A DNA stretch of 64,000 nucleotides, taken from NCBI RefSeq assembly GCF_900167535.1, contig NZ_FUYE01000012.1, positions 1 through 64,000 of the forward strand, given 5' to 3'. Positions 1 to 64,000 of this stretch are shown one piece after another (within the stretch, counting starts at the first letter, position 1; the number at the start of each line of letters is the position of its first letter). A program made the position numbers and the translations under genes. Source of the DNA: Prosthecobacter debontii. Its GTDB lineage: Bacteria > Verrucomicrobiota > Verrucomicrobiia > Verrucomicrobiales > Verrucomicrobiaceae. The notes below the pieces were generated by a model that saw nothing but the letters and a program-made list of their open reading frames with translations, ran no database searches and was not told the origin of the DNA.

Positions 1-1206
1 TCCACGCTGCGAGCGGAGGAAACCGTGAAGGTGGGCGTGCTGCACTCGCTGAGCGGCACGATGGCCATCTCGGAGACGTCGCTGCGCGACATTTTGCTTT
101 TTACCTTTGATGAGATCAACGCCAAGGGCGGAGTGCTGGGCAAGAAGATCGAGCCCGTCGTTGTGGATGGTGCGTCCAACTGGCCGCTGTTCGCTGAAAA
201 AGCCAAGCAGCTCTTGGAGCAGGACAAAGTGGCCGTGACGTTCGGCTGCTGGACCTCGGTGAGCCGCAAGTCGGTGTTGCCAGTGTTTGAAAGCAACAAA
301 GGTCTGCTGTTCTACCCGGTGCAGTATGAGGGTGAAGAAATGTCGCCTAACATCATGTATACCGCTGAAGCGGTGAACCAGCAGGCCACCCCAGCCGTGG
401 ACTACATGCTGGAGAAGGGCTTCAAAAAGTTCTACCTGCTGGGCAGCGACTACGTCTATCCTCAGACCACGAACCTGGTGTTGCTGGAATACCTTTTGAG
501 CAAAGGTGTGCCGCTTGAAAACATCGGTGGTGGCTTCAAGAAAGATGAGTCCGGAAAGATCATCTCCGCCGGTAAATACACCCCATTCGGTCACACGGAC
601 TACCAACAGATCGTGTCCGAGATCAAGCAGTATGCTGCCGGTGGTGACACCTGCGTGATCAGCACGCTGAATGGCGACACCAACGTGCCGTTCTTCAAGG
701 AGTATGCCGCAGCAGGTCTGACCGCTGAAACTTGCCCAGTGGTGAGCTTCTCGATCTCGGAAGATGAGTTCCGTGGTCTGCCTGCCAAGCAGTTGGTGGG
801 TCAGTTGGGTTGCTGGACCTACTTCCAGTCGATCAAGTCCCCAGCCAATGAGAAGTTCATCTCGGACTTCCAAGCCTGGTTGGCCAAGAGTGATGTGCCA
901 GGGATCGTGAAAGAAGGTCGCGTGACCTGCTCACCGATGGTGCTGAGCTATGATGGTGTGTATCTGTGGAAAGCCGCCGTGGAGAAAGCAGGCAGCTTCG
1001 AAGTGGACAAAGTGATCGCGGAACTGGAGAAGGGGATCAGCTTTGATGGTCCTGGCGGAACAGTGACGAGCCAGAAGAACCACCACGTGACGAAGAACGT
1101 GTATATCGGCGAAACGAAAGCGGATGGACAGTTCAAGATCCTGAAGTCCTACGACAACGTCTATGGCGAACCCTTCCTCAAAGGCACCTTCAAGCCTAAG
1201 GAGTAA
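1..1206 (+). CDS. urtA: Urea ABC transporter substrate-binding protein UrtA (5' truncated)
   Basis: Periplasmic urea-binding protein of the high-affinity UrtABCDE transporter. The frame is open to the left edge (it reads STLRAEET before [17 protein letters not shown]), so the signal peptide and first few residues lie outside the window; about 401 residues are visible. The [14 protein letters not shown] start of the mature domain, the [14 protein letters not shown] segment and the closing [12 protein letters not shown] region are typical of UrtA and its amide-binding relatives in the type I periplasmic-binding-protein fold. The valine codon at position 25 (GTG) is internal, not the start. The urtBCDE genes follow on the same strand, which fixes the substrate as urea rather than branched-chain amino acids. 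A strong terminator directly follows the stop codon. Confidence 0.95.
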
Positions 1207-1238
1207 GGTGTAGAGAACACTTCATAGTTCATAGACTG

Positions 1239-1273
1239 GAGCGTTCTGTATCCACAGAGCGCTCTTTTCTTTT
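1239..1273 (+). terminator. Intrinsic terminator after urtA
   Basis: An 11-bp stem (1239-1249 with 1254-1264, one G-U pair) closes a four-base loop (ATCC) and is followed by TTTTCTTTT. It lies 33 bp after the urtA stop and should end most urtA transcripts before urtB. That would fit higher expression of the binding protein than of the membrane parts (inference). Confidence 0.9.
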
Positions 1274-1306
1274 ATTTATAATTCATCGCGAGAAGGCGGC
1301 AGGAGT

Positions 1307-1322
1307 TGGCACTGATTGTGCG
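1307..1322 (+). promoter_or_regulatory. Candidate sigma-54 promoter for urtBCDE-hupE-ureA
   Basis: TGGCACTGATTGTGCG matches the sigma-54 consensus TGGCACR-N4-TTGCW at the invariant -24 GG (1308-1309) and -12 GC (1320-1321), with correct spacing. It departs from consensus at the R, at the first T of TTGC and at the last base. It lies between the urtA terminator and the urtB start, 33 bp before the ATG. Two closer matches occur elsewhere in the window ahead of nitrogen genes. Confidence 0.6.
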
Positions 1323-1354
1323 ACACCCAGACCTACTTTCCGACCTAATTCGCT

Positions 1355-3076
1355 ATGAATAAAGCTTGGCTTCACGGTATCTTTGCCGCCTTCATTTTCT
1401 CTTTGAGCGTTAGTCATGCCCAGGAGACCAAGACCGCTCGACAGATCATCTCTGAAGCTGTGCCATTAACTGAGGATAGTGATACTCAGGTTAAAATGAT
1501 TCAGTCCATGACGGGGTTACCTGATCCTGAGGTGGAGCCTTTGCTCGCCGCATGGAAAGAAGGTTCGATTTATCTCGTGACCGGTGCTGATGGTAAGAAG
1601 GTGGCCGTGACTCTGGCGGGTGATCCAGATGCAGCTAAAAAAGAAGCGGCCATTCGCCTGGACACCAAGGAGCCCCTCAAAGATGCGGCGGGTGCGGCGG
1701 TGCGTGTTTCGCCCGGCAGCACGGAGGTGGCCGAGACGGATAGTAGCATTCGCCGTGCGATGAAGGCGGTCACTGATTTGGCTAAACTCACGGCTCCTGA
1801 TGCCAAAGACAGGCTCATGGCCATCAGTCAGCTCGGCATGGAACGCGATCTGGCTAAACTGCCGATTCTGGAGGAGCGGCTCAAAGTGGAAACGGACAGT
1901 GGGGTGAAGCGTGCGGTGCAGGAAGCCATCGCCTTGACCCAATTGAAGAGTCCTGATGTGGCTGTGAAAATTAAGGGCTGTGAGGCATTGACCGATATCC
2001 ATCCTCTCAGTGCCAAAGATTCCTTGGAAGCCATTATCAGGGAGGCGGATCAGTCGGGGAATACCGAGCTGTCATCGGCTGCTCTGAAAGCGCTCAACGC
2101 GGTGGAGTCTCATCGTTCGACGGTGAATTTTTTTGGCACGATCTTCCGTGGGTTTTCTTTGGGGTCCGTCCTATTGGTCGTGGCCATCGGTCTGGCGATC
2201 ACCTTTGGATTGATGGGCGTAATCAATATGGCCCACGGGGAATTGATCGCAGTGGGGGCTTACACCACTTATGTGGTGCAATGCATTTTTGCAGATGGGT
2301 TGGCCATCTCTCCTTTCGGTTTTAACGTCTCCATTCCAGGGATGAAGGCCACGGGAACTCTGTATGAATTCTACTTTGTCGTGGCACTGCCGATGGCTTT
2401 CATCATGGCGGCTTTGGTGGGGTTGGCTCTTGAGCGCGGAGTGATCCGTTTTCTTTACCGCCGTCCATTGGAAAGCTTGTTGGCCACCTGGGGCGTCTCC
2501 CTCGTGCTGCAGCAGTTGTTCCGGTTAATCTTTGGTGCCAACAACGTCCAGGTGGGCAGCCCGTCCTGGCTGAGTGATAACTGGACGATCAATGATGTGA
2601 TTCTGGGATGGAACCGCGTGTTTGTTATCGGCTTTGCCATTCTGATTGTTGTTGGCACATGGGCCTTGCTGACGAAAACGCCTCTGGGTCTGTTGATTCG
2701 TGCGGTGATGCAGAATCGCAACATGGCGGCCTGTTTAGGGGTGCGCACGGAGCGGGTGAATATGCTCACGTTTGGCTTCGGCAGTGGCTTGGCAGGGTTG
2801 GCGGGGGCCTTCCTATCCCAGATTGGTAACGTGGGCCCGAGCCTGGGGCAAAACTACATCGTGGACGCCTTCATGACCGTGGTCGTCGGTGGTGTCGGAA
2901 GTCTGATCGGCACCGTCGCGAGCGCGCTTGGCATTGGGGTTCTGGATCAGTCACTCCAGCAGATTCTCGGTAATCCGGTCCTTGGTAAGATTCTCGTTTT
3001 GGGAGGCATCATCCTCTTTTTGCAATGGCGCCCAGCGGGCCTCTTCGCCACCAAAACACGCAGTCTGGAATCCTGA
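1355..3076 (+). CDS. urtB: Urea ABC transporter permease UrtB with periplasmic N-terminal extension
   Basis: Inner-membrane permease of the urea transporter (LivH type). Residues 1-22 form a signal peptide ending near SVSHA. Residues about 25-250 are hydrophilic with repeated helical pairs (HEAT-like by appearance), and the remaining 320 residues hold the permease core with about eight membrane segments, including GLMGVINMAHGELIAVGAYT and ERGVIRFLYRRPLESLLATWG. The long N-terminal extension is known for many bacterial UrtB proteins, whereas cyanobacterial ones lack it. The ATG at 1355 has no clear Shine-Dalgarno sequence but gives the signal peptide directly. urtC follows after 27 bp. Confidence 0.93.
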   Translation: MNKAWLHGIFAAFIFSLSVSHAQETKTARQIISEAVPLTEDSDTQVKMIQSMTGLPDPEVEPLLAAWKEGSIYLVTGADGKKVAVTLAGDPDAAKKEAAIRLDTKEPLKDAAGAAVRVSPGSTEVAETDSSIRRAMKAVTDLAKLTAPDAKDRLMAISQLGMERDLAKLPILEERLKVETDSGVKRAVQEAIALTQLKSPDVAVKIKGCEALTDIHPLSAKDSLEAIIREADQSGNTELSSAALKALNAVESHRSTVNFFGTIFRGFSLGSVLLVVAIGLAITFGLMGVINMAHGELIAVGAYTTYVVQCIFADGLAISPFGFNVSIPGMKATGTLYEFYFVVALPMAFIMAALVGLALERGVIRFLYRRPLESLLATWGVSLVLQQLFRLIFGANNVQVGSPSWLSDNWTINDVILGWNRVFVIGFAILIVVGTWALLTKTPLGLLIRAVMQNRNMAACLGVRTERVNMLTFGFGSGLAGLAGAFLSQIGNVGPSLGQNYIVDAFMTVVVGGVGSLIGTVASALGIGVLDQSLQQILGNPVLGKILVLGGIILFLQWRPAGLFATKTRSLES

Positions 3077-3103
3077 AATCCAACTTTCACGACACCTTCT
3101 TTC

Positions 3104-4240
3104 ATGACGCACTCCTTGCTCGTTCGCCCCATTGCCAAAAGAGAATGGACCTTCACTGCGGTCATCGCTTTTTTCTTCATCGTGCTGATGCCGTTGATGA
3201 ACTATTTCGGCTGGATCAGTGACTTCACCATCAACCTCTGGGGGAAATATCTCTGTTACGCCATGCTGGCCATCAGTGTGGATTTGCTCTGGGGTTATAC
3301 CGGGTTGTTAAGCCTCGGGCAGGCGCTCTTCTTTTCTTTGGGGGGCTACATGATGGGCATGTATCTCATGCGCATGATCGGGGATCTCGGGCAGTATCAC
3401 AAAGACATGCCGGATTTCTTGGTCTTCCTGGGCTGGGAACAGTTGCCCACTTTCTGGAAGCCGTTCAGCAACTTCCCCTTCGCTATGGTGATGATGCTGT
3501 TGCTGCCGGGGATTGTCTCCTATGTCTTTGGCTGGCTGGCGTTTCGTTCAAGGGTTCGCGGGGTTTATTTCTCCATCCTGACGCAGGCCCTGACTTACGG
3601 TGCCTCGCTCATGTTCTTCCGCAACGATATGCTCATGGGCGGAAATAACGGCTTTACGGATTTCCGCTTCATCTTGGGTTTCGACATCCGCAGTCCCGAG
3701 ACCAAGCGAGGATTGTTTATCGTGACGGCGCTGGTTCTCTCTCTGACTTATGTGGGATTGCGCTGCCTGACTCGGAGCCGATTCGGTCTGATTCAGCAGG
3801 CTGTGCGCGACAGTGAAAACCGCGTGCTCTTCAGCGGCTACTCATCGCCTAACTTCAAACTGTTTATCTTTGTCTTGAGTGCCTTGATCGGTTCCATCGG
3901 CGGAGCACTGTATGTGCCTCAGGTCGGCATCATTAACCCGAGTGAAATGACCACAGACAAGTCTCTCGAAGCCGTCGTTTGGACGGCGGTCGGTGGGCGC
4001 GGCACCTTGATTGGGCCGATCGTCGGCGCGGTCGGTGTCAATGCGCTGAAAAGCTGGGCCACTCGTGCCTACCCTGACCTTTGGCTGATCATCCTCGGCG
4101 GCATGTTCATCATCGTCGTGCTTTTCCTGCCGAAAGGGATCGTCGGGATTCCTGGGATGATCCAAGACTGGCTCAAAAAACGACAGCGCCTCAAGGAATC
4201 GGATGACGTCGCTGTGAAGCCTGAGGAAGAAGCTGCATAA
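3104..4240 (+). CDS. urtC: Urea ABC transporter permease UrtC
   Basis: Second permease of the urea transporter (LivM type), 378 residues, which is the usual length. A hydrophobic start is followed by about nine membrane segments. The LWGYTGLLSLGQALFFSLGG motif and the cytoplasmic-loop segment VRDSENRVLFSGYSSPNFKL are characteristic of LivM/UrtC. The C-terminus is charged (KKRQRLKESDDVAVKPEEEAA region). It sits 27 bp after urtB and 10 bp before urtD in one operon and should pair with UrtB to form the channel. Confidence 0.93.
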   Translation: MTHSLLVRPIAKREWTFTAVIAFFFIVLMPLMNYFGWISDFTINLWGKYLCYAMLAISVDLLWGYTGLLSLGQALFFSLGGYMMGMYLMRMIGDLGQYHKDMPDFLVFLGWEQLPTFWKPFSNFPFAMVMMLLLPGIVSYVFGWLAFRSRVRGVYFSILTQALTYGASLMFFRNDMLMGGNNGFTDFRFILGFDIRSPETKRGLFIVTALVLSLTYVGLRCLTRSRFGLIQQAVRDSENRVLFSGYSSPNFKLFIFVLSALIGSIGGALYVPQVGIINPSEMTTDKSLEAVVWTAVGGRGTLIGPIVGAVGVNALKSWATRAYPDLWLIILGGMFIIVVLFLPKGIVGIPGMIQDWLKKRQRLKESDDVAVKPEEEAA

Positions 4241-4250
4241 TTTCATTCAC

Positions 4251-5012
4251 ATGGACCATCCGCTCATTCTTAACGCAGAAGGCGTCAACAAGTCCTTCGC
4301 TGGTTTTAAAGCCATTACGGATCTCAATTTCTATCTCGTCGAAGGTGAACTTCGCACGGTGATCGGGCCGAATGGTGCTGGCAAAACGACCTTTCTGGAT
4401 CTTATCACCGGCCGGACCAAACCGGACACCGGCACCATCACTTTTGGAGCATTGACAGAACTGGTGCCGCTGAGCGAGCACGAGATCGTGCGCCTCGGCA
4501 TCGGCCGTAAATTTCAAACGCCGACCGTGTACACTGAGCACACGGTTTTTGAAAACCTCCTGCTTTCTCTGGAAGGGGTGCGAGGGGTTTGGCAGACACT
4601 CTTCAGCCGGACGACCAGCACGGACATTGACCGCATCGATGAGATTCTCAAGACCATCAATCTGGGCATGCGTCGCAATGACCTTGCGGGTTCTCTGTCT
4701 CACGGACAGAAGCAGTGGTTGGAGATCGGCATGTTGCTGGCTCAAAACTCCAAGCTGCTGCTGATCGATGAGCCTGCTGCTGGCATGAGTGACGACGAAA
4801 CGGCACTGACAGGTGAGCTTCTCCTGAAGCTGGCTGGGAAACACAGCATCATCGTCATTGAGCATGATATGGTCTTCGTGAAGCAGATCGCCACGGGCCG
4901 AAAAGTGACGGTGCTCCATCAAGGCAGTGTGCTCTGCGAGGGCAGTGTCGATGCCGTGCAGAACGACCCCAAAGTGATCGAAGTGTATCTCGGACGCAAG
5001 AAAGCCGCCTAA
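4251..5012 (+). CDS. urtD: Urea ABC transporter ATP-binding protein UrtD
   Basis: One of two ATPases driving urea import (LivG type), 253 residues. Walker A GPNGAGKT lies at residues 39-46, the signature LSHGQKQWLEIG at about 149-160 and Walker B LLLIDEPAAGM directly after. The LSHGQKQWLEI variant of the ABC signature is typical of UrtD rather than LivG. It lies 10 bp after urtC and 8 bp before urtE. Confidence 0.94.
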   Translation: MDHPLILNAEGVNKSFAGFKAITDLNFYLVEGELRTVIGPNGAGKTTFLDLITGRTKPDTGTITFGALTELVPLSEHEIVRLGIGRKFQTPTVYTEHTVFENLLLSLEGVRGVWQTLFSRTTSTDIDRIDEILKTINLGMRRNDLAGSLSHGQKQWLEIGMLLAQNSKLLLIDEPAAGMSDDETALTGELLLKLAGKHSIIVIEHDMVFVKQIATGRKVTVLHQGSVLCEGSVDAVQNDPKVIEVYLGRKKAA

Positions 5013-5020
5013 CCAAAGAC

Positions 5021-5716
5021 ATGCTTACTCTCTCTTCCATTCATGCATCCATCGGCGGTAGCCGCATCCTACGCGGTGTCGATCTGACCGTGCCCGATGG
5101 TCAACTGTGCTGTCTCATGGGCCGCAATGGCGTGGGTAAAACCAGCACCTTGCGCTCCATTGTCGGACTCTTCAAAACGGATAGCGGCAAGATCTCCTTG
5201 GCTGGGACGGACATCACCAAGCTGGCCCCTGAAGAGCGGGCACGACTCGGGCTTGCATATGTGCCTCAAGGTCGTGATATTTTTCCCTTCTTAACCGTGG
5301 AGGAGAATCTCTTGCTAGGGGCCACCGCCCGCGGGCTGAAGACCAATGGCAAGCTGGACCGGATCTTTACGCTTTTTCCCATCATCAAGGAATTCCTCCC
5401 ACGCAAAGGGGGCATGCTCAGCGGTGGTCAGCAGCAGCAGCTTGCGATCGCTCGTGCTTTGTTGACGGAACCCAAGGTGTTGATTTTGGATGAGCCGACG
5501 GAGGGCATTCAACCGAACGTGATTGATCAGATCGGTGACGCTCTGAAGATTCTGCGCTCTGAAGACAAAATGAGCATTCTTCTGGTGGAACAATACCTCG
5601 ACTTTTGCCGTGAATTGGCGGATGTATTTTACATCATGGACCGGGGTGCGGTCGTCGCTGAAGGTGGAGTCAAAGATCTCACCGACGAAGTGGTGAAAGA
5701 GCACCTGACGGTGTGA
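5021..5716 (+). CDS. urtE: Urea ABC transporter ATP-binding protein UrtE
   Basis: Second ATPase of the urea transporter (LivF type), 231 residues. Walker A GRNGVGKT is at residues 34-41, signature LSGGQQQQLAIARAL at about 132 and Walker B VLILDEPTEGI follows. The doubled glutamines in the signature are typical of UrtE. It is the last transporter gene of the run; the HupE/UreJ-like gene begins 21 bp later, linking urea uptake to urease. Confidence 0.94.
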   Translation: MLTLSSIHASIGGSRILRGVDLTVPDGQLCCLMGRNGVGKTSTLRSIVGLFKTDSGKISLAGTDITKLAPEERARLGLAYVPQGRDIFPFLTVEENLLLGATARGLKTNGKLDRIFTLFPIIKEFLPRKGGMLSGGQQQQLAIARALLTEPKVLILDEPTEGIQPNVIDQIGDALKILRSEDKMSILLVEQYLDFCRELADVFYIMDRGAVVAEGGVKDLTDEVVKEHLTV

Positions 5717-5737
5717 TCCAATCTGTGTTTTGAAACT

Positions 5738-6358
5738 ATGCCTGAGACTTCTTTGTCTATGATTTCGAAAATGAAGAACCGTGCTATCGGATGGTTCAGT
5801 GCTGCAACTGCAACAGTGCTGACGGCTCTGCCTTTGCATGCTCACCACTTGCCTCCGGGCATGGAGGACATCGATGAGTTTGAAGATGGAGCGGCCTTCA
5901 TGGCGGGGATTCGCCATTTCGTCTCGGGGGCGGATCATTGGTTGTTCGCGGTGGCCATAGGTGCCATGGCGGTCACCGTGATGAGAAGACGTAACGCGAA
6001 AAACTTGATGGTTGCTTTAGCTCTCGGGGCAGGCGTTGGAACTGCGTTAGGCGTGAATCAAGTGATGATTCCCGGGGCATCGTGGAGTGTGTTCGCTGCC
6101 TTTTTGGCACCTGCTCTGGTGTGGTGCCTGAAGGACTCGTTGTCGGGATGGGGCAAAGCGGGGCTGGTGATGCTGGCTGCGGTGTGGCAGGGTAATCAAC
6201 ACGGGTTGGCTTGGCCTTTGGACTCTGCTTCAGGCTTCTACACGGTGGGGATTTTGAGCACCCTGATGGTCTTTGTCGCCGGTGGTTATGGTCTTGCCTG
6301 GGCTCTGCGAAAAATGGTGGTGGCGCTGAGCTCTCGGCGGCTTATTGGGGCGCACTGA
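5738..6358 (+). CDS. HupE/UreJ family membrane protein, probable nickel permease
   Basis: A 206-residue membrane protein with a signal-like first hydrophobic stretch ending at PLHAHHLPPG and about five further membrane segments. The family motif is visible as RHFVSGADHWLFAVAIG, and a second histidine motif reads WQGNQHGLAWP. HupE/UreJ proteins are linked to nickel (sometimes cobalt) uptake and occur in hydrogenase and urease operons. Here the gene lies between urtE and ureA, so supplying nickel to urease is the natural inference. The start may instead be the in-frame ATG at 5759 or 5771, which would place the hydrophobic stretch closer to the N-terminus. Confidence 0.82.
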   Translation: MPETSLSMISKMKNRAIGWFSAATATVLTALPLHAHHLPPGMEDIDEFEDGAAFMAGIRHFVSGADHWLFAVAIGAMAVTVMRRRNAKNLMVALALGAGVGTALGVNQVMIPGASWSVFAAFLAPALVWCLKDSLSGWGKAGLVMLAAVWQGNQHGLAWPLDSASGFYTVGILSTLMVFVAGGYGLAWALRKMVVALSSRRLIGAH

Positions 6359-6412
6359 GGTTGAGCCGTTGACTCATGGATTGTTGGCCTGTTTTCGTTT
6401 CGTTTTCTCCCC

Positions 6413-6715
6413 ATGCACCTTTCCCCGCGCGAACAAGAAAAGCTGTTGATTGTTGTGGCTGCTGATGTGGCTCGTCGTCGGCTCAATCGAGGCCTCAAAC
6501 TCAATCATCCTGAATCCGTTGCTCTGATCTCCGCAGAGATCATGGAAGGGGCTCGGGATGGCAAGACGGTCGCCGAACTCATGAGCTTCGGCAAAACGAT
6601 CCTCAAGCGTTCCGACGTGATGGAAGGGGTCGCTGAGATGATCCATGAAGTTCAGATCGAAGCGACGTTTCCTGATGGCACCAAGCTGGTGACGGTGCAT
6701 CACCCCATCGTTTGA
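6413..6715 (+). CDS. ureA: Urease subunit gamma
   Basis: Smallest structural subunit of nickel urease, 100 residues, the normal length. It starts [13 protein letters not shown] and carries the conserved [20 protein letters not shown] and GKTVAELM segments and the closing [14 protein letters not shown]. The other structural subunits, ureB and ureC, do not follow: they lie on the same strand 10.9 kb downstream, beyond an oppositely oriented operon. ureA is the last gene of the urtBCDE-hupE run and is followed by a strong terminator, so it must be transcribed apart from ureBC. Confidence 0.95.
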
Positions 6716-6763
6716 TGTCAACGCGACCGAGCTGAATCTAACGCTAAGGCTAGAATGTGTTTT

Positions 6764-6799
6764 GCGATCTGGATGTCTGAGACGTCCAGATCGCTTTTT
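6764..6799 (+). terminator. Intrinsic terminator after ureA
   Basis: A 14-bp stem with one G-U pair (6764-6777 with 6781-6794) closes a TGA loop and is followed by TTTTT on the plus strand. The minus strand has no T-run, so this mainly ends the urtBCDE-hupE-ureA transcript just before the convergent allophanate hydrolase gene. Confidence 0.9.
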
Positions 6800-6810
6800 A
6801 CTGTCTGGAT

Positions 6811-8628
6811 TCAGACCGTCGCGAGTTGACGTGTGGCCAACCAGGAGCGCCAGCCGCCAAAGTGGGTGATGTCCTCCGCGGTCTCTTCAACGATGCCTTC
6901 GCAAATAAAGCCTGTGACTTGACTGCCATCATCGAGGAGCACCTTGCCAAGACCCAAGGGAGCTCCGATTCCTTGCAGGAATGAGCCGACGGTGTGCTCG
7001 GGCATTTCCCAGATTTCCATGGCGATGGAGGATCCTCCGTCACTGACTCGAATCATGCCGGGCCGGTCTGGAATACGCCCTTTCGCACGCAGGAGGAAGA
7101 AGCGGTAGCACGGCGCACTGAGAGCATGGCGGACGAACTTGGCTTCGCGCTCACGAAGTTGCCAATGAAGGGCTAGGTCCTCCATGTGTGCGCCACAGAC
7201 GGCGATTTGCATCAGGGGGCTTTTAGGTTTGGCCACGGTTTGAGGGGTGGGCAGAGGTGCTGCATCACTCAAGACGGAGGTTTTACCGATGGGCAGATTC
7301 AAGGACGCATGAAAGTGTGCGGCGCAGTCGAGAACCAAGGCATCATCACAAGCGGGAGCGTAGAAGGTGACACCCCAGGGAAGGCCACTGCCGAGAAAGC
7401 CCGCCGGGACGGCACAACCGCAGAGGTCCAGCAGGTTCATGAAGTTGGTATAACGACCCAGATTGCTATTGAGCTGGATCGGATCGGCCTCGACTTCTGC
7501 CTTCGTGTAAATCGTGCCGGTGGTCGGCATGAGCAAGGCATCCACCTCACCCCAGACAAGCTGGCTGGATCGCTTGAGCGTCGCGAGCTTGTATTGGGCC
7601 TTGAAGGCATCGACAGCGCTGCCTTTGAGTCCGCCCTCGATGATGGTCCGTGTCACGGGCAGCATAGCTTCAGGGTTCTCAGCAAGCAGTTCCTGAACCA
7701 CAGCCGTCCGTTCTGCCACCCAGGGGCCTTCATAGAGTAAGCGGGCGGTATCGAGAAACGGCTGAATATCGACCTCGACGATTTGCCACCCCATCGTCAC
7801 CACCATTTGAGCGGCGTCTTCAAAGAGCTTTCTGGCATCGTCATTGCCAAAGAAATCCAGCTGGTCCATGCGCGGCACACCGATGCGCGGCGGCCACTTC
7901 ATCTCATGAAGTCGGCAACGGCGGCGGGCGTAGGGATCCGTTTCGTCATAGACGGCGGCGAGATTGAAGACATACGAGGCATCGGCGGCGGTTAACGCAA
8001 AGATCGAGACGCAATCCAAGGTGCGACAGGCTGGCACCACCCCACTGCAACTGAGCACGCCGCGCGTGGGCTTGAACCCGACCAGGTTGTTAAACGAAGC
8101 GGGCACACGTCCCGAGCCCGCTGTATCGGTGCCCAGCGAGAAGCTGCACAGGCCTTTCGCGACGGCGACTCCGGAACCACTGCTACTGCCCCCCGAGATG
8201 TAGTCGGGATTGAAGGCATTGTCTGGGGCACCATAGGGGGAGCGAACCCCGACGAGACCGGTGGCAAATTGGTCGAGATTGGTTTTCCCCATGGGAATGG
8301 CCCCAGCCGCGATCAGTTGCCCCACCACAAAGGCGTCCTGCTCCGCTTCGTAACTCCATGCTGGGCAGGCGGCCGTCGTGGCATAACCTGCACAATCGAT
8401 GTTATCTTTGATGGCAAAAGGGATGCCGTAGAGCGGTTTGGTATCAGGAGACTCGCCTTCTAAAGCCTGCAGGGACTGTTGCAACTGTTCCAAACTGGGA
8501 CGGCTGATCCAAATGGTGGGATCATCCGCAGCAGCACGCTGCCATGCTTCTAAGATGACTTCTTCAGGGGTGGTCGTGCCTTGGCGATAGGCCTGCAACA
8601 AAGTGGTGATCGAGAGATCCGGGATCAT
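6811..8628 (-). CDS. atzF: Allophanate hydrolase
   Basis: Hydrolyses allophanate to ammonia and carbon dioxide, the last step of the pathway encoded upstream. 605 residues: an N-terminal amidase-signature domain (about 1-430) with the catalytic lysine in FAIKDNID (K74), the GGSSSGSG loop (146-153) and the nucleophile serine in [12 protein letters not shown] (S172), then a C-terminal domain (about 470-605) typical of AtzF-type enzymes. Its start overlaps the stop of the carboxylase gene in ATGA, implying translational coupling. It is the last gene of the minus-strand operon. Confidence 0.93.
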
Positions 8629-11600
8629 GCGTGGACGGTCAGGAGGGTTTGGCCAGGGGTCACGGACTGGCCCTCACGCACGTGCAGTGCAGCCACCGTG
8701 CCAGCACAAGTGCTGGAGACAGGAATCTCCATTTTCATGGCTTCCACGATGAGGACACATTGACCTTCTTCCACTTGATCGCCTGCCTTTACTTGTAGCT
8801 TCCATAAGCTTCCGCTGACCGGACTCACCACAGCTTCATGGCCTTCTGGGATGCTGACTTCGGCACTCCCGCTCGTCGTCGTGGGGGCCGATTCGGTGAC
8901 ATCCAGACCTGCCAGACGCCATCTTTCGCGCTCCGCCTCAAAGGCCTCGCGTTGCATTTTGCGGAATGAACTGATACTTTTAGACTCTCCTTCCAGAAAG
9001 CTCAAATAGTCGCTGAGGCAGAAGGTGCTGGATTCAATCTGGGGGGTGAACCGCCCTGCAGGGAACTCGCGCCGCAGCTCGATCAGTTCATCCGCACTGA
9101 CGAGATAGAACCGCACCTGATCGAAGAATCTGAGCAGCCAGGGTTTGCCTTCTTCGAAGACATCCGTGACACGGTCGCGATTCCACATCTGAATGGTCCG
9201 GCCCACGAACTGGTAGCCGCCGGGACCTTCCATACCGTAGATGCACATGTAGGCCCCGCCAATGCCGACGGCGTTTTCCGGGGTCCACGTGCGGGCAGGA
9301 TTGTATTTGGTCGTCACCAGACGATGTCGCGGATCGAGCGGCGTGGCCACCGGTGCACCGAGATAGACATCTCCGAGCCCTAAAACAAGGTAACTGGCAT
9401 CGAGGACAATGCGTTGCACCTCGTCCTGACTGGACAGACCATTGATGCGTCGGATGAACTCGATGTTGCTCGGGCACCAGGGGGCATCAGGCCTAACGGA
9501 CTGCATGTATTTATCAATCGCGAGCTGGGTCTGTGGATCATCCCAGGACAAAGGTAGATGGACAATGCGAGACGGCACTTCGAGATGCTCGACATCGTCT
9601 AACGACTCAATTTGCGCGATGATCAGTTGCTCGGCATCGGCGAGCCGGAGATGCTGACCGTCCACATGGATCTGTAGCGAACGAATGCCGGGGGTCAGAT
9701 CCACAATGCCGGGGTGTTCCAGGGCTTTCAGCTTGAGATAGACGGCGTGCACCCAGAAGCGCAGGGCGATATCGAGCACGAGCGGGCCAAACTCGATCAG
9801 GAAGTGCCGATCCCCTGCTGGCCGGAAGACGACTTCAGGTCGGGATCCCTCAGCCGGGATGATGTGACGGATGGCGCTGGCGGGGACGCTGTGCTCGGGC
9901 AGGGCAGGCGGGATGAAATCGGCCCCGTTGAGGGCTGCATCCAAGCTGGCTTCGAGGGCTTCCGCTTCTTCGAGAGTGATGGCTTGAAAGCGGATTTTCT
10001 CCCCGGGTTTCAGTTGGCCCAGTTTCCACAGTTCCGCATGGGCGACCACCGCTGGGCAGACGAATCCGCCCAAGCTAGGGCCATCAGGACCGAGGATGAT
10101 CGGCATATCGCCCGTGAAATCGATGGCCCCGATGGCGTAGGCGTTGTCGTGGATGTTGGAGGGATGCAGGCCGGCTTCGCCTCCATCGGCACGTGCCCAT
10201 TGGGGTTTCGGTCCGATCAACCGCACCCCGGTGCGAGCGGAGTTATAATGAACTTCCCAGTCGGTGCCGAAAAACATCCGGATGTCTTCGGGGGTGAAGA
10301 AGTCGGGCGCACCATGGGGGCCATAGATGACGCGGATGATCGTGGGACCGTTGGCATCAGCGGTCACGGAGAGTGGGTGCACCTGGGCGATCTTTTCCGC
10401 TGCTGGTGTGGCGATGTCTTGCCCTAGATGTAAGACATCCCCCACTCGCAAGGCGCGGCCTGCATGACCGCCAAAGTTGCCTAACGTAAAGGTGGATCGG
10501 CTGCCGAGATAAAGGGGCACGTCCAGGCCTCCACGAATGGCAAGGTAAGCCCGGCAGCCTTGGCCATCGGCTCGTCCGAGTTTCAATGTCTGACCCGCCT
10601 GGATCTTGACGGGTTTCCAAAACGAAATCGGGGTGCCATCCAGCTCGGCCTTCAGGGGCGCGCCGGTCAGGGCAATCGTGGCATCCGTATTGAATCGTAA
10701 TGTCGGGCCTGAAATGGTGATCTCCAAACCTGCGGCTCCTTCCTGATTGCCGACGAGGCGATTGGCAACACGCAGGGCTAGCGGGTCCATGGCTCCCGAC
10801 GGTGGGACGCCGATTTCCCAATAGCCCAAGCGACCTGGATAATCTTGAACGGTGGTTTGCACGCCTGGCGCAAGGACGTCCAGGGTCGGGGGGTGATATT
10901 GAAACTGGGTGGCGAGGGCGCGTGTGGTGATGCGGCCTTCCATAAACAGCGGATCACGGATGACTTGCCGAAGGTAGGTGAGGTTGGTCTCGATGCCGCT
11001 GATGCGTGTCGCTTCCAGGGCTTCTTGGAGCTTGGTGATCGCTTCGGCTCGATCCTTGCCGTGAACGATGATCTTCGTCAGCAGGGGATCGTAATAAGGT
11101 GTGACTTCGGTGCCTGTGGTGACCCAGCCATCGCAGCGGGCCATGGGGGGAAGTTCAACTTCGGTTAGGCGTCCACAGCTTGGCTGAAAGTCCTTGTTCG
11201 GATCTTCGGCATAAACACGAACTTGGATCGAACTGCCCGAGGGGGTGAAGCGATAGTCGGCCAAGTCAAGGTTCTCACCCGCAGCGGTGCGGACCATCCA
11301 TTCCACCAGATCCAGTCCGGTGACGGTTTCTGTGACTGTGTGTTCGACTTGCAGGCGGGTGTTCACCTCCAAGAAATAGAACTCTCCACTGTCGGCATCG
11401 TAAACGAACTCAACCGTCCCAGCGGAGCGATAATGAACGGACTCCCCCAGGCGCACGGCACAGTCCCACAAAGCTTGGCGGGTGGATTCAGTGAGATTCG
11501 GAGCCGGGGTTTCTTCAATGATCTTTTGATTTCGCCGTTGGGTGGAACAATCGCGTTCACCGAGTGCGACGACTTTGCCTTGGCCATCCCCAAAGATCTG

Positions 11601-12230
11601 GACCTCCACATGGCGAGCATTCACCACCAGCTTCTCCACAAAGACACCTCCGTCGCCGAAGCTGGATTTGCCCTGACGAACGACGGATTCAAAGGCCGCT
11701 CGGAGGGAATCCGCATCATCACAACGACGCATGCCGATGCCGCCTCCGCCTGCGGTGCTTTTCAACATGACAGGAAAACCAATGCGAGACGCTTCCTGAA
11801 TGGCTTCATCTGCGTCCTGGAGGAGGTCGGAGCCAGGAACGAGGGGCACCTGACAAGCAAGGGCGCGTTCCCTGGCGGTATGCTTCAAACCGAAGGCCCG
11901 CATCTGATCGGGTGTCGGTCCCATGAAGGCGAGCCCCGCAGCTTCACAGGCCTCCGCAAACCCCGGGTTTTCGCTCAAGAGACCATACCCTGGGTGCACG
12001 GCTTGGGCACCCGAGAGTGTGGCGACTTCAATGAGCTTCGCCTGATTGATGTAGCTTTCGGAAACAGGTGCAGGGCCTAACAAATAAGACTCGTCAGCCA
12101 TGGCAACGTGAGGAGCATCACGATCGGCTTCTGAATACACGGCCACAGAACCCATGCCGAGTTTCTTGAGGGTGCGAATGATGCGGCAGGCAATTTCGCC
12201 GCGATTGGCGATCAGAACTTTGGAGAACAT
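8625..12230 (-). CDS. Biotin-dependent urea/guanidine carboxylase
   Basis: ATP- and biotin-dependent carboxylase of 1201 residues. The order is biotin carboxylase (about 1-450; [16 protein letters not shown] start, GGGGIGMR glycine loop, [12 protein letters not shown]), carboxyltransferase halves of the KipA/AHS2 type (about 460-770) and KipI/AHS1 type (about 800-1010), and a C-terminal biotinyl domain with the lysine in [10 protein letters not shown]. Proteins of this layout were named urea carboxylase. Those encoded beside the UAAP1/UAAP2 pair have been shown in several bacteria to be guanidine carboxylases, and both UAAP genes are immediately upstream here. Guanidine is therefore the likelier substrate, with urea the alternative. 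It lies 3 bp after the preceding gene and overlaps atzF. Confidence 0.92.
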
Positions 12231-12233
12231 AAT

Positions 12234-12881
12234 TCAGTCCCAGATAAGAACTCTCACAGGCGTGGGGTTATAGGCGTTGCAGGGGTTATTCAGTTGCGGG
12301 CAGTTGGAGATGAGGGCGATCACGTCCATCTCAGCGCGCATTTCGACGTAGAAGCCGGGGCCTGAGACACCGTCGGCAAATCGGAGTTGGCCGTCTGGAC
12401 TCACCGGCACATTCATGAAGAAGTTGATGTTGCAGGTGATGTCACGTTTTCCCAGATCATGGCCCCAGCACTGCACTCCCCGGATGAAGCTGTCTCGGCA
12501 GGCGTGCATGGGTTCTTTGTCAAAGGCGTAGCGCATGACATTGCTCTCTCTGGAGCAGGCACCCCCGAGCGTATCGTGATTACCGCAGGTATCGGCCACA
12601 ATGGTAAGCAGAGGATTGCCCCGTGTGGACATCAACCGAGTCCCCGTGGTCAGATACAGAGCGGCTTGATGGCGGATGGTATCGCTGGCGCTGTAGCGTT
12701 CGACGGGATCATGGGCGCTGTAAAAGAGGGTATCGGCAGCTTGGTTACCTTCCAGATCCACGATGCGAAAGGTCTGGCCCTTTTTGATTTCATGGACCCA
12801 ATGATCTCCGGCCAGAACGGTATGGTCGTAGCAAGCCTGTTCAGGATCGAGTGTTGAGGGGGTGGGAATGAAAGCACTCAT
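12234..12881 (-). CDS. Urea carboxylase-associated protein, probable carboxyguanidine deiminase subunit
   Basis: 215-residue DUF1989-family protein, tentatively the UAAP1 type. Visible family features are [17 protein letters not shown], the cysteine/histidine-containing [17 protein letters not shown] and the closing [17 protein letters not shown]. Family knowledge: the two UAAP proteins together form carboxyguanidine deiminase, which converts carboxyguanidine to allophanate and ammonia between the carboxylase and AtzF. The gene overlaps the paralogous gene upstream by ATGA and is 3 bp from the carboxylase gene, matching a heteromeric complex made in step. Confidence 0.87.
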
Positions 12882-13597
12882 TGGGCGAGTAAGTAGAAGT
12901 CCTGGGTGTTGCGGTAAGCCCGGGCGTTTTCAGGACGGACGGTCAAGCAGGGGTCGTCCTGCGCGGGAGGTTCACTCTGAAAGACCTCGAGCTTGATCCG
13001 GCGTGGATGGTAAACAGGATCGGGATCGAGCGGATGCTGGCAGGTGTTGAGAATCACCAGTGTGTCCATCTCAAAACGAAGATCGACCGAGTCACCCGCT
13101 TGGGAGTGATGACTGACGAAGTTCAACTTACCGGACTCGTCGGCAGTGACTTTGCTGAACCAATTGATGTTAGGCACGAGGTCTCTTTCTCCCATGCCCC
13201 ATTTGGAGAGCTCGATCAAAAAGCACTCGCGGGCATTTCGGTAAAAGTCATTGCGGGCGGCCTGAAAGGTTTTGTCCCCATATTTTTGATGCACTAAGGC
13301 TGCATCACTGCCGCCGCAGACCGTGTCATGCCAGCCTGGAGTGTCCTGCGTGATGGAGGCAAACAGGCGGCCCATGTCTGAATGCAGACAGTAAGGGGCA
13401 CGCAGGTAAAAGATGTGCTGCCCTTTGAGGGTGTCAGGCATGTTGTAGCGTTCATGCCGCTCAGTGGCGTGGTAGAGCAGCATGCCAACATTGGCACCGC
13501 CTTCGAGATCCGTGAGTCGGAGGGTCTTGTTGCGGCCAATGATGCGTGACCACATACCCGCACCGGTTAATTCGAGAGTGTAGAGAGGATGGCTCAT
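12878..13597 (-). CDS. Urea carboxylase-associated protein, second probable carboxyguanidine deiminase subunit
   Basis: 239-residue DUF1989-family protein, tentatively the UAAP2 type, paralogous to the next gene downstream (compare [17 protein letters not shown] here with [17 protein letters not shown] there). It has [12 protein letters not shown] and a C-terminal [19 protein letters not shown]. The paired arrangement is the hallmark of guanidine-degrading clusters and is not expected for plain urea amidolyase. It starts 16 bp after the NikR-like regulator gene and overlaps the next gene by 4 bp. Confidence 0.87.
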
Positions 13598-13613
13598 TCG
13601 AGGTTGAGAGAAG

Positions 13614-14102
13614 TCATTGCCCTTCGGGTGGAGTCGCTGGGGGCGGTTCTTCCATTTGGGTTTGAATAGGTGGGAGTAAGGTTCGACTGAGGTTGAGCCG
13701 ACCCGCCAGGACTCCTTTGCAGGCTAACAACTGATTGGCAATTTGACGCAAGCGCTTGGCGGGGCCCTGGACGAGGATGACCTCCATCGTATTGCTGTTT
13801 TCCAAGAGCACGTGAAGGGAACTGATCACATGGCGAATGTTCTCATGCTGAATGTCTGCGATTTGCTGCTTCAGCCCTGGACGTTTGTGATCGTAAAACA
13901 GCGTGATGGTGCCTGCCATCATTCGATTGCCCTTGAGGCTGTAGTAATCTGCGATGTGTTGAGAGAGGACTTCGGAGATGGCTTGGGAGCGGTTCTGAAA
14001 CCCCCGTTCCTCCATCAGTTCTTCAAATTGATGAAACAGCGCATCGGGTAGCGAAATGGTGATTCGCTGAGCGTTTTCGGGTTTGGCTGAGTCACTGGAC
14101 AT
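13614..14102 (-). CDS. NikR-like ribbon-helix-helix regulator with incomplete nickel site
   Basis: 162-residue DNA-binding protein with NikR layout. The ribbon-helix-helix domain (about 10-52) keeps R13-T15-S17 in the strand that contacts DNA in E. coli NikR (R3-T5-T7). The C-terminal ACT-like domain spans about 60-140. Aligned by eye to E. coli NikR, nickel ligands H76 and H87 are present (H86, H97), but H89 is L99 and C95 is T105. Nickel sensing by the normal four-ligand site is therefore doubtful. A proline-rich tail (PPPATPPEG) is extra. It lies within the carboxylase operon, with a 97-bp gap upstream that holds two copies of GTATGA, so it may be partly self-regulated. Confidence 0.8.
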
Positions 14103-14135
14103 TGCCCTGATTTTTTAGCACTGCTTGCGCCAAGC

Positions 14136-14162
14136 GTATGAAGTTTTTATCGAGAAGTATGA
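14136..14162. promoter_or_regulatory. Tandem GTATGA repeats upstream of the NikR-like gene
   Basis: GTATGA occurs at 14136-14141 and 14157-14162 on the plus strand, separated by 15 bp, within the 97-bp gap ahead of the NikR-like gene. GTATGA/TCATAC is the half-site of the E. coli NikR operator (GTATGA-N16-TCATAC), but here the copies are direct repeats rather than inverted. A similar pair lies at 17563-17590. Binding by the NikR-like protein is an inference. Confidence 0.45.
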
Positions 14163-14199
14163 CGATTGAAGTCTGTGGGTAAGAGCGAGAAAGGGGGGC

Positions 14200-15099
14200 T
14201 TATTCCACGTCATCACCCACCTCGGTGAGCCGAGTCATGGGTAGCTTGTCGAATTTGGGCTTCGCATGGCTATCTTCCGGATGAATGATGGTTTCCAGAT
14301 GCTGCTTGGTCGCGATGAATTCGGGTGAACGAAGTTGATCGTGATTTCTGGGTCTGGGCACGGGCACTTCGACGATCTCCCGCACACGCCCAGGCCTTGG
14401 GTCGAGCACGAGAATGCGATCGGACAGGAAGATGGCCTCATCCAGATCATGCGTGATGAAGAAGATGGTGATGTCCACGTTCCTCCAGATCTGAAGCAAG
14501 TAGGCCTGCATCTGCTGGCGTGTCTGGGGGTCCAGAGCACCAAAGGGTTCATCCATGAGGAGGATGCGCGGCTCATTGGCAAGCGCTCGTGCAATGGCGG
14601 CACGTTGTTTCATGCCGCCGCTGAGCTGATGGGGATAGGCATCTTCAAATTTATCCAACCCCACCAAGGCTAACCATTCACGGGCATGAGATTCATTGGT
14701 GGTGGAGGCCTTGCCGGCCATGCGGGGGCCAAACATGACATTCTGTTTCACCGTCAGCCATGGGAACAGGGTGTAACTCTGGAATACCATGCCTCGATCA
14801 CGCCCGGGGCCGTTGACGGGCACGCCATCGACGAGCACTTGACCTTCCGTCGGAGTTTCTAGACCGGCGAGAATGCGGATCAGGGTGGATTTGCCGCAGC
14901 CTGATTGGCCGAGCACACACATGAACTCACGACGATGAACATCGAGATGAATGTCTTTCAAGGCCACCACCTCACCTCCCTTGGAAGGAAAGCGTTTATG
15001 CAGCCCGGAAATCTGTAATAGTTTGGGACGCGCTTTGAGTCGGTCAAAGCGTGCTTTCACCGCCGGGGCTTGCTCCAGATAGTTCAGGCTGCTGATCAT
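14200..15099 (-). CDS. Nitrate/taurine-type ABC transporter ATP-binding protein
   Basis: 299-residue ATPase of the SsuB/TauB/NrtD class. Walker A GQSGCGKS is at residues 64-71, signature [18 protein letters not shown] and Walker [14 protein letters not shown] follow, then the H-loop histidine in [11 protein letters not shown] chose the ATG at 15099 because it overlaps the permease stop in ATGA; the longer open frame merely runs through the permease gene. About 60 C-terminal residues extend past the ATPase core. With the adjacent permease and binding protein it should form the importer for guanidine or a related compound. Confidence 0.9.
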
Positions 15100-16484
15100 G
15101 AAGCGGTCGTGGTGGAAGTGGACTCCGAAGGGATCTGGGCAGGAAACTTGCGTCGTGTGAGTCCTGCGATTTTTGACACCAATCGAGTGATGATGCTTTG
15201 GCGAGATTGCTCCATCCAGGGGAAGAGGAATCGACCGATGAGATCCAGAAGCTGGTCCATGAAAAAGCCGGATAAGCCGATCAGAAGAATGGCCGGATAG
15301 ACGATGTCGAACTGGAAGCGCCGTCCATGCGTGTCGATCACCTCGGCCAAACCACTTTTGAAACCCAGCAACTCGGCAATGACCAGCCAAGTCCATGCCG
15401 TGCCGAAAAGAAGACGAAGATCATTGTAAAGGTTCGGCAGAATCCCTGGGACAACCACGTGCGCCAGGAGTTGGCGCTGATTGGCCCCGAGTGTCTGCGC
15501 TGCCTCAAGTAAAGAGCCATCCAGGCGGCGGGTGGTTTTCGCGATGGTGAGGATGGCGCAGGGAAGGGTGCCGAGAAAAACGAGCATGATCTTCGGCCCG
15601 AGATCGAGACCGAAGATGGCCATGAGCACCACGCCAAAAGCGGGTGCGGGCATGTAGCAAAAGAAGTTGGTGAAGGGCTCGATGAGCTTGGAAAAGAAAT
15701 CGAAGGTGCCTGCGATGATGCCCAAGGGCGTGGCGACTAAAATGGCCAGTAGATAACCCAAGACGATCGTGCGCCAGGACTCACCGTAACGTTGCAGCAG
15801 CGTCTTGCGTTCAGAACCGGGTTCATCGCTGTCAGCGGAGGGGGCGTCGGCACTGATGCCTTTCCAGAAGGATTTGGCGACCACGTCTGGAGGCACCAGA
15901 TAGACCGGGCGGGATACTTCCTCGGAGGAATCTGGGATCAGCTTCAAGAGTGACTCCGTCGGCCATTCCGGCGCGACTTGATCGAGCAAAGCCGCGTTGG
16001 CTTGGATGATCTTCAGGTTCTCATCGGTCAAAGGTTGTTTGGGGGCCTCGAGTTGGCCCTTGGCCAACTGGGTCCAAACTTTACGAATGGCCTCATCATC
16101 GGTTTCAAGGCCTCGGTTTAACCAACCGTTAATCACCGCGGTGGGATAGAGCTGACGCAGGATTTTTTTGTTTTGACGACTTGAGCTGGTTAACGGAGTT
16201 CCTGCTTTCCTTGCGGCACGGATGTCTTCGTTATCCTGCTCGATGGCGGAGGTGAATTGCTTCCAGGTCACCGGGTCCACGCGATCCCCAGCCGTGTAGA
16301 TATTCTGCACGCGAGGGCTTTCGGCGGAGATGGTCACGAGGTGGGCCACTTTCCACCACGGACCGTAGGCTGCCACGCACCAGACGATGAGTGGCAGACT
16401 AAAGGACATGATCATCAGCAGGGAGGCACGGGCCTGATCGAGTTCTTTACGAACTCCAAACCAGTGTTTGCCTGCGGATGCCAT
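15096..16484 (-). CDS. ABC transporter permease with large periplasmic insert
   Basis: 462-residue permease of the SsuC/TauC/NrtB class, whose members usually have about 250-290 residues. Membrane segment 1 (about 20-42) is followed by a hydrophilic stretch of about 150 residues (43-195) before the usual [11 protein letters not shown] lead-in. The permease core spans about 235-430, with the EAA loop at [20 protein letters not shown]. The insert looks helical and charged and matches nothing I recognise. The gene lies between the binding protein (43 bp upstream) and the ATPase (4-bp overlap). Confidence 0.88.
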
Positions 16485-16527
16485 GAGAAGGAGGTCAAGT
16501 CAGAGTGAAGGATCGTGAGACGAGCCG

Positions 16528-17502
16528 TTATTTCCCCAGCACTTCTTTAGTGAAGGAGGGATCGAGATAGGCTTCAATGTCCGCAGGCTTTTCATAGACC
16601 TTGAACTTCACATTGAAGTCATCCACCACCTTGGTGCTGCCGTAAATGGAGCCGAGGCCATCGGCTTTCTCCCAGGCTTTGAGGGCTTCTTCGGGGGAGA
16701 GGATTTTGGTGCCGTCCAGCAGAGGTTCATACTCCGCAGGCTTTACCCCGACACGCTCAGCCAGGATGGCCAGGGCATCGTCCAGGTTTTTCTCTTCGCT
16801 GAGGTAGGAGACAATGCGATACCACACCTTGACCACTTTCAGCCATTCATCACGGCGGGCTTTGACACTGGCGGGATCACAGAAAAGGCCGTCATAGATC
16901 AGGCCGGGGGCGTCTTTGGAGGTGAAGACGGGTTTCGAGCCGGGGACCAGTTTCAGGGCTTGGCCTGAATTGGGCTGCCAAGCAGCGATGGCGTCCACTT
17001 CACCCGAGGCGAACACCTGAGGCGTGTTGTTGGTGGGGGTGTTTTTAATGGTGATGTCTCCTTCTGCCATGCTGTTGAGCTCCAGCCCTTTGAGAAGCAG
17101 GAGGTGTTCGACAAAGCCTTCTTCAAGAGCGACGGTTTTGCCCTTCAGATCTTTGAAGGAGGCGATGCCGGGTTTGACAACGATCATGTCATTGCCATTG
17201 GAGTAGTCATTGAGCAGGATGGCGACGGAGGCTTTACCCGTGGCACCCGTGACGAGGGCATCTCCGTTGGTGACGCAGACGGCATCCAGCTTGCCTGCCG
17301 CATAGGCTTCCATGGACTTCACGTAATCCATCCAGACAAATTCAGTCTCGACGCCTTCTTCTTTAAACCAGCCCTTCTTGATGCCGATTTCCCAAGCGAC
17401 CCAACCGGGCCAGTCGGAATAACCAATTTTAAGCGGTTCGGCAGCCAAGCTGAGGAAAGGGGCTAGGCAGGGGAGGAGTAGAGCAAGGACTTTTCGTTTC
17501 AT
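16528..17502 (-). CDS. ABC transporter substrate-binding protein (NMT1/TauA-like), probable guanidine binding
   Basis: 324-residue periplasmic protein with a signal peptide (residues 1-20, ending LSLAA) and an NMT1/NrtA/TauA-like domain: [37 protein letters not shown] and [14 protein letters not shown]. Such proteins head many UAAP/carboxylase operons, where guanidine is the likely ligand; taurine- or nitrate-like ligands are less likely given the neighbours. It is the first gene of the minus-strand operon, with a sigma-54-type promoter 42 bp upstream of its ATG. Confidence 0.87.
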
Positions 17503-17543
17503 GGAGTCGTGGGTTCGGGTTTCAAAAAGGCCTCAATACCAAA

Positions 17544-17559
17544 AGCACTCCACGTGCCA
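17544..17559 (-). promoter_or_regulatory. Sigma-54 promoter of the guanidine/urea carboxylase operon
   Basis: Read on the minus strand, TGGCACGTGGAGTGCT matches 15 of 16 positions of the sigma-54 consensus (TGGCACR-N4-TTGCW), including the -24 GG and -12 GC with exact spacing. It predicts a transcript starting near 17533 and a leader of about 30 nt before the binding-protein gene. Activation by an NtrC-type enhancer-binding protein would be required (established for this sigma factor); none is encoded in the window. Confidence 0.85.
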
Positions 17560-17562
17560 ATG

Positions 17563-17590
17563 CCATACAGGTATCCTGGTGCGTTCATAC
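17563..17590. promoter_or_regulatory. Tandem CATAC repeats in the divergent promoter region
   Basis: CCATAC (17563-17568) and TCATAC (17585-17590) are direct repeats with starts 22 bp apart. They lie just upstream of the -24 element of the minus-strand operon and overlap the candidate -35 of ureB. They resemble the GTATGA pair upstream of the NikR-like gene, read on the other strand. One regulator could influence both divergent promoters (inference). Confidence 0.4.
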
Positions 17591-17613
17591 TAATCAGGGT
17601 ATAAAATCATAAT
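17584..17613 (+). promoter_or_regulatory. Candidate housekeeping promoter for ureB-ureC
   Basis: TTCATA (17584-17589) and CATAAT (17608-17613) are separated by 18 bp and match the -35/-10 consensus at 4 and 5 of 6 positions. The ureB ATG lies 60 bp downstream of the -10. Some promoter is needed here because ureA is cut off by a terminator and an inverted operon. Confidence 0.4.
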
Positions 17614-17672
17614 TCGGATGTGCGTTTTTTTAGATTGGCTAGCATGCTTTCTGCTTTTGAAAGGAATCCTTC

Positions 17673-17993
17673 ATGATCATACCCGGCCAAATCATCCACC
17701 CACCCGACGCTGAGGATCTCGATGCCAATGTCGGGCTGGCCACCAAAAGGCTTGTTGTTGCGAATACGGGCGATCGGCCTGTGCAAGTCGGCAGCCATTT
17801 CCACTTTTATGAGGTGAATACTTCGCTGGATTTTGACCGGGCGGCCTCGCTCGGTTTTCGTCTGAATATCCCCGCCGGCACTGCGGTGCGCTTTGAGCCG
17901 GGAGATACCCGTGAGGTCGAAGTGGTCGCCTTCGCCGGTAAGCGCGAGGTGTATGGCCTGAACAATTTAGTCAACGGACCCCTGCCCGCATGA
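17673..17993 (+). CDS. ureB: Urease subunit beta
   Basis: 106 residues, normal for UreB. It starts [18 protein letters not shown] and carries the conserved [20 protein letters not shown] and [17 protein letters not shown] segments and the closing [11 protein letters not shown]. It overlaps ureC by ATGA, as usual for translational coupling of these subunits. It is separated from ureA by the inverted carboxylase operon and needs its own promoter. Confidence 0.95.
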
Positions 17994-19711
17994 AGATCAC
18001 ACGCAAACAACACGCCAGCATGTTCGGCCCAACGGTGGGCGATCAGGTGCGCCTCGCCGATACGGAGCTCTTCATTGAAGTGGAGCGGGATCTCATCGCG
18101 GAGAAAGGGGGCTACGGCAACGAGGTCAAGTTTGGCGGAGGCAAGGTCATCCGCGATGGCATGGCGCAGTCGTGCTTGGCCCTGGATGCCGAGTGCCTGG
18201 ATCTGGTCATCACCAACGCGACGATTTTAGATGCCGTTCAAGGGGTGATCAAAGCCGATATTGGGATCAAGCATGGTCGCATTGTTGGCATCGGTCATGC
18301 GGGTAATCCTCTGCTGCAGGATGGCATTGATATGGTGATCGGCGCGGGCACGGAAGTGATCGCCGGTGAGGGATGCATCATCACCGCTGGGGGCATTGAC
18401 ACCCACATTCACTTCATTTGTCCTCAGCAGATCGATCATGCTCTCGCCAGTGGCGTCACGACGATGCTCGGTGGAGGCACAGGTCCGGCCCATGGCACCT
18501 ATGCCACCACATGCACACCTGGGATCTGGAACATTCATCGCATGCTGGAGGCGGCGGATGAGTATCCGATGAATTTGGGCTTTTTAGGCAAGGGCAATTG
18601 CTCCACACCTGCTCCGCTCCGCGAGCAGATTTTGGCAGGAGCGATTGGCTTGAAATTGCATGAGGACTGGGGCACCACACCTGCGGCGATTGATACCTGT
18701 CTGGGGGTCGCCGATGAATTGGATGTGCAGGTGGCGATCCATACGGATACGCTGAATGAAGCTGGCTTTGTGGAGAGCACGCTCAATGCCTTCAAAGGAC
18801 GCACGATCCACACCTATCACTCGGAGGGGGCTGGCGGTGGTCACGCTCCCGACATCATCAGGGTGTGTGGTGAGGCCAATGTCTTGCCCTCCTCAACCAA
18901 CCCGACACGCCCCTTTACCATTAACACCATTGATGAGCATCTGGACATGCTCATGGTCTGCCATCACCTGGATTCCAAGATTCCAGAGGATGTGGCGTTT
19001 GCGGAATCTCGTATCCGTCCTGAAACCATTGCGGCGGAGGATTTGCTGCATGACCTCGGAGCGATCTCGATGATGTCGAGCGATAGTCAGGCCATGGGAC
19101 GACTTGGCGAGGTCATCACTCGCACGTGGCAGACAGCGCACAAGATGAAGACCCAGTTTGGCAAGCTGGATGGTCCTGAGCATAACGCCGCCGATAACTA
19201 CCGTGCGCTGCGTTACATCGCCAAATACACGATCAACCCGGCTCTTACGCACGGCATCGCTCATGAAGTGGGCAGCATCGAGGTCGGTAAGCTTGCGGAC
19301 CTGGTGGTATGGAAGCCGATGTTTTTCGGAGTGAAACCAGAGGTCGTGCTGAAAGGCGGCATGATCGCCATGGCCAACATGGGCGATCCCAATGCCAGTA
19401 TCCCGACTCCACAGCCGATGTTTTACCGGCCTCAATTCGGTGCGCATGGACGCGCGAAGTTCAATACCAGTATCACCTTTGTGAGCCAAGCAGCGCTATC
19501 TAGCGGAGTGGTCAAGCAGCTCGGTGTGTGTAAGAAACTGAGCGCTGTGCAAACCTGCCGAACGGTGAGTAAGCGCGACATGCTCTGGAACAATTACCTG
19601 CCCAAAATCGAAGTGGATCCAGATACCTACACCGTGAAAGCCGACGGCCGAGAACTCCGTTGTGAACCCGCCAGTGTCTTGCCCATGGCCCAGCGGTATT
19701 TCCTTTTCTAG
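17990..19711 (+). CDS. ureC: Urease subunit alpha (catalytic)
   Basis: Catalytic subunit hydrolysing urea to ammonia and carbamate, 573 residues. Nickel ligands and active-site residues are all visible: H139 and H141 in IDTHIHF, the carbamylated lysine K222 in [10 protein letters not shown]251, H277 in [12 protein letters not shown], and the flap C324-H325 in MVCHHLD. The enzyme therefore looks intact and active. It begins inside the ureB stop codon. A toxin-antitoxin pair, not an accessory gene, follows it. Confidence 0.97.
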
Positions 19712-19762
19712 AGCCTTATTTTATCCATTGTGGAGATATCCATCACTGACATAATATGAGGA

Positions 19763-19999
19763 ATGATTCTGGAAACCATTCCCGAGATTCAGTCGCTCAC
19801 GGTCGATCAGAAACTTCGACTCGTCTGGGAGATTTGGAATGATGTTTCGAGAGATGCATCGCTATCTCCCAGATCTGAATCGTTGCTTGCTGAGCGACTT
19901 GCTGAATATGACGCCAACCCTACTGCTGTCCGCACCACGGATGAAGTCACTGCTGGTATTCAACGTCTCAAGCAGAGATTGGCTTCAGAGCGACCATGA
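19763..19999 (+). CDS. Addiction-module antitoxin (TIGR02574-like)
   Basis: 78-residue acidic protein of the putative addiction-module component family: ETIPEIQSLTVDQKLRLVWE followed by a helical tail with DEVTAGIQRLKQRLAS. It overlaps the RelE/ParE-type toxin gene by ATGA. GAGGA directly abuts the ATG. A weak promoter (TTGTGG 19728-19733, TAATAT 19752-19757, 18-bp spacer) would give an almost leaderless transcript, a low-confidence reading. The pair sits within the urease operon between ureC and ureE. Confidence 0.8.
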   Translation: MILETIPEIQSLTVDQKLRLVWEIWNDVSRDASLSPRSESLLAERLAEYDANPTAVRTTDEVTAGIQRLKQRLASERP

Positions 20000-20301
20000 A
20001 TCAGACCCTATGGACGCTTGGGGCAGAGATGGATGTCCAGGCCATTTACGAACGTCTCGAAGTATTGGAAGAGGGGATGGGCGATCGGTTTTATGGAGAA
20101 GTCTTGGCCGATCTCAAGTTATTGGAGGCGTTTCCAGAGATTGGCTCTCTGGTTTATGGAGACAGGCTTCGACGGGTCTTTGTTTTCAACCGCAACTATG
20201 GTCTCTACTATGTGGCCGAGAAAAGCAGGCTGGTGATACATGCCTTGTTAGATCTCCGGCAAGATCCGGATCAGATTCGGCGTCGTTTAGGGAGGGCATG
20301 A
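19996..20301 (+). CDS. RelE/ParE-family toxin
   Basis: 101-residue protein with the ParE/RelE fold signature: an N-terminal helix pair, LLEAFPEIGSLVYGDRLRRV, FNRNYGLYYVAEKSRLVIHALLDLRQDP and the terminal RRRLGRA. Family members poison either the ribosome (mRNA cleavage) or DNA gyrase; sequence alone does not settle which. Its start overlaps the antitoxin stop by 4 bp, the standard antitoxin-first order. ureE begins 4 bp after its stop. Confidence 0.82.
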   Translation: MNQTLWTLGAEMDVQAIYERLEVLEEGMGDRFYGEVLADLKLLEAFPEIGSLVYGDRLRRVFVFNRNYGLYYVAEKSRLVIHALLDLRQDPDQIRRRLGRA

Positions 20302-20305
20302 TGTC

Positions 20306-20737
20306 ATGATCTTAGTGCAACGAATGCTCTCGGAGACGTCCATGCGACCTGTCTCCGAGCAGGTGGAGCTTCTCGTCGAGCGACGGCTTTTTCTCAAGCG
20401 GCGTTGGCGTGGTGTGGCTGGGGATGGAACCGAGTTCGGTTTCGATCTCGAGTCACGACTGAAGCATGGAGGCGTGGTTTATCAGACCGAATCCGTGGAC
20501 TATGTCGTGCGCCAGGAGACGGAATTGGTTTATCAAATCCGCCCTGAAAATCCCGAGCAGGCGGCTTTGATGGGATGGAAGATTGGTAACCTGCATCTCG
20601 GTGTGCAGGTGATTGACGGGTTCATCCGCATCGTTCACGATACTGCTGTTCTCCAACTCTTTGAACGTGAAGGTTGGGCCTATGAAGAAGTTCACGTTGT
20701 GTTTAACCCCTTGCGTGTGACGGCCCATGCTTCCTGA
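20306..20737 (+). CDS. ureE: Urease accessory protein UreE
   Basis: Nickel-carrying metallochaperone that delivers nickel to the urease accessory complex, 143 residues. The core motif is recognisable as GWKIGNLHLGVQVIDG, with the conserved histidine of GNxH, and a typical C-terminal ACT-like half. It lacks the histidine-rich tail of Klebsiella UreE, so it should carry nickel only at the dimer-interface site. It starts 4 bp after the toxin gene and overlaps ureF by 11 bp. Confidence 0.88.
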   Translation: MILVQRMLSETSMRPVSEQVELLVERRLFLKRRWRGVAGDGTEFGFDLESRLKHGGVVYQTESVDYVVRQETELVYQIRPENPEQAALMGWKIGNLHLGVQVIDGFIRIVHDTAVLQLFEREGWAYEEVHVVFNPLRVTAHAS

Positions 20738-21398
20738 GTGGTTGCCTTGGTTACTACAGGTCAATGATTCCCAGTTCCCCTCGGGGGCCTATGCTCATTC
20801 CATGGGCTTGGAGGAACTTGTGCAGCGTGGCGTGGTGCAGAAGCCGGAGGATTTGGAGAGGTTTCTTCAGCATCAGATCATTCCCAGTCTGTTGGCCTTT
20901 GAATTGCCCTTTTTGGTGAAAGCCCACGCCTGTGCGGCTGCTGGGGACTATGCTGCTTTACGCCTGATGGATGATGAGTTGGAGGCCTGGAAATTAGCGG
21001 CGGAGTTGCGCCAAGCGAGCCGCCAGTTGGGTTCTCGGCGTTTGGCGCTGGTGCAGAAGCTGGATGCGGATCCTGCGCTTACCTCCTACGCGCAGAGTGA
21101 GGCTCCCTGTCATCACTTGATCGTGTGTGCCTTGGAGTTGAGACATCTTCCGGTGACGGCCGTCGTCTGTGCCTTCGCTTTGCAAACCATCAGTGGTTAT
21201 GCCATCAGTTCGATGAAACTCATCCGCCTAGGGCAGGAGCGCTGCCAGCTGATCATCCGGGGTTGCATGACCCTGATCGCTCCTCGTTTAGACGCCTTGA
21301 TCTCGACCCCGTCCGAACGTCTCGGCTGGTTCAATCCTCTTCTCGAAATCGCCTCGATGCGTCATGCACGGGCCAACGAACGTCTTTTCATTTCTTAA
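20727..21398 (+). CDS. ureF: Urease accessory protein UreF
   Basis: 223-residue all-helical accessory protein that, with UreD and UreG, activates urease and gates GTP hydrolysis. The conserved N-terminal QVNDSQFPSGAYAHSMGLEE motif is present, as is the C-terminal SMRHARANERLFIS. Length is normal. It overlaps the end of ureE and precedes ureG by 6 bp. Confidence 0.93.
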   Translation: MLPEWLPWLLQVNDSQFPSGAYAHSMGLEELVQRGVVQKPEDLERFLQHQIIPSLLAFELPFLVKAHACAAAGDYAALRLMDDELEAWKLAAELRQASRQLGSRRLALVQKLDADPALTSYAQSEAPCHHLIVCALELRHLPVTAVVCAFALQTISGYAISSMKLIRLGQERCQLIIRGCMTLIAPRLDALISTPSERLGWFNPLLEIASMRHARANERLFIS

Positions 21399-21404
21399 TT
21401 TAAC

Positions 21405-22016
21405 ATGAGCAATCCACGACCTTTACGGATCGGCATCGGAGGGCCTGTCGGCTCTGGTAAAACCATGTGTGTGCTGCGCCTCTGCCAATGGCTGAAGGAT
21501 GAGTATTCTCTCGCGGTCATTACCAATGACATCTACACCCGTGAAGATGCGGAGTTTTTGCTGCGCCAGAATATCCTGCCGGCGGATCGAGTCATGGGTG
21601 TGGAAACCGGCGGCTGTCCGCATACGGCGATCCGTGATGACATCAGCATGAATATGGCGGCGGTGTTGGAGTTGGAAAAGCGCCATGCGGATCTGCAACT
21701 GCTGATCATCGAAAGCGGTGGAGACAATCTCTCCGCGACCTATTCCCCTGAATTGGCGGATGTTTTCATCTTCGTCATCGATGTGGCTGAAGGGGATAAA
21801 ATCCCGCGCAAGGGTGGCCCCGCCATTCGCACGAGTGATTTGCTGTTGATCAATAAGATCGATCTTGCGCCCTATGTGGGGGCGGATCTTGACGTGATGG
21901 ATCGGGATGCCAAGCTGATGCGAGGTGAACGCCCCGTGATCTTTGCCGATATGAAATCGGAGAAGGGCAAGGATGCCTTGCTGGGATGGCTGAAAAAAGA
22001 GTATCTGTTTGTTTGA
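21405..22016 (+). CDS. ureG: Urease accessory GTPase UreG
   Basis: SIMIBI-class GTPase coupling GTP hydrolysis to nickel insertion, 203 residues. The P-loop GGPVGSGKT spans residues 12-20, the nickel-binding C71-P72-H73 is in [31 protein letters not shown] is present and the G4 motif reads NKIDL. No histidine-rich N-terminus is present. It lies in the ureEFGD accessory block. Confidence 0.96.
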
Positions 22017-22071
22017 GTGACTGGGTGAATCCTTGGTTAGGTGCGGATGAAACCGCTGCTAGCCAGGGGCA

Positions 22072-22902
22072 TTGTTTGAATCAGATTTCTTTTTCGGCCT
22101 CATGCGTGGTCATCTCACTCTCACCGCTTCTGCCTATGACGATGGCCGGACTTATCTGAGCCAACAGTCTTTCCGTGCACCCCTGCACCTGAGTAAACCC
22201 CATGAGGATGCGGGGGCTTTGGTTGTGAATATCGTCAATCCGACAGCTGGTATTTTCGATGGCGATTGCATCGAACTAGCCGCTGAAGCGGAGAGCCGAG
22301 CTTCGGTGATCTTGACCACCCCCAGTGCCAGTCGCGTTTATCGCTCGCGCAGCGGAGGGCCAGCACGGGTCTTTCAAAAGTTCACGGCACGCTCAGGCTC
22401 TCATTTGGAGTTCTTTCCTGAGCCGTTCATTCCACAGGCAGGGGCACGTTATCAGCAGCAGACCGAGCTGCATGTGGAGGGAAGTGGGACCTTGCTTTAT
22501 TTTGACTGGCTGAGCCCGGGGCGAGTGGCCAGTGGTGAAGTCTTCCAATATGCCGAGCTGCTCTGGGATCTGGATGTCTGGTGTGATGGAGTCCTGGCGG
22601 CTCGAGAGCGTTATCGGCTTTCTCCAGAGGATGATAGCCTGGAGTCCATGCTGCGAATCAGTCCGCAGGCTCATTATCTGGGGTGTTTCTTTTTAGGGGC
22701 ACCTTCATTACCGGTAGAATCATTGGAGGCGCTTAATTCGCCGGAGGCTTATCTGGGGTTTGGCCCTCTCAAAACGGGTGGATACACGATCAAAGCGATT
22801 TGTCGCGATAGCCTCAGTGCTCGACGGGTCTTGCAGGATCTGCGTCGTCTATTATACACGGCCCTCGAGAAGCCGATGCCGACCTTGGGACGTTATCTTT
22901 GA
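22072..22902 (+). CDS. ureD: Urease accessory protein UreD (UreH)
   Basis: Scaffold protein that binds apo-urease and receives nickel from UreG. Conserved UreD features are VVNIVNPTAGIFDGDCIEL, LTTPSASRVYRSRSGGPARV, EFFPEPFIPQAGARYQQ and the C-terminal LGRYL. The start is uncertain: TTG at 22072 gives 276 residues, ATG at 22102 gives 266 (starting MRGHLTLTASAYDDGRTYLS). Many UreD proteins begin close to the latter. It closes the urease cluster; no clear terminator follows. Confidence 0.9.
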   Translation: MFESDFFFGLMRGHLTLTASAYDDGRTYLSQQSFRAPLHLSKPHEDAGALVVNIVNPTAGIFDGDCIELAAEAESRASVILTTPSASRVYRSRSGGPARVFQKFTARSGSHLEFFPEPFIPQAGARYQQQTELHVEGSGTLLYFDWLSPGRVASGEVFQYAELLWDLDVWCDGVLAARERYRLSPEDDSLESMLRISPQAHYLGCFFLGAPSLPVESLEALNSPEAYLGFGPLKTGGYTIKAICRDSLSARRVLQDLRRLLYTALEKPMPTLGRYL

Positions 22903-23132
22903 GAAGATGCTCAGCGGGGTGCGCCTGGGGAGGCGTGTTGGTGGATGCATATCGAAACTTTGGGCTCTTTTTTGAGTCTGGTTTCACGGTCTATCACTAG
23001 GTGATTTCCCCTGATTCCACCGAGTGGACACGATTCTTCAGAGTTGAGAGCGGCGATGGCGAAACCGCTGCCTAAAATCCTCTTGCACCTCCGCCCCTCC
23101 CACCGGAAGTCTGAGGCTCCATTTTCCCGACC
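22903..23132. other. Intergenic region, 230 bp
   Basis: I see no convincing gene here. The only structure noted is a short palindrome, ATCAC-TAG-GTGAT (near 22993), without a T-run. The promoter of the downstream aldolase/dehydrogenase gene should lie here but no clear motif stands out. Confidence 0.5.
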
Positions 23133-25106
23133 ATGCAAAGCCTTTGGAACGATACAGAAGCCGCCACCTTTGGAACCGACCTGCTGGGCCAGCGTGTTTA
23201 CACGAGCCGCTTGCTCGGTCGCAATCCAGCCTTGGTTCTGCATGGAGGGGGTAACACCTCCGTCAAAGTCACTGAAAAGGACTTCTTTGGAGATGATGTC
23301 GAGCTCTGCTATGTGAAAGGCAGCGGATGGGACCTCGCGACCATCGAGCGCGAAGGTTTCTCACCTGTGCGCATGGACGCTCTGATCAAGATGTCCAAGC
23401 TCGCTTCGATGAGTGATGCGGACATGGTGCTGCAGCAGAAGGCTGCCATGACCAACCCGAATGCCCCGGCGGCGAGCATCGAAGCCATTTTACATGCCAT
23501 CCTGCCATTCCGGTTCGTGGATCATAGCCACGCCAATGCGATCTCGGCGCTGACTTGCAATGCGGAGGGCGAAGCCCGTGTGAAGGAACTGTATGGCAAT
23601 CGCGTGATCATCGTCCCCTACGTGATGCCCGGCTTCATCCTGGCCAAGACGGTGGCGGATCTGATTTCAGGTCGTGACCTGCGTGCGGAAGGCGTGCAAG
23701 GACTCGTGCTGCTGAAGCACGGTCTGTTTACCTTCGATGACGATGCTCGTAAGAGTTATGAACTGCACATCGAGATGGTGACGATGGCCGAGGAATATCT
23801 GGCCCAGAAAAGTGGCCAAGCGGCTGCGGCTCAGACTGAGGCTGCGACCGATCTCAAGGCTCTGGCAACGCTGCGCCAAGCCGTTTCGAAAGTTCGTGGA
23901 TATCCCCAGATTGCGCGGTTGAATGCCAGCGCAGAAGCGGCCGGTTATGCGGGCTTGGCGGGTGTGGCTGAGTTTGGCACCCGTGGGCCCTTGACTCCGG
24001 ACCACAGCATCCGCACGAAACGCGCTCCGGCGTTCATCGGTGAAGACATTGCGGCTTCCGTGCAGAAGTATGCGGATGATTACAAAGCCTACTTTGACCG
24101 GAACGCTGCCGGTCACACCCAGCTCGATGCGGCCCCTCGGTTCGCCATCTGGCCTAACCAAGGCGTGGTGAGCTTTGGCGATACGCTGAAGGATGCTAAG
24201 ATCGTCGCTGATATTGCCGAGTCCACCGCAGCGACCGTGCAGTTGGCTGAGAAGGTCGGTGGTTGGGAGCCACTGCCTGAGAAGGACATCTTTGAAATCG
24301 AATACTGGGAGCTAGAGCAAGCCAAGCTGCGCAAAGGCCCTGCACGTAAAGTGCATCAGGGCAAGGTCGCCCTCGTGACCGGTTGTGCTGCGGGTATCGG
24401 TTTTGCCATCGCCGAAAGTCTGGCCGAGCAGGGAGCCCAAGTGGTGGGTCTGGACATTGACAAGGAGATCCCCGACATCATGAAGAAGATCGGTGGGGTC
24501 GGGATCGTGGTGAACCTGACGGAAGACCAGCCCGTGCAGGAGGCCATCGACTTTGTGGTCAGTGAATACGGTGGTATTGATATCGTCGTCAGCAACGCCG
24601 GCATCTTCCCCAAGAATGAGCATCTGGATGTGATGCAGCAGATGGATTGGGATCGCACGATTTCGATCAACCTGACCAGCCATCAGAAGCTGATGAACAA
24701 GGTCATCCCATACGTGAAGCTGGGCATCGAGCCGAGCATCATCTTCGTGGGCAGCCGTAACTTCAAAGCCCCCGGCCCAGGTGCTTCTGCCTACTCCTGC
24801 AGTAAGGCTGCGCTCACTCAACTCTGCCGTGTGGCGGCCCTGGAGCTCGCTCCCTGGAGAGTGCGCGTGAACATCGTGCACCCCGATGCCGTGTTCGATA
24901 CCAAGCTCTGGACCCCCGAGGCCCTTCAGCGCAGCGCTGAGCGCTACGGCATGACGGTGGATGAATACAAGACCAAGAACCTGATGAAGGTGGAGATCAA
25001 GAGCAAGGACATTGGCAACATGGTCTCCGCCATGGCATCGCCACTGTTTGCTAAGGTCACCGGGGCTCAGATCCCTGTGGATGGTGGCAATGATCGGGTG
25101 ATTTGA
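23133..25106 (+). CDS. Bifunctional class II aldolase / short-chain dehydrogenase
   Basis: 657-residue fusion. The N-terminal class II aldolase/adducin domain (about 1-240) shows VLHGGGNTSVKV and the metal-binding VDHSHANAISAL (about 128). The C-terminal classical short-chain dehydrogenase (about 405-657) has VALVTGCAAGIGFAIAE, SNAGIFPKN, the catalytic serine in FVGSRNF and YSCSK (about 554-558). This architecture is shared with rhamnulose-1-phosphate aldolase/alcohol dehydrogenase fusions of deoxy-sugar catabolism, but no rhamnose genes are nearby, so the sugar is unassigned. Confidence 0.87.
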   Translation: MQSLWNDTEAATFGTDLLGQRVYTSRLLGRNPALVLHGGGNTSVKVTEKDFFGDDVELCYVKGSGWDLATIEREGFSPVRMDALIKMSKLASMSDADMVLQQKAAMTNPNAPAASIEAILHAILPFRFVDHSHANAISALTCNAEGEARVKELYGNRVIIVPYVMPGFILAKTVADLISGRDLRAEGVQGLVLLKHGLFTFDDDARKSYELHIEMVTMAEEYLAQKSGQAAAAQTEAATDLKALATLRQAVSKVRGYPQIARLNASAEAAGYAGLAGVAEFGTRGPLTPDHSIRTKRAPAFIGEDIAASVQKYADDYKAYFDRNAAGHTQLDAAPRFAIWPNQGVVSFGDTLKDAKIVADIAESTAATVQLAEKVGGWEPLPEKDIFEIEYWELEQAKLRKGPARKVHQGKVALVTGCAAGIGFAIAESLAEQGAQVVGLDIDKEIPDIMKKIGGVGIVVNLTEDQPVQEAIDFVVSEYGGIDIVVSNAGIFPKNEHLDVMQQMDWDRTISINLTSHQKLMNKVIPYVKLGIEPSIIFVGSRNFKAPGPGASAYSCSKAALTQLCRVAALELAPWRVRVNIVHPDAVFDTKLWTPEALQRSAERYGMTVDEYKTKNLMKVEIKSKDIGNMVSAMASPLFAKVTGAQIPVDGGNDRVI

Positions 25107-25155
25107 TGGCTTAGAGCAGTCTTGATCTTCTCCGGTGCTCATTTAAACTGGTCCA

Positions 25156-25377
25156 ATGAGCACCCATCAACTCATGCATGAAGCGGAGGACCTGTCTTCT
25201 GAGGAACTCCGTGAATTGATCGGTCAACTGGTGGAACTGAAGAACAGCCGCTTGGCTCAGGAGCAAGCGGAAGGGAAAAGTGCGGTGGAATTGTTCCGCC
25301 AGCTGCAGCGCCAACTGCAACTGACGCCTGAAACTGCGGCTCAATGGAAGAGTGCGGTTGCTGAGGCGCGTGAATGA
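25156..25377 (+). CDS. Probable antitoxin partner of the PIN-domain toxin
   Basis: 73-residue, highly charged, helical protein rich in Glu and Gln (LSSEELRELIGQLVELKN, then QLQRQLQLTPETA). I recognise no known antitoxin DNA-binding domain in it. The call rests on position: it lies 9 bp upstream of a PIN-domain gene in the usual antitoxin-first order and has fitting size and composition. Confidence 0.6.
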   Translation: MSTHQLMHEAEDLSSEELRELIGQLVELKNSRLAQEQAEGKSAVELFRQLQRQLQLTPETAAQWKSAVAEARE

Positions 25378-25386
25378 ATTGCGGTC

Positions 25387-25758
25387 ATGGTCTATCTGGA
25401 CACCAATTTTCTGATCGATGCTTTGGTGCCTGGAAGTTCTCAGGAAGCTCAGGTTTTGCAGTGGCTAACGTCGGGTGAGAGTCTTCATGTGAGTACGTTG
25501 GTTTGGGGAGAGTTTCTGTGTGGTCCATTGTCTAGCGCTGCGGAAGTCCTGGCTCGCAGTTTATTTCCCATGGCAGAACCTTTGACCCGAACTGATGCCG
25601 AGATGGCTGCCCGACTTTTTAACGCCACCGGGCGACGGTCGAAAAGTTTTGCTGACTGCTGTATTGCAGCAGTCGCTATTCGCGAATCGGCTCAGTTGGC
25701 GACGAGCAATCGGAGCGATTTCTTGCCGATGACGGGGCATGGCTTGAGCTTGGCTTGA
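25387..25758 (+). CDS. PIN-domain ribonuclease toxin (VapC-like)
   Basis: 123-residue PIN protein with the four expected acidic residues: D5 in MVYLDTNFLIDAL, E42 in WGEFL, D90 in SFADCCIAAVA and D111 in SNRSDF. VapC toxins are magnesium-dependent RNases, often cutting tRNA or rRNA. The upstream 73-residue gene is the likely antitoxin. Length and motifs indicate an intact toxin. Confidence 0.87.
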   Translation: MVYLDTNFLIDALVPGSSQEAQVLQWLTSGESLHVSTLVWGEFLCGPLSSAAEVLARSLFPMAEPLTRTDAEMAARLFNATGRRSKSFADCCIAAVAIRESAQLATSNRSDFLPMTGHGLSLA

Positions 25759-25801
25759 TTTCCCGATAGCGCGTCATCCATCTCCGAGCGATAAAAGGGG
25801 C

Positions 25802-26662
25802 ATGCGTTCTGATTTCTTCCGTAAGCCCACCGGCTCCCGCACACCGCGCCCAGGTTCTGCCCAGGGGCCGCGTCCTGGCGGGGGGAAGCCTAGCGGTCCG
25901 CGACAGGATCGTAGTCAAGGTGGCACCTCCTGGGAAAAATCGGCGGATTGGTATGACCGGATTCTCGGGGAGCGCGGGTCGGAGCTGTATCAGGCGGTGG
26001 TGATTCCTCAGGCTCTTGATTTGCTCCAGCCTCAGCGTGGGGAATTCATTTTGGATCTCGGATGTGGGCAGGGCGTGTTTTCGCGCGCGATGGCCGATAA
26101 AGGCGCGAAGGTGACGGGGGTGGATGCCGCACCGACGCTGATCGCCAAGGCGAGAACCTATCAGAGCCGGACACCGATCCGTTATTACGATCGAGACGCC
26201 GCAGAGCTCGGTGGGTTGGGAGAGTTTGATGCCGCATCCGCCATCCTCTGCCTGCAAAACATGGAGCATCTGGATAAGGTGATCGCCGCGACCGCAGCGG
26301 TTTTAAAACCCGGCGGACGCATGCTCTGGGTGCTGAATCACCCGGCTTTCCGGATCCCTCGCCAGACCTCCTGGGGCCATGAAGAAGAGCGGAAAATTCA
26401 GTATCGTCGAGTGGACGCCTACAGCAGCACGCTGGGCATCCCCATCACCATGCACCCCGGCAAGGCGGACAGCGAGAGCACGGTCAGTTTCCACCGGAGT
26501 CTGGAGACCTTGACTGCGACAGGCTTCGCGGCGGGACTCAGCATGGTGGGATTGAAAGAATGGTATTCGCACAAAGAAAGCCAACCTGGGCCGCGTGCTC
26601 GTGCTGAAAACCGGGCTCGCAAGGAGTTTCCGCTGTTCCTGGCCATGCTTTGGCGAAAGTAA
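25802..26662 (+). CDS. SAM-dependent class I methyltransferase
   Basis: 286 residues. Residues 1-40 are a basic Pro/Gly/Arg-rich, probably disordered lead. The Rossmann methyltransferase domain follows, with motif I FILDLGCGQGVFSRA, the acidic GVDAAPTLI end of strand 2 and AASAILCLQNMEHLDKV. The substrate is not evident; the fold is the UbiE/small-molecule type. The last residues (ENRARKEFPLFLAMLWRK) suggest a complete protein. Confidence 0.82.
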   Translation: MRSDFFRKPTGSRTPRPGSAQGPRPGGGKPSGPRQDRSQGGTSWEKSADWYDRILGERGSELYQAVVIPQALDLLQPQRGEFILDLGCGQGVFSRAMADKGAKVTGVDAAPTLIAKARTYQSRTPIRYYDRDAAELGGLGEFDAASAILCLQNMEHLDKVIAATAAVLKPGGRMLWVLNHPAFRIPRQTSWGHEEERKIQYRRVDAYSSTLGIPITMHPGKADSESTVSFHRSLETLTATGFAAGLSMVGLKEWYSHKESQPGPRARAENRARKEFPLFLAMLWRK

Positions 26663-26703
26663 GTGCGTCACAACGTGGTTTTAAACGGCTAGCATTCTTT
26701 CCG

Positions 26704-27144
26704 ATGAAATACCTCGCTCCCGTCTGTTTCCTGGGTCTTCTCCTCGCGGCTTGTGCCAGTAAACCTGCGCCGGAAAGTCCGGTGGAGGCCCTGGCGGGGC
26801 GCGCCTATTTTGTGACGTATGTGAAGCCGATCTTTGAGTTGCAGTGCCTGCGCTGCCATCAGGGGGCCAATCCTCCGGCGGGTTTATCCCTCGTTCAGCG
26901 CAGTGGTGCGTTTGCTCCGAGAAAGAGAGATAAGGCTTACATCGTTCCTGGAGATCCTGAGGCATCGCTGCTTTACACGGCCGTGACGCGGGAGGGAACG
27001 CACCCTCTCATCATGCCGCGTCTGGACATCACCCTAACCGATGATGATATTGGTGCCTTGCATGAATGGATCGAAGACGGTGCATACTGGCCTGACAATC
27101 CAGACGGTTTTCTTCAACCCCGATACAACATCGAAAATCCTTGA
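26704..27144 (+). CDS. Cytochrome c-like lipoprotein (Planctomycete PSCyt1 type)
   Basis: 146-residue lipoprotein. The signal peptide MKYLAPVCFLGLLLAAC ends in a lipobox. The heme-binding CLRCH motif is in FELQCLRCHQGANPPAGLSL, followed by the family features PGDPEASLLYTAV, IMPRLDITLTDDDI and WIEDGAYWP. I chose the ATG at 26704 because it starts the signal peptide. A role in outer-membrane or periplasmic electron transfer is inferred. No redox partner gene is adjacent. Confidence 0.83.
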   Translation: MKYLAPVCFLGLLLAACASKPAPESPVEALAGRAYFVTYVKPIFELQCLRCHQGANPPAGLSLVQRSGAFAPRKRDKAYIVPGDPEASLLYTAVTREGTHPLIMPRLDITLTDDDIGALHEWIEDGAYWPDNPDGFLQPRYNIENP

Positions 27145-27308
27145 TTTGACAAGGTTTAGCGTGCGGGCAACTCCAAGTGATACAATTCTCACTAACTAGT
27201 TTTTTAGAGGCTCTGTCACAAAAATACCCACATGCGCCAGTTTGCGCGTAGCTGGCCTGAGGGTTGCTCGACAAGGTTATCCTTGTCCTAACCAACCGAC
27301 ATTTTTAC
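27145..27308. other. Intergenic region, 164 bp
   Basis: A lower-GC stretch separating the cytochrome and aminotransferase genes. A short imperfect inverted repeat (GCCAG ... CTGGC, about 27235-27256) is present. The sequence GAGGCTCTGTCACAAAAATA near 27208 resembles an insertion-sequence end only loosely. Nothing else is supported. Confidence 0.4.
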
Positions 27309-28733
27309 ATGGGCAAAGAATACGACACCACTCCCCAGACCGTCCCGCATGTAGCGACGAAATATCGCACCATCTGCACACCGGTCCCTCATCCAGATTC
27401 AGTCCAACACATTGAGCGGAGTCGCAAGTATGAGCCCCTGTCCATGCGCGGCATGCCTCCCATCGTCTGGGATCGGGCCGAAGATATTTCGGTCTATGAC
27501 AAGTATGGTAACCGCTGGTTAGACTGGAGCAGCGGCGTGCTGGTGACCAATTGTGGTCACGGTGTGCCCGAGGTGCGTCAGGCGATCATTGATCAGGTCA
27601 ACAGCGGTTTGATTCACAACTACGTCTTCCCGAGCGAAGAGCGTCCTGAATTGGCCGAATTGATCGCCAGTGTTTCTCCAGAGCCGCTGAAGAAGGTGTT
27701 CCTCCTGAGCACTGGTAGCGAGGCCACCGAGTGCGCGATCAAGTTGAGCCGCGCGCACGGCATCGCAGTCGGTGGACGTGAAAAGATCGGCATCATTGGA
27801 TTCGAGCGTGGTTATCATGGACGCACTCTGGCTTCTCAGCAGGCGGGTGGTATGGCCGGGCAGAAGACCTGGATCGTGAATATGGACCCGGCCATCATCA
27901 ACGTGCCATTCCCGGATGGGTATTGGGAAGATGACAGCAGCTTCGATGGTTTCCTTCAGGCGGTGGAGAAAAGCGGCATGAAGCCCTCACAAATCGCGGG
28001 TGTGATCATGGAGAGCTATCAGGGTGTCGGTCCTGACTTCGCGCCGGTGGAATACATCCAGAAACTGCGTGCCTGGTGCACGGAGCATGACGTGGTGCTG
28101 ACCTTCGATGAAGTGCAGTCAGGCTTTGGCCGCACAGGTAAATTCTGGGCCTTTGAGCATTACGGCGTGGTGCCGGACCTCATCTGCTGTGGCAAGGGCA
28201 TCTCGTCATCCCTGCCTCTGAGTGCGGTGATCGGGCGTCCCGACATCATGGACCAGTTCCCGCCTGGGTCGATGACCAGCACGCATACAGGCAACCCCGT
28301 CTGCTGTGCCGCCGCTCTGGCCAACATCCGCAAGATCCTCAACGACGATCTCACGGGCAATGCGGCACGCTTGGAGCCTGTCCTCCTGGCCGCCTGCAAA
28401 GCCATTCAGGAGAAATACCCGGACGTGATCGGGAACGTGACTTGCGCCGGGCTGGTGGCCGGGATCCAGACGGTGAAGAAGGGCACAAAACAGCCTGACC
28501 ATGATCTGGCTCATCGAGTCATTGAACTCTGCTATCAAAAGGGGCTGCTGTTCTTCGCACCCGTGGGTGCCTGGGGCCAAACTGTGAAAATCTGTCCGCC
28601 ACTGACCATCCCACAGGAGGCTCTGGAGGAAGGCATCGCTGTCATGAGTGAAGCTTTTGATGAAGCTATTGACGAAATGTATGGCGAGGAAGAAGTCGAG
28701 GAAATCGACGAAGCGGTGGCTGAGCTTGTTTGA
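27309..28733 (+). CDS. Class III PLP-dependent aminotransferase
   Basis: 474-residue aminotransferase of the GABA/ornithine/acetylornithine group. The phosphate-binding STGSEAT is at about 135-140, ERGYHGRT at 166-172, the ring-contacting aspartate D267 in TFDEVQSGFGRTG and the Schiff-base lysine K296 in CCGKGISSSLPLSAV. The closest-looking group is 4-aminobutyrate aminotransferase, but the amino donor cannot be set from sequence. The C-terminus is unusually acidic (EEEVEEIDEAVAEL). The start at 27309 is preferred over an in-frame upstream start because the family start region lies close after it. Confidence 0.87.
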   Translation: MGKEYDTTPQTVPHVATKYRTICTPVPHPDSVQHIERSRKYEPLSMRGMPPIVWDRAEDISVYDKYGNRWLDWSSGVLVTNCGHGVPEVRQAIIDQVNSGLIHNYVFPSEERPELAELIASVSPEPLKKVFLLSTGSEATECAIKLSRAHGIAVGGREKIGIIGFERGYHGRTLASQQAGGMAGQKTWIVNMDPAIINVPFPDGYWEDDSSFDGFLQAVEKSGMKPSQIAGVIMESYQGVGPDFAPVEYIQKLRAWCTEHDVVLTFDEVQSGFGRTGKFWAFEHYGVVPDLICCGKGISSSLPLSAVIGRPDIMDQFPPGSMTSTHTGNPVCCAAALANIRKILNDDLTGNAARLEPVLLAACKAIQEKYPDVIGNVTCAGLVAGIQTVKKGTKQPDHDLAHRVIELCYQKGLLFFAPVGAWGQTVKICPPLTIPQEALEEGIAVMSEAFDEAIDEMYGEEEVEEIDEAVAELV

Positions 28734-28756
28734 TCCTTAACGATCACTGAAAAAAG

Positions 28757-28792
28757 AAAACCATGACCGTCGATCGCGGTCATGGTTTTTTG
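28757..28792. terminator. Bidirectional terminator between convergent genes
   Basis: A 13-bp perfect stem (28757-28769 with 28777-28789) closes a 7-base loop. The plus strand continues with T-residues and the other side is A-rich, so it can end both the aminotransferase transcript and the convergent dehydrogenase transcript. Confidence 0.9.
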
Positions 28793-28826
28793 TTGGGGAC
28801 GCTGGAAATGAAATTCGCAGAGGGGA

Positions 28827-29711
28827 TCAAGCGTGCCTGCCTTTGAAGGTCAGCTCGGCGATGCCGGATTTATCCAGCCCACCCAGGCCCAGGCTCACCA
28901 TCTTTTGGTATTGGGAGATGGTGGCATTGTTCAGAGGCAGCGTGAGGCCGACGCTCTCCGCCATGCCTCCGGCGATGCCGCTGTCCTTGGCCGCATGCTC
29001 GGCTGAGAACCAGCAATCGTGCTCACGGGCCACCATGTCGGCGCTATCGGTCTCCAGCACGCGGCTGTTGGCTCCGGTTTGGCTGAAGACTTCCCGGATC
29101 ATCTCGAGATCATGACCGAGGGCGGCGGCGAGTCCCAGGCCCTCGGCAAGGCCGGCGGTGTTGATGTTCATCACCATATTCACCAGGGCCTTCACCTCAG
29201 CGGCGCGGCCTGGGCCGCCGATGTAGCGGCGGTTGACGCTCATGTTTTCGAGCACGGGCAGGACCTTTTGATACACGGCTTCATCGCCGCCGAGCATGAG
29301 GTAGAGCTTGCCCTCACGGGCATGGCTGATGCTGGAGGCCATGCTGGCTTCCAGGCTATCGGCTCCGGCTTGTTTAGCGGCTTCGTAAATCTCGCGATGC
29401 ACGGTGGGAGAGACGGTGGCGCAATTGATGAAGATCTTGCCTGAGGCACCTTGCAGCAGGTTGTCACCCGGGCCGAAAAAGATGCCGCGCATGGCTTCAT
29501 CATTGGTGACGACGGTAAAGATGATGTCGGCGGCTGCGGTGACTTCGGCCAAAGTGGCGGGGGCGGCGCAGCTGAGCTCTGCGGCGAGGGAGTCTGACAG
29601 CAGGCGGTGGCTATCGTAAACCGCCGTGATGGGATAATCACATTCTTTGAGACGGCGAGCCATGTTGGCTCCCATTTTTCCGACTCCGACAAAGGCAATG
29701 GTTGGTTTCAT
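28827..29711 (-). CDS. NAD-binding beta-hydroxyacid dehydrogenase
   Basis: 294 residues of the 3-hydroxyisobutyrate/6-phosphogluconate dehydrogenase superfamily. The Rossmann dinucleotide motif is IAFVGVGKMGANMARRL (about 5-21). The substrate-binding ASMASSISHAREGKL segment keeps the S-S spacing of the family although the usual DAPVSGG is changed, and the catalytic lysine lies in EVKALVNMVMNINTAGLAEG. The altered substrate loop means the substrate is open: 3-hydroxyisobutyrate, tartronate semialdehyde or a related acid. It is convergent with the aminotransferase gene. Confidence 0.85.
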   Translation of the reverse strand: MKPTIAFVGVGKMGANMARRLKECDYPITAVYDSHRLLSDSLAAELSCAAPATLAEVTAAADIIFTVVTNDEAMRGIFFGPGDNLLQGASGKIFINCATVSPTVHREIYEAAKQAGADSLEASMASSISHAREGKLYLMLGGDEAVYQKVLPVLENMSVNRRYIGGPGRAAEVKALVNMVMNINTAGLAEGLGLAAALGHDLEMIREVFSQTGANSRVLETDSADMVAREHDCWFSAEHAAKDSGIAGGMAESVGLTLPLNNATISQYQKMVSLGLGGLDKSGIAELTFKGRHA

Positions 29712-29872
29712 ACAAGGAGATGCAAGCAGGTCTGACGTGAGCTTTGGAGAGAAACCCTCAGGCCGCCGTTTGGATTACGGTTCTAATCCGCTCCGGTGCA
29801 AGATTTTCTCGATCTGAGTTGGGTCAAAACAGTCAAGGCAATCCCGAGGCGGTCAGGAGAACTCACCCGTTT

Positions 29873-30418
29873 CTACGGCTGCGCTGAAGCGGTGAGATCG
29901 AAGGGGAAACTGGTCTCCCCTGGAAACAGCACGGAGAATTTGGGGTGCTCAACGCCGGATAGATAATTCCGAAACACGATGGCCAGCGGCGTGGCCTTCG
30001 TGGCGCGGATCCGCCAGCCTTTGCTGCCTTCAGGGACCGTCGTCTTCCAAGTCCCTGTCAGCACGACGATGTCGTCTTCGCTATCCAGAGGGGCACGGTC
30101 AAGACCGGTGAATTCAAAGCTGAACTCGGGTGTGATCTGCCCTGTCGGTTCGAAGATGAACTCGATGTATTTTTTAACCAGCTCTTGAGCCTTTGTTTTG
30201 AGTTCCGTGACACGTTCTGGGCTGAGGCTGGCCACGATGGGTTGCATCAGGGAAGGGGCGGTGTTGGGATCGGCTGAAAAACAGCGTGGATCGACCTCGA
30301 CCGTCAGTGTGCATTGGCCTTCGGGCGTAAAAAAGGTGCGAACAGGAATGTCCGGGACCGGGTGGCCATGGACGAAACTGGCAAGAAACAGGAGGAAAAG
30401 ACTCAGGCAGTTTTTCAT
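29873..30418 (-). CDS. Secreted protein of unknown function
   Basis: 181 residues with a clear signal peptide (MKNCLSLFLLFLASFVHG, cleavage near HGHP). The mature part is rich in beta-forming segments (VRTFFTPEGQCTLTVEVDPR, VVLTGTWKTTVP, SVLFPGETSFPFDL) with two cysteines that could form a disulfide. I recognise no family. It is transcribed divergently from the small secreted protein at 30518. Confidence 0.7.
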   Translation of the reverse strand: MKNCLSLFLLFLASFVHGHPVPDIPVRTFFTPEGQCTLTVEVDPRCFSADPNTAPSLMQPIVASLSPERVTELKTKAQELVKKYIEFIFEPTGQITPEFSFEFTGLDRAPLDSEDDIVVLTGTWKTTVPEGSKGWRIRATKATPLAIVFRNYLSGVEHPKFSVLFPGETSFPFDLTASAQP

Positions 30419-30517
30419 GGAATTTTAGGCTTGTATGCAAACAAACTTTATGATCAATCGTTGGATGAACTGCAACGTTTGTGGTTGCCTGTGTCCAACA
30501 ACAATCCTTCAAAATCT

Positions 30518-30784
30518 ATGAAAAAAGCTCTCGCTACTCTTGCTCTGGCCTCTCTGGCACTTGGTTCCGCTTACGCCGGTTGCGGCAAGGTGGTCACTAA
30601 CGAAGGCAAACTGAAGTCCTTCGACGCCTCTACGAAAGCCGTCGTCGTCGTGGAAGGCGGTAAAGAAGTCAAACTGACGCTCACCCCATCCTCCAAAGGT
30701 GCTGAAGAGGCTGAAGGTCTCGTGGGTAAGAAAGTCAAAGTGGACAGCGAACACGGTAAGATCACCAGCATCGCCAAGGCGTAA
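30518..30784 (+). CDS. Small secreted protein of unknown function
   Basis: 88 residues with signal peptide MKKALATLALASLALGSAYA. The mature part is about 68 residues, predicted as a small beta-barrel by its alternating pattern (KLKSFDASTKAVVVVEGGKE, GLVGKKVKVDSEHGKITSI), reminiscent of OB/KOW-like folds. A single cysteine follows the cleavage site (AGCGK). The ATG at 30518 is chosen because it begins the signal peptide. A strong terminator follows, so it is probably a single, well-expressed gene. Confidence 0.8.
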   Translation: MKKALATLALASLALGSAYAGCGKVVTNEGKLKSFDASTKAVVVVEGGKEVKLTLTPSSKGAEEAEGLVGKKVKVDSEHGKITSIAKA

Positions 30785-30810
30785 TCAGCCCCATTCATTG
30801 TCTTGGAAAA

Positions 30811-30845
30811 GGCTCGGCAGAAATGCCGGGCCTTTTTTGTTTTTG
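30811..30845 (+). terminator. Intrinsic terminator after the small secreted protein gene
   Basis: A 9-bp stem with one G-U pair (30811-30819 with 30824-30832) and a GAAA tetraloop is followed by TTTTTTGTTTTT. Confidence 0.92.
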
Positions 30846-30883
30846 GGGACAAATCAGCGGGCTTGGCGTCGTTGTCTGGAGCC

Positions 30884-32311
30884 ATGCGTTATCTTTTAGC
30901 TGCCGTTTGTCTCAGTCTAGCTTCCCTCGTTCAAGCTGCCAATCAGCCGAATATCGTCGTCATCTTCATGGACGATATGGGGTATGCCGACGTGAGTTGT
31001 TTCGGTGCGCAGGGCTATACGACTCCGAACATTGATCGCTTGGCTCAAGAAGGGCGGAAATTCACCAACTTTCATGTGCCACAGCCCGTCTGCAGTGCCT
31101 CCAGGGCTGGCTTACTGACCGGTTGCTACCCGAATCGCATCGGCATTCATGGGGCGCTCTCCCCGAAAGCGACACACGGCCTCAGTGCTGATGAAATGAC
31201 CCTGGCCGAACTGGTGAAGCAAAAAGGCTATGCCACGGCTGCTGTCGGCAAGTGGCACCTGGGGCACTTACCGCCCTTTTTACCCACCCAGCATGGCTTC
31301 GATGAGTATTACGGCCTGCCGTATTCCAATGACATGTGGCCATTTCACCCCGAGGCCAAGCCTGGTTCTTATCCCAAGTTACCGATGATCGAAAACGATC
31401 ACGTCGTGGATGAGGAGGTGACGCCCGAGGATCAAACCCGCCTAACGACGGATTACACCACGAAAGCGGTCGGTTTCATTGATCGAAACAAAGATAAGCC
31501 GTTCTTTCTTTATCTGGCACACAGCATGGTGCACGTGCCCCTTTATGTGAGTGAGAAGTATAACGGGAAGTCGGGTAAAGGATTGTTTGCCGACGTGATG
31601 ATGGAGGTGGATTGGTCCGTGGGGCAGGTGATGCAAGCGTTGGAGAAAAATGGCTTGAAGGACAATACCTGGGTGATTTTCACCTCCGACAACGGCCCGT
31701 GGCTAAGCTATGGCGATCACGCGGGCTCTGCGGGAATCTTGCGTGAAGGGAAGGGGACCATCTGGGAAGGCGGCACCCGTGTGACGGGTATCATGCGCTG
31801 GCCAGAGCAGATCCCTGCGGGCACGACCACAGACACCATGATGATGACGATCGATCTGCTACCCACCGTGGCGGCTGTGATCGGTGCCGATTTACCCGAT
31901 CATCCCATTGATGGCATGAATGTGTGGCCCATCATTCATGGCGAGGAAGGGGCGAAAAACCCGCATGATAGCTATGCCTTCTATTACCATCAAAATGAAC
32001 TCCAAGCCGTGACCAGTGGCGATGGACGCTGGAAACTCATCCTGCCACATACCTTTCGCACGCTGGGAAATCAGTCCAAGGCCACCGGAGGCAAGCCTGT
32101 GAAATATCAGCCTGAAAAAGTCCTGGAAGCTGAGCTCTACGATCTTTACGCAGACCTCAGTGAGTCAAAAAATCTCGCTGCTCAGAGCCCTGAAATAATG
32201 GCCGAATTGCAAAAGCAAGCGGTGCTAATCCGTGCCGAATTGGGTGACCAATTAATGAAGATGCCGCGTGGAAAAGGCACTCGAGAAGCTGGTCATGCAT
32301 TGGCAAAGTAA
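30884..32311 (+). CDS. Secreted formylglycine-type sulfatase
   Basis: 475 residues with signal peptide MRYLLAAVCLSLASLVQA. Arylsulfatase features in order: metal site IVVIFMDDMGYADV, the modification motif C-S-A-S-R in PVCSASRAGLLTG (cysteine becomes formylglycine), AAVGKWHLGH, FTSDNGPWLSYGDHAGSAG and the C-terminal WKLILP region. The modified cysteine is within the usual CxxxR core, with Ala-Ser instead of the more common Pro-Ser, so maturation by a formylglycine-generating enzyme is expected. The sulfated substrate is unknown. The start at 30884 gives the signal peptide. Confidence 0.9.
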   Translation: MRYLLAAVCLSLASLVQAANQPNIVVIFMDDMGYADVSCFGAQGYTTPNIDRLAQEGRKFTNFHVPQPVCSASRAGLLTGCYPNRIGIHGALSPKATHGLSADEMTLAELVKQKGYATAAVGKWHLGHLPPFLPTQHGFDEYYGLPYSNDMWPFHPEAKPGSYPKLPMIENDHVVDEEVTPEDQTRLTTDYTTKAVGFIDRNKDKPFFLYLAHSMVHVPLYVSEKYNGKSGKGLFADVMMEVDWSVGQVMQALEKNGLKDNTWVIFTSDNGPWLSYGDHAGSAGILREGKGTIWEGGTRVTGIMRWPEQIPAGTTTDTMMMTIDLLPTVAAVIGADLPDHPIDGMNVWPIIHGEEGAKNPHDSYAFYYHQNELQAVTSGDGRWKLILPHTFRTLGNQSKATGGKPVKYQPEKVLEAELYDLYADLSESKNLAAQSPEIMAELQKQAVLIRAELGDQLMKMPRGKGTREAGHALAK

Positions 32312-32548
32312 ATACGTTGTGATTCAGCATTGAGTTGGGACGCTCCTATCGAAGGAGGTAAGGCGGCACCTGAGCGTGCCTTCTGAGGCCATTTTTCCCT
32401 GATTTCAGGCCTTTTCGGTTACTTTTTCGAAGTTTCCGAAAATCGCGTCTTGCTGCTTGAGGCCCTTTGCGGATAAAAATAAAAAATCCCTTCTGTGCAG
32501 CAACCCACGGGCCGAAACAGAAAAGGAAATTTCCCCCCCCCAGCCATC
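32312..32548. other. Intergenic region ahead of the pilus-like cluster, 237 bp
   Basis: It should carry the promoter of the Amuc_1102-like gene. I see a weak hairpin GGCAC-CTGAGC-GTGCC (about 32364-32380), an unattached AAGGAGGT (about 32354) and a run of nine C directly upstream of the start codon. No gene is supported. Confidence 0.5.
32533..32541 (+). repeat. Nine-C homopolymer between the ribosome-binding site and start codon
   Basis: A C9 run lies 7 bp before the ATG at 32549 and after AAAAGGAAA, the only purine-rich sequence that could bind the ribosome. Slippage would change the spacing between this sequence and the start codon. It is the longest mononucleotide run I noticed in the window. 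Confidence 0.85.
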
Positions 32549-33163
32549 ATGAAAATTCACACAGCTCTCGCTATTCTCGCGTTCGGTGTCGGCACAGCAA
32601 GTGCCCAGACAGCTGCCCCCGCCGTCAAAGTGGATGGTGGAAAATTGGAAATCAAATCCATCCAAACGCCTCAGTTCCAAGCTAGCAATGTTGGCGAAAA
32701 GCGCTGGCGGCCCAAAGATTGGATGGAAGTGGATTTTTCTTTCCAGATCAAGCTCCCTCAATCTGCCGGTGGCAGGAACGGGGCGCTGGACTCCCTGGCG
32801 GTGACTTACTACATCGCGCTGAATGCGCAGACGAAAGATGGCAAATACGAAGTCATCAAAGGGGCCTTCAATTACGTCGATATTCCCGCATCTGAAGATT
32901 GCCATGCACTGGCTTATGTGAGCCCGGCGACATTGCGCCGTTTGCTTCAGAAAGATGGTTTTACCCCCTCTGACATCAAGGCTTGGGGTTATGAAGTGAC
33001 GGTCGGAGGACAGCGCATCGAGGGCAATTCCAGCATGGGAAAAGCTCCGTGGTGGGAAAAGACAGAGAGTTTCTCCATGAACGAAGGTGTGATGCTGGCG
33101 AAGACCGAGACCCCTTTTGGTATCCTGTGGGGTGATTACGACGTCAGCGCCAAGAAGCAGTAA
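32549..33163 (+). CDS. Amuc_1102-like protein of the pilus-like cluster
   Basis: 204 residues with signal peptide MKIHTALAILAFGVGTASA. The mature domain is beta-rich (MEVDFSFQIKLPQSAGG, VTYYIALNAQTKDGKYEVIK, WGYEVTVGGQRIEG). Its position at the head of a cluster matching Amuc_1102-1098 and its general pattern identify it as the Amuc_1102 counterpart; that Akkermansia protein is reported to have an immunoglobulin-like fold related to archaeal pilus proteins. The ATG at 32549 is chosen for the signal peptide. PilM follows after 50 bp. Confidence 0.75.
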   Translation: MKIHTALAILAFGVGTASAQTAAPAVKVDGGKLEIKSIQTPQFQASNVGEKRWRPKDWMEVDFSFQIKLPQSAGGRNGALDSLAVTYYIALNAQTKDGKYEVIKGAFNYVDIPASEDCHALAYVSPATLRRLLQKDGFTPSDIKAWGYEVTVGGQRIEGNSSMGKAPWWEKTESFSMNEGVMLAKTETPFGILWGDYDVSAKKQ

Positions 33164-33213
33164 TCCCTGCTTTCTCATCTCTTCTTTAAAGCAGGCTTTA
33201 GAAATAAAATAGC

Positions 33214-34941
33214 ATGGCAGACAGCAAAAGCATAGCGGTCCTGAATCTCGGCTCACAGAGGTTGTCAGGTGCCATTTTCGGTAAATCAGGGGGCGACCTC
33301 GTGCTGAAGAAATACGAGTTCATCGACATGACGGGAGATCCCACGGTCGATACCTCCCGGATTCCTCAGTTGAAAGTGGGTGTCCAGGAGCTTGTGGATC
33401 GCCTCAAGATCAAAGGGAGTTCCGTTTGCTACGCTGTGGCCGGCCACACCGTGTTTTCCCGTTTCGTTAAGCTGCCTCCCGTTCAGGGGGATCGGATGGA
33501 TCAGATCGTCGAGTTCGAAGCTCGCCAGAATGTGCCTTTCCCGATCAACGAAGTGACTTGGGACTATGAAGTGGTCTCCGAAATGGGTGAGACTGAAGTG
33601 GTTATCGTGGCGATCAAATCGGATTCTCTCAATGAGATTAACGATACCGTCGCCGGAGCAGGTCTGAAGACGAGTTGCGTTGATCTGGCTCCACTCGCCC
33701 TGTTCAATGCTTTCCGTTACAGTTATCCCGATGTGGATGAGCCTGTGGTGATTATTGATCTCGGAGCTCGGTCAACGAACCTTGTCTTCATCGAAGATGG
33801 TCGATTCTTCACCCGCAACGTTTTGGTCGGTGGCGCAACCATCACCAATTCGGTTTCCAAGGAATTTGGCATTGGTTTCGGTGATGCAGAGCAGCAGAAG
33901 CTTTCGGTCGGTTACGTCGCCCAAGGCGGTGCTGTTGAAGAGGATTCTGACCCCGCCATTGCTGCTTTGTCGAAGGTGATTCGTAACTCGGCAACGAGAC
34001 TGCATGGGGAGATCATGCGCACGATCAACTACTACCGCACTCAGCAGGGTGGTTCCCAGCCGAAACGGGTGTTTGTCTGTGGGGGCGGCGCCCTTCTCGG
34101 CAACATGGCCCTTTTCTTGGAAGAGAAGCTGAAGCTTCCGGTGGAAGTCTTCAATCCTCTCCGAGGCGTTCAGTTGGCGGGAGTCAGTGCAGATGCAGTC
34201 GCCGCTGATGCCCCTTTCATGGGCGAATTGGTGGGCTTGGCTCTGCGTTCCTCGGGGGGGTGCCCTTCCGAGATTGAATTGGTGCCAGATGTTGTCGCCA
34301 ATGCTCGTGATGCAGCCCGCCGTGCCCCAGCCTTGATCACTGCAGGCCTCTGCTTGTGGGCAGCTCTAGGGGCTGGAATGATGTATTTCAAGAATACGGA
34401 GCGTGTGACCCAGGAGAAGCTGAGCGCCATGCAGGCTGAGAATAATGGCCTCATTGGGATCGCGAATCAAATTCGAGCCCTTGATGGGGTGCAGGCACAA
34501 TCCATCGCGATGGTTCAACCGCTGATGGAAGCCGTGGGCGATCGTTCCTACTGGGTGCGCTTGCTCAGCGAGATGAATGGTAAGTTCGAAAATGACCTCA
34601 TCTGGTTGACCACCATTGAACCCTTGAAGGATGGCAAGCCATTGACACCGCCCCTCTTCGGTCAAGAAGAGAGTGCTGCCGCAGAGAGCCCGACGAAGCC
34701 CAAAGCTGGCCAGGCCCCTGTTTACGAATTGCGCATTCAAGGCCTTTATCGCAAAAACGATGAGGGGGAACAAGTGGTTTACCGCTTCGCCAGCGCCTTA
34801 GCTAAGATGAGCTGGTTTGCCGCTGATAAGTTTGAAGAAAAGCGTGCCAATTTCGTGAGCGCCGAGAGCGGTGTCGAAGAAGACCGCTATGCTTATAAGT
34901 TTAACATCAAGCTGCCCCTGAAGCAGCCCATGCAGTTCTAA
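33214..34941 (+). CDS. PilM/PilN fusion, type IV pilus-like assembly protein (Amuc_1101-like)
   Basis: 575 residues. The N-terminal actin-like PilM ATPase domain spans about 1-350 (SIAVLNLGSQRLSGAIF, VVIIDLGARSTNLVFIEDGR, RVFVCGGGALLGNM). One membrane segment at about 373-390 (ALITAGLCLWAALGAGMMYF) and a C-terminal PilN-like domain (about 395-575) follow. In type IV pilus systems PilM and PilN are separate and bind each other to form the inner-membrane platform; here they are joined. Amuc_1101 is the Akkermansia counterpart. The next gene starts 3 bp after the stop. Confidence 0.87.
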   Translation: MADSKSIAVLNLGSQRLSGAIFGKSGGDLVLKKYEFIDMTGDPTVDTSRIPQLKVGVQELVDRLKIKGSSVCYAVAGHTVFSRFVKLPPVQGDRMDQIVEFEARQNVPFPINEVTWDYEVVSEMGETEVVIVAIKSDSLNEINDTVAGAGLKTSCVDLAPLALFNAFRYSYPDVDEPVVIIDLGARSTNLVFIEDGRFFTRNVLVGGATITNSVSKEFGIGFGDAEQQKLSVGYVAQGGAVEEDSDPAIAALSKVIRNSATRLHGEIMRTINYYRTQQGGSQPKRVFVCGGGALLGNMALFLEEKLKLPVEVFNPLRGVQLAGVSADAVAADAPFMGELVGLALRSSGGCPSEIELVPDVVANARDAARRAPALITAGLCLWAALGAGMMYFKNTERVTQEKLSAMQAENNGLIGIANQIRALDGVQAQSIAMVQPLMEAVGDRSYWVRLLSEMNGKFENDLIWLTTIEPLKDGKPLTPPLFGQEESAAAESPTKPKAGQAPVYELRIQGLYRKNDEGEQVVYRFASALAKMSWFAADKFEEKRANFVSAESGVEEDRYAYKFNIKLPLKQPMQF

Positions 34942-34944
34942 AAA

Positions 34945-35955
34945 ATGAGTTGGATCCAACAAAACAAAGGGCCGGCTGCCATCCTCGGCGTCACGGCGGC
35001 AGGCGTGGCAGGTCTCGGTTACATGCTGTTTTCCTCCTATTCCAGCTACTCCGCTACCCTGGAGCAGTTTGATTCGGTCAACACCAGCATTGCGGCCATG
35101 AAGAGTGCTGCGCTGGCACCCACTCCAGAAAACCTGGCTCTCAAGCAGAGCTTGGTGAAAGAGTTTACGGACGCCACCGGGCGTCTGTCGCTGGTGCTCA
35201 ATAAGCTTCAGGTTAACAATGCGCCGACGACTGATACGGAGTTCCAGGCGAAGCTGAAGGCCAAGATTGCGGAATCACGCAAGACCGCCGCCGATCACGG
35301 CATGGGATTGCCTGCCGTTTATAATTTGGCCTTTGATCGCTACACCGGGGAATTGCCCAAGTCTAACGATGAAGCGACCGCACTTTCTGGTTATCTGGAT
35401 GCGGTGGACACGCTTGTAAATACCTTCGCAAAAGCCGGAGTTAAGCAGCTTGAGATGCTGGAGCGTTCCGAACTGGATTCCGAAAAAGCGGCATCCACAA
35501 AGCCTGCTCCTCGTGCTGCGCAGACCCGTCCAGGTGTCCCCGGGCGTCCGGGTGCCCCAGCTGCGGCTGCTCCGAAGCTTTCAGAGCGCCGTCAGGTTAA
35601 AGTTCTGCTCACTTTGGATCAAGCCGCTCTTCAGATTCTTCTGAGCAATCTGGCAAGCCCTTCAGAAATGCCCTACTTCACAGTGGTGCGTTTACTGCGC
35701 ATTGAGAATGAACGTAAGGATGGGCCGCTTCGTTCCGAAGCAAATGTCCCTGCACCGGCTCAAGCTGTGTCTGAAGACGGTGTCTCCGCCCCGCTCGTCC
35801 CAACTGAAAATCAGGCGGTAACGACGACCAGAGCAGCGGAGCCTGCACCGGTGGATTCTGTAGCCGTTCTTGGTAACGAGAAGCTCAGGGTCTTCATGGA
35901 GATTGACTTGGTTTACTTCTTGAACGCTCAAACTGCCAATGCTGGCACCAAGTGA
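34945..35955 (+). CDS. Amuc_1100-like membrane-anchored envelope protein
   Basis: 336 residues, similar to the 317 of Amuc_1100. The start MSWIQQNKGPAAILGVTAAG resembles that protein, followed by one membrane segment (about 10-30), an alpha-helical stalk, a Pro/Ala-rich linker (about 188-215) and a beta-rich domain ending with VFMEIDLVYFLNAQ. Amuc_1100 is known as an outer-surface immune-modulating protein of Akkermansia; the fold resembles PilO/GspM-type pilus platform proteins. Position between PilM/N and the secretin supports a PilO-like role. Confidence 0.82.
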   Translation: MSWIQQNKGPAAILGVTAAGVAGLGYMLFSSYSSYSATLEQFDSVNTSIAAMKSAALAPTPENLALKQSLVKEFTDATGRLSLVLNKLQVNNAPTTDTEFQAKLKAKIAESRKTAADHGMGLPAVYNLAFDRYTGELPKSNDEATALSGYLDAVDTLVNTFAKAGVKQLEMLERSELDSEKAASTKPAPRAAQTRPGVPGRPGAPAAAAPKLSERRQVKVLLTLDQAALQILLSNLASPSEMPYFTVVRLLRIENERKDGPLRSEANVPAPAQAVSEDGVSAPLVPTENQAVTTTRAAEPAPVDSVAVLGNEKLRVFMEIDLVYFLNAQTANAGTK

Positions 35956-35997
35956 AGTCGAGAGATCGTCATCACGACCTAAAATCAAATTTGTGAT

Positions 35998-36951
35998 ATG
36001 CAGAACAGGAACGGGAATTACGAAAAAGTCCTTTTAGGCGTCGCCGCAGCGATTGCCCTCGGGGTCGCAGGTTACCTCGTCTGGACAAGCCAGAGCTTTA
36101 GCGAGCGTCTGGTGCGGCGGACTGGCAACTCCAAGAACGATCCAGGACAGCCGCCGACTGCTTTGGTGGATGCGACCATCAAGCGTTTAACCGAGAAAAC
36201 AACTTGGGTGTCGCCGGTCATCAACGGCAAGCCTGTTCCTCTGAATAAATCGATTCTTTTGGTTAAAAAGGGAGATCAGCTGTTCGACCTTCAATTGGAA
36301 GAACCGCAGCTTCGCCCGCCAATGACCAATTCTTACTTGGTGCAGAATGATTTGCCCAACATTCTGTCTCCTAACGTGGGAGATCTAGACGCTGATGCAG
36401 ACGGGTTCAGCAACCTCGAAGAGTTCAATGCTAAAACGAGCCCGCGTGATCCCAAGAGCCATCCTCCGTTTACCGACAAGTTGGTTCTCAAGCGCCGTAT
36501 CACCTACGATTACATCATTAAACTCAACAGTAGTTCTTCGCCGTATCAGGTGCAGAGGCTGAAGCCAGACCCCAAGAAGAGCGTCTTCGTTTCACCTGGA
36601 GATGAGTTCGGTTTCGATAAGGACGTGATTCGCTTCAAGGCGGTGGGCTTTGAGGCCAAAAAGACAGCCGATCCTACGGTGGGTGAAAAAGATGTGTCTG
36701 AGCTAACGATGATCGACAAGGCAACCAACAAAGAGTTTAAGCTCGTGCGTGGATCCGAAACCAATTTGGCGGAGTATGAAGCCGAGTTTGAATTTCTCTT
36801 GGGTGACCGCCCAACCCGGACGGTTAAGAAGGGGGACACCTTCCAGATTCCAGGCATTGGCACCACCTATCGCCTGCTCGAAATCGAGGAAAACAGCGCT
36901 GTGATTCAACCTGTGGACGGCGGTGAAGCCATCACTGTAACCAGAGGCTAA
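35998..36951 (+). CDS. Amuc_1099-like membrane-anchored protein with calcium-binding motif
   Basis: 317 residues with a single N-terminal membrane segment (about 10-30), then a periplasmic part. A calcium-loop motif of the thrombospondin-3/EF-hand type lies at D131-x-D133-x-D135-G-F-S-N-x-E-E142. The C-terminal half has a repeated beta domain (KKGDTFQIPGIGTTYRLLEI). Its place between the Amuc_1100-like gene and the secretin gene suggests a PilP/GspC-like linker between inner membrane and secretin (inference). Confidence 0.72.
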   Translation: MQNRNGNYEKVLLGVAAAIALGVAGYLVWTSQSFSERLVRRTGNSKNDPGQPPTALVDATIKRLTEKTTWVSPVINGKPVPLNKSILLVKKGDQLFDLQLEEPQLRPPMTNSYLVQNDLPNILSPNVGDLDADADGFSNLEEFNAKTSPRDPKSHPPFTDKLVLKRRITYDYIIKLNSSSSPYQVQRLKPDPKKSVFVSPGDEFGFDKDVIRFKAVGFEAKKTADPTVGEKDVSELTMIDKATNKEFKLVRGSETNLAEYEAEFEFLLGDRPTRTVKKGDTFQIPGIGTTYRLLEIEENSAVIQPVDGGEAITVTRG

Positions 36952-37048
36952 CTTTTTACAAACCAACCAAAAAAACATCTCGCCAGACAGACGCAAATCC
37001 TGCTAAACAGCTCGGCTCATTGTTAATTTCGACAAATCGCTCCCTTTT

Positions 37049-39571
37049 ATGATGCACCTCTCTCGAATGAAGAAAAAACAGATTGCCTTGATGGTCGCTC
37101 TCGCAGCGCCTGTGGCCGCTACCACTGCTTTTGCAGGTGAAGGCGGCGCCAGCGTTCCCGGCATTGCCGAGCGAGAAATCGCTCGCCGCGCCGCCCGCAT
37201 TGAGGATGCGCGCCAAGCGATGGAAAAAGGTGACGAGTTTTTCGGTAAAGGTGACTATGAGGCTGCTTTGGCACAGTATCGTTCTGCCAAAGACATCCTG
37301 GACCAACTGCCCAACGCTCCATTCATCCAAGACTGGCGGGATTTGGCCAATCTCAAGTTTGCTGATTGTGCGATCGTCGTTGCTCGTGAAAAAGCCAAGA
37401 TCGGTGATTATGTGGCAGCGAGAAAGCTGATCGAAGAAGCGGAATTGGCGGTTCCAGGCCACCGTGCAGCTCGTGTCTTTGCTAAGCATCTGGATGATCC
37501 CGATCGCTGGCCGCCCGCACTGACTCCTCAGCATGTGGAAAATGTGGACAAGGTGAAGAAAGGTCTGCTTCTGGCCAACAGTGCTTTGGAGATTGGCGAC
37601 TATAACAAGGCTCTGGAAGCTTTTGAGGACGTCATCCGCATTGACCCTTACAACTCGGCCGCCCGCCGTGGTATGGAGAACACGGAGAAGCGCCGGGCAG
37701 AATATTTTGATTCTGCTCGTGATCATCAGCGTGCACGCATGCTTAACATGGTCAATGAAGCCTGGGAGCACAAACCCCCAGTTCGTGGCTTGGTAGTCGA
37801 TCCGATCGCCGCAGGCGGCGCAGAGCCTACCGTGTATCTGACTCGGAAGATGCAGAGCATCATCTTTCCTCAGGTTCAATTCGCAGGTGCTAGCATCGAG
37901 GAAGCGGTGGAGTTCCTCCGCGTCAAGAGTCGCGATCTGGATTTGACGGAAACCGACCCTGCCAAAAAAGGTGTCAACATCATTCTCAAAGCTGGTGATA
38001 CGGCTTCCACAGCGACGATCAGCCTGGACCTCAAGGATGTTCCTATGGTGGAAGCCCTTCGTTACGTCACTGAGCTGGCTCAGATGAAATACAAGGTCGA
38101 GCCTTTTGCGGTCATGATCGTTCCCGTTTCGGATGCGACTCAGGAGCAATACACTCGTATCTACCGTGTTCCGCCTGATTTCCGTAGCCTGGGTGGTGGT
38201 GGTGCCGCTGCGGCTGCCCCAGCAGCCTCCGCAGACCCATTTGCCTCGACATCAGCCGCTCCGACCAGCAGTCTGATCGTTCAGCAGTCTGCTCTCGATA
38301 TCTTGAAGTCTCAAGGCATTCAGTTCCCTGAAGGAGCTTCGGCGGTGTTCAACCCGGTCACTTCTCAGTTGATCGTCAAAAACACACAGCCAAACCTTGA
38401 TCTGGTTGAGGCCTTTGTGGACTCGATTCGCGGCCAAGGTCCGAAGCAAATTTATATCACCTCCAAATTCGTCGAAGTTTCCCAGAAGAATACCGACGAG
38501 CTTGGCTTTGACTGGTTGCTCGGAACGGCTGGTAGCAATGTTGAAATCGGTGGTGGCACAGACGGCAACTCCGGCCTGAGCAGCTCCACCATGGTTTATC
38601 CGGCCAACATCGCCAGCATGGTCACAGGTGGTGTCATTTCCCCAGTCAGCCGTGGTCTGAGAACGGGTAACAATGCCATCAGCGGAAATGCCATTGATGC
38701 CCAAATTACCGGTCTCTCTGATGTCTCCGAAGCACCGGGCGTGTTCAGTGTGGCAGGTGTTCTCACGGACCCACAATTCGGTCTTGTGATTCGTGCATTG
38801 GCTCAACGCAAAGGTGTTGATTTGATGAGTGCCCCGAGCGTCACCACCAAGGGCGGGCAGCGTGCAACGATCGAGGTGATTCGCGAATTCATTTATCCGA
38901 CTGAGTTCGATCCACCGCAGATCCCTACTAACGTGGGCAGCACAACCGGTGGTGGTGGTGCAACCGCGATCCCTGTGACGCCGACAACCCCGACTGCTTT
39001 CGAAATGCGTCCAGTGGGTGTGCGTATGGAAGTGGATCCCACTGTAGGTGCGGACGGTTACACCATCGACTTGAACTTGGCTCCTGAAGTGACTGAGTTT
39101 GATGGGTTCATCAACTACGGTAGCCCGATCTACAGCGTGACTCCAGCATCGCCTCTTCAGCGAATCTTCAACGCAGCTGGTGTGTTGATTGCTGAAATCG
39201 ATCCTGTTCCTGCTTCTCGTGTGGAATTGACTCCGAACGTGATCAATCAGCCCGTCTTCTCCACCCGTAAGGTGCAGACGGCTGTTACGATCTGGGACGG
39301 TCAGACGGTGGTTCTCGGGGGCCTGATTCGTGAAGACGTGCAGGACGTGGAAGATAAAGTGCCCGTTTTGGGCGATCTGCCCTTCGTTGGTCGCTTGTTC
39401 AAGTCCAACGTCGAAGACCACTTCAAGCGTAACCTGATGATCTTCGTCACTGCTAAGATCATTGACCCAGCGGGTCAGCCGATCAATCCGAACATGCAGA
39501 ATGGTGGCCAGGGTAACGCCGCCGCCTCGGTCGGTGGCGACAATCCGCTGCTTCCATCCGTCGGGAACTAA
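37049..39571 (+). CDS. Type II/IV secretin (PilQ/GspD-like, Amuc_1098-like)
   Basis: 840 residues forming the outer-membrane pore of a pilus-like or secretion system. A signal peptide ends near TTAFA; an alpha-helical TPR-like region covers about 35-230; secretin N-domains span about 265-470; the C-terminal secretin core carries the family block VVLGGLIREDVQDVEDKVP followed by LGDLPFVGRLFKS. The start may be the first ATG (37049) or that at 37067, which begins the signal peptide MKKKQIALMVALAAPVA. It is the last gene of the cluster, closed by a terminator. Confidence 0.9.
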   Translation: MMHLSRMKKKQIALMVALAAPVAATTAFAGEGGASVPGIAEREIARRAARIEDARQAMEKGDEFFGKGDYEAALAQYRSAKDILDQLPNAPFIQDWRDLANLKFADCAIVVAREKAKIGDYVAARKLIEEAELAVPGHRAARVFAKHLDDPDRWPPALTPQHVENVDKVKKGLLLANSALEIGDYNKALEAFEDVIRIDPYNSAARRGMENTEKRRAEYFDSARDHQRARMLNMVNEAWEHKPPVRGLVVDPIAAGGAEPTVYLTRKMQSIIFPQVQFAGASIEEAVEFLRVKSRDLDLTETDPAKKGVNIILKAGDTASTATISLDLKDVPMVEALRYVTELAQMKYKVEPFAVMIVPVSDATQEQYTRIYRVPPDFRSLGGGGAAAAAPAASADPFASTSAAPTSSLIVQQSALDILKSQGIQFPEGASAVFNPVTSQLIVKNTQPNLDLVEAFVDSIRGQGPKQIYITSKFVEVSQKNTDELGFDWLLGTAGSNVEIGGGTDGNSGLSSSTMVYPANIASMVTGGVISPVSRGLRTGNNAISGNAIDAQITGLSDVSEAPGVFSVAGVLTDPQFGLVIRALAQRKGVDLMSAPSVTTKGGQRATIEVIREFIYPTEFDPPQIPTNVGSTTGGGGATAIPVTPTTPTAFEMRPVGVRMEVDPTVGADGYTIDLNLAPEVTEFDGFINYGSPIYSVTPASPLQRIFNAAGVLIAEIDPVPASRVELTPNVINQPVFSTRKVQTAVTIWDGQTVVLGGLIREDVQDVEDKVPVLGDLPFVGRLFKSNVEDHFKRNLMIFVTAKIIDPAGQPINPNMQNGGQGNAAASVGGDNPLLPSVGN

Positions 39572-39594
39572 GTTCACGGTTTGACTCCGTTTTC

Positions 39595-39635
39595 AAACAG
39601 GCAGGTGATCCTTGATCACCTGCCTGTTTGCTTTT
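39595..39635 (+). terminator. Strong terminator after the secretin gene
   Basis: A perfect 16-bp stem (39595-39610 with 39614-39629) with a CTT loop is followed by GCTTTT. It separates the pilus-like cluster from coaE. Confidence 0.92.
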
Positions 39636-39653
39636 ACAGGATCAACTAAAGAT

Positions 39654-40268
39654 ATGAAATCTTGGATCGTCACCGGAGGGATCGGCTGCGGCAAAAGCTC
39701 GGTGTCAGCCATGCTGGCTTCCCACCTGTTGCCCAAAGGGAGCCGTTTTTTTTCGGCCGATTTAGCAGTCCAGAAACTCCTGGATGCTCCAGAGACGTTG
39801 GTGCAATTGCGTGCACGGTTCGGTCAGAAAGCGATCGAAATGCGTGAAGGGAGAGAGGTCGCTAATCGGGCATGGCTGAGAGGAGAGGTTTTCGAGCGGG
39901 ATCAGCAAAGACTTCTCTTAGAAGGGATTTTGCATCCCGGGGTTTTAGTGGCTCTGGAGAAGGATCGAGAGGAGCAGCGAAAGGCGGGAGTAAATCTTTT
40001 CCTTGCGGAGGTGCCTCTGCACTATGAGATTGGAGGCTCAGTTTCAGCAGATCTGATCATCGTGGTGGCTGCCAGCCAAGCGGTTCAGAAAAGGCGGTTG
40101 ATGGAAAGTCGAGGTCTCGACGAATCAATAATCGAAAAGATGTTGAGGGCTCAGTGGCCCATCGAAGCCAAAGTTGAGAAAGCGGATGTGGTCATCTGGA
40201 ATGATGGTGATCGCGCTGCTCTCGAAGCGCAGGTGCTGACACTGGTAAGACAGCATTGGCAAGCATGA
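39654..40268 (+). CDS. coaE: Dephospho-CoA kinase
   Basis: Last enzyme of coenzyme A synthesis, phosphorylating dephospho-CoA. 204 residues with P-loop TGGIGCGKSS (7-16), the acidic FFSADLAVQKLLDAP segment, the LLEGILHPGV motif and the C-terminal lid region. The ATG at 39654 gives the P-loop its usual distance from the start. It overlaps rho by ATGA, beginning a coaE-rho-rnd operon. Confidence 0.92.
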   Translation: MKSWIVTGGIGCGKSSVSAMLASHLLPKGSRFFSADLAVQKLLDAPETLVQLRARFGQKAIEMREGREVANRAWLRGEVFERDQQRLLLEGILHPGVLVALEKDREEQRKAGVNLFLAEVPLHYEIGGSVSADLIIVVAASQAVQKRRLMESRGLDESIIEKMLRAQWPIEAKVEKADVVIWNDGDRAALEAQVLTLVRQHWQA

Positions 40269-41731
40269 ATCCAACCGACACCTTAGAGACCCCTCCCCAG
40301 GTCCAGTCCCCCACTCCTGAAACCCAGCCTGTGGCTACATCCGACGCATCGGCTTCGGGGGTGACTGCATCTGGTGTGGAAACGTCCAGCGCCTCTGAGC
40401 TTGCCCCGGTAAGTGACAATGCTGAGCCGAAAGAGAAATTCTCCCCACCCGGAGCTGAGCCGCCATTTCCCGTGGAGATTTCGTTAAACGATCTTCAGGA
40501 TGCTTCTCTGGCGGAGATCCAAGCCCAAGCTGACGCGGTGGGTTTCAAAATGAACGCGAGCCGTTCGAAGCATCAGCTCATTTATGATCTGCTGGCCTGG
40601 ATGGCCGATCACCGCACGAGAGTGAAGGTGGACGGGATTTTGGAGATTGGGCCGGAGAATTTTGGCCTCATCCGCTATCCTAAATACAGCTTCGCTCCCC
40701 TGCCGGAGGATGTTTTCATCCCTCTGTTTCTGGTGAGGAAATTCAATTTACGTCCAGGCAACCGCATCACGGGCTATGCACGGGCGCCGAAAGATCGTGA
40801 TAAATATTTGGCCATCGATCGCATCTTGGAGGTGGATGGTGTCTCCATCGACACTTGGCAGCCGCCGACTCACTTTGACAAGCTGACGGCGATGTTCCCG
40901 AACGAGCGGATCATCTTGGAGATGCCCAAGCCTTGCCCGGTTTCTGTGCGGATCATGGACCTGATCGCACCGCTAGGGAAGGGGCAGCGTGGTTTGATCA
41001 ACGCGTCTCCGCGCTCGGGTAAGACCGTGCTGCTTAAAGACATCGCGAAAGCGATCGTGCATAATCACAAGGAGATCTCGTTGATCATCCTGTTGTTGGA
41101 TGAGCGTCCTGAAGAGGTGACGGACTTTGAGGAATCCGTCAACGGCTGTGAGATCTACAGTTCCACATTCGATGAAAGCCCGAAGAGGCATAGCCAGTTG
41201 GCTGAGATCGTTCGCGAGCGCGCCTGCCGCCTCGTGGAGGCAGGTAAGGATGTCGTCATCTTGCTCGACTCACTGACTCGTCTGGCCCGTGGGTATAACA
41301 GCATGACGGGTGGCAAGGGCCGCACCATGTCTGGCGGTATGGACTCCAAGGCCATGGTGAAGCCGAAGAAGTTTTTCGGTGCTGCTCGTAATGTCGAGGA
41401 AGGTGGGAGTCTAACCATTATTGCAACGGCATTGATCGAGACGGAAAACCGCATGGACGATTTGATCTTTGAGGAGTTCAAAGGCACCGGCAATATGGAA
41501 GCCACGCTGGATCGTGAGATCTCGGAACGGCGCATTTTCCCGGCGTTGCATGTGCTCAAATCGGGGACTCGCCGTGACGATCTACTTTATCACCCGGAGG
41601 AGTTCAAACGGGTCTCTGCCATCCGCAAACAACTCGCCCAGGTGCCGGCTGTGGAAGCCCTCGAACTGTTGATCCGCAATATCAACCGCACGAGCAACAA
41701 TGCTGAAATTTTGCTGACAGGCCTGAAATGA
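40265..41731 (+). CDS. rho: Transcription termination factor Rho
   Basis: Hexameric RNA helicase ending transcription, 488 residues versus about 419 in E. coli. The extra length is an N-terminal Pro/Ser/Thr-rich low-complexity extension (about 1-70). SAP-like and cold-shock RNA-binding domains follow (about 72-200), with GILEIGPENFGLIR. The ATPase has Walker A SPRSGKTVLL (about 248-257) and DSLTRLARGYN. I chose ATG 40265, which overlaps the coaE stop by ATGA, over an upstream TTG. The stop in turn overlaps rnd. Confidence 0.95.
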   Translation: MNPTDTLETPPQVQSPTPETQPVATSDASASGVTASGVETSSASELAPVSDNAEPKEKFSPPGAEPPFPVEISLNDLQDASLAEIQAQADAVGFKMNASRSKHQLIYDLLAWMADHRTRVKVDGILEIGPENFGLIRYPKYSFAPLPEDVFIPLFLVRKFNLRPGNRITGYARAPKDRDKYLAIDRILEVDGVSIDTWQPPTHFDKLTAMFPNERIILEMPKPCPVSVRIMDLIAPLGKGQRGLINASPRSGKTVLLKDIAKAIVHNHKEISLIILLLDERPEEVTDFEESVNGCEIYSSTFDESPKRHSQLAEIVRERACRLVEAGKDVVILLDSLTRLARGYNSMTGGKGRTMSGGMDSKAMVKPKKFFGAARNVEEGGSLTIIATALIETENRMDDLIFEEFKGTGNMEATLDREISERRIFPALHVLKSGTRRDDLLYHPEEFKRVSAIRKQLAQVPAVEALELLIRNINRTSNNAEILLTGLK

Positions 41732-42888
41732 GCACGGCTCCGCGATTGACTCCTCCCGAAGTTATCCCAGGCGATTACGTCTTTATCGATTCGCCGGATC
41801 AGCTTCAGCAATGGCTTTTGGAAACAGAAGCACATCTGGCGCAATCTGCGGATAAACGTTGCTGTTTGGATACGGAGGCGGATTCGCTGCATCATTATCA
41901 CGAAAAGCTTTGTTTGCTCCAGGTCGCCTGTGCAGGGCGATTCGCATTGGTCGATCCTTTGGCGATCTCCGATGTCTCGGCTTTGCTGAATCTTCTGGAT
42001 CGGCATGAGCTTTGGTTCCATGGCTCCGACTATGACCTAACGATGCTCCGCCGCACTTATGGTTGGGCGCCCAAGGTCGTGCGTGATACGCAGATCGCCG
42101 CCCGCCTTGTCGGCATGCGGCAATTCGGCTTGGCCGCGTTACTCCAGACGGTTTTCGGTCTGGAAATCTCGAAAGCCTCGCAGAAGGCGGATTGGAGCCG
42201 TCGTCCCTTGCCTCCACATATGCTCTCTTATGCGGTCGATGATGTGAGGTATTTGTTGCCGCTGGCAGATTACCTCATGCAATTACTCCGCGAGAAAGGA
42301 CGTGAGTTTTGGTTCGAGCAAAGCTGTCTTGAACTCCAAGAGGATGTTGCCGCGCGCAGTGCGGCACCGAAGGAAGATCCTTGGCGGGTGCAGGGCAGTG
42401 GACGTCTTCATCCGAAGGGGTTGGCCATCTTAAAAGCCATGTGGGAATGGCGGGAGAAAATCGCGATGGAGAAGGACATTCCATGCTATCGCGTCATGTC
42501 GAATAAACAGATGGTGGCGTTTGCCGAGGTCTTTGAATCGGGTGGGGTCATGCACCCCCCCGCGGGCTGGCGTCCGAAATGGAAGAAGGAATTCCACGAG
42601 CTCGTGGCTGAAGTCTTTAAAGCCGGTCAGTCCGCTTGGCCTCAGCGAGTTAAGAAAGCGAAAGCTCGGCTCACGGATGCTCAGCGTGACCAAATCGATC
42701 AACTCTGTGGCATGCGCGATAAAATCGCTGAAGCGCTAGATATCGAGAGCAGCTTGTTAGGCTCCCGGAGCACTTTGGAGGAAGTCGTGGCCGTGCAGGC
42801 TGGGGTCGGTGCCTTGATGGAATGGCAGCGTGAGATTTTAAAAGCGCCTCTGGAGAGCGTTTTGAGTGCTCAACCTCAGATGAGTTGA
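41728..42888 (+). CDS. rnd: Ribonuclease D
   Basis: 3'-5' exoribonuclease for tRNA maturation, 386 residues. The DEDD catalytic residues are visible: D48 and E50 in CLDTEAD, D103 in HGSDYDL, and Y168/D172 in YAVDDVRYL. An HRDC domain follows at about 215-290 (LAILKAMWEWREKIAM). It overlaps rho by 4 bp and is the last gene of the coaE-rho-rnd run. Confidence 0.92.
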   Translation: MSTAPRLTPPEVIPGDYVFIDSPDQLQQWLLETEAHLAQSADKRCCLDTEADSLHHYHEKLCLLQVACAGRFALVDPLAISDVSALLNLLDRHELWFHGSDYDLTMLRRTYGWAPKVVRDTQIAARLVGMRQFGLAALLQTVFGLEISKASQKADWSRRPLPPHMLSYAVDDVRYLLPLADYLMQLLREKGREFWFEQSCLELQEDVAARSAAPKEDPWRVQGSGRLHPKGLAILKAMWEWREKIAMEKDIPCYRVMSNKQMVAFAEVFESGGVMHPPAGWRPKWKKEFHELVAEVFKAGQSAWPQRVKKAKARLTDAQRDQIDQLCGMRDKIAEALDIESSLLGSRSTLEEVVAVQAGVGALMEWQREILKAPLESVLSAQPQMS

Positions 42889-42922
42889 TCGCGACGATAC
42901 GATCCCCTGTGCATCGGGTGAA

Positions 42923-43300
42923 TCACAACTGGACCCGATGACAAACTTCAAATCGGTTGCCGCAGGGATCCTCGAAAAACATCGCATAGTAGCCCGGTGC
43001 ATAAGCCATCGGGCCTTCAATGTTTTGAGCTCCCGCTAGATCGGCGATGTCGGCAATGGCGTCCACGTCCTCCACGGATGCAGCCCAGAAGGCGATGCGG
43101 TTTTCATTCGGCACATGCCGCTCAGATTCGGTGACTCCGAAGAAGGCGGCCACACCGTGATCGGCAGCTTCATACTGGAGCCATCCGGGCACATTCATAC
43201 GGCGTGAGAAACCCAACGCTGGCAGCAACGTTTCGTAAAAGAGAGTGGCCTCGGCGAGGTTCGTGACACGAAGATCAATATGATCGTAAAGTCGGCGCAT
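42923..43300 (-). CDS. VOC-family (glyoxalase/dioxygenase fold) protein
   Basis: 125 residues, one vicinal-oxygen-chelate module pair. It starts LYDHIDLRVTNLAEATLFYE with metal-site histidine H7 and ends FFEDPCGNRFEVCHRV with the usual glutamate. Members are glyoxalases, dioxygenases or antibiotic-binding proteins; the substrate is not evident. It stands alone, convergent to rnd. Confidence 0.83.
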   Translation of the reverse strand: MRRLYDHIDLRVTNLAEATLFYETLLPALGFSRRMNVPGWLQYEAADHGVAAFFGVTESERHVPNENRIAFWAASVEDVDAIADIADLAGAQNIEGPMAYAPGYYAMFFEDPCGNRFEVCHRVQL

Positions 43301-43384
43301 GACGATTCAAGGGGGGGACTACTGAATCGGATCAGGGCCTCACAATGGATGGGGAAAATAGATGGCGAGGTGACAGGTGCCTGA

Positions 43385-43717
43385 TCAACGCGGACTCTCG
43401 AAAAAGATGTAGTTGGTCGAGTAATCGCTGAATTCAAAATACACGCGCTTTTCGCCGTTGTTTTTGATGCCATCGAAGTTCTCATCCAGCACTCCGTAGC
43501 CAAACCGATAAGGACGTGCAGTCACGTCAGTGGTCGCTGTCGCCGTCGTTAATTTATCGACCTGGATGAACTTTCGCACCAGCTTTTCCCCGGCGTAAAT
43601 CTCCAGCACGCCGTTGACGCCGGTCCAATTCTGAAGTGAGCGGCCAATCTGGTTTTGAGTTTCCTGAGTGCAGGATGCCAAAAAGATGAGTGAACTGAGT
43701 AAAAGTAAGTATTTCAT
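43385..43717 (-). CDS. Small lipoprotein of unknown function
   Basis: 110 residues with a lipoprotein signal (MKYLLLLSSLIFLASC, lipobox LASC). The mature part is beta-rich with many aromatic residues at its end (YFEFSDYSTNYIFFES). No family recognised. Confidence 0.75.
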   Translation of the reverse strand: MKYLLLLSSLIFLASCTQETQNQIGRSLQNWTGVNGVLEIYAGEKLVRKFIQVDKLTTATATTDVTARPYRFGYGVLDENFDGIKNNGEKRVYFEFSDYSTNYIFFESPR

Positions 43718-43803
43718 ACCAGAAGCATGTTCGGATCACAGTGACGCAGCGAGTGGAAAGGGTTCCGGTTTTTGTAGGCGGAAGGAGCTTATCGAGTGGC
43801 AAC

Positions 43804-43832
43804 AAAAACGGGCAGACCGGAAGGCCTGCCCG
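43804..43832 (-). terminator. Intrinsic terminator after the NdpA-like gene
   Basis: On the minus strand a 10-bp stem with one G-T pair (43823-43832 with 43809-43818) and a TTCC loop is followed by five T. It lies 23 bp after the end of the NdpA-like gene. Confidence 0.88.
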
Positions 43833-43854
43833 CATGAGAAGATTCAAATCCTGG

Positions 43855-44931
43855 TTAGGCCTGTGAAGCCGAGAGGTCTTTGTTGAAATACACCTTGATG
43901 TATTTCATGCCTTTGCGGTCATCGAACCCGCGTTCGAGAAGAGGATCGTTTTCAGTCGAATTGTTGCTGGGTTTGACGTGAATCTCCACACCGGTATCGA
44001 GCTTCAGCACGGCACTGATGCGCTTTTTCGCCTTTGTGACGTCCTTTTTGGAGATCTCAAAGGATTTCTCCAGAGGTTGGCCTTGCTCTTCTTCGATCTT
44101 GGCTCGGTGCTCTTGGAAGCGGCTCACGGCTTCGGGCGTCTTCAGCACTTCTTGTTCGAATTCTTCCAGATCAAACTTTTCACGCTCTTCAAAGTATTCG
44201 AGGGCATCGCGGGCTGCAGAGCAGGTTTCCCAAGGTGGAGTGTCATCTTCAGGTGTGGACTCTTCCAAAAACTCCACGGCCATCTTGGCATAGGCGTTGG
44301 TGAGGAAGGCGGAGTCCGGCACAGGTTCCACCCCAAGGAAATCACGCACCCAGAAGCGGGAGTCGCTGCCGCTGCGATCAAAGGTGAGGACGTAATAGCC
44401 CTTCTTGGACCAATGGTCGAGAATCAGACAGCCCTTATCGATCTTATCAGGATTGATGCCCTGCTCGGTGGAGATTTGCAGGTCACCGTCCTTGGCGGTG
44501 ATGCTGAGGAAGGGGACCACGCTTTCGGACTTCAGGATGCAGAGTCCTTGAACGAATTGATCGTCCACCTGGGCCTCTTTGATGTGGGCGATGCAGAGGT
44601 CCCCCGATTTGATGTTGGGGTGATTGGACTTCGAGTAGAGGTGTTTGGCGATTTCGACTCCTCGCTTCAGTAGCCCATCTTTGCTTTCGAAGATGGCTTT
44701 CACGCAGGTGTTCATCTCGTGATGATCCAGCGAGGAATGATGGGTGAAGCGATGCGGCGTGAGATTTTTGAAGGGCTTCAGAAAAATACCCGTCAATGTG
44801 GGCTGGTCTTCCTCAGAAATGGCGAAGACTTCCTTCGAAGTCTGGAGGGGTTCTTCACGTTGAGGATTGCCCACTTTGGCAAGCACGACATGAGTGGCGG
44901 AGGCGGTGTTGAGGCGGAGCTTCACAGACAT
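43855..44931 (-). CDS. 37-kDa nucleoid-associated protein (NdpA/YejK family)
   Basis: 358 residues, close to the usual 335-350. Features of the family are SLDHHEMNTCVKAIFES near residue 68, LCIAHIKEAQVDDQFVQGL, the WVRDFLGVEPVPDS segment and the C-terminal KGMKYIKVYFN. NdpA proteins bind the nucleoid; their exact function is unclear. It ends in a strong terminator. Confidence 0.8.
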   Translation of the reverse strand: MSVKLRLNTASATHVVLAKVGNPQREEPLQTSKEVFAISEEDQPTLTGIFLKPFKNLTPHRFTHHSSLDHHEMNTCVKAIFESKDGLLKRGVEIAKHLYSKSNHPNIKSGDLCIAHIKEAQVDDQFVQGLCILKSESVVPFLSITAKDGDLQISTEQGINPDKIDKGCLILDHWSKKGYYVLTFDRSGSDSRFWVRDFLGVEPVPDSAFLTNAYAKMAVEFLEESTPEDDTPPWETCSAARDALEYFEEREKFDLEEFEQEVLKTPEAVSRFQEHRAKIEEEQGQPLEKSFEISKKDVTKAKKRISAVLKLDTGVEIHVKPSNNSTENDPLLERGFDDRKGMKYIKVYFNKDLSASQA

Positions 44932-45093
44932 AAAAAGGGGGGCGCGAGCTTAGACAGGAAAACGGTTTGGAAAAGAAAAAGAGGGCTTTTTATGCGACGA
45001 TTCAGTCAGCACGGCCCGTTTGGGGCCGCGTAAGATCCGGGTAGATCTGGCGATCCAGATGGACTCAAGGTTTAAGACCGTGGAGATCCGGCA
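44932..45093. other. Intergenic region, 162 bp, with two hairpins
   Basis: Two short perfect palindromes: CGGCCC-GTTTG-GGGCCG (about 45012-45028) and ATCTGG-CGAT-CCAGAT (45045-45060). Neither is followed by a T-run in the direction needed for lolA, so I do not call them terminators with confidence. No gene is seen. Confidence 0.5.
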
Positions 45094-45741
45094 CTAGCCT
45101 CGAGTGAGCAGCTTGTTTTTCTCGTCCAGTGAAACGTCTTGGGGCTCACTGAAAGCCATCGTCAGCGTGGAGCCATCGCCTTGGATCACACGGAGCTGAA
45201 GCAGGCGGAAGGTCTTGGGCGAAATCTGGAGATCGAGCTGTTTCAGATGTCTGCGGATGAAGGGGGCTTTAGGCCGTAGAGAAATGGCGGTGACATCCGC
45301 GTTCTGCTCCACCGCATCCACCAGGAAGTGCTGTTGGAGCTCCTCGGGAGAAGCTTCATTGCCACTGAGAAAGCGTGACCACATGCGATAACGGGCATCC
45401 TTCGCGTCAAGATTTTGCCATTCGCCATCGCCTTCGCGGACCCGAAAATCGGTCAGGTCATTGACCAAGACCGTCTGCGGCGGCTGGCCGAGTTCCCAGC
45501 GAAAGGCACCGTCTTTAAAGCGCCAAAATTTACCCGAGGTCGTCACCGGATTTTTCAGGGCAGGAGTGGACCGTGTCTGGCGGAAGTTCACCACCATGTC
45601 AGGCATGGTTTTCTGCGCTTCAGCCCATTGCTTGAGTAACGGTGGCAGGGGCTTAGGGGCGGGGCCTTGGGCTTGAACGACAGCGGCATTCACCAGAAAC
45701 AGTGCGACCCAAAGGAGCCGAAGAGGATGGAACGAGTTCAT
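45094..45741 (-). CDS. lolA: Outer-membrane lipoprotein carrier protein LolA
   Basis: 215-residue periplasmic chaperone carrying lipoproteins from the LolCDE transporter to the outer membrane. A signal peptide ends near VVQA. The unclosed beta-barrel pattern of LolA is visible: MVVNFRQTRSTPALKNPVTT, SGKFWRFKDGAFRWELGQPP and ISPKTFRLLQLRVIQGDGS. It shows a diaderm envelope. It is the last gene of the gyrB-gyrA-thiE-lolA run, 6 bp after thiE. Confidence 0.82.
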   Translation of the reverse strand: MNSFHPLRLLWVALFLVNAAVVQAQGPAPKPLPPLLKQWAEAQKTMPDMVVNFRQTRSTPALKNPVTTSGKFWRFKDGAFRWELGQPPQTVLVNDLTDFRVREGDGEWQNLDAKDARYRMWSRFLSGNEASPEELQQHFLVDAVEQNADVTAISLRPKAPFIRRHLKQLDLQISPKTFRLLQLRVIQGDGSTLTMAFSEPQDVSLDEKNKLLTRG

Positions 45742-45747
45742 AGCGAT

Positions 45748-46386
45748 TCAGGGCAGGGATGATTTGATCTGACGAACATACGCCTGCACGTCGGGTGCCA
45801 GCAAAAACGCTGAGACAACTACAACTCGCCGCGCACCCGCTTGTAAGACTTCGGGCAGTCGCGCCGCATTCACTCCACCGATGCAAAAGATGGGGAGCTG
45901 AACTTGTCGATGAACCTCGGTAATATCGTGCAGACCGATCGGCACATAGTCGGGTTTCGTGCCGGTGGCATACAGCGGGCCAAAGCCAATGTAATCAGCT
46001 CCTTCGGCCTCTGCGGCTACGGCTTGGGCGAGGCTATGCGTGGACTTACCCACAAAGACGCCCGGTCCTACGGCGGCACGAGCTTTTGCCACGGCATCAT
46101 CGTCTTGTCCCACATGCACACCTTCACTACCGACGCTGGCGGCGATTTCGAGATGGTCATTGATGATGAGTGGCACACCATGCTCTCGGGTGATGGGATG
46201 CATCACCCGAGCGAGTTTTTCGATCTCCGATAGCGAAAGCTTCTTGGCCCGCAGTTGGAGCAAATCCACTCCGCCCTCACACAGGGCTGCCGTCATGGAC
46301 TCGACCTGAGCCGGGGCGCAGTAGCCGAGATCAACGATCCCGTAGAGACGTGCGGAAGACAGGGCTGGAAAAGCCGGAGTGGACAT
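45748..46386 (-). CDS. thiE: Thiamine-phosphate synthase
   Basis: Couples HMP-pyrophosphate and thiazole phosphate to thiamine phosphate; 212-residue TIM barrel. Motifs: LLQLRAKKLSLSEI, PLIINDHLEIAASVGSEGVH, VHVGQDD, GKSTHS, DYIGFGPLYATGTK and FCIGGVNAARLPEVLQAGA. The ATG at 46386 is chosen since the residues upstream of it in the longer frame are a low-complexity shadow of the gyrA acidic tail. It lies 22 bp after gyrA. Confidence 0.92.
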   Translation of the reverse strand: MSTPAFPALSSARLYGIVDLGYCAPAQVESMTAALCEGGVDLLQLRAKKLSLSEIEKLARVMHPITREHGVPLIINDHLEIAASVGSEGVHVGQDDDAVAKARAAVGPGVFVGKSTHSLAQAVAAEAEGADYIGFGPLYATGTKPDYVPIGLHDITEVHRQVQLPIFCIGGVNAARLPEVLQAGARRVVVVSAFLLAPDVQAYVRQIKSSLP

Positions 46387-46408
46387 CTGAATCGGTTTCA
46401 GGACGGAC

Positions 46409-49084
46409 TTAAGACTCGGTGTCGGTGGATTCGGGCTCGGTGCCTGATTCAGCCTCGGAGGATGGAGCGTCAGTTTCGGCGGCGGCTGGAGCTTCGGCTG
46501 AAGTTTCACCCGTGATCTCAGGCGTTCCTTCGCTGTTGGCTTCGGCTTCCTCTTCGTCATCGGCGATCACGATGGCGACGTCTTGGATGACTTCGTCCTT
46601 CTTGAGGTCCATCAGCTTCACGCCTTGAGCGTTACGACCTGTCTCACGAATATCGGAGACTCGGATGCGCACGTTTTGACCCTTGCTGGTCATGAGCATG
46701 AGCTGGTCAGAATCCGCGACAGCCAGGGCTGCGACGACCTTGCCCGTCTTCTCGGTGACATTCATGGTGATCACGCCTTTGCCACCACGATTGGTGAGGC
46801 GGTATTCTTCGAAGGCGGTGCGTTTACCCAAACCATTTTCGGAGACCACGAGCATGCGCTTGGTGTGATCCACGGCGGTGAGGGAGACGAGGAAATCGCC
46901 TTCCTCGACACGGATACCACGCACCCCGGTGGAGGCACGGCCCATGGAGCGAACGTCGGTTTCCTCACAGCGCACACACATGCCTTCGTGGGTGCTGAGG
47001 CAGATCTGGCTCTGACCATCGGTGAGGATGACCTGGATGAGGTCGTTTCCTTCTTCGATGTTGATGGCGATGATGCCGTCCTTGCGGATGTTTTTGAAGG
47101 CATCCAGACCGGTCTTTTTCACGGTGCCATCTTTGGTGGCGAAGAGCACGTATTTCTCAGGGCTCCACATGCTCTCATCGGCCACGCCTTGAGCTTCGAG
47201 ACGCAGGACGCTGTTGATCTTCTCTTCCGGGCGGAGGTTCAGCACGTTTTTGATGCTGCGGCCACGACCGGTGCGGGGTGCTTCCGGGAGCTGATAGACG
47301 CGCTCCACATACACACGGCCTGTGTTCGTGAAGAACATGAGGAAGTCGTGCATGTTGGCGCTGAACAGCGTCTCCACGAAGTCGTCTTTGTCTTCTTTGG
47401 AGGCGGCTTCCCGGGCTTCCATGCCCTTCAGACCTTTGCCACCTCGAGCCTGGAGACGATACTCATTGGTCGGTGTGCGTTTGACGTAGCCGAAGTGCGT
47501 GAGCGTAACGATGTTGGGCTCGTTCGGGATGAGGTCGATGGTTTCAATACCACCACCAGCGGCATCGATACGGGTGATGCGTGGGGTGTTGTATTTGGAC
47601 TTAATGGCCTGCAGCTCATCTTTGATGATGCCCAGCACGCGCTGTTCTTTGGCCAGGATGTCCATCAGATCGGTGATGGTGGCCAGGAGTTCATCGTAGT
47701 CGCCCTTGATCTTGTCGCGCTCCATGCCCGTGAGCTGGTAGAGACGCAGTTCCAGGATTTGATCCACCTGGGTATCGGTGAAAATGTAGCGGTCTCCCTG
47801 CACGCTGGGTTGGCTACGGATCAAGATGCCCAGACGTTCGGCTGTGGCGGTGCTGAATTCGTAGGACTTCAGTCCGGCACGAGCTTCATCGCGGTTACGG
47901 CTGTCGCGAATGATGCGGATGAAATCATCCAGATGGCCGAGGGCCAAGAGGTAGGCTTCCAACTTCTCGGCCTGTTGCTCGGCTTTGCGCAGGAGGAAAC
48001 GTGTGCGGCGGATGATCACCTCACGACGGTGCTCGATGTAGCAGGCGATGGCGTCCTTGATGCTGAGCACGCGTGGGCGGCCTCCATCGATGGCTAGCAT
48101 GTGAATGCTGAAGCTGCTTTCCAGGGCGGTGAACTTGTAGAGATTGTTCAGCACGACCTGAGCGCGAGCGTCGCGCTTCAGTTCCACCACGACACGGGTG
48201 TTTTCATCCGACTCATCTCGCACGGAGGTGATCTCAGCGATGACTTTCTCATTCGCCAATTCGGCGATGCGTTTCACCAGTTCCGCACGGTTTACGTTAT
48301 ACGGGATCTCGGTGATGATGATCTGCTCGCGGTTGTTATTCTCCACGATCTCCGCCTGACCGCGCACCCGCACGCTGCCGTGGCCAGTCTCTATATACTC
48401 GCGAATGCCATCCACGCCTTGAATGACGCATCCCGTCGGGAAGTCGGGGCCTTTGATGAACTGATTCAGGCCGATGTTAGTGATGGAAGGATCATCGATC
48501 TGTGCGCAAACAGCATCCACCACTTCACCCAGATTGTGAGGAGGCATGTTTGTGGCCATACCCACGGCGATACCCGTGCCGCCGTTCACCAAAAGGTTGG
48601 GGAAAGCCGCAGGGAAGACGGTCGGTTCAGTGAGACGTTCGTCATAGTTAGGCACGAAGTCCACCGTGTCCTTCTCCATGTCGGACATGAGCGTGCCGCC
48701 CAGCGGGGTCATACGGGCTTCCGTATAACGCATGGCAGCCGGAGGGTCACCTTCCACCGAGCCGAAGTTCCCCTGGGGGTCGATCAAGGTCTCACGCATG
48801 GCCCAGGGCTGACCCATGTGCACCAGCGTGGGGTAAATGACCGCTTCACCGTGGGGGTGATAGTTACCGGAAGTGTCACCGCAAATCTTGGCGCACTTCA
48901 TCTGCTTCTTCGGCGGATACAGCCCCAGTTCGTGCATCGCAAACAGGATGCGTCGTTGAGAAGGCTTGAGGCCGTCTCGCACGTCCGGCAACGCACGAGA
49001 GATGATGACGGACATCGAGTAATCAAGGAAGGAATTCTTGACCTCGTCGGCAACGGAGATGGGCCGGGTGTTGGATTCTTGCAT
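46409..49084 (-). CDS. gyrA: DNA gyrase subunit A
   Basis: Cleaves and rejoins DNA in the gyrase A2B2 complex; 891 residues. The catalytic tyrosine is Y120 in AMRYTEARM. The GyrA box needed for supercoiling is present as QARGGKG. The C-terminus is a long acidic tail (about 855-891, Glu/Ser/Asp/Ala-rich), as in E. coli. In the quinolone region (YHPHGEAVIYPT) the E. coli S83 position is Ala81 and D87 is Pro85. It lies 24 bp downstream of a small gene pair that separates it from gyrB. Confidence 0.96.
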   Translation of the reverse strand: MQESNTRPISVADEVKNSFLDYSMSVIISRALPDVRDGLKPSQRRILFAMHELGLYPPKKQMKCAKICGDTSGNYHPHGEAVIYPTLVHMGQPWAMRETLIDPQGNFGSVEGDPPAAMRYTEARMTPLGGTLMSDMEKDTVDFVPNYDERLTEPTVFPAAFPNLLVNGGTGIAVGMATNMPPHNLGEVVDAVCAQIDDPSITNIGLNQFIKGPDFPTGCVIQGVDGIREYIETGHGSVRVRGQAEIVENNNREQIIITEIPYNVNRAELVKRIAELANEKVIAEITSVRDESDENTRVVVELKRDARAQVVLNNLYKFTALESSFSIHMLAIDGGRPRVLSIKDAIACYIEHRREVIIRRTRFLLRKAEQQAEKLEAYLLALGHLDDFIRIIRDSRNRDEARAGLKSYEFSTATAERLGILIRSQPSVQGDRYIFTDTQVDQILELRLYQLTGMERDKIKGDYDELLATITDLMDILAKEQRVLGIIKDELQAIKSKYNTPRITRIDAAGGGIETIDLIPNEPNIVTLTHFGYVKRTPTNEYRLQARGGKGLKGMEAREAASKEDKDDFVETLFSANMHDFLMFFTNTGRVYVERVYQLPEAPRTGRGRSIKNVLNLRPEEKINSVLRLEAQGVADESMWSPEKYVLFATKDGTVKKTGLDAFKNIRKDGIIAINIEEGNDLIQVILTDGQSQICLSTHEGMCVRCEETDVRSMGRASTGVRGIRVEEGDFLVSLTAVDHTKRMLVVSENGLGKRTAFEEYRLTNRGGKGVITMNVTEKTGKVVAALAVADSDQLMLMTSKGQNVRIRVSDIRETGRNAQGVKLMDLKKDEVIQDVAIVIADDEEEAEANSEGTPEITGETSAEAPAAAETDAPSSEAESGTEPESTDTES

Positions 49085-49108
49085 GGGGAAAGGAGAGACT
49101 AAAAATGA

Positions 49109-49501
49109 TTAGGCCCTGGAGAGGGCATTGGCGGAAACAAAGAGATTGCGGACGCGGAATTCAGCAGGGCTCTCCTGCAGGAGGATCATCCGCAAACCAT
49201 GCGTTTTGGCTGCAAAGAATGGAATTTCGAGAATCCTTTTCGATTCTTGAGCCCAGTCAGGGGCGGAAATCCCATGTTGATGGCTCAGCCATGCTGCTGC
49301 TGCTGCAAGATAAGCATCTGCAACGCCTCCATCTTGAAGTCGGGCGTCAAGCAATGCAGGCTCTTCTTGCAGAAGTGCGGCATCTGGCGCCACTCGAAAC
49401 TGGTCTAGATAATCACGCAAAGCGTAGCCAAACTCTTGCTTAGTGGTCACCGTGGCAAACTGAGCGGCTAAGGTTGGTATGTGAGTCGGTGCACGATTCA
49501 T
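49109..49501 (-). CDS. Small protein paired with the nucleotidyltransferase-like gene
   Basis: 130 residues, no signal peptide, mostly helical (LAAQFATVTTKQEFGYALRD, AYLAAAAAWLSHQHG), ending RMILLQESPAEFRVRNLFVS. I recognise no named family. It overlaps the nucleotidyltransferase-like gene by ATGA, so the two are translationally coupled. Their arrangement resembles two-gene toxin-antitoxin or AbiE-like pairs. It lies 24 bp ahead of gyrA. Confidence 0.7.
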   Translation of the reverse strand: MNRAPTHIPTLAAQFATVTTKQEFGYALRDYLDQFRVAPDAALLQEEPALLDARLQDGGVADAYLAAAAAWLSHQHGISAPDWAQESKRILEIPFFAAKTHGLRMILLQESPAEFRVRNLFVSANALSRA

Positions 49502-50052
49502 CCAACACCTCCCTCACTTAAAATTTCTTCGACAAAGTAACGTGTTTTTGGGGTGAGATTGGATTCAGGATAATAGCGACAGACAATTTCCAAAACCTGA
49601 CCCGTGCTTTGAAGCCCGAGATGTTTAATCAGAGTTAGAACATCTTCTTTGTCGCCTGAGGTGTCATAGTCGCCAGCTCGAGCGGCTAGACATTTCATGG
49701 CTAAAAGATATTGCGCCGAGGGTCGCAAGATTCGCAAGTGACTGAATTGAGGCATGCCTTCAGCCACGAGGTCGCCTACTTGAGATACCCAACCTTTGAC
49801 GCCATCGTTTAGCCAGATCGAAGGTAAATCCAATTCGTCAGCAACTTCCTCTACCGCGCCAGCTACAATCGTTTTTGGCACGAAGATTCCATCGACATCG
49901 CGAGTGCTTTGACGAGCATCGAAGGCGAGGATCATCGCGGCACCGCCGAAAATGCATAACTCTCCCGTCACCTCTTTAGATGCGAGCTTGTCGTTCAAGG
50001 CCGCCAAGGCGGCAATGATTTGCTCTTTAGATAACTGGAAGTTGGAACTCAT
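49498..50052 (-). CDS. Nucleotidyltransferase-fold protein (DUF6036/AbiEii-like)
   Basis: 184 residues. The nucleotidyltransferase motif is visible: LCIFGGAAMILAF (G36-G37), then RQSTRDVDGIF with D52 and D54 as candidate metal-binding aspartates. Later, YLLAMKCLAARAGDYDTSGD resembles the KxxA...D-x-xD segment of DUF6036/AbiEii-type proteins, some of which are toxins that add nucleotides to RNA. The catalytic aspartates look intact. It lies 36 bp after gyrB and is coupled to a 130-residue protein. Substrate and toxicity are inference only. Confidence 0.72.
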   Translation of the reverse strand: MSSNFQLSKEQIIAALAALNDKLASKEVTGELCIFGGAAMILAFDARQSTRDVDGIFVPKTIVAGAVEEVADELDLPSIWLNDGVKGWVSQVGDLVAEGMPQFSHLRILRPSAQYLLAMKCLAARAGDYDTSGDKEDVLTLIKHLGLQSTGQVLEIVCRYYPESNLTPKTRYFVEEILSEGGVG

Positions 50053-50088
50053 GAAGCTTTGCGGCCTATGGGACCGATATCGACAACA

Positions 50089-53072
<2,984 letters not shown>

Positions 53073-55079
53073 TCACTTCACCTTCCAATTCTCGTCAAAG
53101 AAGTCTGCCGCCACCACCTTGCCGGCGCTTTCAGCCGTTGGCGGTTCGGTGATGTCCAGAATGGCCCAATCGGGCAGCTTGGGGTTTTGCAGGGAATTGG
53201 TGCGGTCGTGCGCTTCACGGAAGGTGAGGCCGGAGTTGAGGACGATACGGCTAGCCCATCTCAATCGATTCCATCGGTAACTCAATACGGGGACATGACT
53301 TTTTGCATCATAAGATTTACCCGCCATGGTCAAAGTGGATGAAGTCCATTGAAATGGCAGCTTCGCTGAAATCCGGGCGATCACTGAGTTTCCTTGGGCA
53401 TCACCCCAAAGGCAAAGGCGGGGAAGATCATCCAGGTCGGCATCATCAGGTATTTCAGATGCCAAAATCACTTTGGGATCTCCTCTCATCAGGCTTCGCC
53501 AGCGCTGAATGAAATGCTGGGATTCCGCTTTAACCCACGCATCGACTTGCGGATTTGCACAAGGCTTGTCAGGCAAAACGATAGTGAATGCTTCCTGAAA
53601 GAAAGAATCGATCAAACCATCGTCTCCCAAACCTTTGGAGCCAGCCAGGTTAAATTTCCCGGCATAAGTCCATCCGCCGCGAGACTCTTCCTCAGGAGCC
53701 TCCCAGGCATATCCGTTGGCACGGCTATCGATCTCATGGAGTGCCTGTCCATCGATAAGCAACTTGAAGCCTTTGTAGGCCTCATTGCGAAGGAAATCTG
53801 GATCCAGATAGAACGATGCTACATTCTTGGTTTTGACTCGCAGGAGTTTGGCCGCCTCATCGATCTCTGCCTCAATTCGTCCGTCTTCCCATTGTTTTTT
53901 GAGAGCGCCTAGTTCGACCCAAAACATCTTGTTATAGCGGTTGGAACGTGTTTGCAGCACCACCTTCTTCGGCATGGGATCACGACCTTTCTCCACGGCT
54001 TGTTCAATCAAGGCCTGCACTTCTTTGATCACTTCGGGGTGATACTTGTGGCCCATGCCTGGACCGATGAGGTGCGGGCGGGTGATGCCTTCTTTGGCTA
54101 GCACTTCGGTCATGTATTCGGCGCTGTCACGCTGGGTGTCATTTTCACCGCTGTAGCTGATCAGGGGCACGTTCTTGAAGTTGAGGGCGTAGTCAGGCAC
54201 GTCATACACGCCCCACAGCACCTGCTCATACCACGGCGGCATCTTATCCGGGGTGAGCTTCTGGTAGCGTTTCACATCCACGAAGCCCGCGCCGGTATGC
54301 ACGCAGGCCCATTGATCGGCAAAGTGAGCGCCGATGTGCCAGGCACCGGCTCCGCCCATGCTGAAGCCAGCCAGGGCGATGCGGTTCTCATCGACGTTGA
54401 ATCGAGCCTTGGCATCATCGCGAGCCTCGAACACATCGGTTTCCCCGGCGCTTTTCCAGCCGTTGCAGTAGCGGCCGAAGGGGTGGATCACAATCGTGCC
54501 CTTGGGCTGGAACTGCCCCGGCTTTTTGGCGTTGAGTCGGCTGTAAACGAAGTGCAGATCCGTGGCGGTATCACCCCGACCATGCAGCCAGACCCACATG
54601 GGCACGGGTTTCTTCCCCTGGCCAAAGGATAAGCCTTCAGGCACTTCCACACCGTAGGGTTGGGCGCTGCCATCGATCTTGGAGTAAAAGCCGAGCACCT
54701 TTTGCCCGCTGCCTTCCACCCAGGGGGTTTTGTTTTGCTTCAGGCTGGCGATGCGCTTCTGGGCCTCATCCAGGAGGGCGGTGGCTTTCTTGATGCCGTC
54801 CTCGGGTTTCTTGTCATACCACTCATCGAAGTCGAGCGCGTAACGCACGGCCTTGATGAAGATGGCAGCATCGGCGGAGCGCTCGTGCGACTGCACTTTT
54901 TTGAACTCTGTCGTGACCTCGGCCAGTTGCTTTTCGATGGAGCTTTCTTGCTCAGCGCTCAGCGCTGCCGTCGGTTTCGGGGGGAGGCTACCGCGGAAGG
55001 AGGCGGTGGCCCCATCGGGGCGGAGTTGAGCCGAGGCCAGAGTGGCGAAGGAGAGAGCAAGAAGCAACGGGCGATGCAT
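53073..55079 (-). CDS. Secreted alpha/beta hydrolase (prolyl oligopeptidase/esterase-like)
   Basis: 668 residues with a signal peptide (MHRPLLLALSFATLASA). The hydrolase core (about 120-385) has WLHGRGDTATD as the oxyanion region, the nucleophile elbow GFSMGGAGAWH (S240), and the candidate catalytic histidine in GMGHKYHPE. The C-terminal about 280 residues are beta-rich and of unknown function (ANGYAWEAPEEESRGGWTY). The family includes feruloyl/xylan esterases and peptidases, so the substrate is open. A MITE-like element lies 72 bp upstream of its start. Confidence 0.85.
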   Translation of the reverse strand: MHRPLLLALSFATLASAQLRPDGATASFRGSLPPKPTAALSAEQESSIEKQLAEVTTEFKKVQSHERSADAAIFIKAVRYALDFDEWYDKKPEDGIKKATALLDEAQKRIASLKQNKTPWVEGSGQKVLGFYSKIDGSAQPYGVEVPEGLSFGQGKKPVPMWVWLHGRGDTATDLHFVYSRLNAKKPGQFQPKGTIVIHPFGRYCNGWKSAGETDVFEARDDAKARFNVDENRIALAGFSMGGAGAWHIGAHFADQWACVHTGAGFVDVKRYQKLTPDKMPPWYEQVLWGVYDVPDYALNFKNVPLISYSGENDTQRDSAEYMTEVLAKEGITRPHLIGPGMGHKYHPEVIKEVQALIEQAVEKGRDPMPKKVVLQTRSNRYNKMFWVELGALKKQWEDGRIEAEIDEAAKLLRVKTKNVASFYLDPDFLRNEAYKGFKLLIDGQALHEIDSRANGYAWEAPEEESRGGWTYAGKFNLAGSKGLGDDGLIDSFFQEAFTIVLPDKPCANPQVDAWVKAESQHFIQRWRSLMRGDPKVILASEIPDDADLDDLPRLCLWGDAQGNSVIARISAKLPFQWTSSTLTMAGKSYDAKSHVPVLSYRWNRLRWASRIVLNSGLTFREAHDRTNSLQNPKLPDWAILDITEPPTAESAGKVVAADFFDENWKVK

Positions 55080-55151
55080 GGCGGGGAAGGGGACTTAAAC
55101 GTGGAGAGACGGGTGGAACTTCCAAGCTCGTTCCACAGATGACACGAGTGG

Positions 55152-55430
55152 CTAGGGTGTGTTTTAAAGTTCGGGAGAGGCTCGCCCGTGAGAAAGTGCT
55201 GAAGAGCAAGGCGAACGCCGAAGGGGCTAGGGTGACATAGCCCCAAGGTGTTCAACGCAGCGATTCGGCGCTTCGCTCACAGGGCCCTCCGGGTTGAGTC
55301 AGAACGAAGGCCATGGCGGCGTTACTTCGCTGGGCCTGTATCGCAGAGGATACAGGCACGGCGCTCGCGCCTTGCCCTGACCTCCGTTCTGACTCAACGA
55401 GCTCTTCCCCCATTTTAAAACACACCCTAG
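55152..55430. mobile_element. 279-bp MITE-like element with 17-bp perfect terminal inverted repeats
   Basis: CTAGGGTGTGTTTTAAA at 55152-55168 is repeated exactly in inverse at 55414-55430. The outer CTAG on each side is itself palindromic and could be a 4-bp target duplication, as is known for IS5-type elements (YTAR targets). The repeats continue imperfectly inward to a shared CTCG. No transposase-sized frame exists inside. The element lies between the stop of a 1154-residue gene (15 bp away) and the hydrolase start. A non-autonomous insertion or an IS remnant is the likely explanation. Confidence 0.75.
55293..55400. repeat. Long foldback inside the MITE-like element
   Basis: GTTGAGTCAGAACG (55293-55306) is perfectly inverted as CGTTCTGACTCAAC at the right end. 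The pairing continues imperfectly inward, and a central hairpin GCCTGTATC-GCAGAG-GATACAGGC lies near 55335-55358. As RNA the stretch would form one long stem-loop. Confidence 0.75.
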
Positions 55431-55445
55431 AAACGGATCATGAGA

Positions 55446-58400
55446 CTAAGGCTGGGCCGTCTTAGCCCAGGTGCCGTCGGGAAGCTGGACCTCCATGTCC
55501 CAGGTGATGGTGGCTTGCGGGTCCTCCACTTGCACGGAGAACTCAAAGGGGAAGTGAGTGACTTCCTGCCGCTGCGCGGGGCCGTCTCCGATGCGATAGT
55601 GCAAGACCGCAGCCTTGGCGTCATGGAGGCCACAATTCACATAGGCGTAGAAGTCTTGCCAGAGGAAGGGGGGCACGGCGAGGCGGGTGGCAAGAGCCTG
55701 CCACGGGGATTGACCGAGGGGCCGACGCTCCATGACGGGTAAAGTCGGAAGGCTGGTTTTCGCGGTGGGCGCTTGGCGATGGGTGAGCACATCCAGTTTC
55801 ACCTCATCCAGGGTTAAAACCAGGAATCCCTGGGTGGGGAGGCTGATCTCGGCCACGCCATGGCTCATGGGAACGTCCGGCGCTTTTTGATTGTTCAGCT
55901 TCGCTTGAAGATGGGTTTGCGTTAAGGCTCGCCCCAAGAGGGACTCATCGATATGCAGTTGCACTTTTTGTTCGGCGAGGGCTTGGTTGAGAAGCAGGAT
56001 GTGCAGCTTCCCGTGTCCTTCGGCCAGCAGGTGATCGACTTTAGGATTGTTCAGCGTGACGGCTTTCTGATTGAGCCAGGGCCACGCTGCATCTTCATAA
56101 ACATGGCCCGGTGCATGTCCCCAGAGGCGACTGTCAAACCACACGTAACCCATCTGGCGCGTGGTGGGGAAGATCACTTGGCCATGGGACCTCACTTCGG
56201 CGTCGGTAAACAAAAAGTCTAACACCGAGGCGGTGAAAGGAGCGATGTGATGGACATACAGGGACGTGATGTCGGGGCCTTTGACGGGATAGTCTGCACG
56301 ACGAAACTCATCGGTCTGCCCATCGAGATAATAGCCGGGGTAATTGGCATAACGACCGATCATGGCGTTGCGTGCGGCGATGCGAAAGGCGGGATCTCCG
56401 GTGAGATGGCTCATGCGCAGCAGATTGGCCGCCCACACACTCATGAGGATGTTGGCCTGGCCCTCCCGGCGGACATAGGTGAAGGGATGCTCAAGCCCGA
56501 GTCCAATGTTGCTCACGGTCCAGGCAGGGACTTCGCGTTCAGGGATCTTCGGGGCTGGGGTATCAATGGAGCCTTCAGTGGCAGGGCCCTCATAGACACC
56601 CACACGTTTGCGGCCATTTCCCCACCACCAGATGGAGCGTGCATGATCATAGACACCCCCGGGATTCAGTTTCACAGTCTGGCTGCGGGTTGGGAGCTTG
56701 GGTTGGGTCCAGAGGGTGGTGATCAATTCGCGAGCGCCCTCGGTCGCCGCTGTGAGGAATCGTTTTTCCCCGGTGGCTTCATAGAGATGCAAGAGCCCTT
56801 CCCAGTTGGAGGTGTAGGAGACATTGACAAAGTGGCGATCACCCGGGTCCTTCAATGGGGCAGGGGCTGCGAGTTGGGCGAGATACTTGTCCCCCAATGC
56901 CACAGCCTCATGCTTCCACGTCGTCTCACCCGTGGCCTGATACAGGGCTAAGGCATCATCGAAGGGCTGGCCATGACCATTGGGCGTGGTGCGTCGCAGT
57001 TGCTGATCCGCCGTCAAGGCCAGTTCGGCAAAGGCCCCTGTGCGGCCTTGAGTCATGGTCAAAGCGGAGGCGTAGGTGGCGGCACCGAACAGCTTCACGG
57101 GACCCTGCATCGGCTGATGCTGATAGTAGTTGTCTCCGATCTCTGACTCGATGGCGAAGTGGGCCGAGGGGCGAGACAGTAAGAACTCCAAGGAGGGTCT
57201 CGCCAACTGCTCGTAAAGGGTCCGGTCACCCGTGAGCAAATAAAGGCTCAGATAGACCAACGGCGAGCTCTGAGTGACCACGTTACGGCTCTCGATCTGC
57301 ACGCTGCCTTTGGCCTGGGCGTCCCAGCCGGAAGCCGCTTCATCACGCATCAGTTCTAGTAGATTAAAAACACTCTCGGTCAGGGAAAACGTCGTGGGTT
57401 CGCGATAGTCCTTCAGGGCGAAAAGCTCATCGGCAATGCCTCGATAAGCGGCATACCAGTCGCCGGGTTGGACCCAGAGACGAAAGCGCGAGCTGATCTC
57501 GGTGCCTTCTGAGCGGCTGCCGGGTAAGCCCATGACGGGGGAATAAAGCATCGGTTGAGCCTGCCCCTCTTCATTGCGTAAGCCGAAGCCATAGCGCGAA
57601 TGATCTTCCCGTAACCATGCATAGGGGATCTGGTCGGGATCGGCCACGAGGGCGCAGGAGACTCGGTTTCGGTTGACCAAAGTCATGGGGGTGGGCGTGG
57701 TGGAATTCAGCAGCAGGAGCGGGTGATCTGGAAAGCGCCAGTCGTGAAACTGGAACGGCAGTAACCAATCGTCCGCTTGGGCTGGAGCGACGGCCAACGG
57801 GCCGTGAAACCCAAGCGAGTAATGGCCTGGCTGGGCGGGCTTAAAGCTCATGCGAATCAAGGCATCTCGACGCCCAGGTTCCAGCACCCAGGTGACATAC
57901 AGGCGACCCGCTGGCGTGGGGGCAAAGGTGAGATGCACACTCTGGGCATCCACCTGCTCGGCAGCGATGGGACGCAGAGGATGACAGTGCCCGGCCAGCC
58001 AAGGCACCGTGCCAGGGCCGAGTCGGGTCAGGGCGGAGCTGTCTCCTGCCTGGACTTTGACGGTGGGACTCTCGGAGGTGTCCCAGGTGGGATAGACGCG
58101 TCCGCGACTGATCGTGGGCGAGCTTTCCAGCGGGCGACTCAGGATGCGATAGCTGGCGGTGTCAGCGTGTTCCTGGAGGGGCTGCCACTCAGCCCCCTGT
58201 TTCACGGCCACTTTCATGCCGATGGCTGTCCCCGTGTCGGTCTTGCCGGTGTGGAAAGTGATGCGCAGGTGTTCGTTCTCCAGCTTGGCCGTAGGGGCAT
58301 CGGCCACCTGGGTCATGGCTGCGGGGCTGAAGTTTTTCCGCGAGGCTTCATCCAGAGAGACGGGTTGCGTGACGGCGGCTTCTTTGTGCAGTTCCCAGGT

Positions 58401-58910
58401 CACGCCCTCCGGCACATAGCTCATGTTATCCGTGAGGAGGATGGCTTCACAGCGGGCTGAGTGGCGCGCAGTCTCGCCCAGCACGACCAGGAGCGGCCCT
58501 GCCTCGGCCTGGATCGTCCCGCCATCTTCCCAGGCCCAACCGTCCTGGCCCTCCTGACCATGGGTGCCAAAGCGGTGCTCCAATCGGGTCTGCCCGAGTC
58601 TCAGGGAAAAATAACGGGCACCGGGGCGGTCCTTGGCAAAGTCCCGACTGCGCACCCAGACACGCCATTTGCCGGCATGCGGCATCTGGATCGCTCCCAC
58701 CGCAGGCGCGGATTCCACCGCTGGTGTGGGGGCCGTCAGGTAACGTCGAGCGCCTCGATTGAGTCCTGAGTCGGTTTCCAAAACCCAGCCGCCCGGCATC
58801 TCTAAATTCTCCGTCATCAAGACAAAGGTCTTGGCCTGGAGCCGCTCCGCCGGAAAAAGGGCGAAGCAGAGTCCAAGAAGCAAAAACCAGCGGGGGCAGC
58901 GATGCGGCAT
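55446..58910 (-). CDS. Large secreted protein, possible polysaccharide-degrading enzyme
   Basis: 1154 residues from the ATG at 58910, which begins a signal peptide (MPHRCPRWFLLLGLCFALFP, cleavage near LQA). The N-terminal part (about 25-450) is beta-rich, with a jelly-roll look around MPHAGKWRVWVRSRDFAKD. The middle (about 500-900) is alpha-helical with repeated aromatic motifs (SPLVYLSLYLLTGDRTLYEQ, ATYASALTMTQGRTG, NWEGLLHLYEATGEKRFLTA, ARSIWWWGNGRKR), suggesting an (alpha/alpha) toroid like those of glycoside hydrolases and polysaccharide lyases. The C-terminus is beta-rich. I cannot assign a family or catalytic residues. Confidence 0.65.
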   Translation of the reverse strand: MPHRCPRWFLLLGLCFALFPAERLQAKTFVLMTENLEMPGGWVLETDSGLNRGARRYLTAPTPAVESAPAVGAIQMPHAGKWRVWVRSRDFAKDRPGARYFSLRLGQTRLEHRFGTHGQEGQDGWAWEDGGTIQAEAGPLLVVLGETARHSARCEAILLTDNMSYVPEGVTWELHKEAAVTQPVSLDEASRKNFSPAAMTQVADAPTAKLENEHLRITFHTGKTDTGTAIGMKVAVKQGAEWQPLQEHADTASYRILSRPLESSPTISRGRVYPTWDTSESPTVKVQAGDSSALTRLGPGTVPWLAGHCHPLRPIAAEQVDAQSVHLTFAPTPAGRLYVTWVLEPGRRDALIRMSFKPAQPGHYSLGFHGPLAVAPAQADDWLLPFQFHDWRFPDHPLLLLNSTTPTPMTLVNRNRVSCALVADPDQIPYAWLREDHSRYGFGLRNEEGQAQPMLYSPVMGLPGSRSEGTEISSRFRLWVQPGDWYAAYRGIADELFALKDYREPTTFSLTESVFNLLELMRDEAASGWDAQAKGSVQIESRNVVTQSSPLVYLSLYLLTGDRTLYEQLARPSLEFLLSRPSAHFAIESEIGDNYYQHQPMQGPVKLFGAATYASALTMTQGRTGAFAELALTADQQLRRTTPNGHGQPFDDALALYQATGETTWKHEAVALGDKYLAQLAAPAPLKDPGDRHFVNVSYTSNWEGLLHLYEATGEKRFLTAATEGARELITTLWTQPKLPTRSQTVKLNPGGVYDHARSIWWWGNGRKRVGVYEGPATEGSIDTPAPKIPEREVPAWTVSNIGLGLEHPFTYVRREGQANILMSVWAANLLRMSHLTGDPAFRIAARNAMIGRYANYPGYYLDGQTDEFRRADYPVKGPDITSLYVHHIAPFTASVLDFLFTDAEVRSHGQVIFPTTRQMGYVWFDSRLWGHAPGHVYEDAAWPWLNQKAVTLNNPKVDHLLAEGHGKLHILLLNQALAEQKVQLHIDESLLGRALTQTHLQAKLNNQKAPDVPMSHGVAEISLPTQGFLVLTLDEVKLDVLTHRQAPTAKTSLPTLPVMERRPLGQSPWQALATRLAVPPFLWQDFYAYVNCGLHDAKAAVLHYRIGDGPAQRQEVTHFPFEFSVQVEDPQATITWDMEVQLPDGTWAKTAQP

Positions 58911-58974
58911 GAGCAGCGATACCTCGCCCCTCCTATCCGGGCAACGCCCTTTGTTTGAGGCACTGAAAACTCGA

Positions 58975-59616
58975 TCAGAGCGCGACGATTTTTCCTTCGT
59001 CCAAGCGCAGGTGGAGTTGGCCCATCGTCTGAGCTTCAGCGCGCGAGTGGGTGACATGCAGGACTGTTAGCTGGTGTTGCTGATGCATGTTGTGCAAAAG
59101 CTGCGAGGCTTCTTGATGAGTCGCTTCATCCAAGGCCGACAGGGGCTCATCCAGCAAAAGCACTCTTGGCTGAGCCGCTAGGGCCCGTGCTAAGGCGACT
59201 CGTTGTTTTTCTCCACCGGACAGGTGCTCTGGATAGCGATCCAGAATGTGATGGATACTCAGTTCTGCAGCCAGTTCTCTGATCAAGGCTTGGCGATCTG
59301 CGGAGGGGTGCTTGGGCAGTTTGGCCGCGAAGCCGATCTGTTCCCGAACGGATTGACCTGGGAAAAGAGCGAGATCTTGCGGCACGTAGCCGATCTGGCG
59401 TTGGCGCGGCTCCCAGGCGGTGACATCCACGCCATTGAGCAGCACCCGTCCACGAGTGGGGGGGCGCAATCCACAGATGATCTCCAGCAGGCTCGTCTTA
59501 CCACAGCCCGTGCTCCCCATGAGAACGGCATAAACTCCCGTGGGAATCTCCACACAGATGTCCTGCAAGGCAAAACCCCCCGGGGCCTGCCAGCCGATGT
59601 GATCCAGGGTGATCAT
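58975..59616 (-). CDS. Orphan ABC transporter ATP-binding protein
   Basis: 213-residue ATPase, of the molybdate/sulfate/spermidine class by its core. Walker A GSTGCGKT (34-41), Q-loop YVPQDLALFPGQSV, signature HLSGGEKQRVALARALA, Walker B VLLLDEPLSALD and H-loop HVTHSRAEA are all present. The C-terminal regulatory domain of full ModC/PotA proteins is missing, and no permease or binding protein lies near it, so its partner is unknown. Confidence 0.85.
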   Translation of the reverse strand: MITLDHIGWQAPGGFALQDICVEIPTGVYAVLMGSTGCGKTSLLEIICGLRPPTRGRVLLNGVDVTAWEPRQRQIGYVPQDLALFPGQSVREQIGFAAKLPKHPSADRQALIRELAAELSIHHILDRYPEHLSGGEKQRVALARALAAQPRVLLLDEPLSALDEATHQEASQLLHNMHQQHQLTVLHVTHSRAEAQTMGQLHLRLDEGKIVAL

Positions 59617-59647
59617 GGGAGAAAAAGCAAAGCGCAGCGCAATGAAG

Positions 59648-60508
59648 CTAAAATAAAGCGAGCTGTTGCTGCACCGTCGTGGTGGAGGCGCTCACGCTGA
59701 GGCTGATGACGACACGACGGCGTGCTACCTCGATGGTTTGCGTGTGGCAACGCCGCTCCGCACACAGCACCTTGGTCTCCGTATTGCCCACGCGTTTCAG
59801 GCTTTCCTGAATGCAGCGGATGGCTCGGTCAGGCTGATTGCAGTCATCACTCAAGTGCCCGAGCACCACATGATGTAGGCCTGGGTGGGCGATGGACTCG
59901 ATCAGCTCCGCCGCCTGCTCATTGGAGAGGTGGCCATGCCGGGAACTGATGCGCTGTTTGGTCGCCCAGGGCCGTTTGACGTCCGCATCCAGGAGTTGGG
60001 TATCGTAGTTGGCCTCGACAAAGAGACTGTCGGAGGTTTTGAGACGATCCTTGATCAGATTGGTCACGAAACCGACATCGCTGAGCAGCCCCAGACGGGA
60101 TTCTTCATCGGCTAGAACGAAGCCCACGGGATCCACCGCATCATGCGGGACCGGAAAACACTCGATGCGGAGATCTTGGAAATCGAAGGCGCTACCGGTG
60201 GTCATCAAGCGCCATGCCGGTGGCGTGCGGAATTTCAAATGGGACTCCAAGACCTCACGGGTGAGGGCCGTGGCATAGAGGGGAAGGGGGCGTTTGCTGC
60301 TGAGCACTTCCAAGCCATTGGTGTGGTCTTGATGCTCGTGCGTGAGCAGGATGCCATCGATCTGATCCAGGGTGTAGCCAGCGGCGGCGAGGCGAAGGCA
60401 GATTTGTTTGGCGCTCAAACCAGCATCCACCAGCACGGTGGTGCGGCCCGTGGACACGACGGCGCAGTTGCCTGAACTGCCGCTGCCGAGAACTGTGAGT
60501 CGAACCAT
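59648..60508 (-). CDS. Metallo-beta-lactamase-fold hydrolase (WalJ/YycJ-like)
   Basis: About 286 residues starting MVRLTVLGSGSSGNCAVV. The metal site motif THEHQDH is preceded by VLVDAGLSAKQICLRL, both typical of the WalJ/YycJ family, which are implicated in DNA repair or cell-wall coordination as MBL-fold nucleases. Later metal-ligand histidines fit PHDAVDP and LGHLSDDCN. The internal ATG is chosen because the residues upstream are not conserved. It is 31 bp upstream of the orphan ABC ATPase gene on the same strand. Confidence 0.83.
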   Translation of the reverse strand: MVRLTVLGSGSSGNCAVVSTGRTTVLVDAGLSAKQICLRLAAAGYTLDQIDGILLTHEHQDHTNGLEVLSSKRPLPLYATALTREVLESHLKFRTPPAWRLMTTGSAFDFQDLRIECFPVPHDAVDPVGFVLADEESRLGLLSDVGFVTNLIKDRLKTSDSLFVEANYDTQLLDADVKRPWATKQRISSRHGHLSNEQAAELIESIAHPGLHHVVLGHLSDDCNQPDRAIRCIQESLKRVGNTETKVLCAERRCHTQTIEVARRRVVISLSVSASTTTVQQQLALF

Positions 60509-60566
60509 GTCCTGTGTTTTTAACCGGATGGGCGGAGGCTGCAAGGCGCAAGTCAGCCCTTCACTC

Positions 60567-60606
60567 TGAAAAGAAAAGTCCCCGGCTACTTGCGCAGCCG
60601 GGGACT
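60567..60606 (-). terminator. Intrinsic terminator after the ammonium transporter gene
   Basis: On the minus strand an 11-bp stem (60596-60606 with 60577-60587) is followed by TTTTCTTTTC. It lies about 40 bp past the amt stop. Confidence 0.88.
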
Positions 60607-60644
60607 GTTATGGTTCGGGAGTAGAACGGAGCCTACCGTAGCAC

Positions 60645-62102
60645 TTAGTGGTTCGGGGTGATGTTGTAAGCAACAGCACCGTGTTCGCCGATGTCGAGGC
60701 CTTCGGATTCTTCTTCTGGGCTGACGCGCAGACCCATGATCAGTTTCAGGACGAAGAACAGCACCAGAGCAGCCACGAAGGTGGAGGCGTAGGCAGCGAT
60801 ACCAGTCAGCTGGCTCATGAGCTGAGCGGAACCGGCTTTAGCACCGAAGAGGCCGACGGCCAGAGTGCCGAAGATACCGCAGACAAGGTGCACGGAGACG
60901 GCACCGACTGGATCGTCCACTTTGATCTTGTCGAAGAACATGACGGAGATCACCACCAGGGCACCAGCGATAGCACCGATGATGATGGAGTCCACGGGGG
61001 TCATCTGGTCTGCACCAGCGGTGATGCCCACCAGACCGGCCAAGATACCGTTCAGAGCCATGGAGAGGTCAGGCTTCTTCAGGATGACTGCGGAGACGAT
61101 GGCAGCAGCCACGCCACCAGCAGCAGCGGCCAAGGAGGTGGTGACCAAGGTCAAGGACACGAGAGCAGGATCAGCGGACAGGACGGAGCCGCCGTTGAAA
61201 CCGAACCAGCCGAGCCAGAGGAGGAAGACACCGATGGTGGCCAGAGGCATGGAGTGACCGATGATCGGCTTGATTTTGCCATCTGCAGTGTATTTGCCAA
61301 GACGAGGGCCAAGGATAAGCACACCGGCCAGAGCGCCCCAACCGCCCACGGAGTGGACGAGGGTGGAACCCGCGAAGTCATAGAAAGGAGTCTCAAGGCG
61401 GTTCAACCAGCCGTTGCCCCACTTCCAGCTACCAGCGATCGGATAAACGAGAGCCACATAGATGGTGGAGAACAGCATGAAGCTGGTCAGCTTCACGCGC
61501 TCAGCGACAGCACCGGAGACGATGGTGGCGCAGGTAGCGGCGAACATGGCCTGGAAGAGGAAGTCGGTCCAATAAGTATAACCAACGTTGTAAGCGGAAG
61601 TCACACCGGCTTCATCGGTGCTGATGCCGAAGCCTGCAAACTTGAACCAGAACTGAGGATCTTCATCGGCGAAGCCAGGATACATCAGGTTGAAACCGCA
61701 CAGCACATAGGTGAGTAGGCCGATGCAAGGAATCAGGGTGTTCTTGAAGAGGATGTTGACGGTGTTCTTGGACTGAGTCAGACCAGTTTCAACAGTGGCG
61801 AAGCCAAGGTGCATGATGAACACCAAAGCGGTCGAGAGCATCATCCACAGGTTGTTCGTGGTGAAGAGCTCCACAGAAGGACCTGCATCTTCAGCCGGAG
61901 CGGCAGGAGCTTCAGGAGCTGGGGCCGCTTCGGGGGCGGGGGCTGGCGCAGGTGCGGGGGCTGGAGCAGCCGCCGGAGCCTCTGCGGGTGGTGGGGCGGC
62001 TTCTTGCCCATGAGACAGGGGTTCGAGCGTAAGCCCCAATGTCGCAGCCGCGAGTCCGGCAGCGAGCAGGCATGCAGTCCATCTGTTTTTGCTGGTTAGC
62101 AT
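60645..62102 (-). CDS. amt: Ammonium transporter (Amt family)
   Basis: 485 residues. A signal peptide is followed by an Ala/Pro/Glu-rich low-complexity stretch (about 32-75, repeated Ala-Pro pairs) and then eleven membrane segments. Family signatures: YDFAGSTLVHSVGGWGALAG (conserved aspartate and first pore histidine) and VHLVCGIFGTLAVGLFG (second pore histidine). The ATG at 62102 starts the signal peptide. A perfect sigma-54 promoter lies upstream, so expression on nitrogen limitation is expected. No glnK gene is adjacent. Confidence 0.93.
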   Translation of the reverse strand: MLTSKNRWTACLLAAGLAAATLGLTLEPLSHGQEAAPPPAEAPAAAPAPAPAPAPAPEAAPAPEAPAAPAEDAGPSVELFTTNNLWMMLSTALVFIMHLGFATVETGLTQSKNTVNILFKNTLIPCIGLLTYVLCGFNLMYPGFADEDPQFWFKFAGFGISTDEAGVTSAYNVGYTYWTDFLFQAMFAATCATIVSGAVAERVKLTSFMLFSTIYVALVYPIAGSWKWGNGWLNRLETPFYDFAGSTLVHSVGGWGALAGVLILGPRLGKYTADGKIKPIIGHSMPLATIGVFLLWLGWFGFNGGSVLSADPALVSLTLVTTSLAAAAGGVAAAIVSAVILKKPDLSMALNGILAGLVGITAGADQMTPVDSIIIGAIAGALVVISVMFFDKIKVDDPVGAVSVHLVCGIFGTLAVGLFGAKAGSAQLMSQLTGIAAYASTFVAALVLFFVLKLIMGLRVSPEEESEGLDIGEHGAVAYNITPNH

Positions 62103-62162
62103 AGTTGTATCGTTTTGAGTTGGTGTTGTGGCGGCTACGGGAACCGTTCCTCTGGAGGGCAA

Positions 62163-62178
62163 AGCAAGGGGCGTGCCA
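62163..62178 (-). promoter_or_regulatory. Sigma-54 promoter of amt
   Basis: Read on the minus strand TGGCACGCCCCTTGCT matches every defined position of the sigma-54 consensus TGGCACR-N4-TTGCW. Transcription should begin near 62152, giving a leader of about 50 nt. Confidence 0.9.
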
Positions 62179-62351
62179 AATTTTCCACCGGAACTCTTTA
62201 TGAAAATCTGCATCGGGCTTCTGGCCCTGATTTTAAGCGCTCTTCAACGTCGTCGAATGGGCTTGGGAGCTGGGATTGAAGCAATGCTTGGCAGGCGAAA
62301 TCTGGCCGCTTGGAAGGTTTCACTTGCAGTCTTTCTAGATGCTGCGAAATG

Positions 62352-62374
62352 AATCCTATCAACTTTGTAGGATT
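62352..62374. promoter_or_regulatory. Inverted repeat just upstream of the TauE/SafE-like gene
   Basis: AATCCTA (62352-62358) and TAGGATT (62368-62374) are perfect 7-bp arms around a 9-base centre, ending 5 bp before the ATG. It may be an operator or an mRNA hairpin affecting translation; neither can be decided from sequence. Confidence 0.5.
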
Positions 62375-62379
62375 TAAGA

Positions 62380-63135
62380 ATGTCTGAAGAATTCATCATT
62401 TATGTCGTGGCCGGTTTCATCGCTCAAATCATCGATGGAGCCCTGGGTATGGCCTATGGCGTCACGGCCTCCAGCGTGCTGGTGAGCATGGGCGTGCCCC
62501 CTGCGGTGGTGAGCAGCACGGTGCATGCGGCGGAATGCTTTACGACCGGAGCCTCGGCGCTCTCGCACCATGCGTTTGGAAACATCAGCAAGGAGCTCTT
62601 TAGGCGCTTATTGATTCCTGGTATCGTGGGGGCTGCCGTGGGAGCTTACGTGCTCAGCTCGGTGGATGGGGATGCCATCAAACCATACATTTCAGCCTAT
62701 TTGCTGATCATGGGCGTGGTCATCATCGTCAAAGCCTTCAAAGTTTTTCCACCTCGCGACGTGACGACGAAACTGACCCCGCTGGCTCTGATCGGATCGT
62801 TTCTGGATGCTGTCGGCGGCGGTGGTTGGGGGCCGATCGTGGCGACCAATTTGATCTCCCGTGGAAACTCCTTTCGCTTCGCCGTCGGCAGTGTGAATGC
62901 CGTTGAATTTTTTGTTACGCTCTCGGCTTCCATCACTTTCTTCCTCAGCATCGGCTTGGGGCATTGGCAGGTGATTGCCGGGTTAGGATTGGGCGGCCTA
63001 TTGGCAGCTCCTCTCGGAGCCTTCCTCACCAAAAAACTGCCACATCGCCCGATGATGGTCGTGGTCGGAGTCTTGGTGGTGATGCTCAGCTTGCGGACGC
63101 TCTTAAAGGCGCTCGGATACTGGCATTGGTTTTAA
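62380..63135 (+). CDS. Sulfite exporter TauE/SafE-family permease (TSUP)
   Basis: 251-residue membrane protein with about eight segments in two repeats. The repeat signatures are visible as QIIDGALGMAYGVTASSVLVS and SFLDAVGGGGWGPIVATNLI, the latter with the conserved glycine-rich loop. TSUP members export sulfite or move organosulfur compounds; the substrate is not fixed by the sequence. Confidence 0.9.
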   Translation: MSEEFIIYVVAGFIAQIIDGALGMAYGVTASSVLVSMGVPPAVVSSTVHAAECFTTGASALSHHAFGNISKELFRRLLIPGIVGAAVGAYVLSSVDGDAIKPYISAYLLIMGVVIIVKAFKVFPPRDVTTKLTPLALIGSFLDAVGGGGWGPIVATNLISRGNSFRFAVGSVNAVEFFVTLSASITFFLSIGLGHWQVIAGLGLGGLLAAPLGAFLTKKLPHRPMMVVVGVLVVMLSLRTLLKALGYWHWF

Positions 63136-63211
63136 TGTCGGTTAGGCGGTCGTGCTTCGGCGGGGGTGAAATAATCACGTCCATCGGGATTTCTCAGGCC
63201 GAACCCTGGGT

Positions 63212-63736
63212 ATGAAAGCTGATTCCGACATTCACCGCAGACAAGAAAATCGAGGCGCTCATTGGACTGATTATTTGCCTCTCATGGTCATCGTGGTGCT
63301 CGCGATCCTGGCGGCGCTGGCCAAACAGGTCGACTATGGCGAGTGGAACGGCATGCGCTGGATGCATGATTTCATGGGCTTCTTTTTGGTGGAGTTCTCC
63401 ATGTTCAAGTTCTTTGATCCCGTGGGATTTGCCGATGGTTTTCAAATGTATGACCTGCTGGCCAAACCGTTTCGACCCTATGCCTATGTGTATCCCTTCA
63501 TCGAGTTAGGTCTGGGGCTTGGCTATCTGTCGTTTTGGCAGCCCCAGGTGATTTACACAGTGACGTTGATCGTCATGCTCTGGGGAAGCCTCGGCGTGTT
63601 GAGAGCCCTGATGAAGGGGCTGGACCTCAACTGCGCGTGCATGGGCACCGTGCTGAAAGTGCCCCTATCCACCGTGGCTCTGACCGAAGATCTGGGCATG
63701 GCCGCGATGGCCGGGGCCATGCTGATCGCTGCGTGA
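63212..63736 (+). CDS. MauE/DoxX-family membrane protein
   Basis: 174 residues with about four to five membrane segments and the diagnostic C-N-C pair in LNCACMGTVLKVPLSTVAL. MauE/DoxX proteins act in redox handling, and relatives with this CACMGT motif are found next to heavy-metal and methylamine genes. It follows the TSUP gene by 76 bp. Confidence 0.83.
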   Translation: MKADSDIHRRQENRGAHWTDYLPLMVIVVLAILAALAKQVDYGEWNGMRWMHDFMGFFLVEFSMFKFFDPVGFADGFQMYDLLAKPFRPYAYVYPFIELGLGLGYLSFWQPQVIYTVTLIVMLWGSLGVLRALMKGLDLNCACMGTVLKVPLSTVALTEDLGMAAMAGAMLIAA

Positions 63737-63764
63737 TCTGGAGCGTTACCAGGCACTGACTTTT

Positions 63765-64000
63765 CTAAACGGTCAAATGACCCTCGATGGAGTCGTCGAG
63801 GGTCTTGCCGAGCATCGCTCCGATGAGCATTTTCACTCCGGCGACGGCATTGCCATGCCGATTGTCCCAATAATATCCATCCTCGGGCACGACCTGAATC
63901 ACGGTGATTCGTGGGTCATCCTTTCCGCCGGTAAACCATGTTTTAAACACAGGCTCCCAGAGTTCATCGATCTTGGATTGATCTCGGGACAAGGTGGCCT
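63765..64000 (-). CDS. Pyridoxamine 5'-phosphate oxidase-fold general stress protein (5' truncated)
   Basis: The frame is open past the right edge, reading ATLSRDQSKIDELWEPVF, so the N-terminal half is outside the window; about 78 residues are visible. ELWEPVFKTWFTGGKDDPR and VVPEDGYYWDNRHGN match the C-terminal half of the general-stress-26-type PNPOx-like proteins. These bind flavin and are induced by stress in several bacteria. The TTG at 63992 is probably internal. Confidence 0.8.
   Translation of the reverse strand, partial: ATLSRDQSKIDELWEPVFKTWFTGGKDDPRITVIQVVPEDGYYWDNRHGNAVAGVKMLIGAMLGKTLDDSIEGHLTV

Follow-up and report, generated by a model that had tools for sequence, protein, structure and literature searches.

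A NikR-like protein of Prosthecobacter debontii is best described as belonging to a branch of the NikR superfamily that accompanies guanidine operons and whose input was probably rebuilt

The window analyzed here, a stretch of 64,000 nucleotides from Prosthecobacter debontii, encodes a protein that is best assigned to a branch of the NikR superfamily which goes with guanidine operons and whose input has been rebuilt. On the DNA side its output is most likely that of an ordinary NikR, and what it reads is most likely nickel no longer. The protein very probably serves as a local regulator of the guanidine operon in which its gene lies, and the explanation that we favor as a whole, namely that a repurposed, autoregulating NikR locally represses the genes by which guanidine is taken up and degraded, is a likely one. 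The gene order is SBP-permease-ATPase-[NikR-like]-UAAP1-UAAP2-carboxylase-allophanate hydrolase, with the following genes:

16528 to 17502, minus strand: ABC substrate-binding protein (SBP), similar to TIGR03427, 'putative urea'
15096 to 16484, minus strand: ABC permease
14200 to 15159, minus strand: ABC ATPase (the longest ORF reaches 15396)
13614 to 14102, minus strand: NikR-like RHH regulator of 162 aa, an intact ORF with RHH and NikR_C
12878 to 13597, minus strand: UAAP1, carboxyguanidine deiminase subunit (TIGR03425)
12234 to 12881, minus strand: UAAP2, carboxyguanidine deiminase subunit (TIGR03424)
8625 to 12230, minus strand: biotin-dependent carboxylase, annotated as urea carboxylase, with D704 at K. 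lactis N1330
6811 to 8628, minus strand: allophanate hydrolase

The window protein is a member of the NikR superfamily. A Pfam search identified an RHH_1 domain at the N-terminus (E=5.2e-6) and a NikR_C domain (PF08753, E=4.4e-25), and the protein scored above the cut-offs of NCBIfam models NF003381 (123.7 bits vs 105), NF002169 and NF002815 and below those of TIGR02793 (77 vs 175 bits) and NF001884 (65 vs 119 bits). The best solved relative was NikR of P. horikoshii (phmmer, 1.3e-28). The NikR fold was predicted by AF2 (pLDDT 88), and the top Foldseek matches of this model were all NikR structures (E=1.9e-12), in agreement with the NikR architecture proposed in the preliminary description; by analogy the protein would be a tetramer. 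It was the sole NikR_C protein found in the 6.29-Mb genome. Alignment to E. coli NikR also bore out the proposal that the DNA-contact residues are kept: R13, T15 and S17 correspond to R3, T5 and T7, the contact pattern of the family, and NikR-type predicted operators were found (see below). The potassium-site acids Glu30 and Asp34 are replaced by Q40 and E44, and the canonical NikRs of the phylum vary at position 30 as well. Comparison of the gene with relatives at 79–86% amino-acid identity gave pN of about 0.10–0.14 against pS of about 0.8, and dN/dS was about 0.1 where computable. This purifying selection, together with retention across the clade, rules out a decaying gene or pseudogene with an eroded nickel site.

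The nickel ligands of NikR, in square-planar geometry, are His76', His87, His89 and Cys95 (PMC7055735). In the window protein two of these are kept (H76 as H86 and H87 as H97) and two are lost (H89 to L99 and C95 to T105), a reading that is secure because the C-terminal domain aligns to solved NikRs without gaps. The preliminary description had assigned L99 and T105 by eye, and an alignment with E. coli NikR that needed no gaps returned exactly the same residues; an alignment error or chance was discarded on the basis of this alignment and of the repetition of the pattern in independent genomes. A residue comparison was then made between 56 non-redundant variants and 30 canonical NikRs, each at <85% identity. 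The HHHC tetrad was present in all 30 canonical sequences and in none of the 56 variants, and the same was true of C95 by itself. The other ligands were retained in 23% (H89), 30% (H76) and 80% (H87) of the variants, and the second-shell H62 was found in 31% of them vs 100% of the canonical NikRs. Loss of the nickel site is, on these sequences, virtually certain, and the window protein in all probability lacks the standard nickel response, as had been suspected in the preliminary description. Counting against a nickel-blind reading is the HHHY type (6/56 variants), in which three His are kept and which could still bind metal.

Several positions distinguish the variants from canonical NikRs. 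Gln at the position of E. coli residue 102 (Ec102; Q112 in the window protein) occurs in 100% of the variants where canonical proteins have Arg or Lys, and Glu at Ec91 (E101) in 96% where these have Asp, Ser or Asn. A C-terminal Pro is found in 100% and PP in 87%, with a tail of the PP[LIV]H type. With E101, Q112 and a PPIQ tail, the window protein is typical of the guanidine-operon clade. Beyond the phylum, Ec102 is Gln in 9/9 proteobacterial records with the operon, and Ec91 is Asp in Acinetobacter. The tetrads, on the other hand, differ between sister clades (RHLT, RHLV, YHLT, HHHY, HLHS, RQMN, AHFS, QHQI and others); since the nickel positions drift in this way, the nickel cage itself would not simply be the new pocket. 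The region of E101 and Q112 is a better candidate for it, and these residues, one nearly invariant and the other invariant, are candidate contacts for guanidinium.

Could the protein still be a metalloregulator? In such a case a remodelled site, made of three His/Tyr or of His and other donors, would sense another metal, or nickel more weakly, and the nickel-free pathway would be repressed according to metal status. The retention of H97 in 80% and of H86 in 30% of the members is consistent with this, as are the HHHY subclade with all three of its His and the presence of H72 in the window protein. Against it, the tetrad varies freely among sister clades, unlike a retained metal site, H62 is lost in most members, and the gene tracks guanidine genes and not nickel genes. 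We therefore regard this reading as quite unlikely, and prefer that of a regulator whose signal is a small-molecule ligand of the pathway, hypothetical as yet and held at slightly better than even.

The distribution of the gene was examined in 388 evenly drawn genomes of Verrucomicrobiota, 134 of which had a NikR_C match, and 40 of the loci were read in their 20-kb context. The variants formed a single clade (support 98/97) in a tree computed with the ligand columns removed. Within the 40 loci, HHHC NikRs were never beside UAAP or carboxylase genes, and NikRs beside such genes were never HHHC. An alignment of 28 sequences being too diverse, a tighter one was used to scan 84,980 species; this added 72 loci that repeated the split between tetrad and context and included gammaproteobacterial MAGs; two canonical HHHC matches in the scan (Myxococcota and Kiritimatiellae) were again away from the operon. 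None of the 30 canonical comparison NikRs lay in a guanidine carboxylase/UAAP operon. As to the question raised earlier, whether UAAP operons commonly encode the variant, the answer in the phylum sample is affirmative: the NikR-like gene was with the operon in 34/41 genomes that have a guanidine-type carboxylase operon. Seven guanidine-type operons of the phylum are without it, which counts against the favored explanation.

The gene is also found in proteobacteria, as judged from records in plasmid and phage collections and from three MAGs. Its order relative to the guanidine genes in Novosphingobium and Sphingobium is the same as in Verrucomicrobiota, and in Asticcacaulis it accompanies the guanidine gene set and is transcribed divergently. 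In two Acinetobacter loci (L170 and L172) it adjoins genes for allophanate hydrolase and an SBP. The locus on an Acinetobacter plasmid (L172) has in addition an SMR exporter and a 2OG-Fe(II) oxygenase nearby, and this gene set resembles a methylguanidine/guanidine cluster; an oxygenase of this type is part of the described methylguanidine pathway (PMC12508155). The record of L170 (CAKLQH020000001.1) bears the name Acinetobacter phage MD-2021a; around the NikR-like gene it has the look of a contig from a bacterial chromosome.

Other NikR-like genes were observed as well. In L047 (G301) the sensor domain carries a frameshift while the operon is intact, representing either a sequencing error or a real loss. 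L058 (G134, 4495–4830) is an HHHY-type remnant lacking the N-terminus, in a genome without a full-length urea or guanidine carboxylase, and the regulator thus appears to decay once the operon is lost. L075 (G107) and other weak NikR_C matches (family f26, genus g82; 22–35 bits) make up a second degenerate group; the tetrad of L075 is NRTS with no guanidine operon near, possibly a separate second loss of the nickel site.

The position of the gene between those of the ATPase and UAAP1 confirmed the earlier placement inside the carboxylase operon, and the substrate of the pathway is indicated by the carboxylase. Asp at K. lactis position 1330, where urea carboxylase has Asn1330, discriminates guanidine carboxylase (PMC11410670). 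The window enzyme has D704 at this position and the GLGD aspartate at K. lactis 1584; by the Asp criterion it is predicted to be a guanidine carboxylase, and the ligand of the TIGR03427-like SBP is presumably guanidine. The same Asp was present in 92/92 of the carboxylases that are linked to a NikR-like gene and cover the site. Three Asn-type (urea) carboxylases, which are Urt-linked and without UAAPs, had no NikR-like gene, ruling out a linkage to urea carboxylase as such, and in genome G180, which has both types, the regulator is with the guanidine operon only.

A motif-blind count of dyads in the 330 bp upstream of NikR-like and SBP genes was led by GTAATA-N16-TATTAC, GTATGA-N16-TCATAC (the E. 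coli nik operator) and GTATTA-N16-TAATAC. At a gap of 16, perfect dyads were found in 70 regions vs 14.9 in shuffles, and GTNNNAC-N14-GTNNNAC scored >=8 in 97/174 upstream regions vs 0.8 in shuffles, counts that include related loci and so are not of independent events. A predicted operator of the NikR type, with paired half-sites about 22 bp apart, hence recurs upstream of the NikR-like and SBP genes. Canonical NikRs of the phylum have the same site class upstream of their own genes (14/35 at >=8), and the operator would therefore be inherited. It recurs across phyla (L159, L167, L170 and L172), and occurs in Acinetobacter, Asticcacaulis and gammaproteobacterial MAGs. Counting against the favored explanation, in three Novosphingobium/Sphingobium loci (L169, L173 and L174), where the NikR-like gene closely follows transporter genes, none was seen directly upstream of the gene, the only region scanned. 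Control regions preceding the genes for carboxylase, allophanate hydrolase, urease and Urt had essentially no such site, or no more than background, and UAAP operons without the regulator had none. The elements predicted in the window are as follows:

14136 to 14163, minus strand: predicted operator GTCATAC-N14-TTCATAC
14117 to 14132, minus strand: putative sigma54 promoter TGGCGCAAGCAGTGCT (GG-N10-GC), 3 bp downstream of the operator
17562 to 17590, minus strand: weak operator-like sequence GTATGAA...TGTATGG with a background-level score, 2 bp upstream of the SBP promoter
17544 to 17559, minus strand: putative sigma54 promoter TGGCACGTGGAGTGCT of the SBP-permease-ATPase genes

The predicted operator at 14136–14163 has T for G in one half-site. 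It is the sole exact TCATAC-N15-TCATAC in the 6.29-Mb genome, and hence the protein is probably a local regulator; a broader pattern had one more match in the genome, yet the reversed control had more. In the sequence at 17562–17590, a single half-site seems to be conserved within the genus; this weak site and the T for G count against the favored explanation.

Sigma54-type elements (GG-N10-GC, >=9/12) were present in 105/174 upstream regions vs 4.8 in shuffles, and a scan for sigma70 promoters gave matches at chance level only. The position of TGGCGCAAGCAGTGCT is conserved in relatives; the start predicted from it would leave a leader of only about 5 nt, which makes the exact start tentative and counts against the favored explanation. 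TGGCACGTGGAGTGCT overlaps a chance-level terminator-like call. The window genome encodes two sigma54 proteins, and use of sigma54 at these promoters is plausible. In the window and in related clades the operator is placed 0–4 bp upstream of the -24 element, and at many SBP promoters over the predicted start site; both placements would fit repression.

The following mechanism can be proposed: (i) the guanidine-operon branch would have arisen once from an autoregulated, nickel-responsive NikR; (ii) the branch retained the fold of NikR, its ribbon-helix-helix domain and an operator of the NikR type (paired GTNNNAC half-sites separated by 14 bp), the square-planar nickel site disappeared, and the conserved Glu101, Gln112 and Pro-Pro tail were acquired; (iii) this operator lies immediately in front of, or across the start of, the promoters of sigma54 type that would serve the nikR-UAAP and transporter genes; and (iv) sigma54 would signal nitrogen need while guanidine or an early pathway product would release (or reset) the repressor, so that nitrogen need and substrate would both be required, as in an AND gate. 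That the clade consists of transcription factors sensing guanidine itself or its immediate product (carboxyguanidine or allophanate) is a tentative proposal, hypothetical and somewhat short of even.

Alternatively, a ligand-free constitutive repressor or autoregulator could set the basal level, with induction left to sigma54/NtrC or, in some hosts, to a guanidine riboswitch. Guanidine-type UAAP operons without a NikR-like gene (L078–L080, L083 and L085, within S_L078-S_L085) also have strong promoters of the sigma54 type in front of the SBP gene, with no operator found there, and guanidine-I riboswitches coexist with the NikR-like gene in Acinetobacter and one gammaproteobacterial MAG; both observations agree with such a repressor. 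The sensor domain, however, is under purifying selection with clade-specific invariant residues (E101, Q112, L118 and P144), a conservation not easily accounted for unless the domain has an allosteric or partner role, which makes the ligand-free reading unlikely. The guanidine-I riboswitch was found in 0/388 genomes of the phylum, and with no match to its aptamer in the window, riboswitch control of the window operon was set aside. L167 of A. baumannii has a guanidine-I riboswitch.

The window protein and the NikRs of E. coli, H. pylori and P. horikoshii share the RHH and NikR_C/ACT-like fold, the R/T/S DNA contacts, the half-site spacing (as in GTATGA-N16-TCATAC) and the autoregulatory placement. 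They differ in that NikR has the HHHC tetrad and a linkage to nickel transport, whereas the window clade has E101, Q112, the Pro-Pro tail and a linkage to guanidine genes. The nickel-binding NikR of Geobacter uraniireducens reportedly recognizes tandem half-sites, GTGTTAC-N13/14-GTGTTAC; these resemble the sites of the window clade and of Opitutaceae (GTAACAC-N14-GTAACAC, a direct repeat) in half-site type, spacing and direct-repeat orientation. The protein that NCBI annotates, by domain alone, as 'CopG family ribbon-helix-helix protein' beside UAAP1 in Novosphingobium and Asticcacaulis shares the gene set, Gln at Ec102 and a PPL-type tail, and has a more diverged tetrad (AHFS, LHFS). The guanidine-I riboswitch (RF00442) has the same targets, guanidine carboxylase operons, and is an RNA sensor, not a protein.

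In the open-access literature searched we found no description of a guanidine-operon NikR family. NCBI models that bear the name nickel-responsive NikR match every member scanned, so many of these may be misannotated as nickel sensors. A 2025 review names riboswitches as the only known guanidine receptors besides transporters and enzymes, and adds that regulatory proteins binding guanidine may yet be found (PMC12186494). The clade is a natural experiment, a metalloregulator with its DNA-binding output kept and its sensor rebuilt, and a candidate protein switch for guanidine-use genes, for which so far only RNA switches are known. If its ligand were guanidine, it would set a protein beside the four classes of guanidine riboswitch, would explain the control of guanidine use in Verrucomicrobiota without the guanidine-I riboswitch, and would offer a small, genetically encoded guanidine sensor. 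The predicted operator and the clade-specific residues make the question of the ligand directly testable.

On the strand opposite to the guanidine operon, a complete urease operon begins at 17673. The preliminary description had placed the NikR-like gene next to urease and suggested a switch between this nickel enzyme and a nickel-free alternative route. The two are 3.6 kb apart, and near in one congener too (L041), which speaks for the switch; adjacency in the strict sense did not hold, as they are separated by the three genes of the ABC transporter and by a divergent promoter region. Urease is near in only about 5 of about 100 relatives, no operator rises above background upstream of urease or urea-transport genes, and the Asp at K. 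lactis 1330 marks the pathway as one for guanidine and not as a second way of using urea. With no operator at urease and no conserved association, the switch was rejected as highly improbable and the urease neighborhood is incidental.

Three further features were observed in this part of the window. Between ureC and ureE lies a 156-aa ORF (19839–20306, plus strand) with no Pfam match. An RF02514 (5' ureB sRNA) match of 81.5 bits at 18148–18440 on the minus strand, antisense within ureC and also seen in L041, may be due only to the urease coding sequence being conserved. At 25–6358, convergent with the guanidine operon, are genes for a urea-type periplasmic binding protein and a branched-chain-type permease, apparently UrtABCDE, followed at 5738 by a gene for a HupE/UreJ (nickel) permease.
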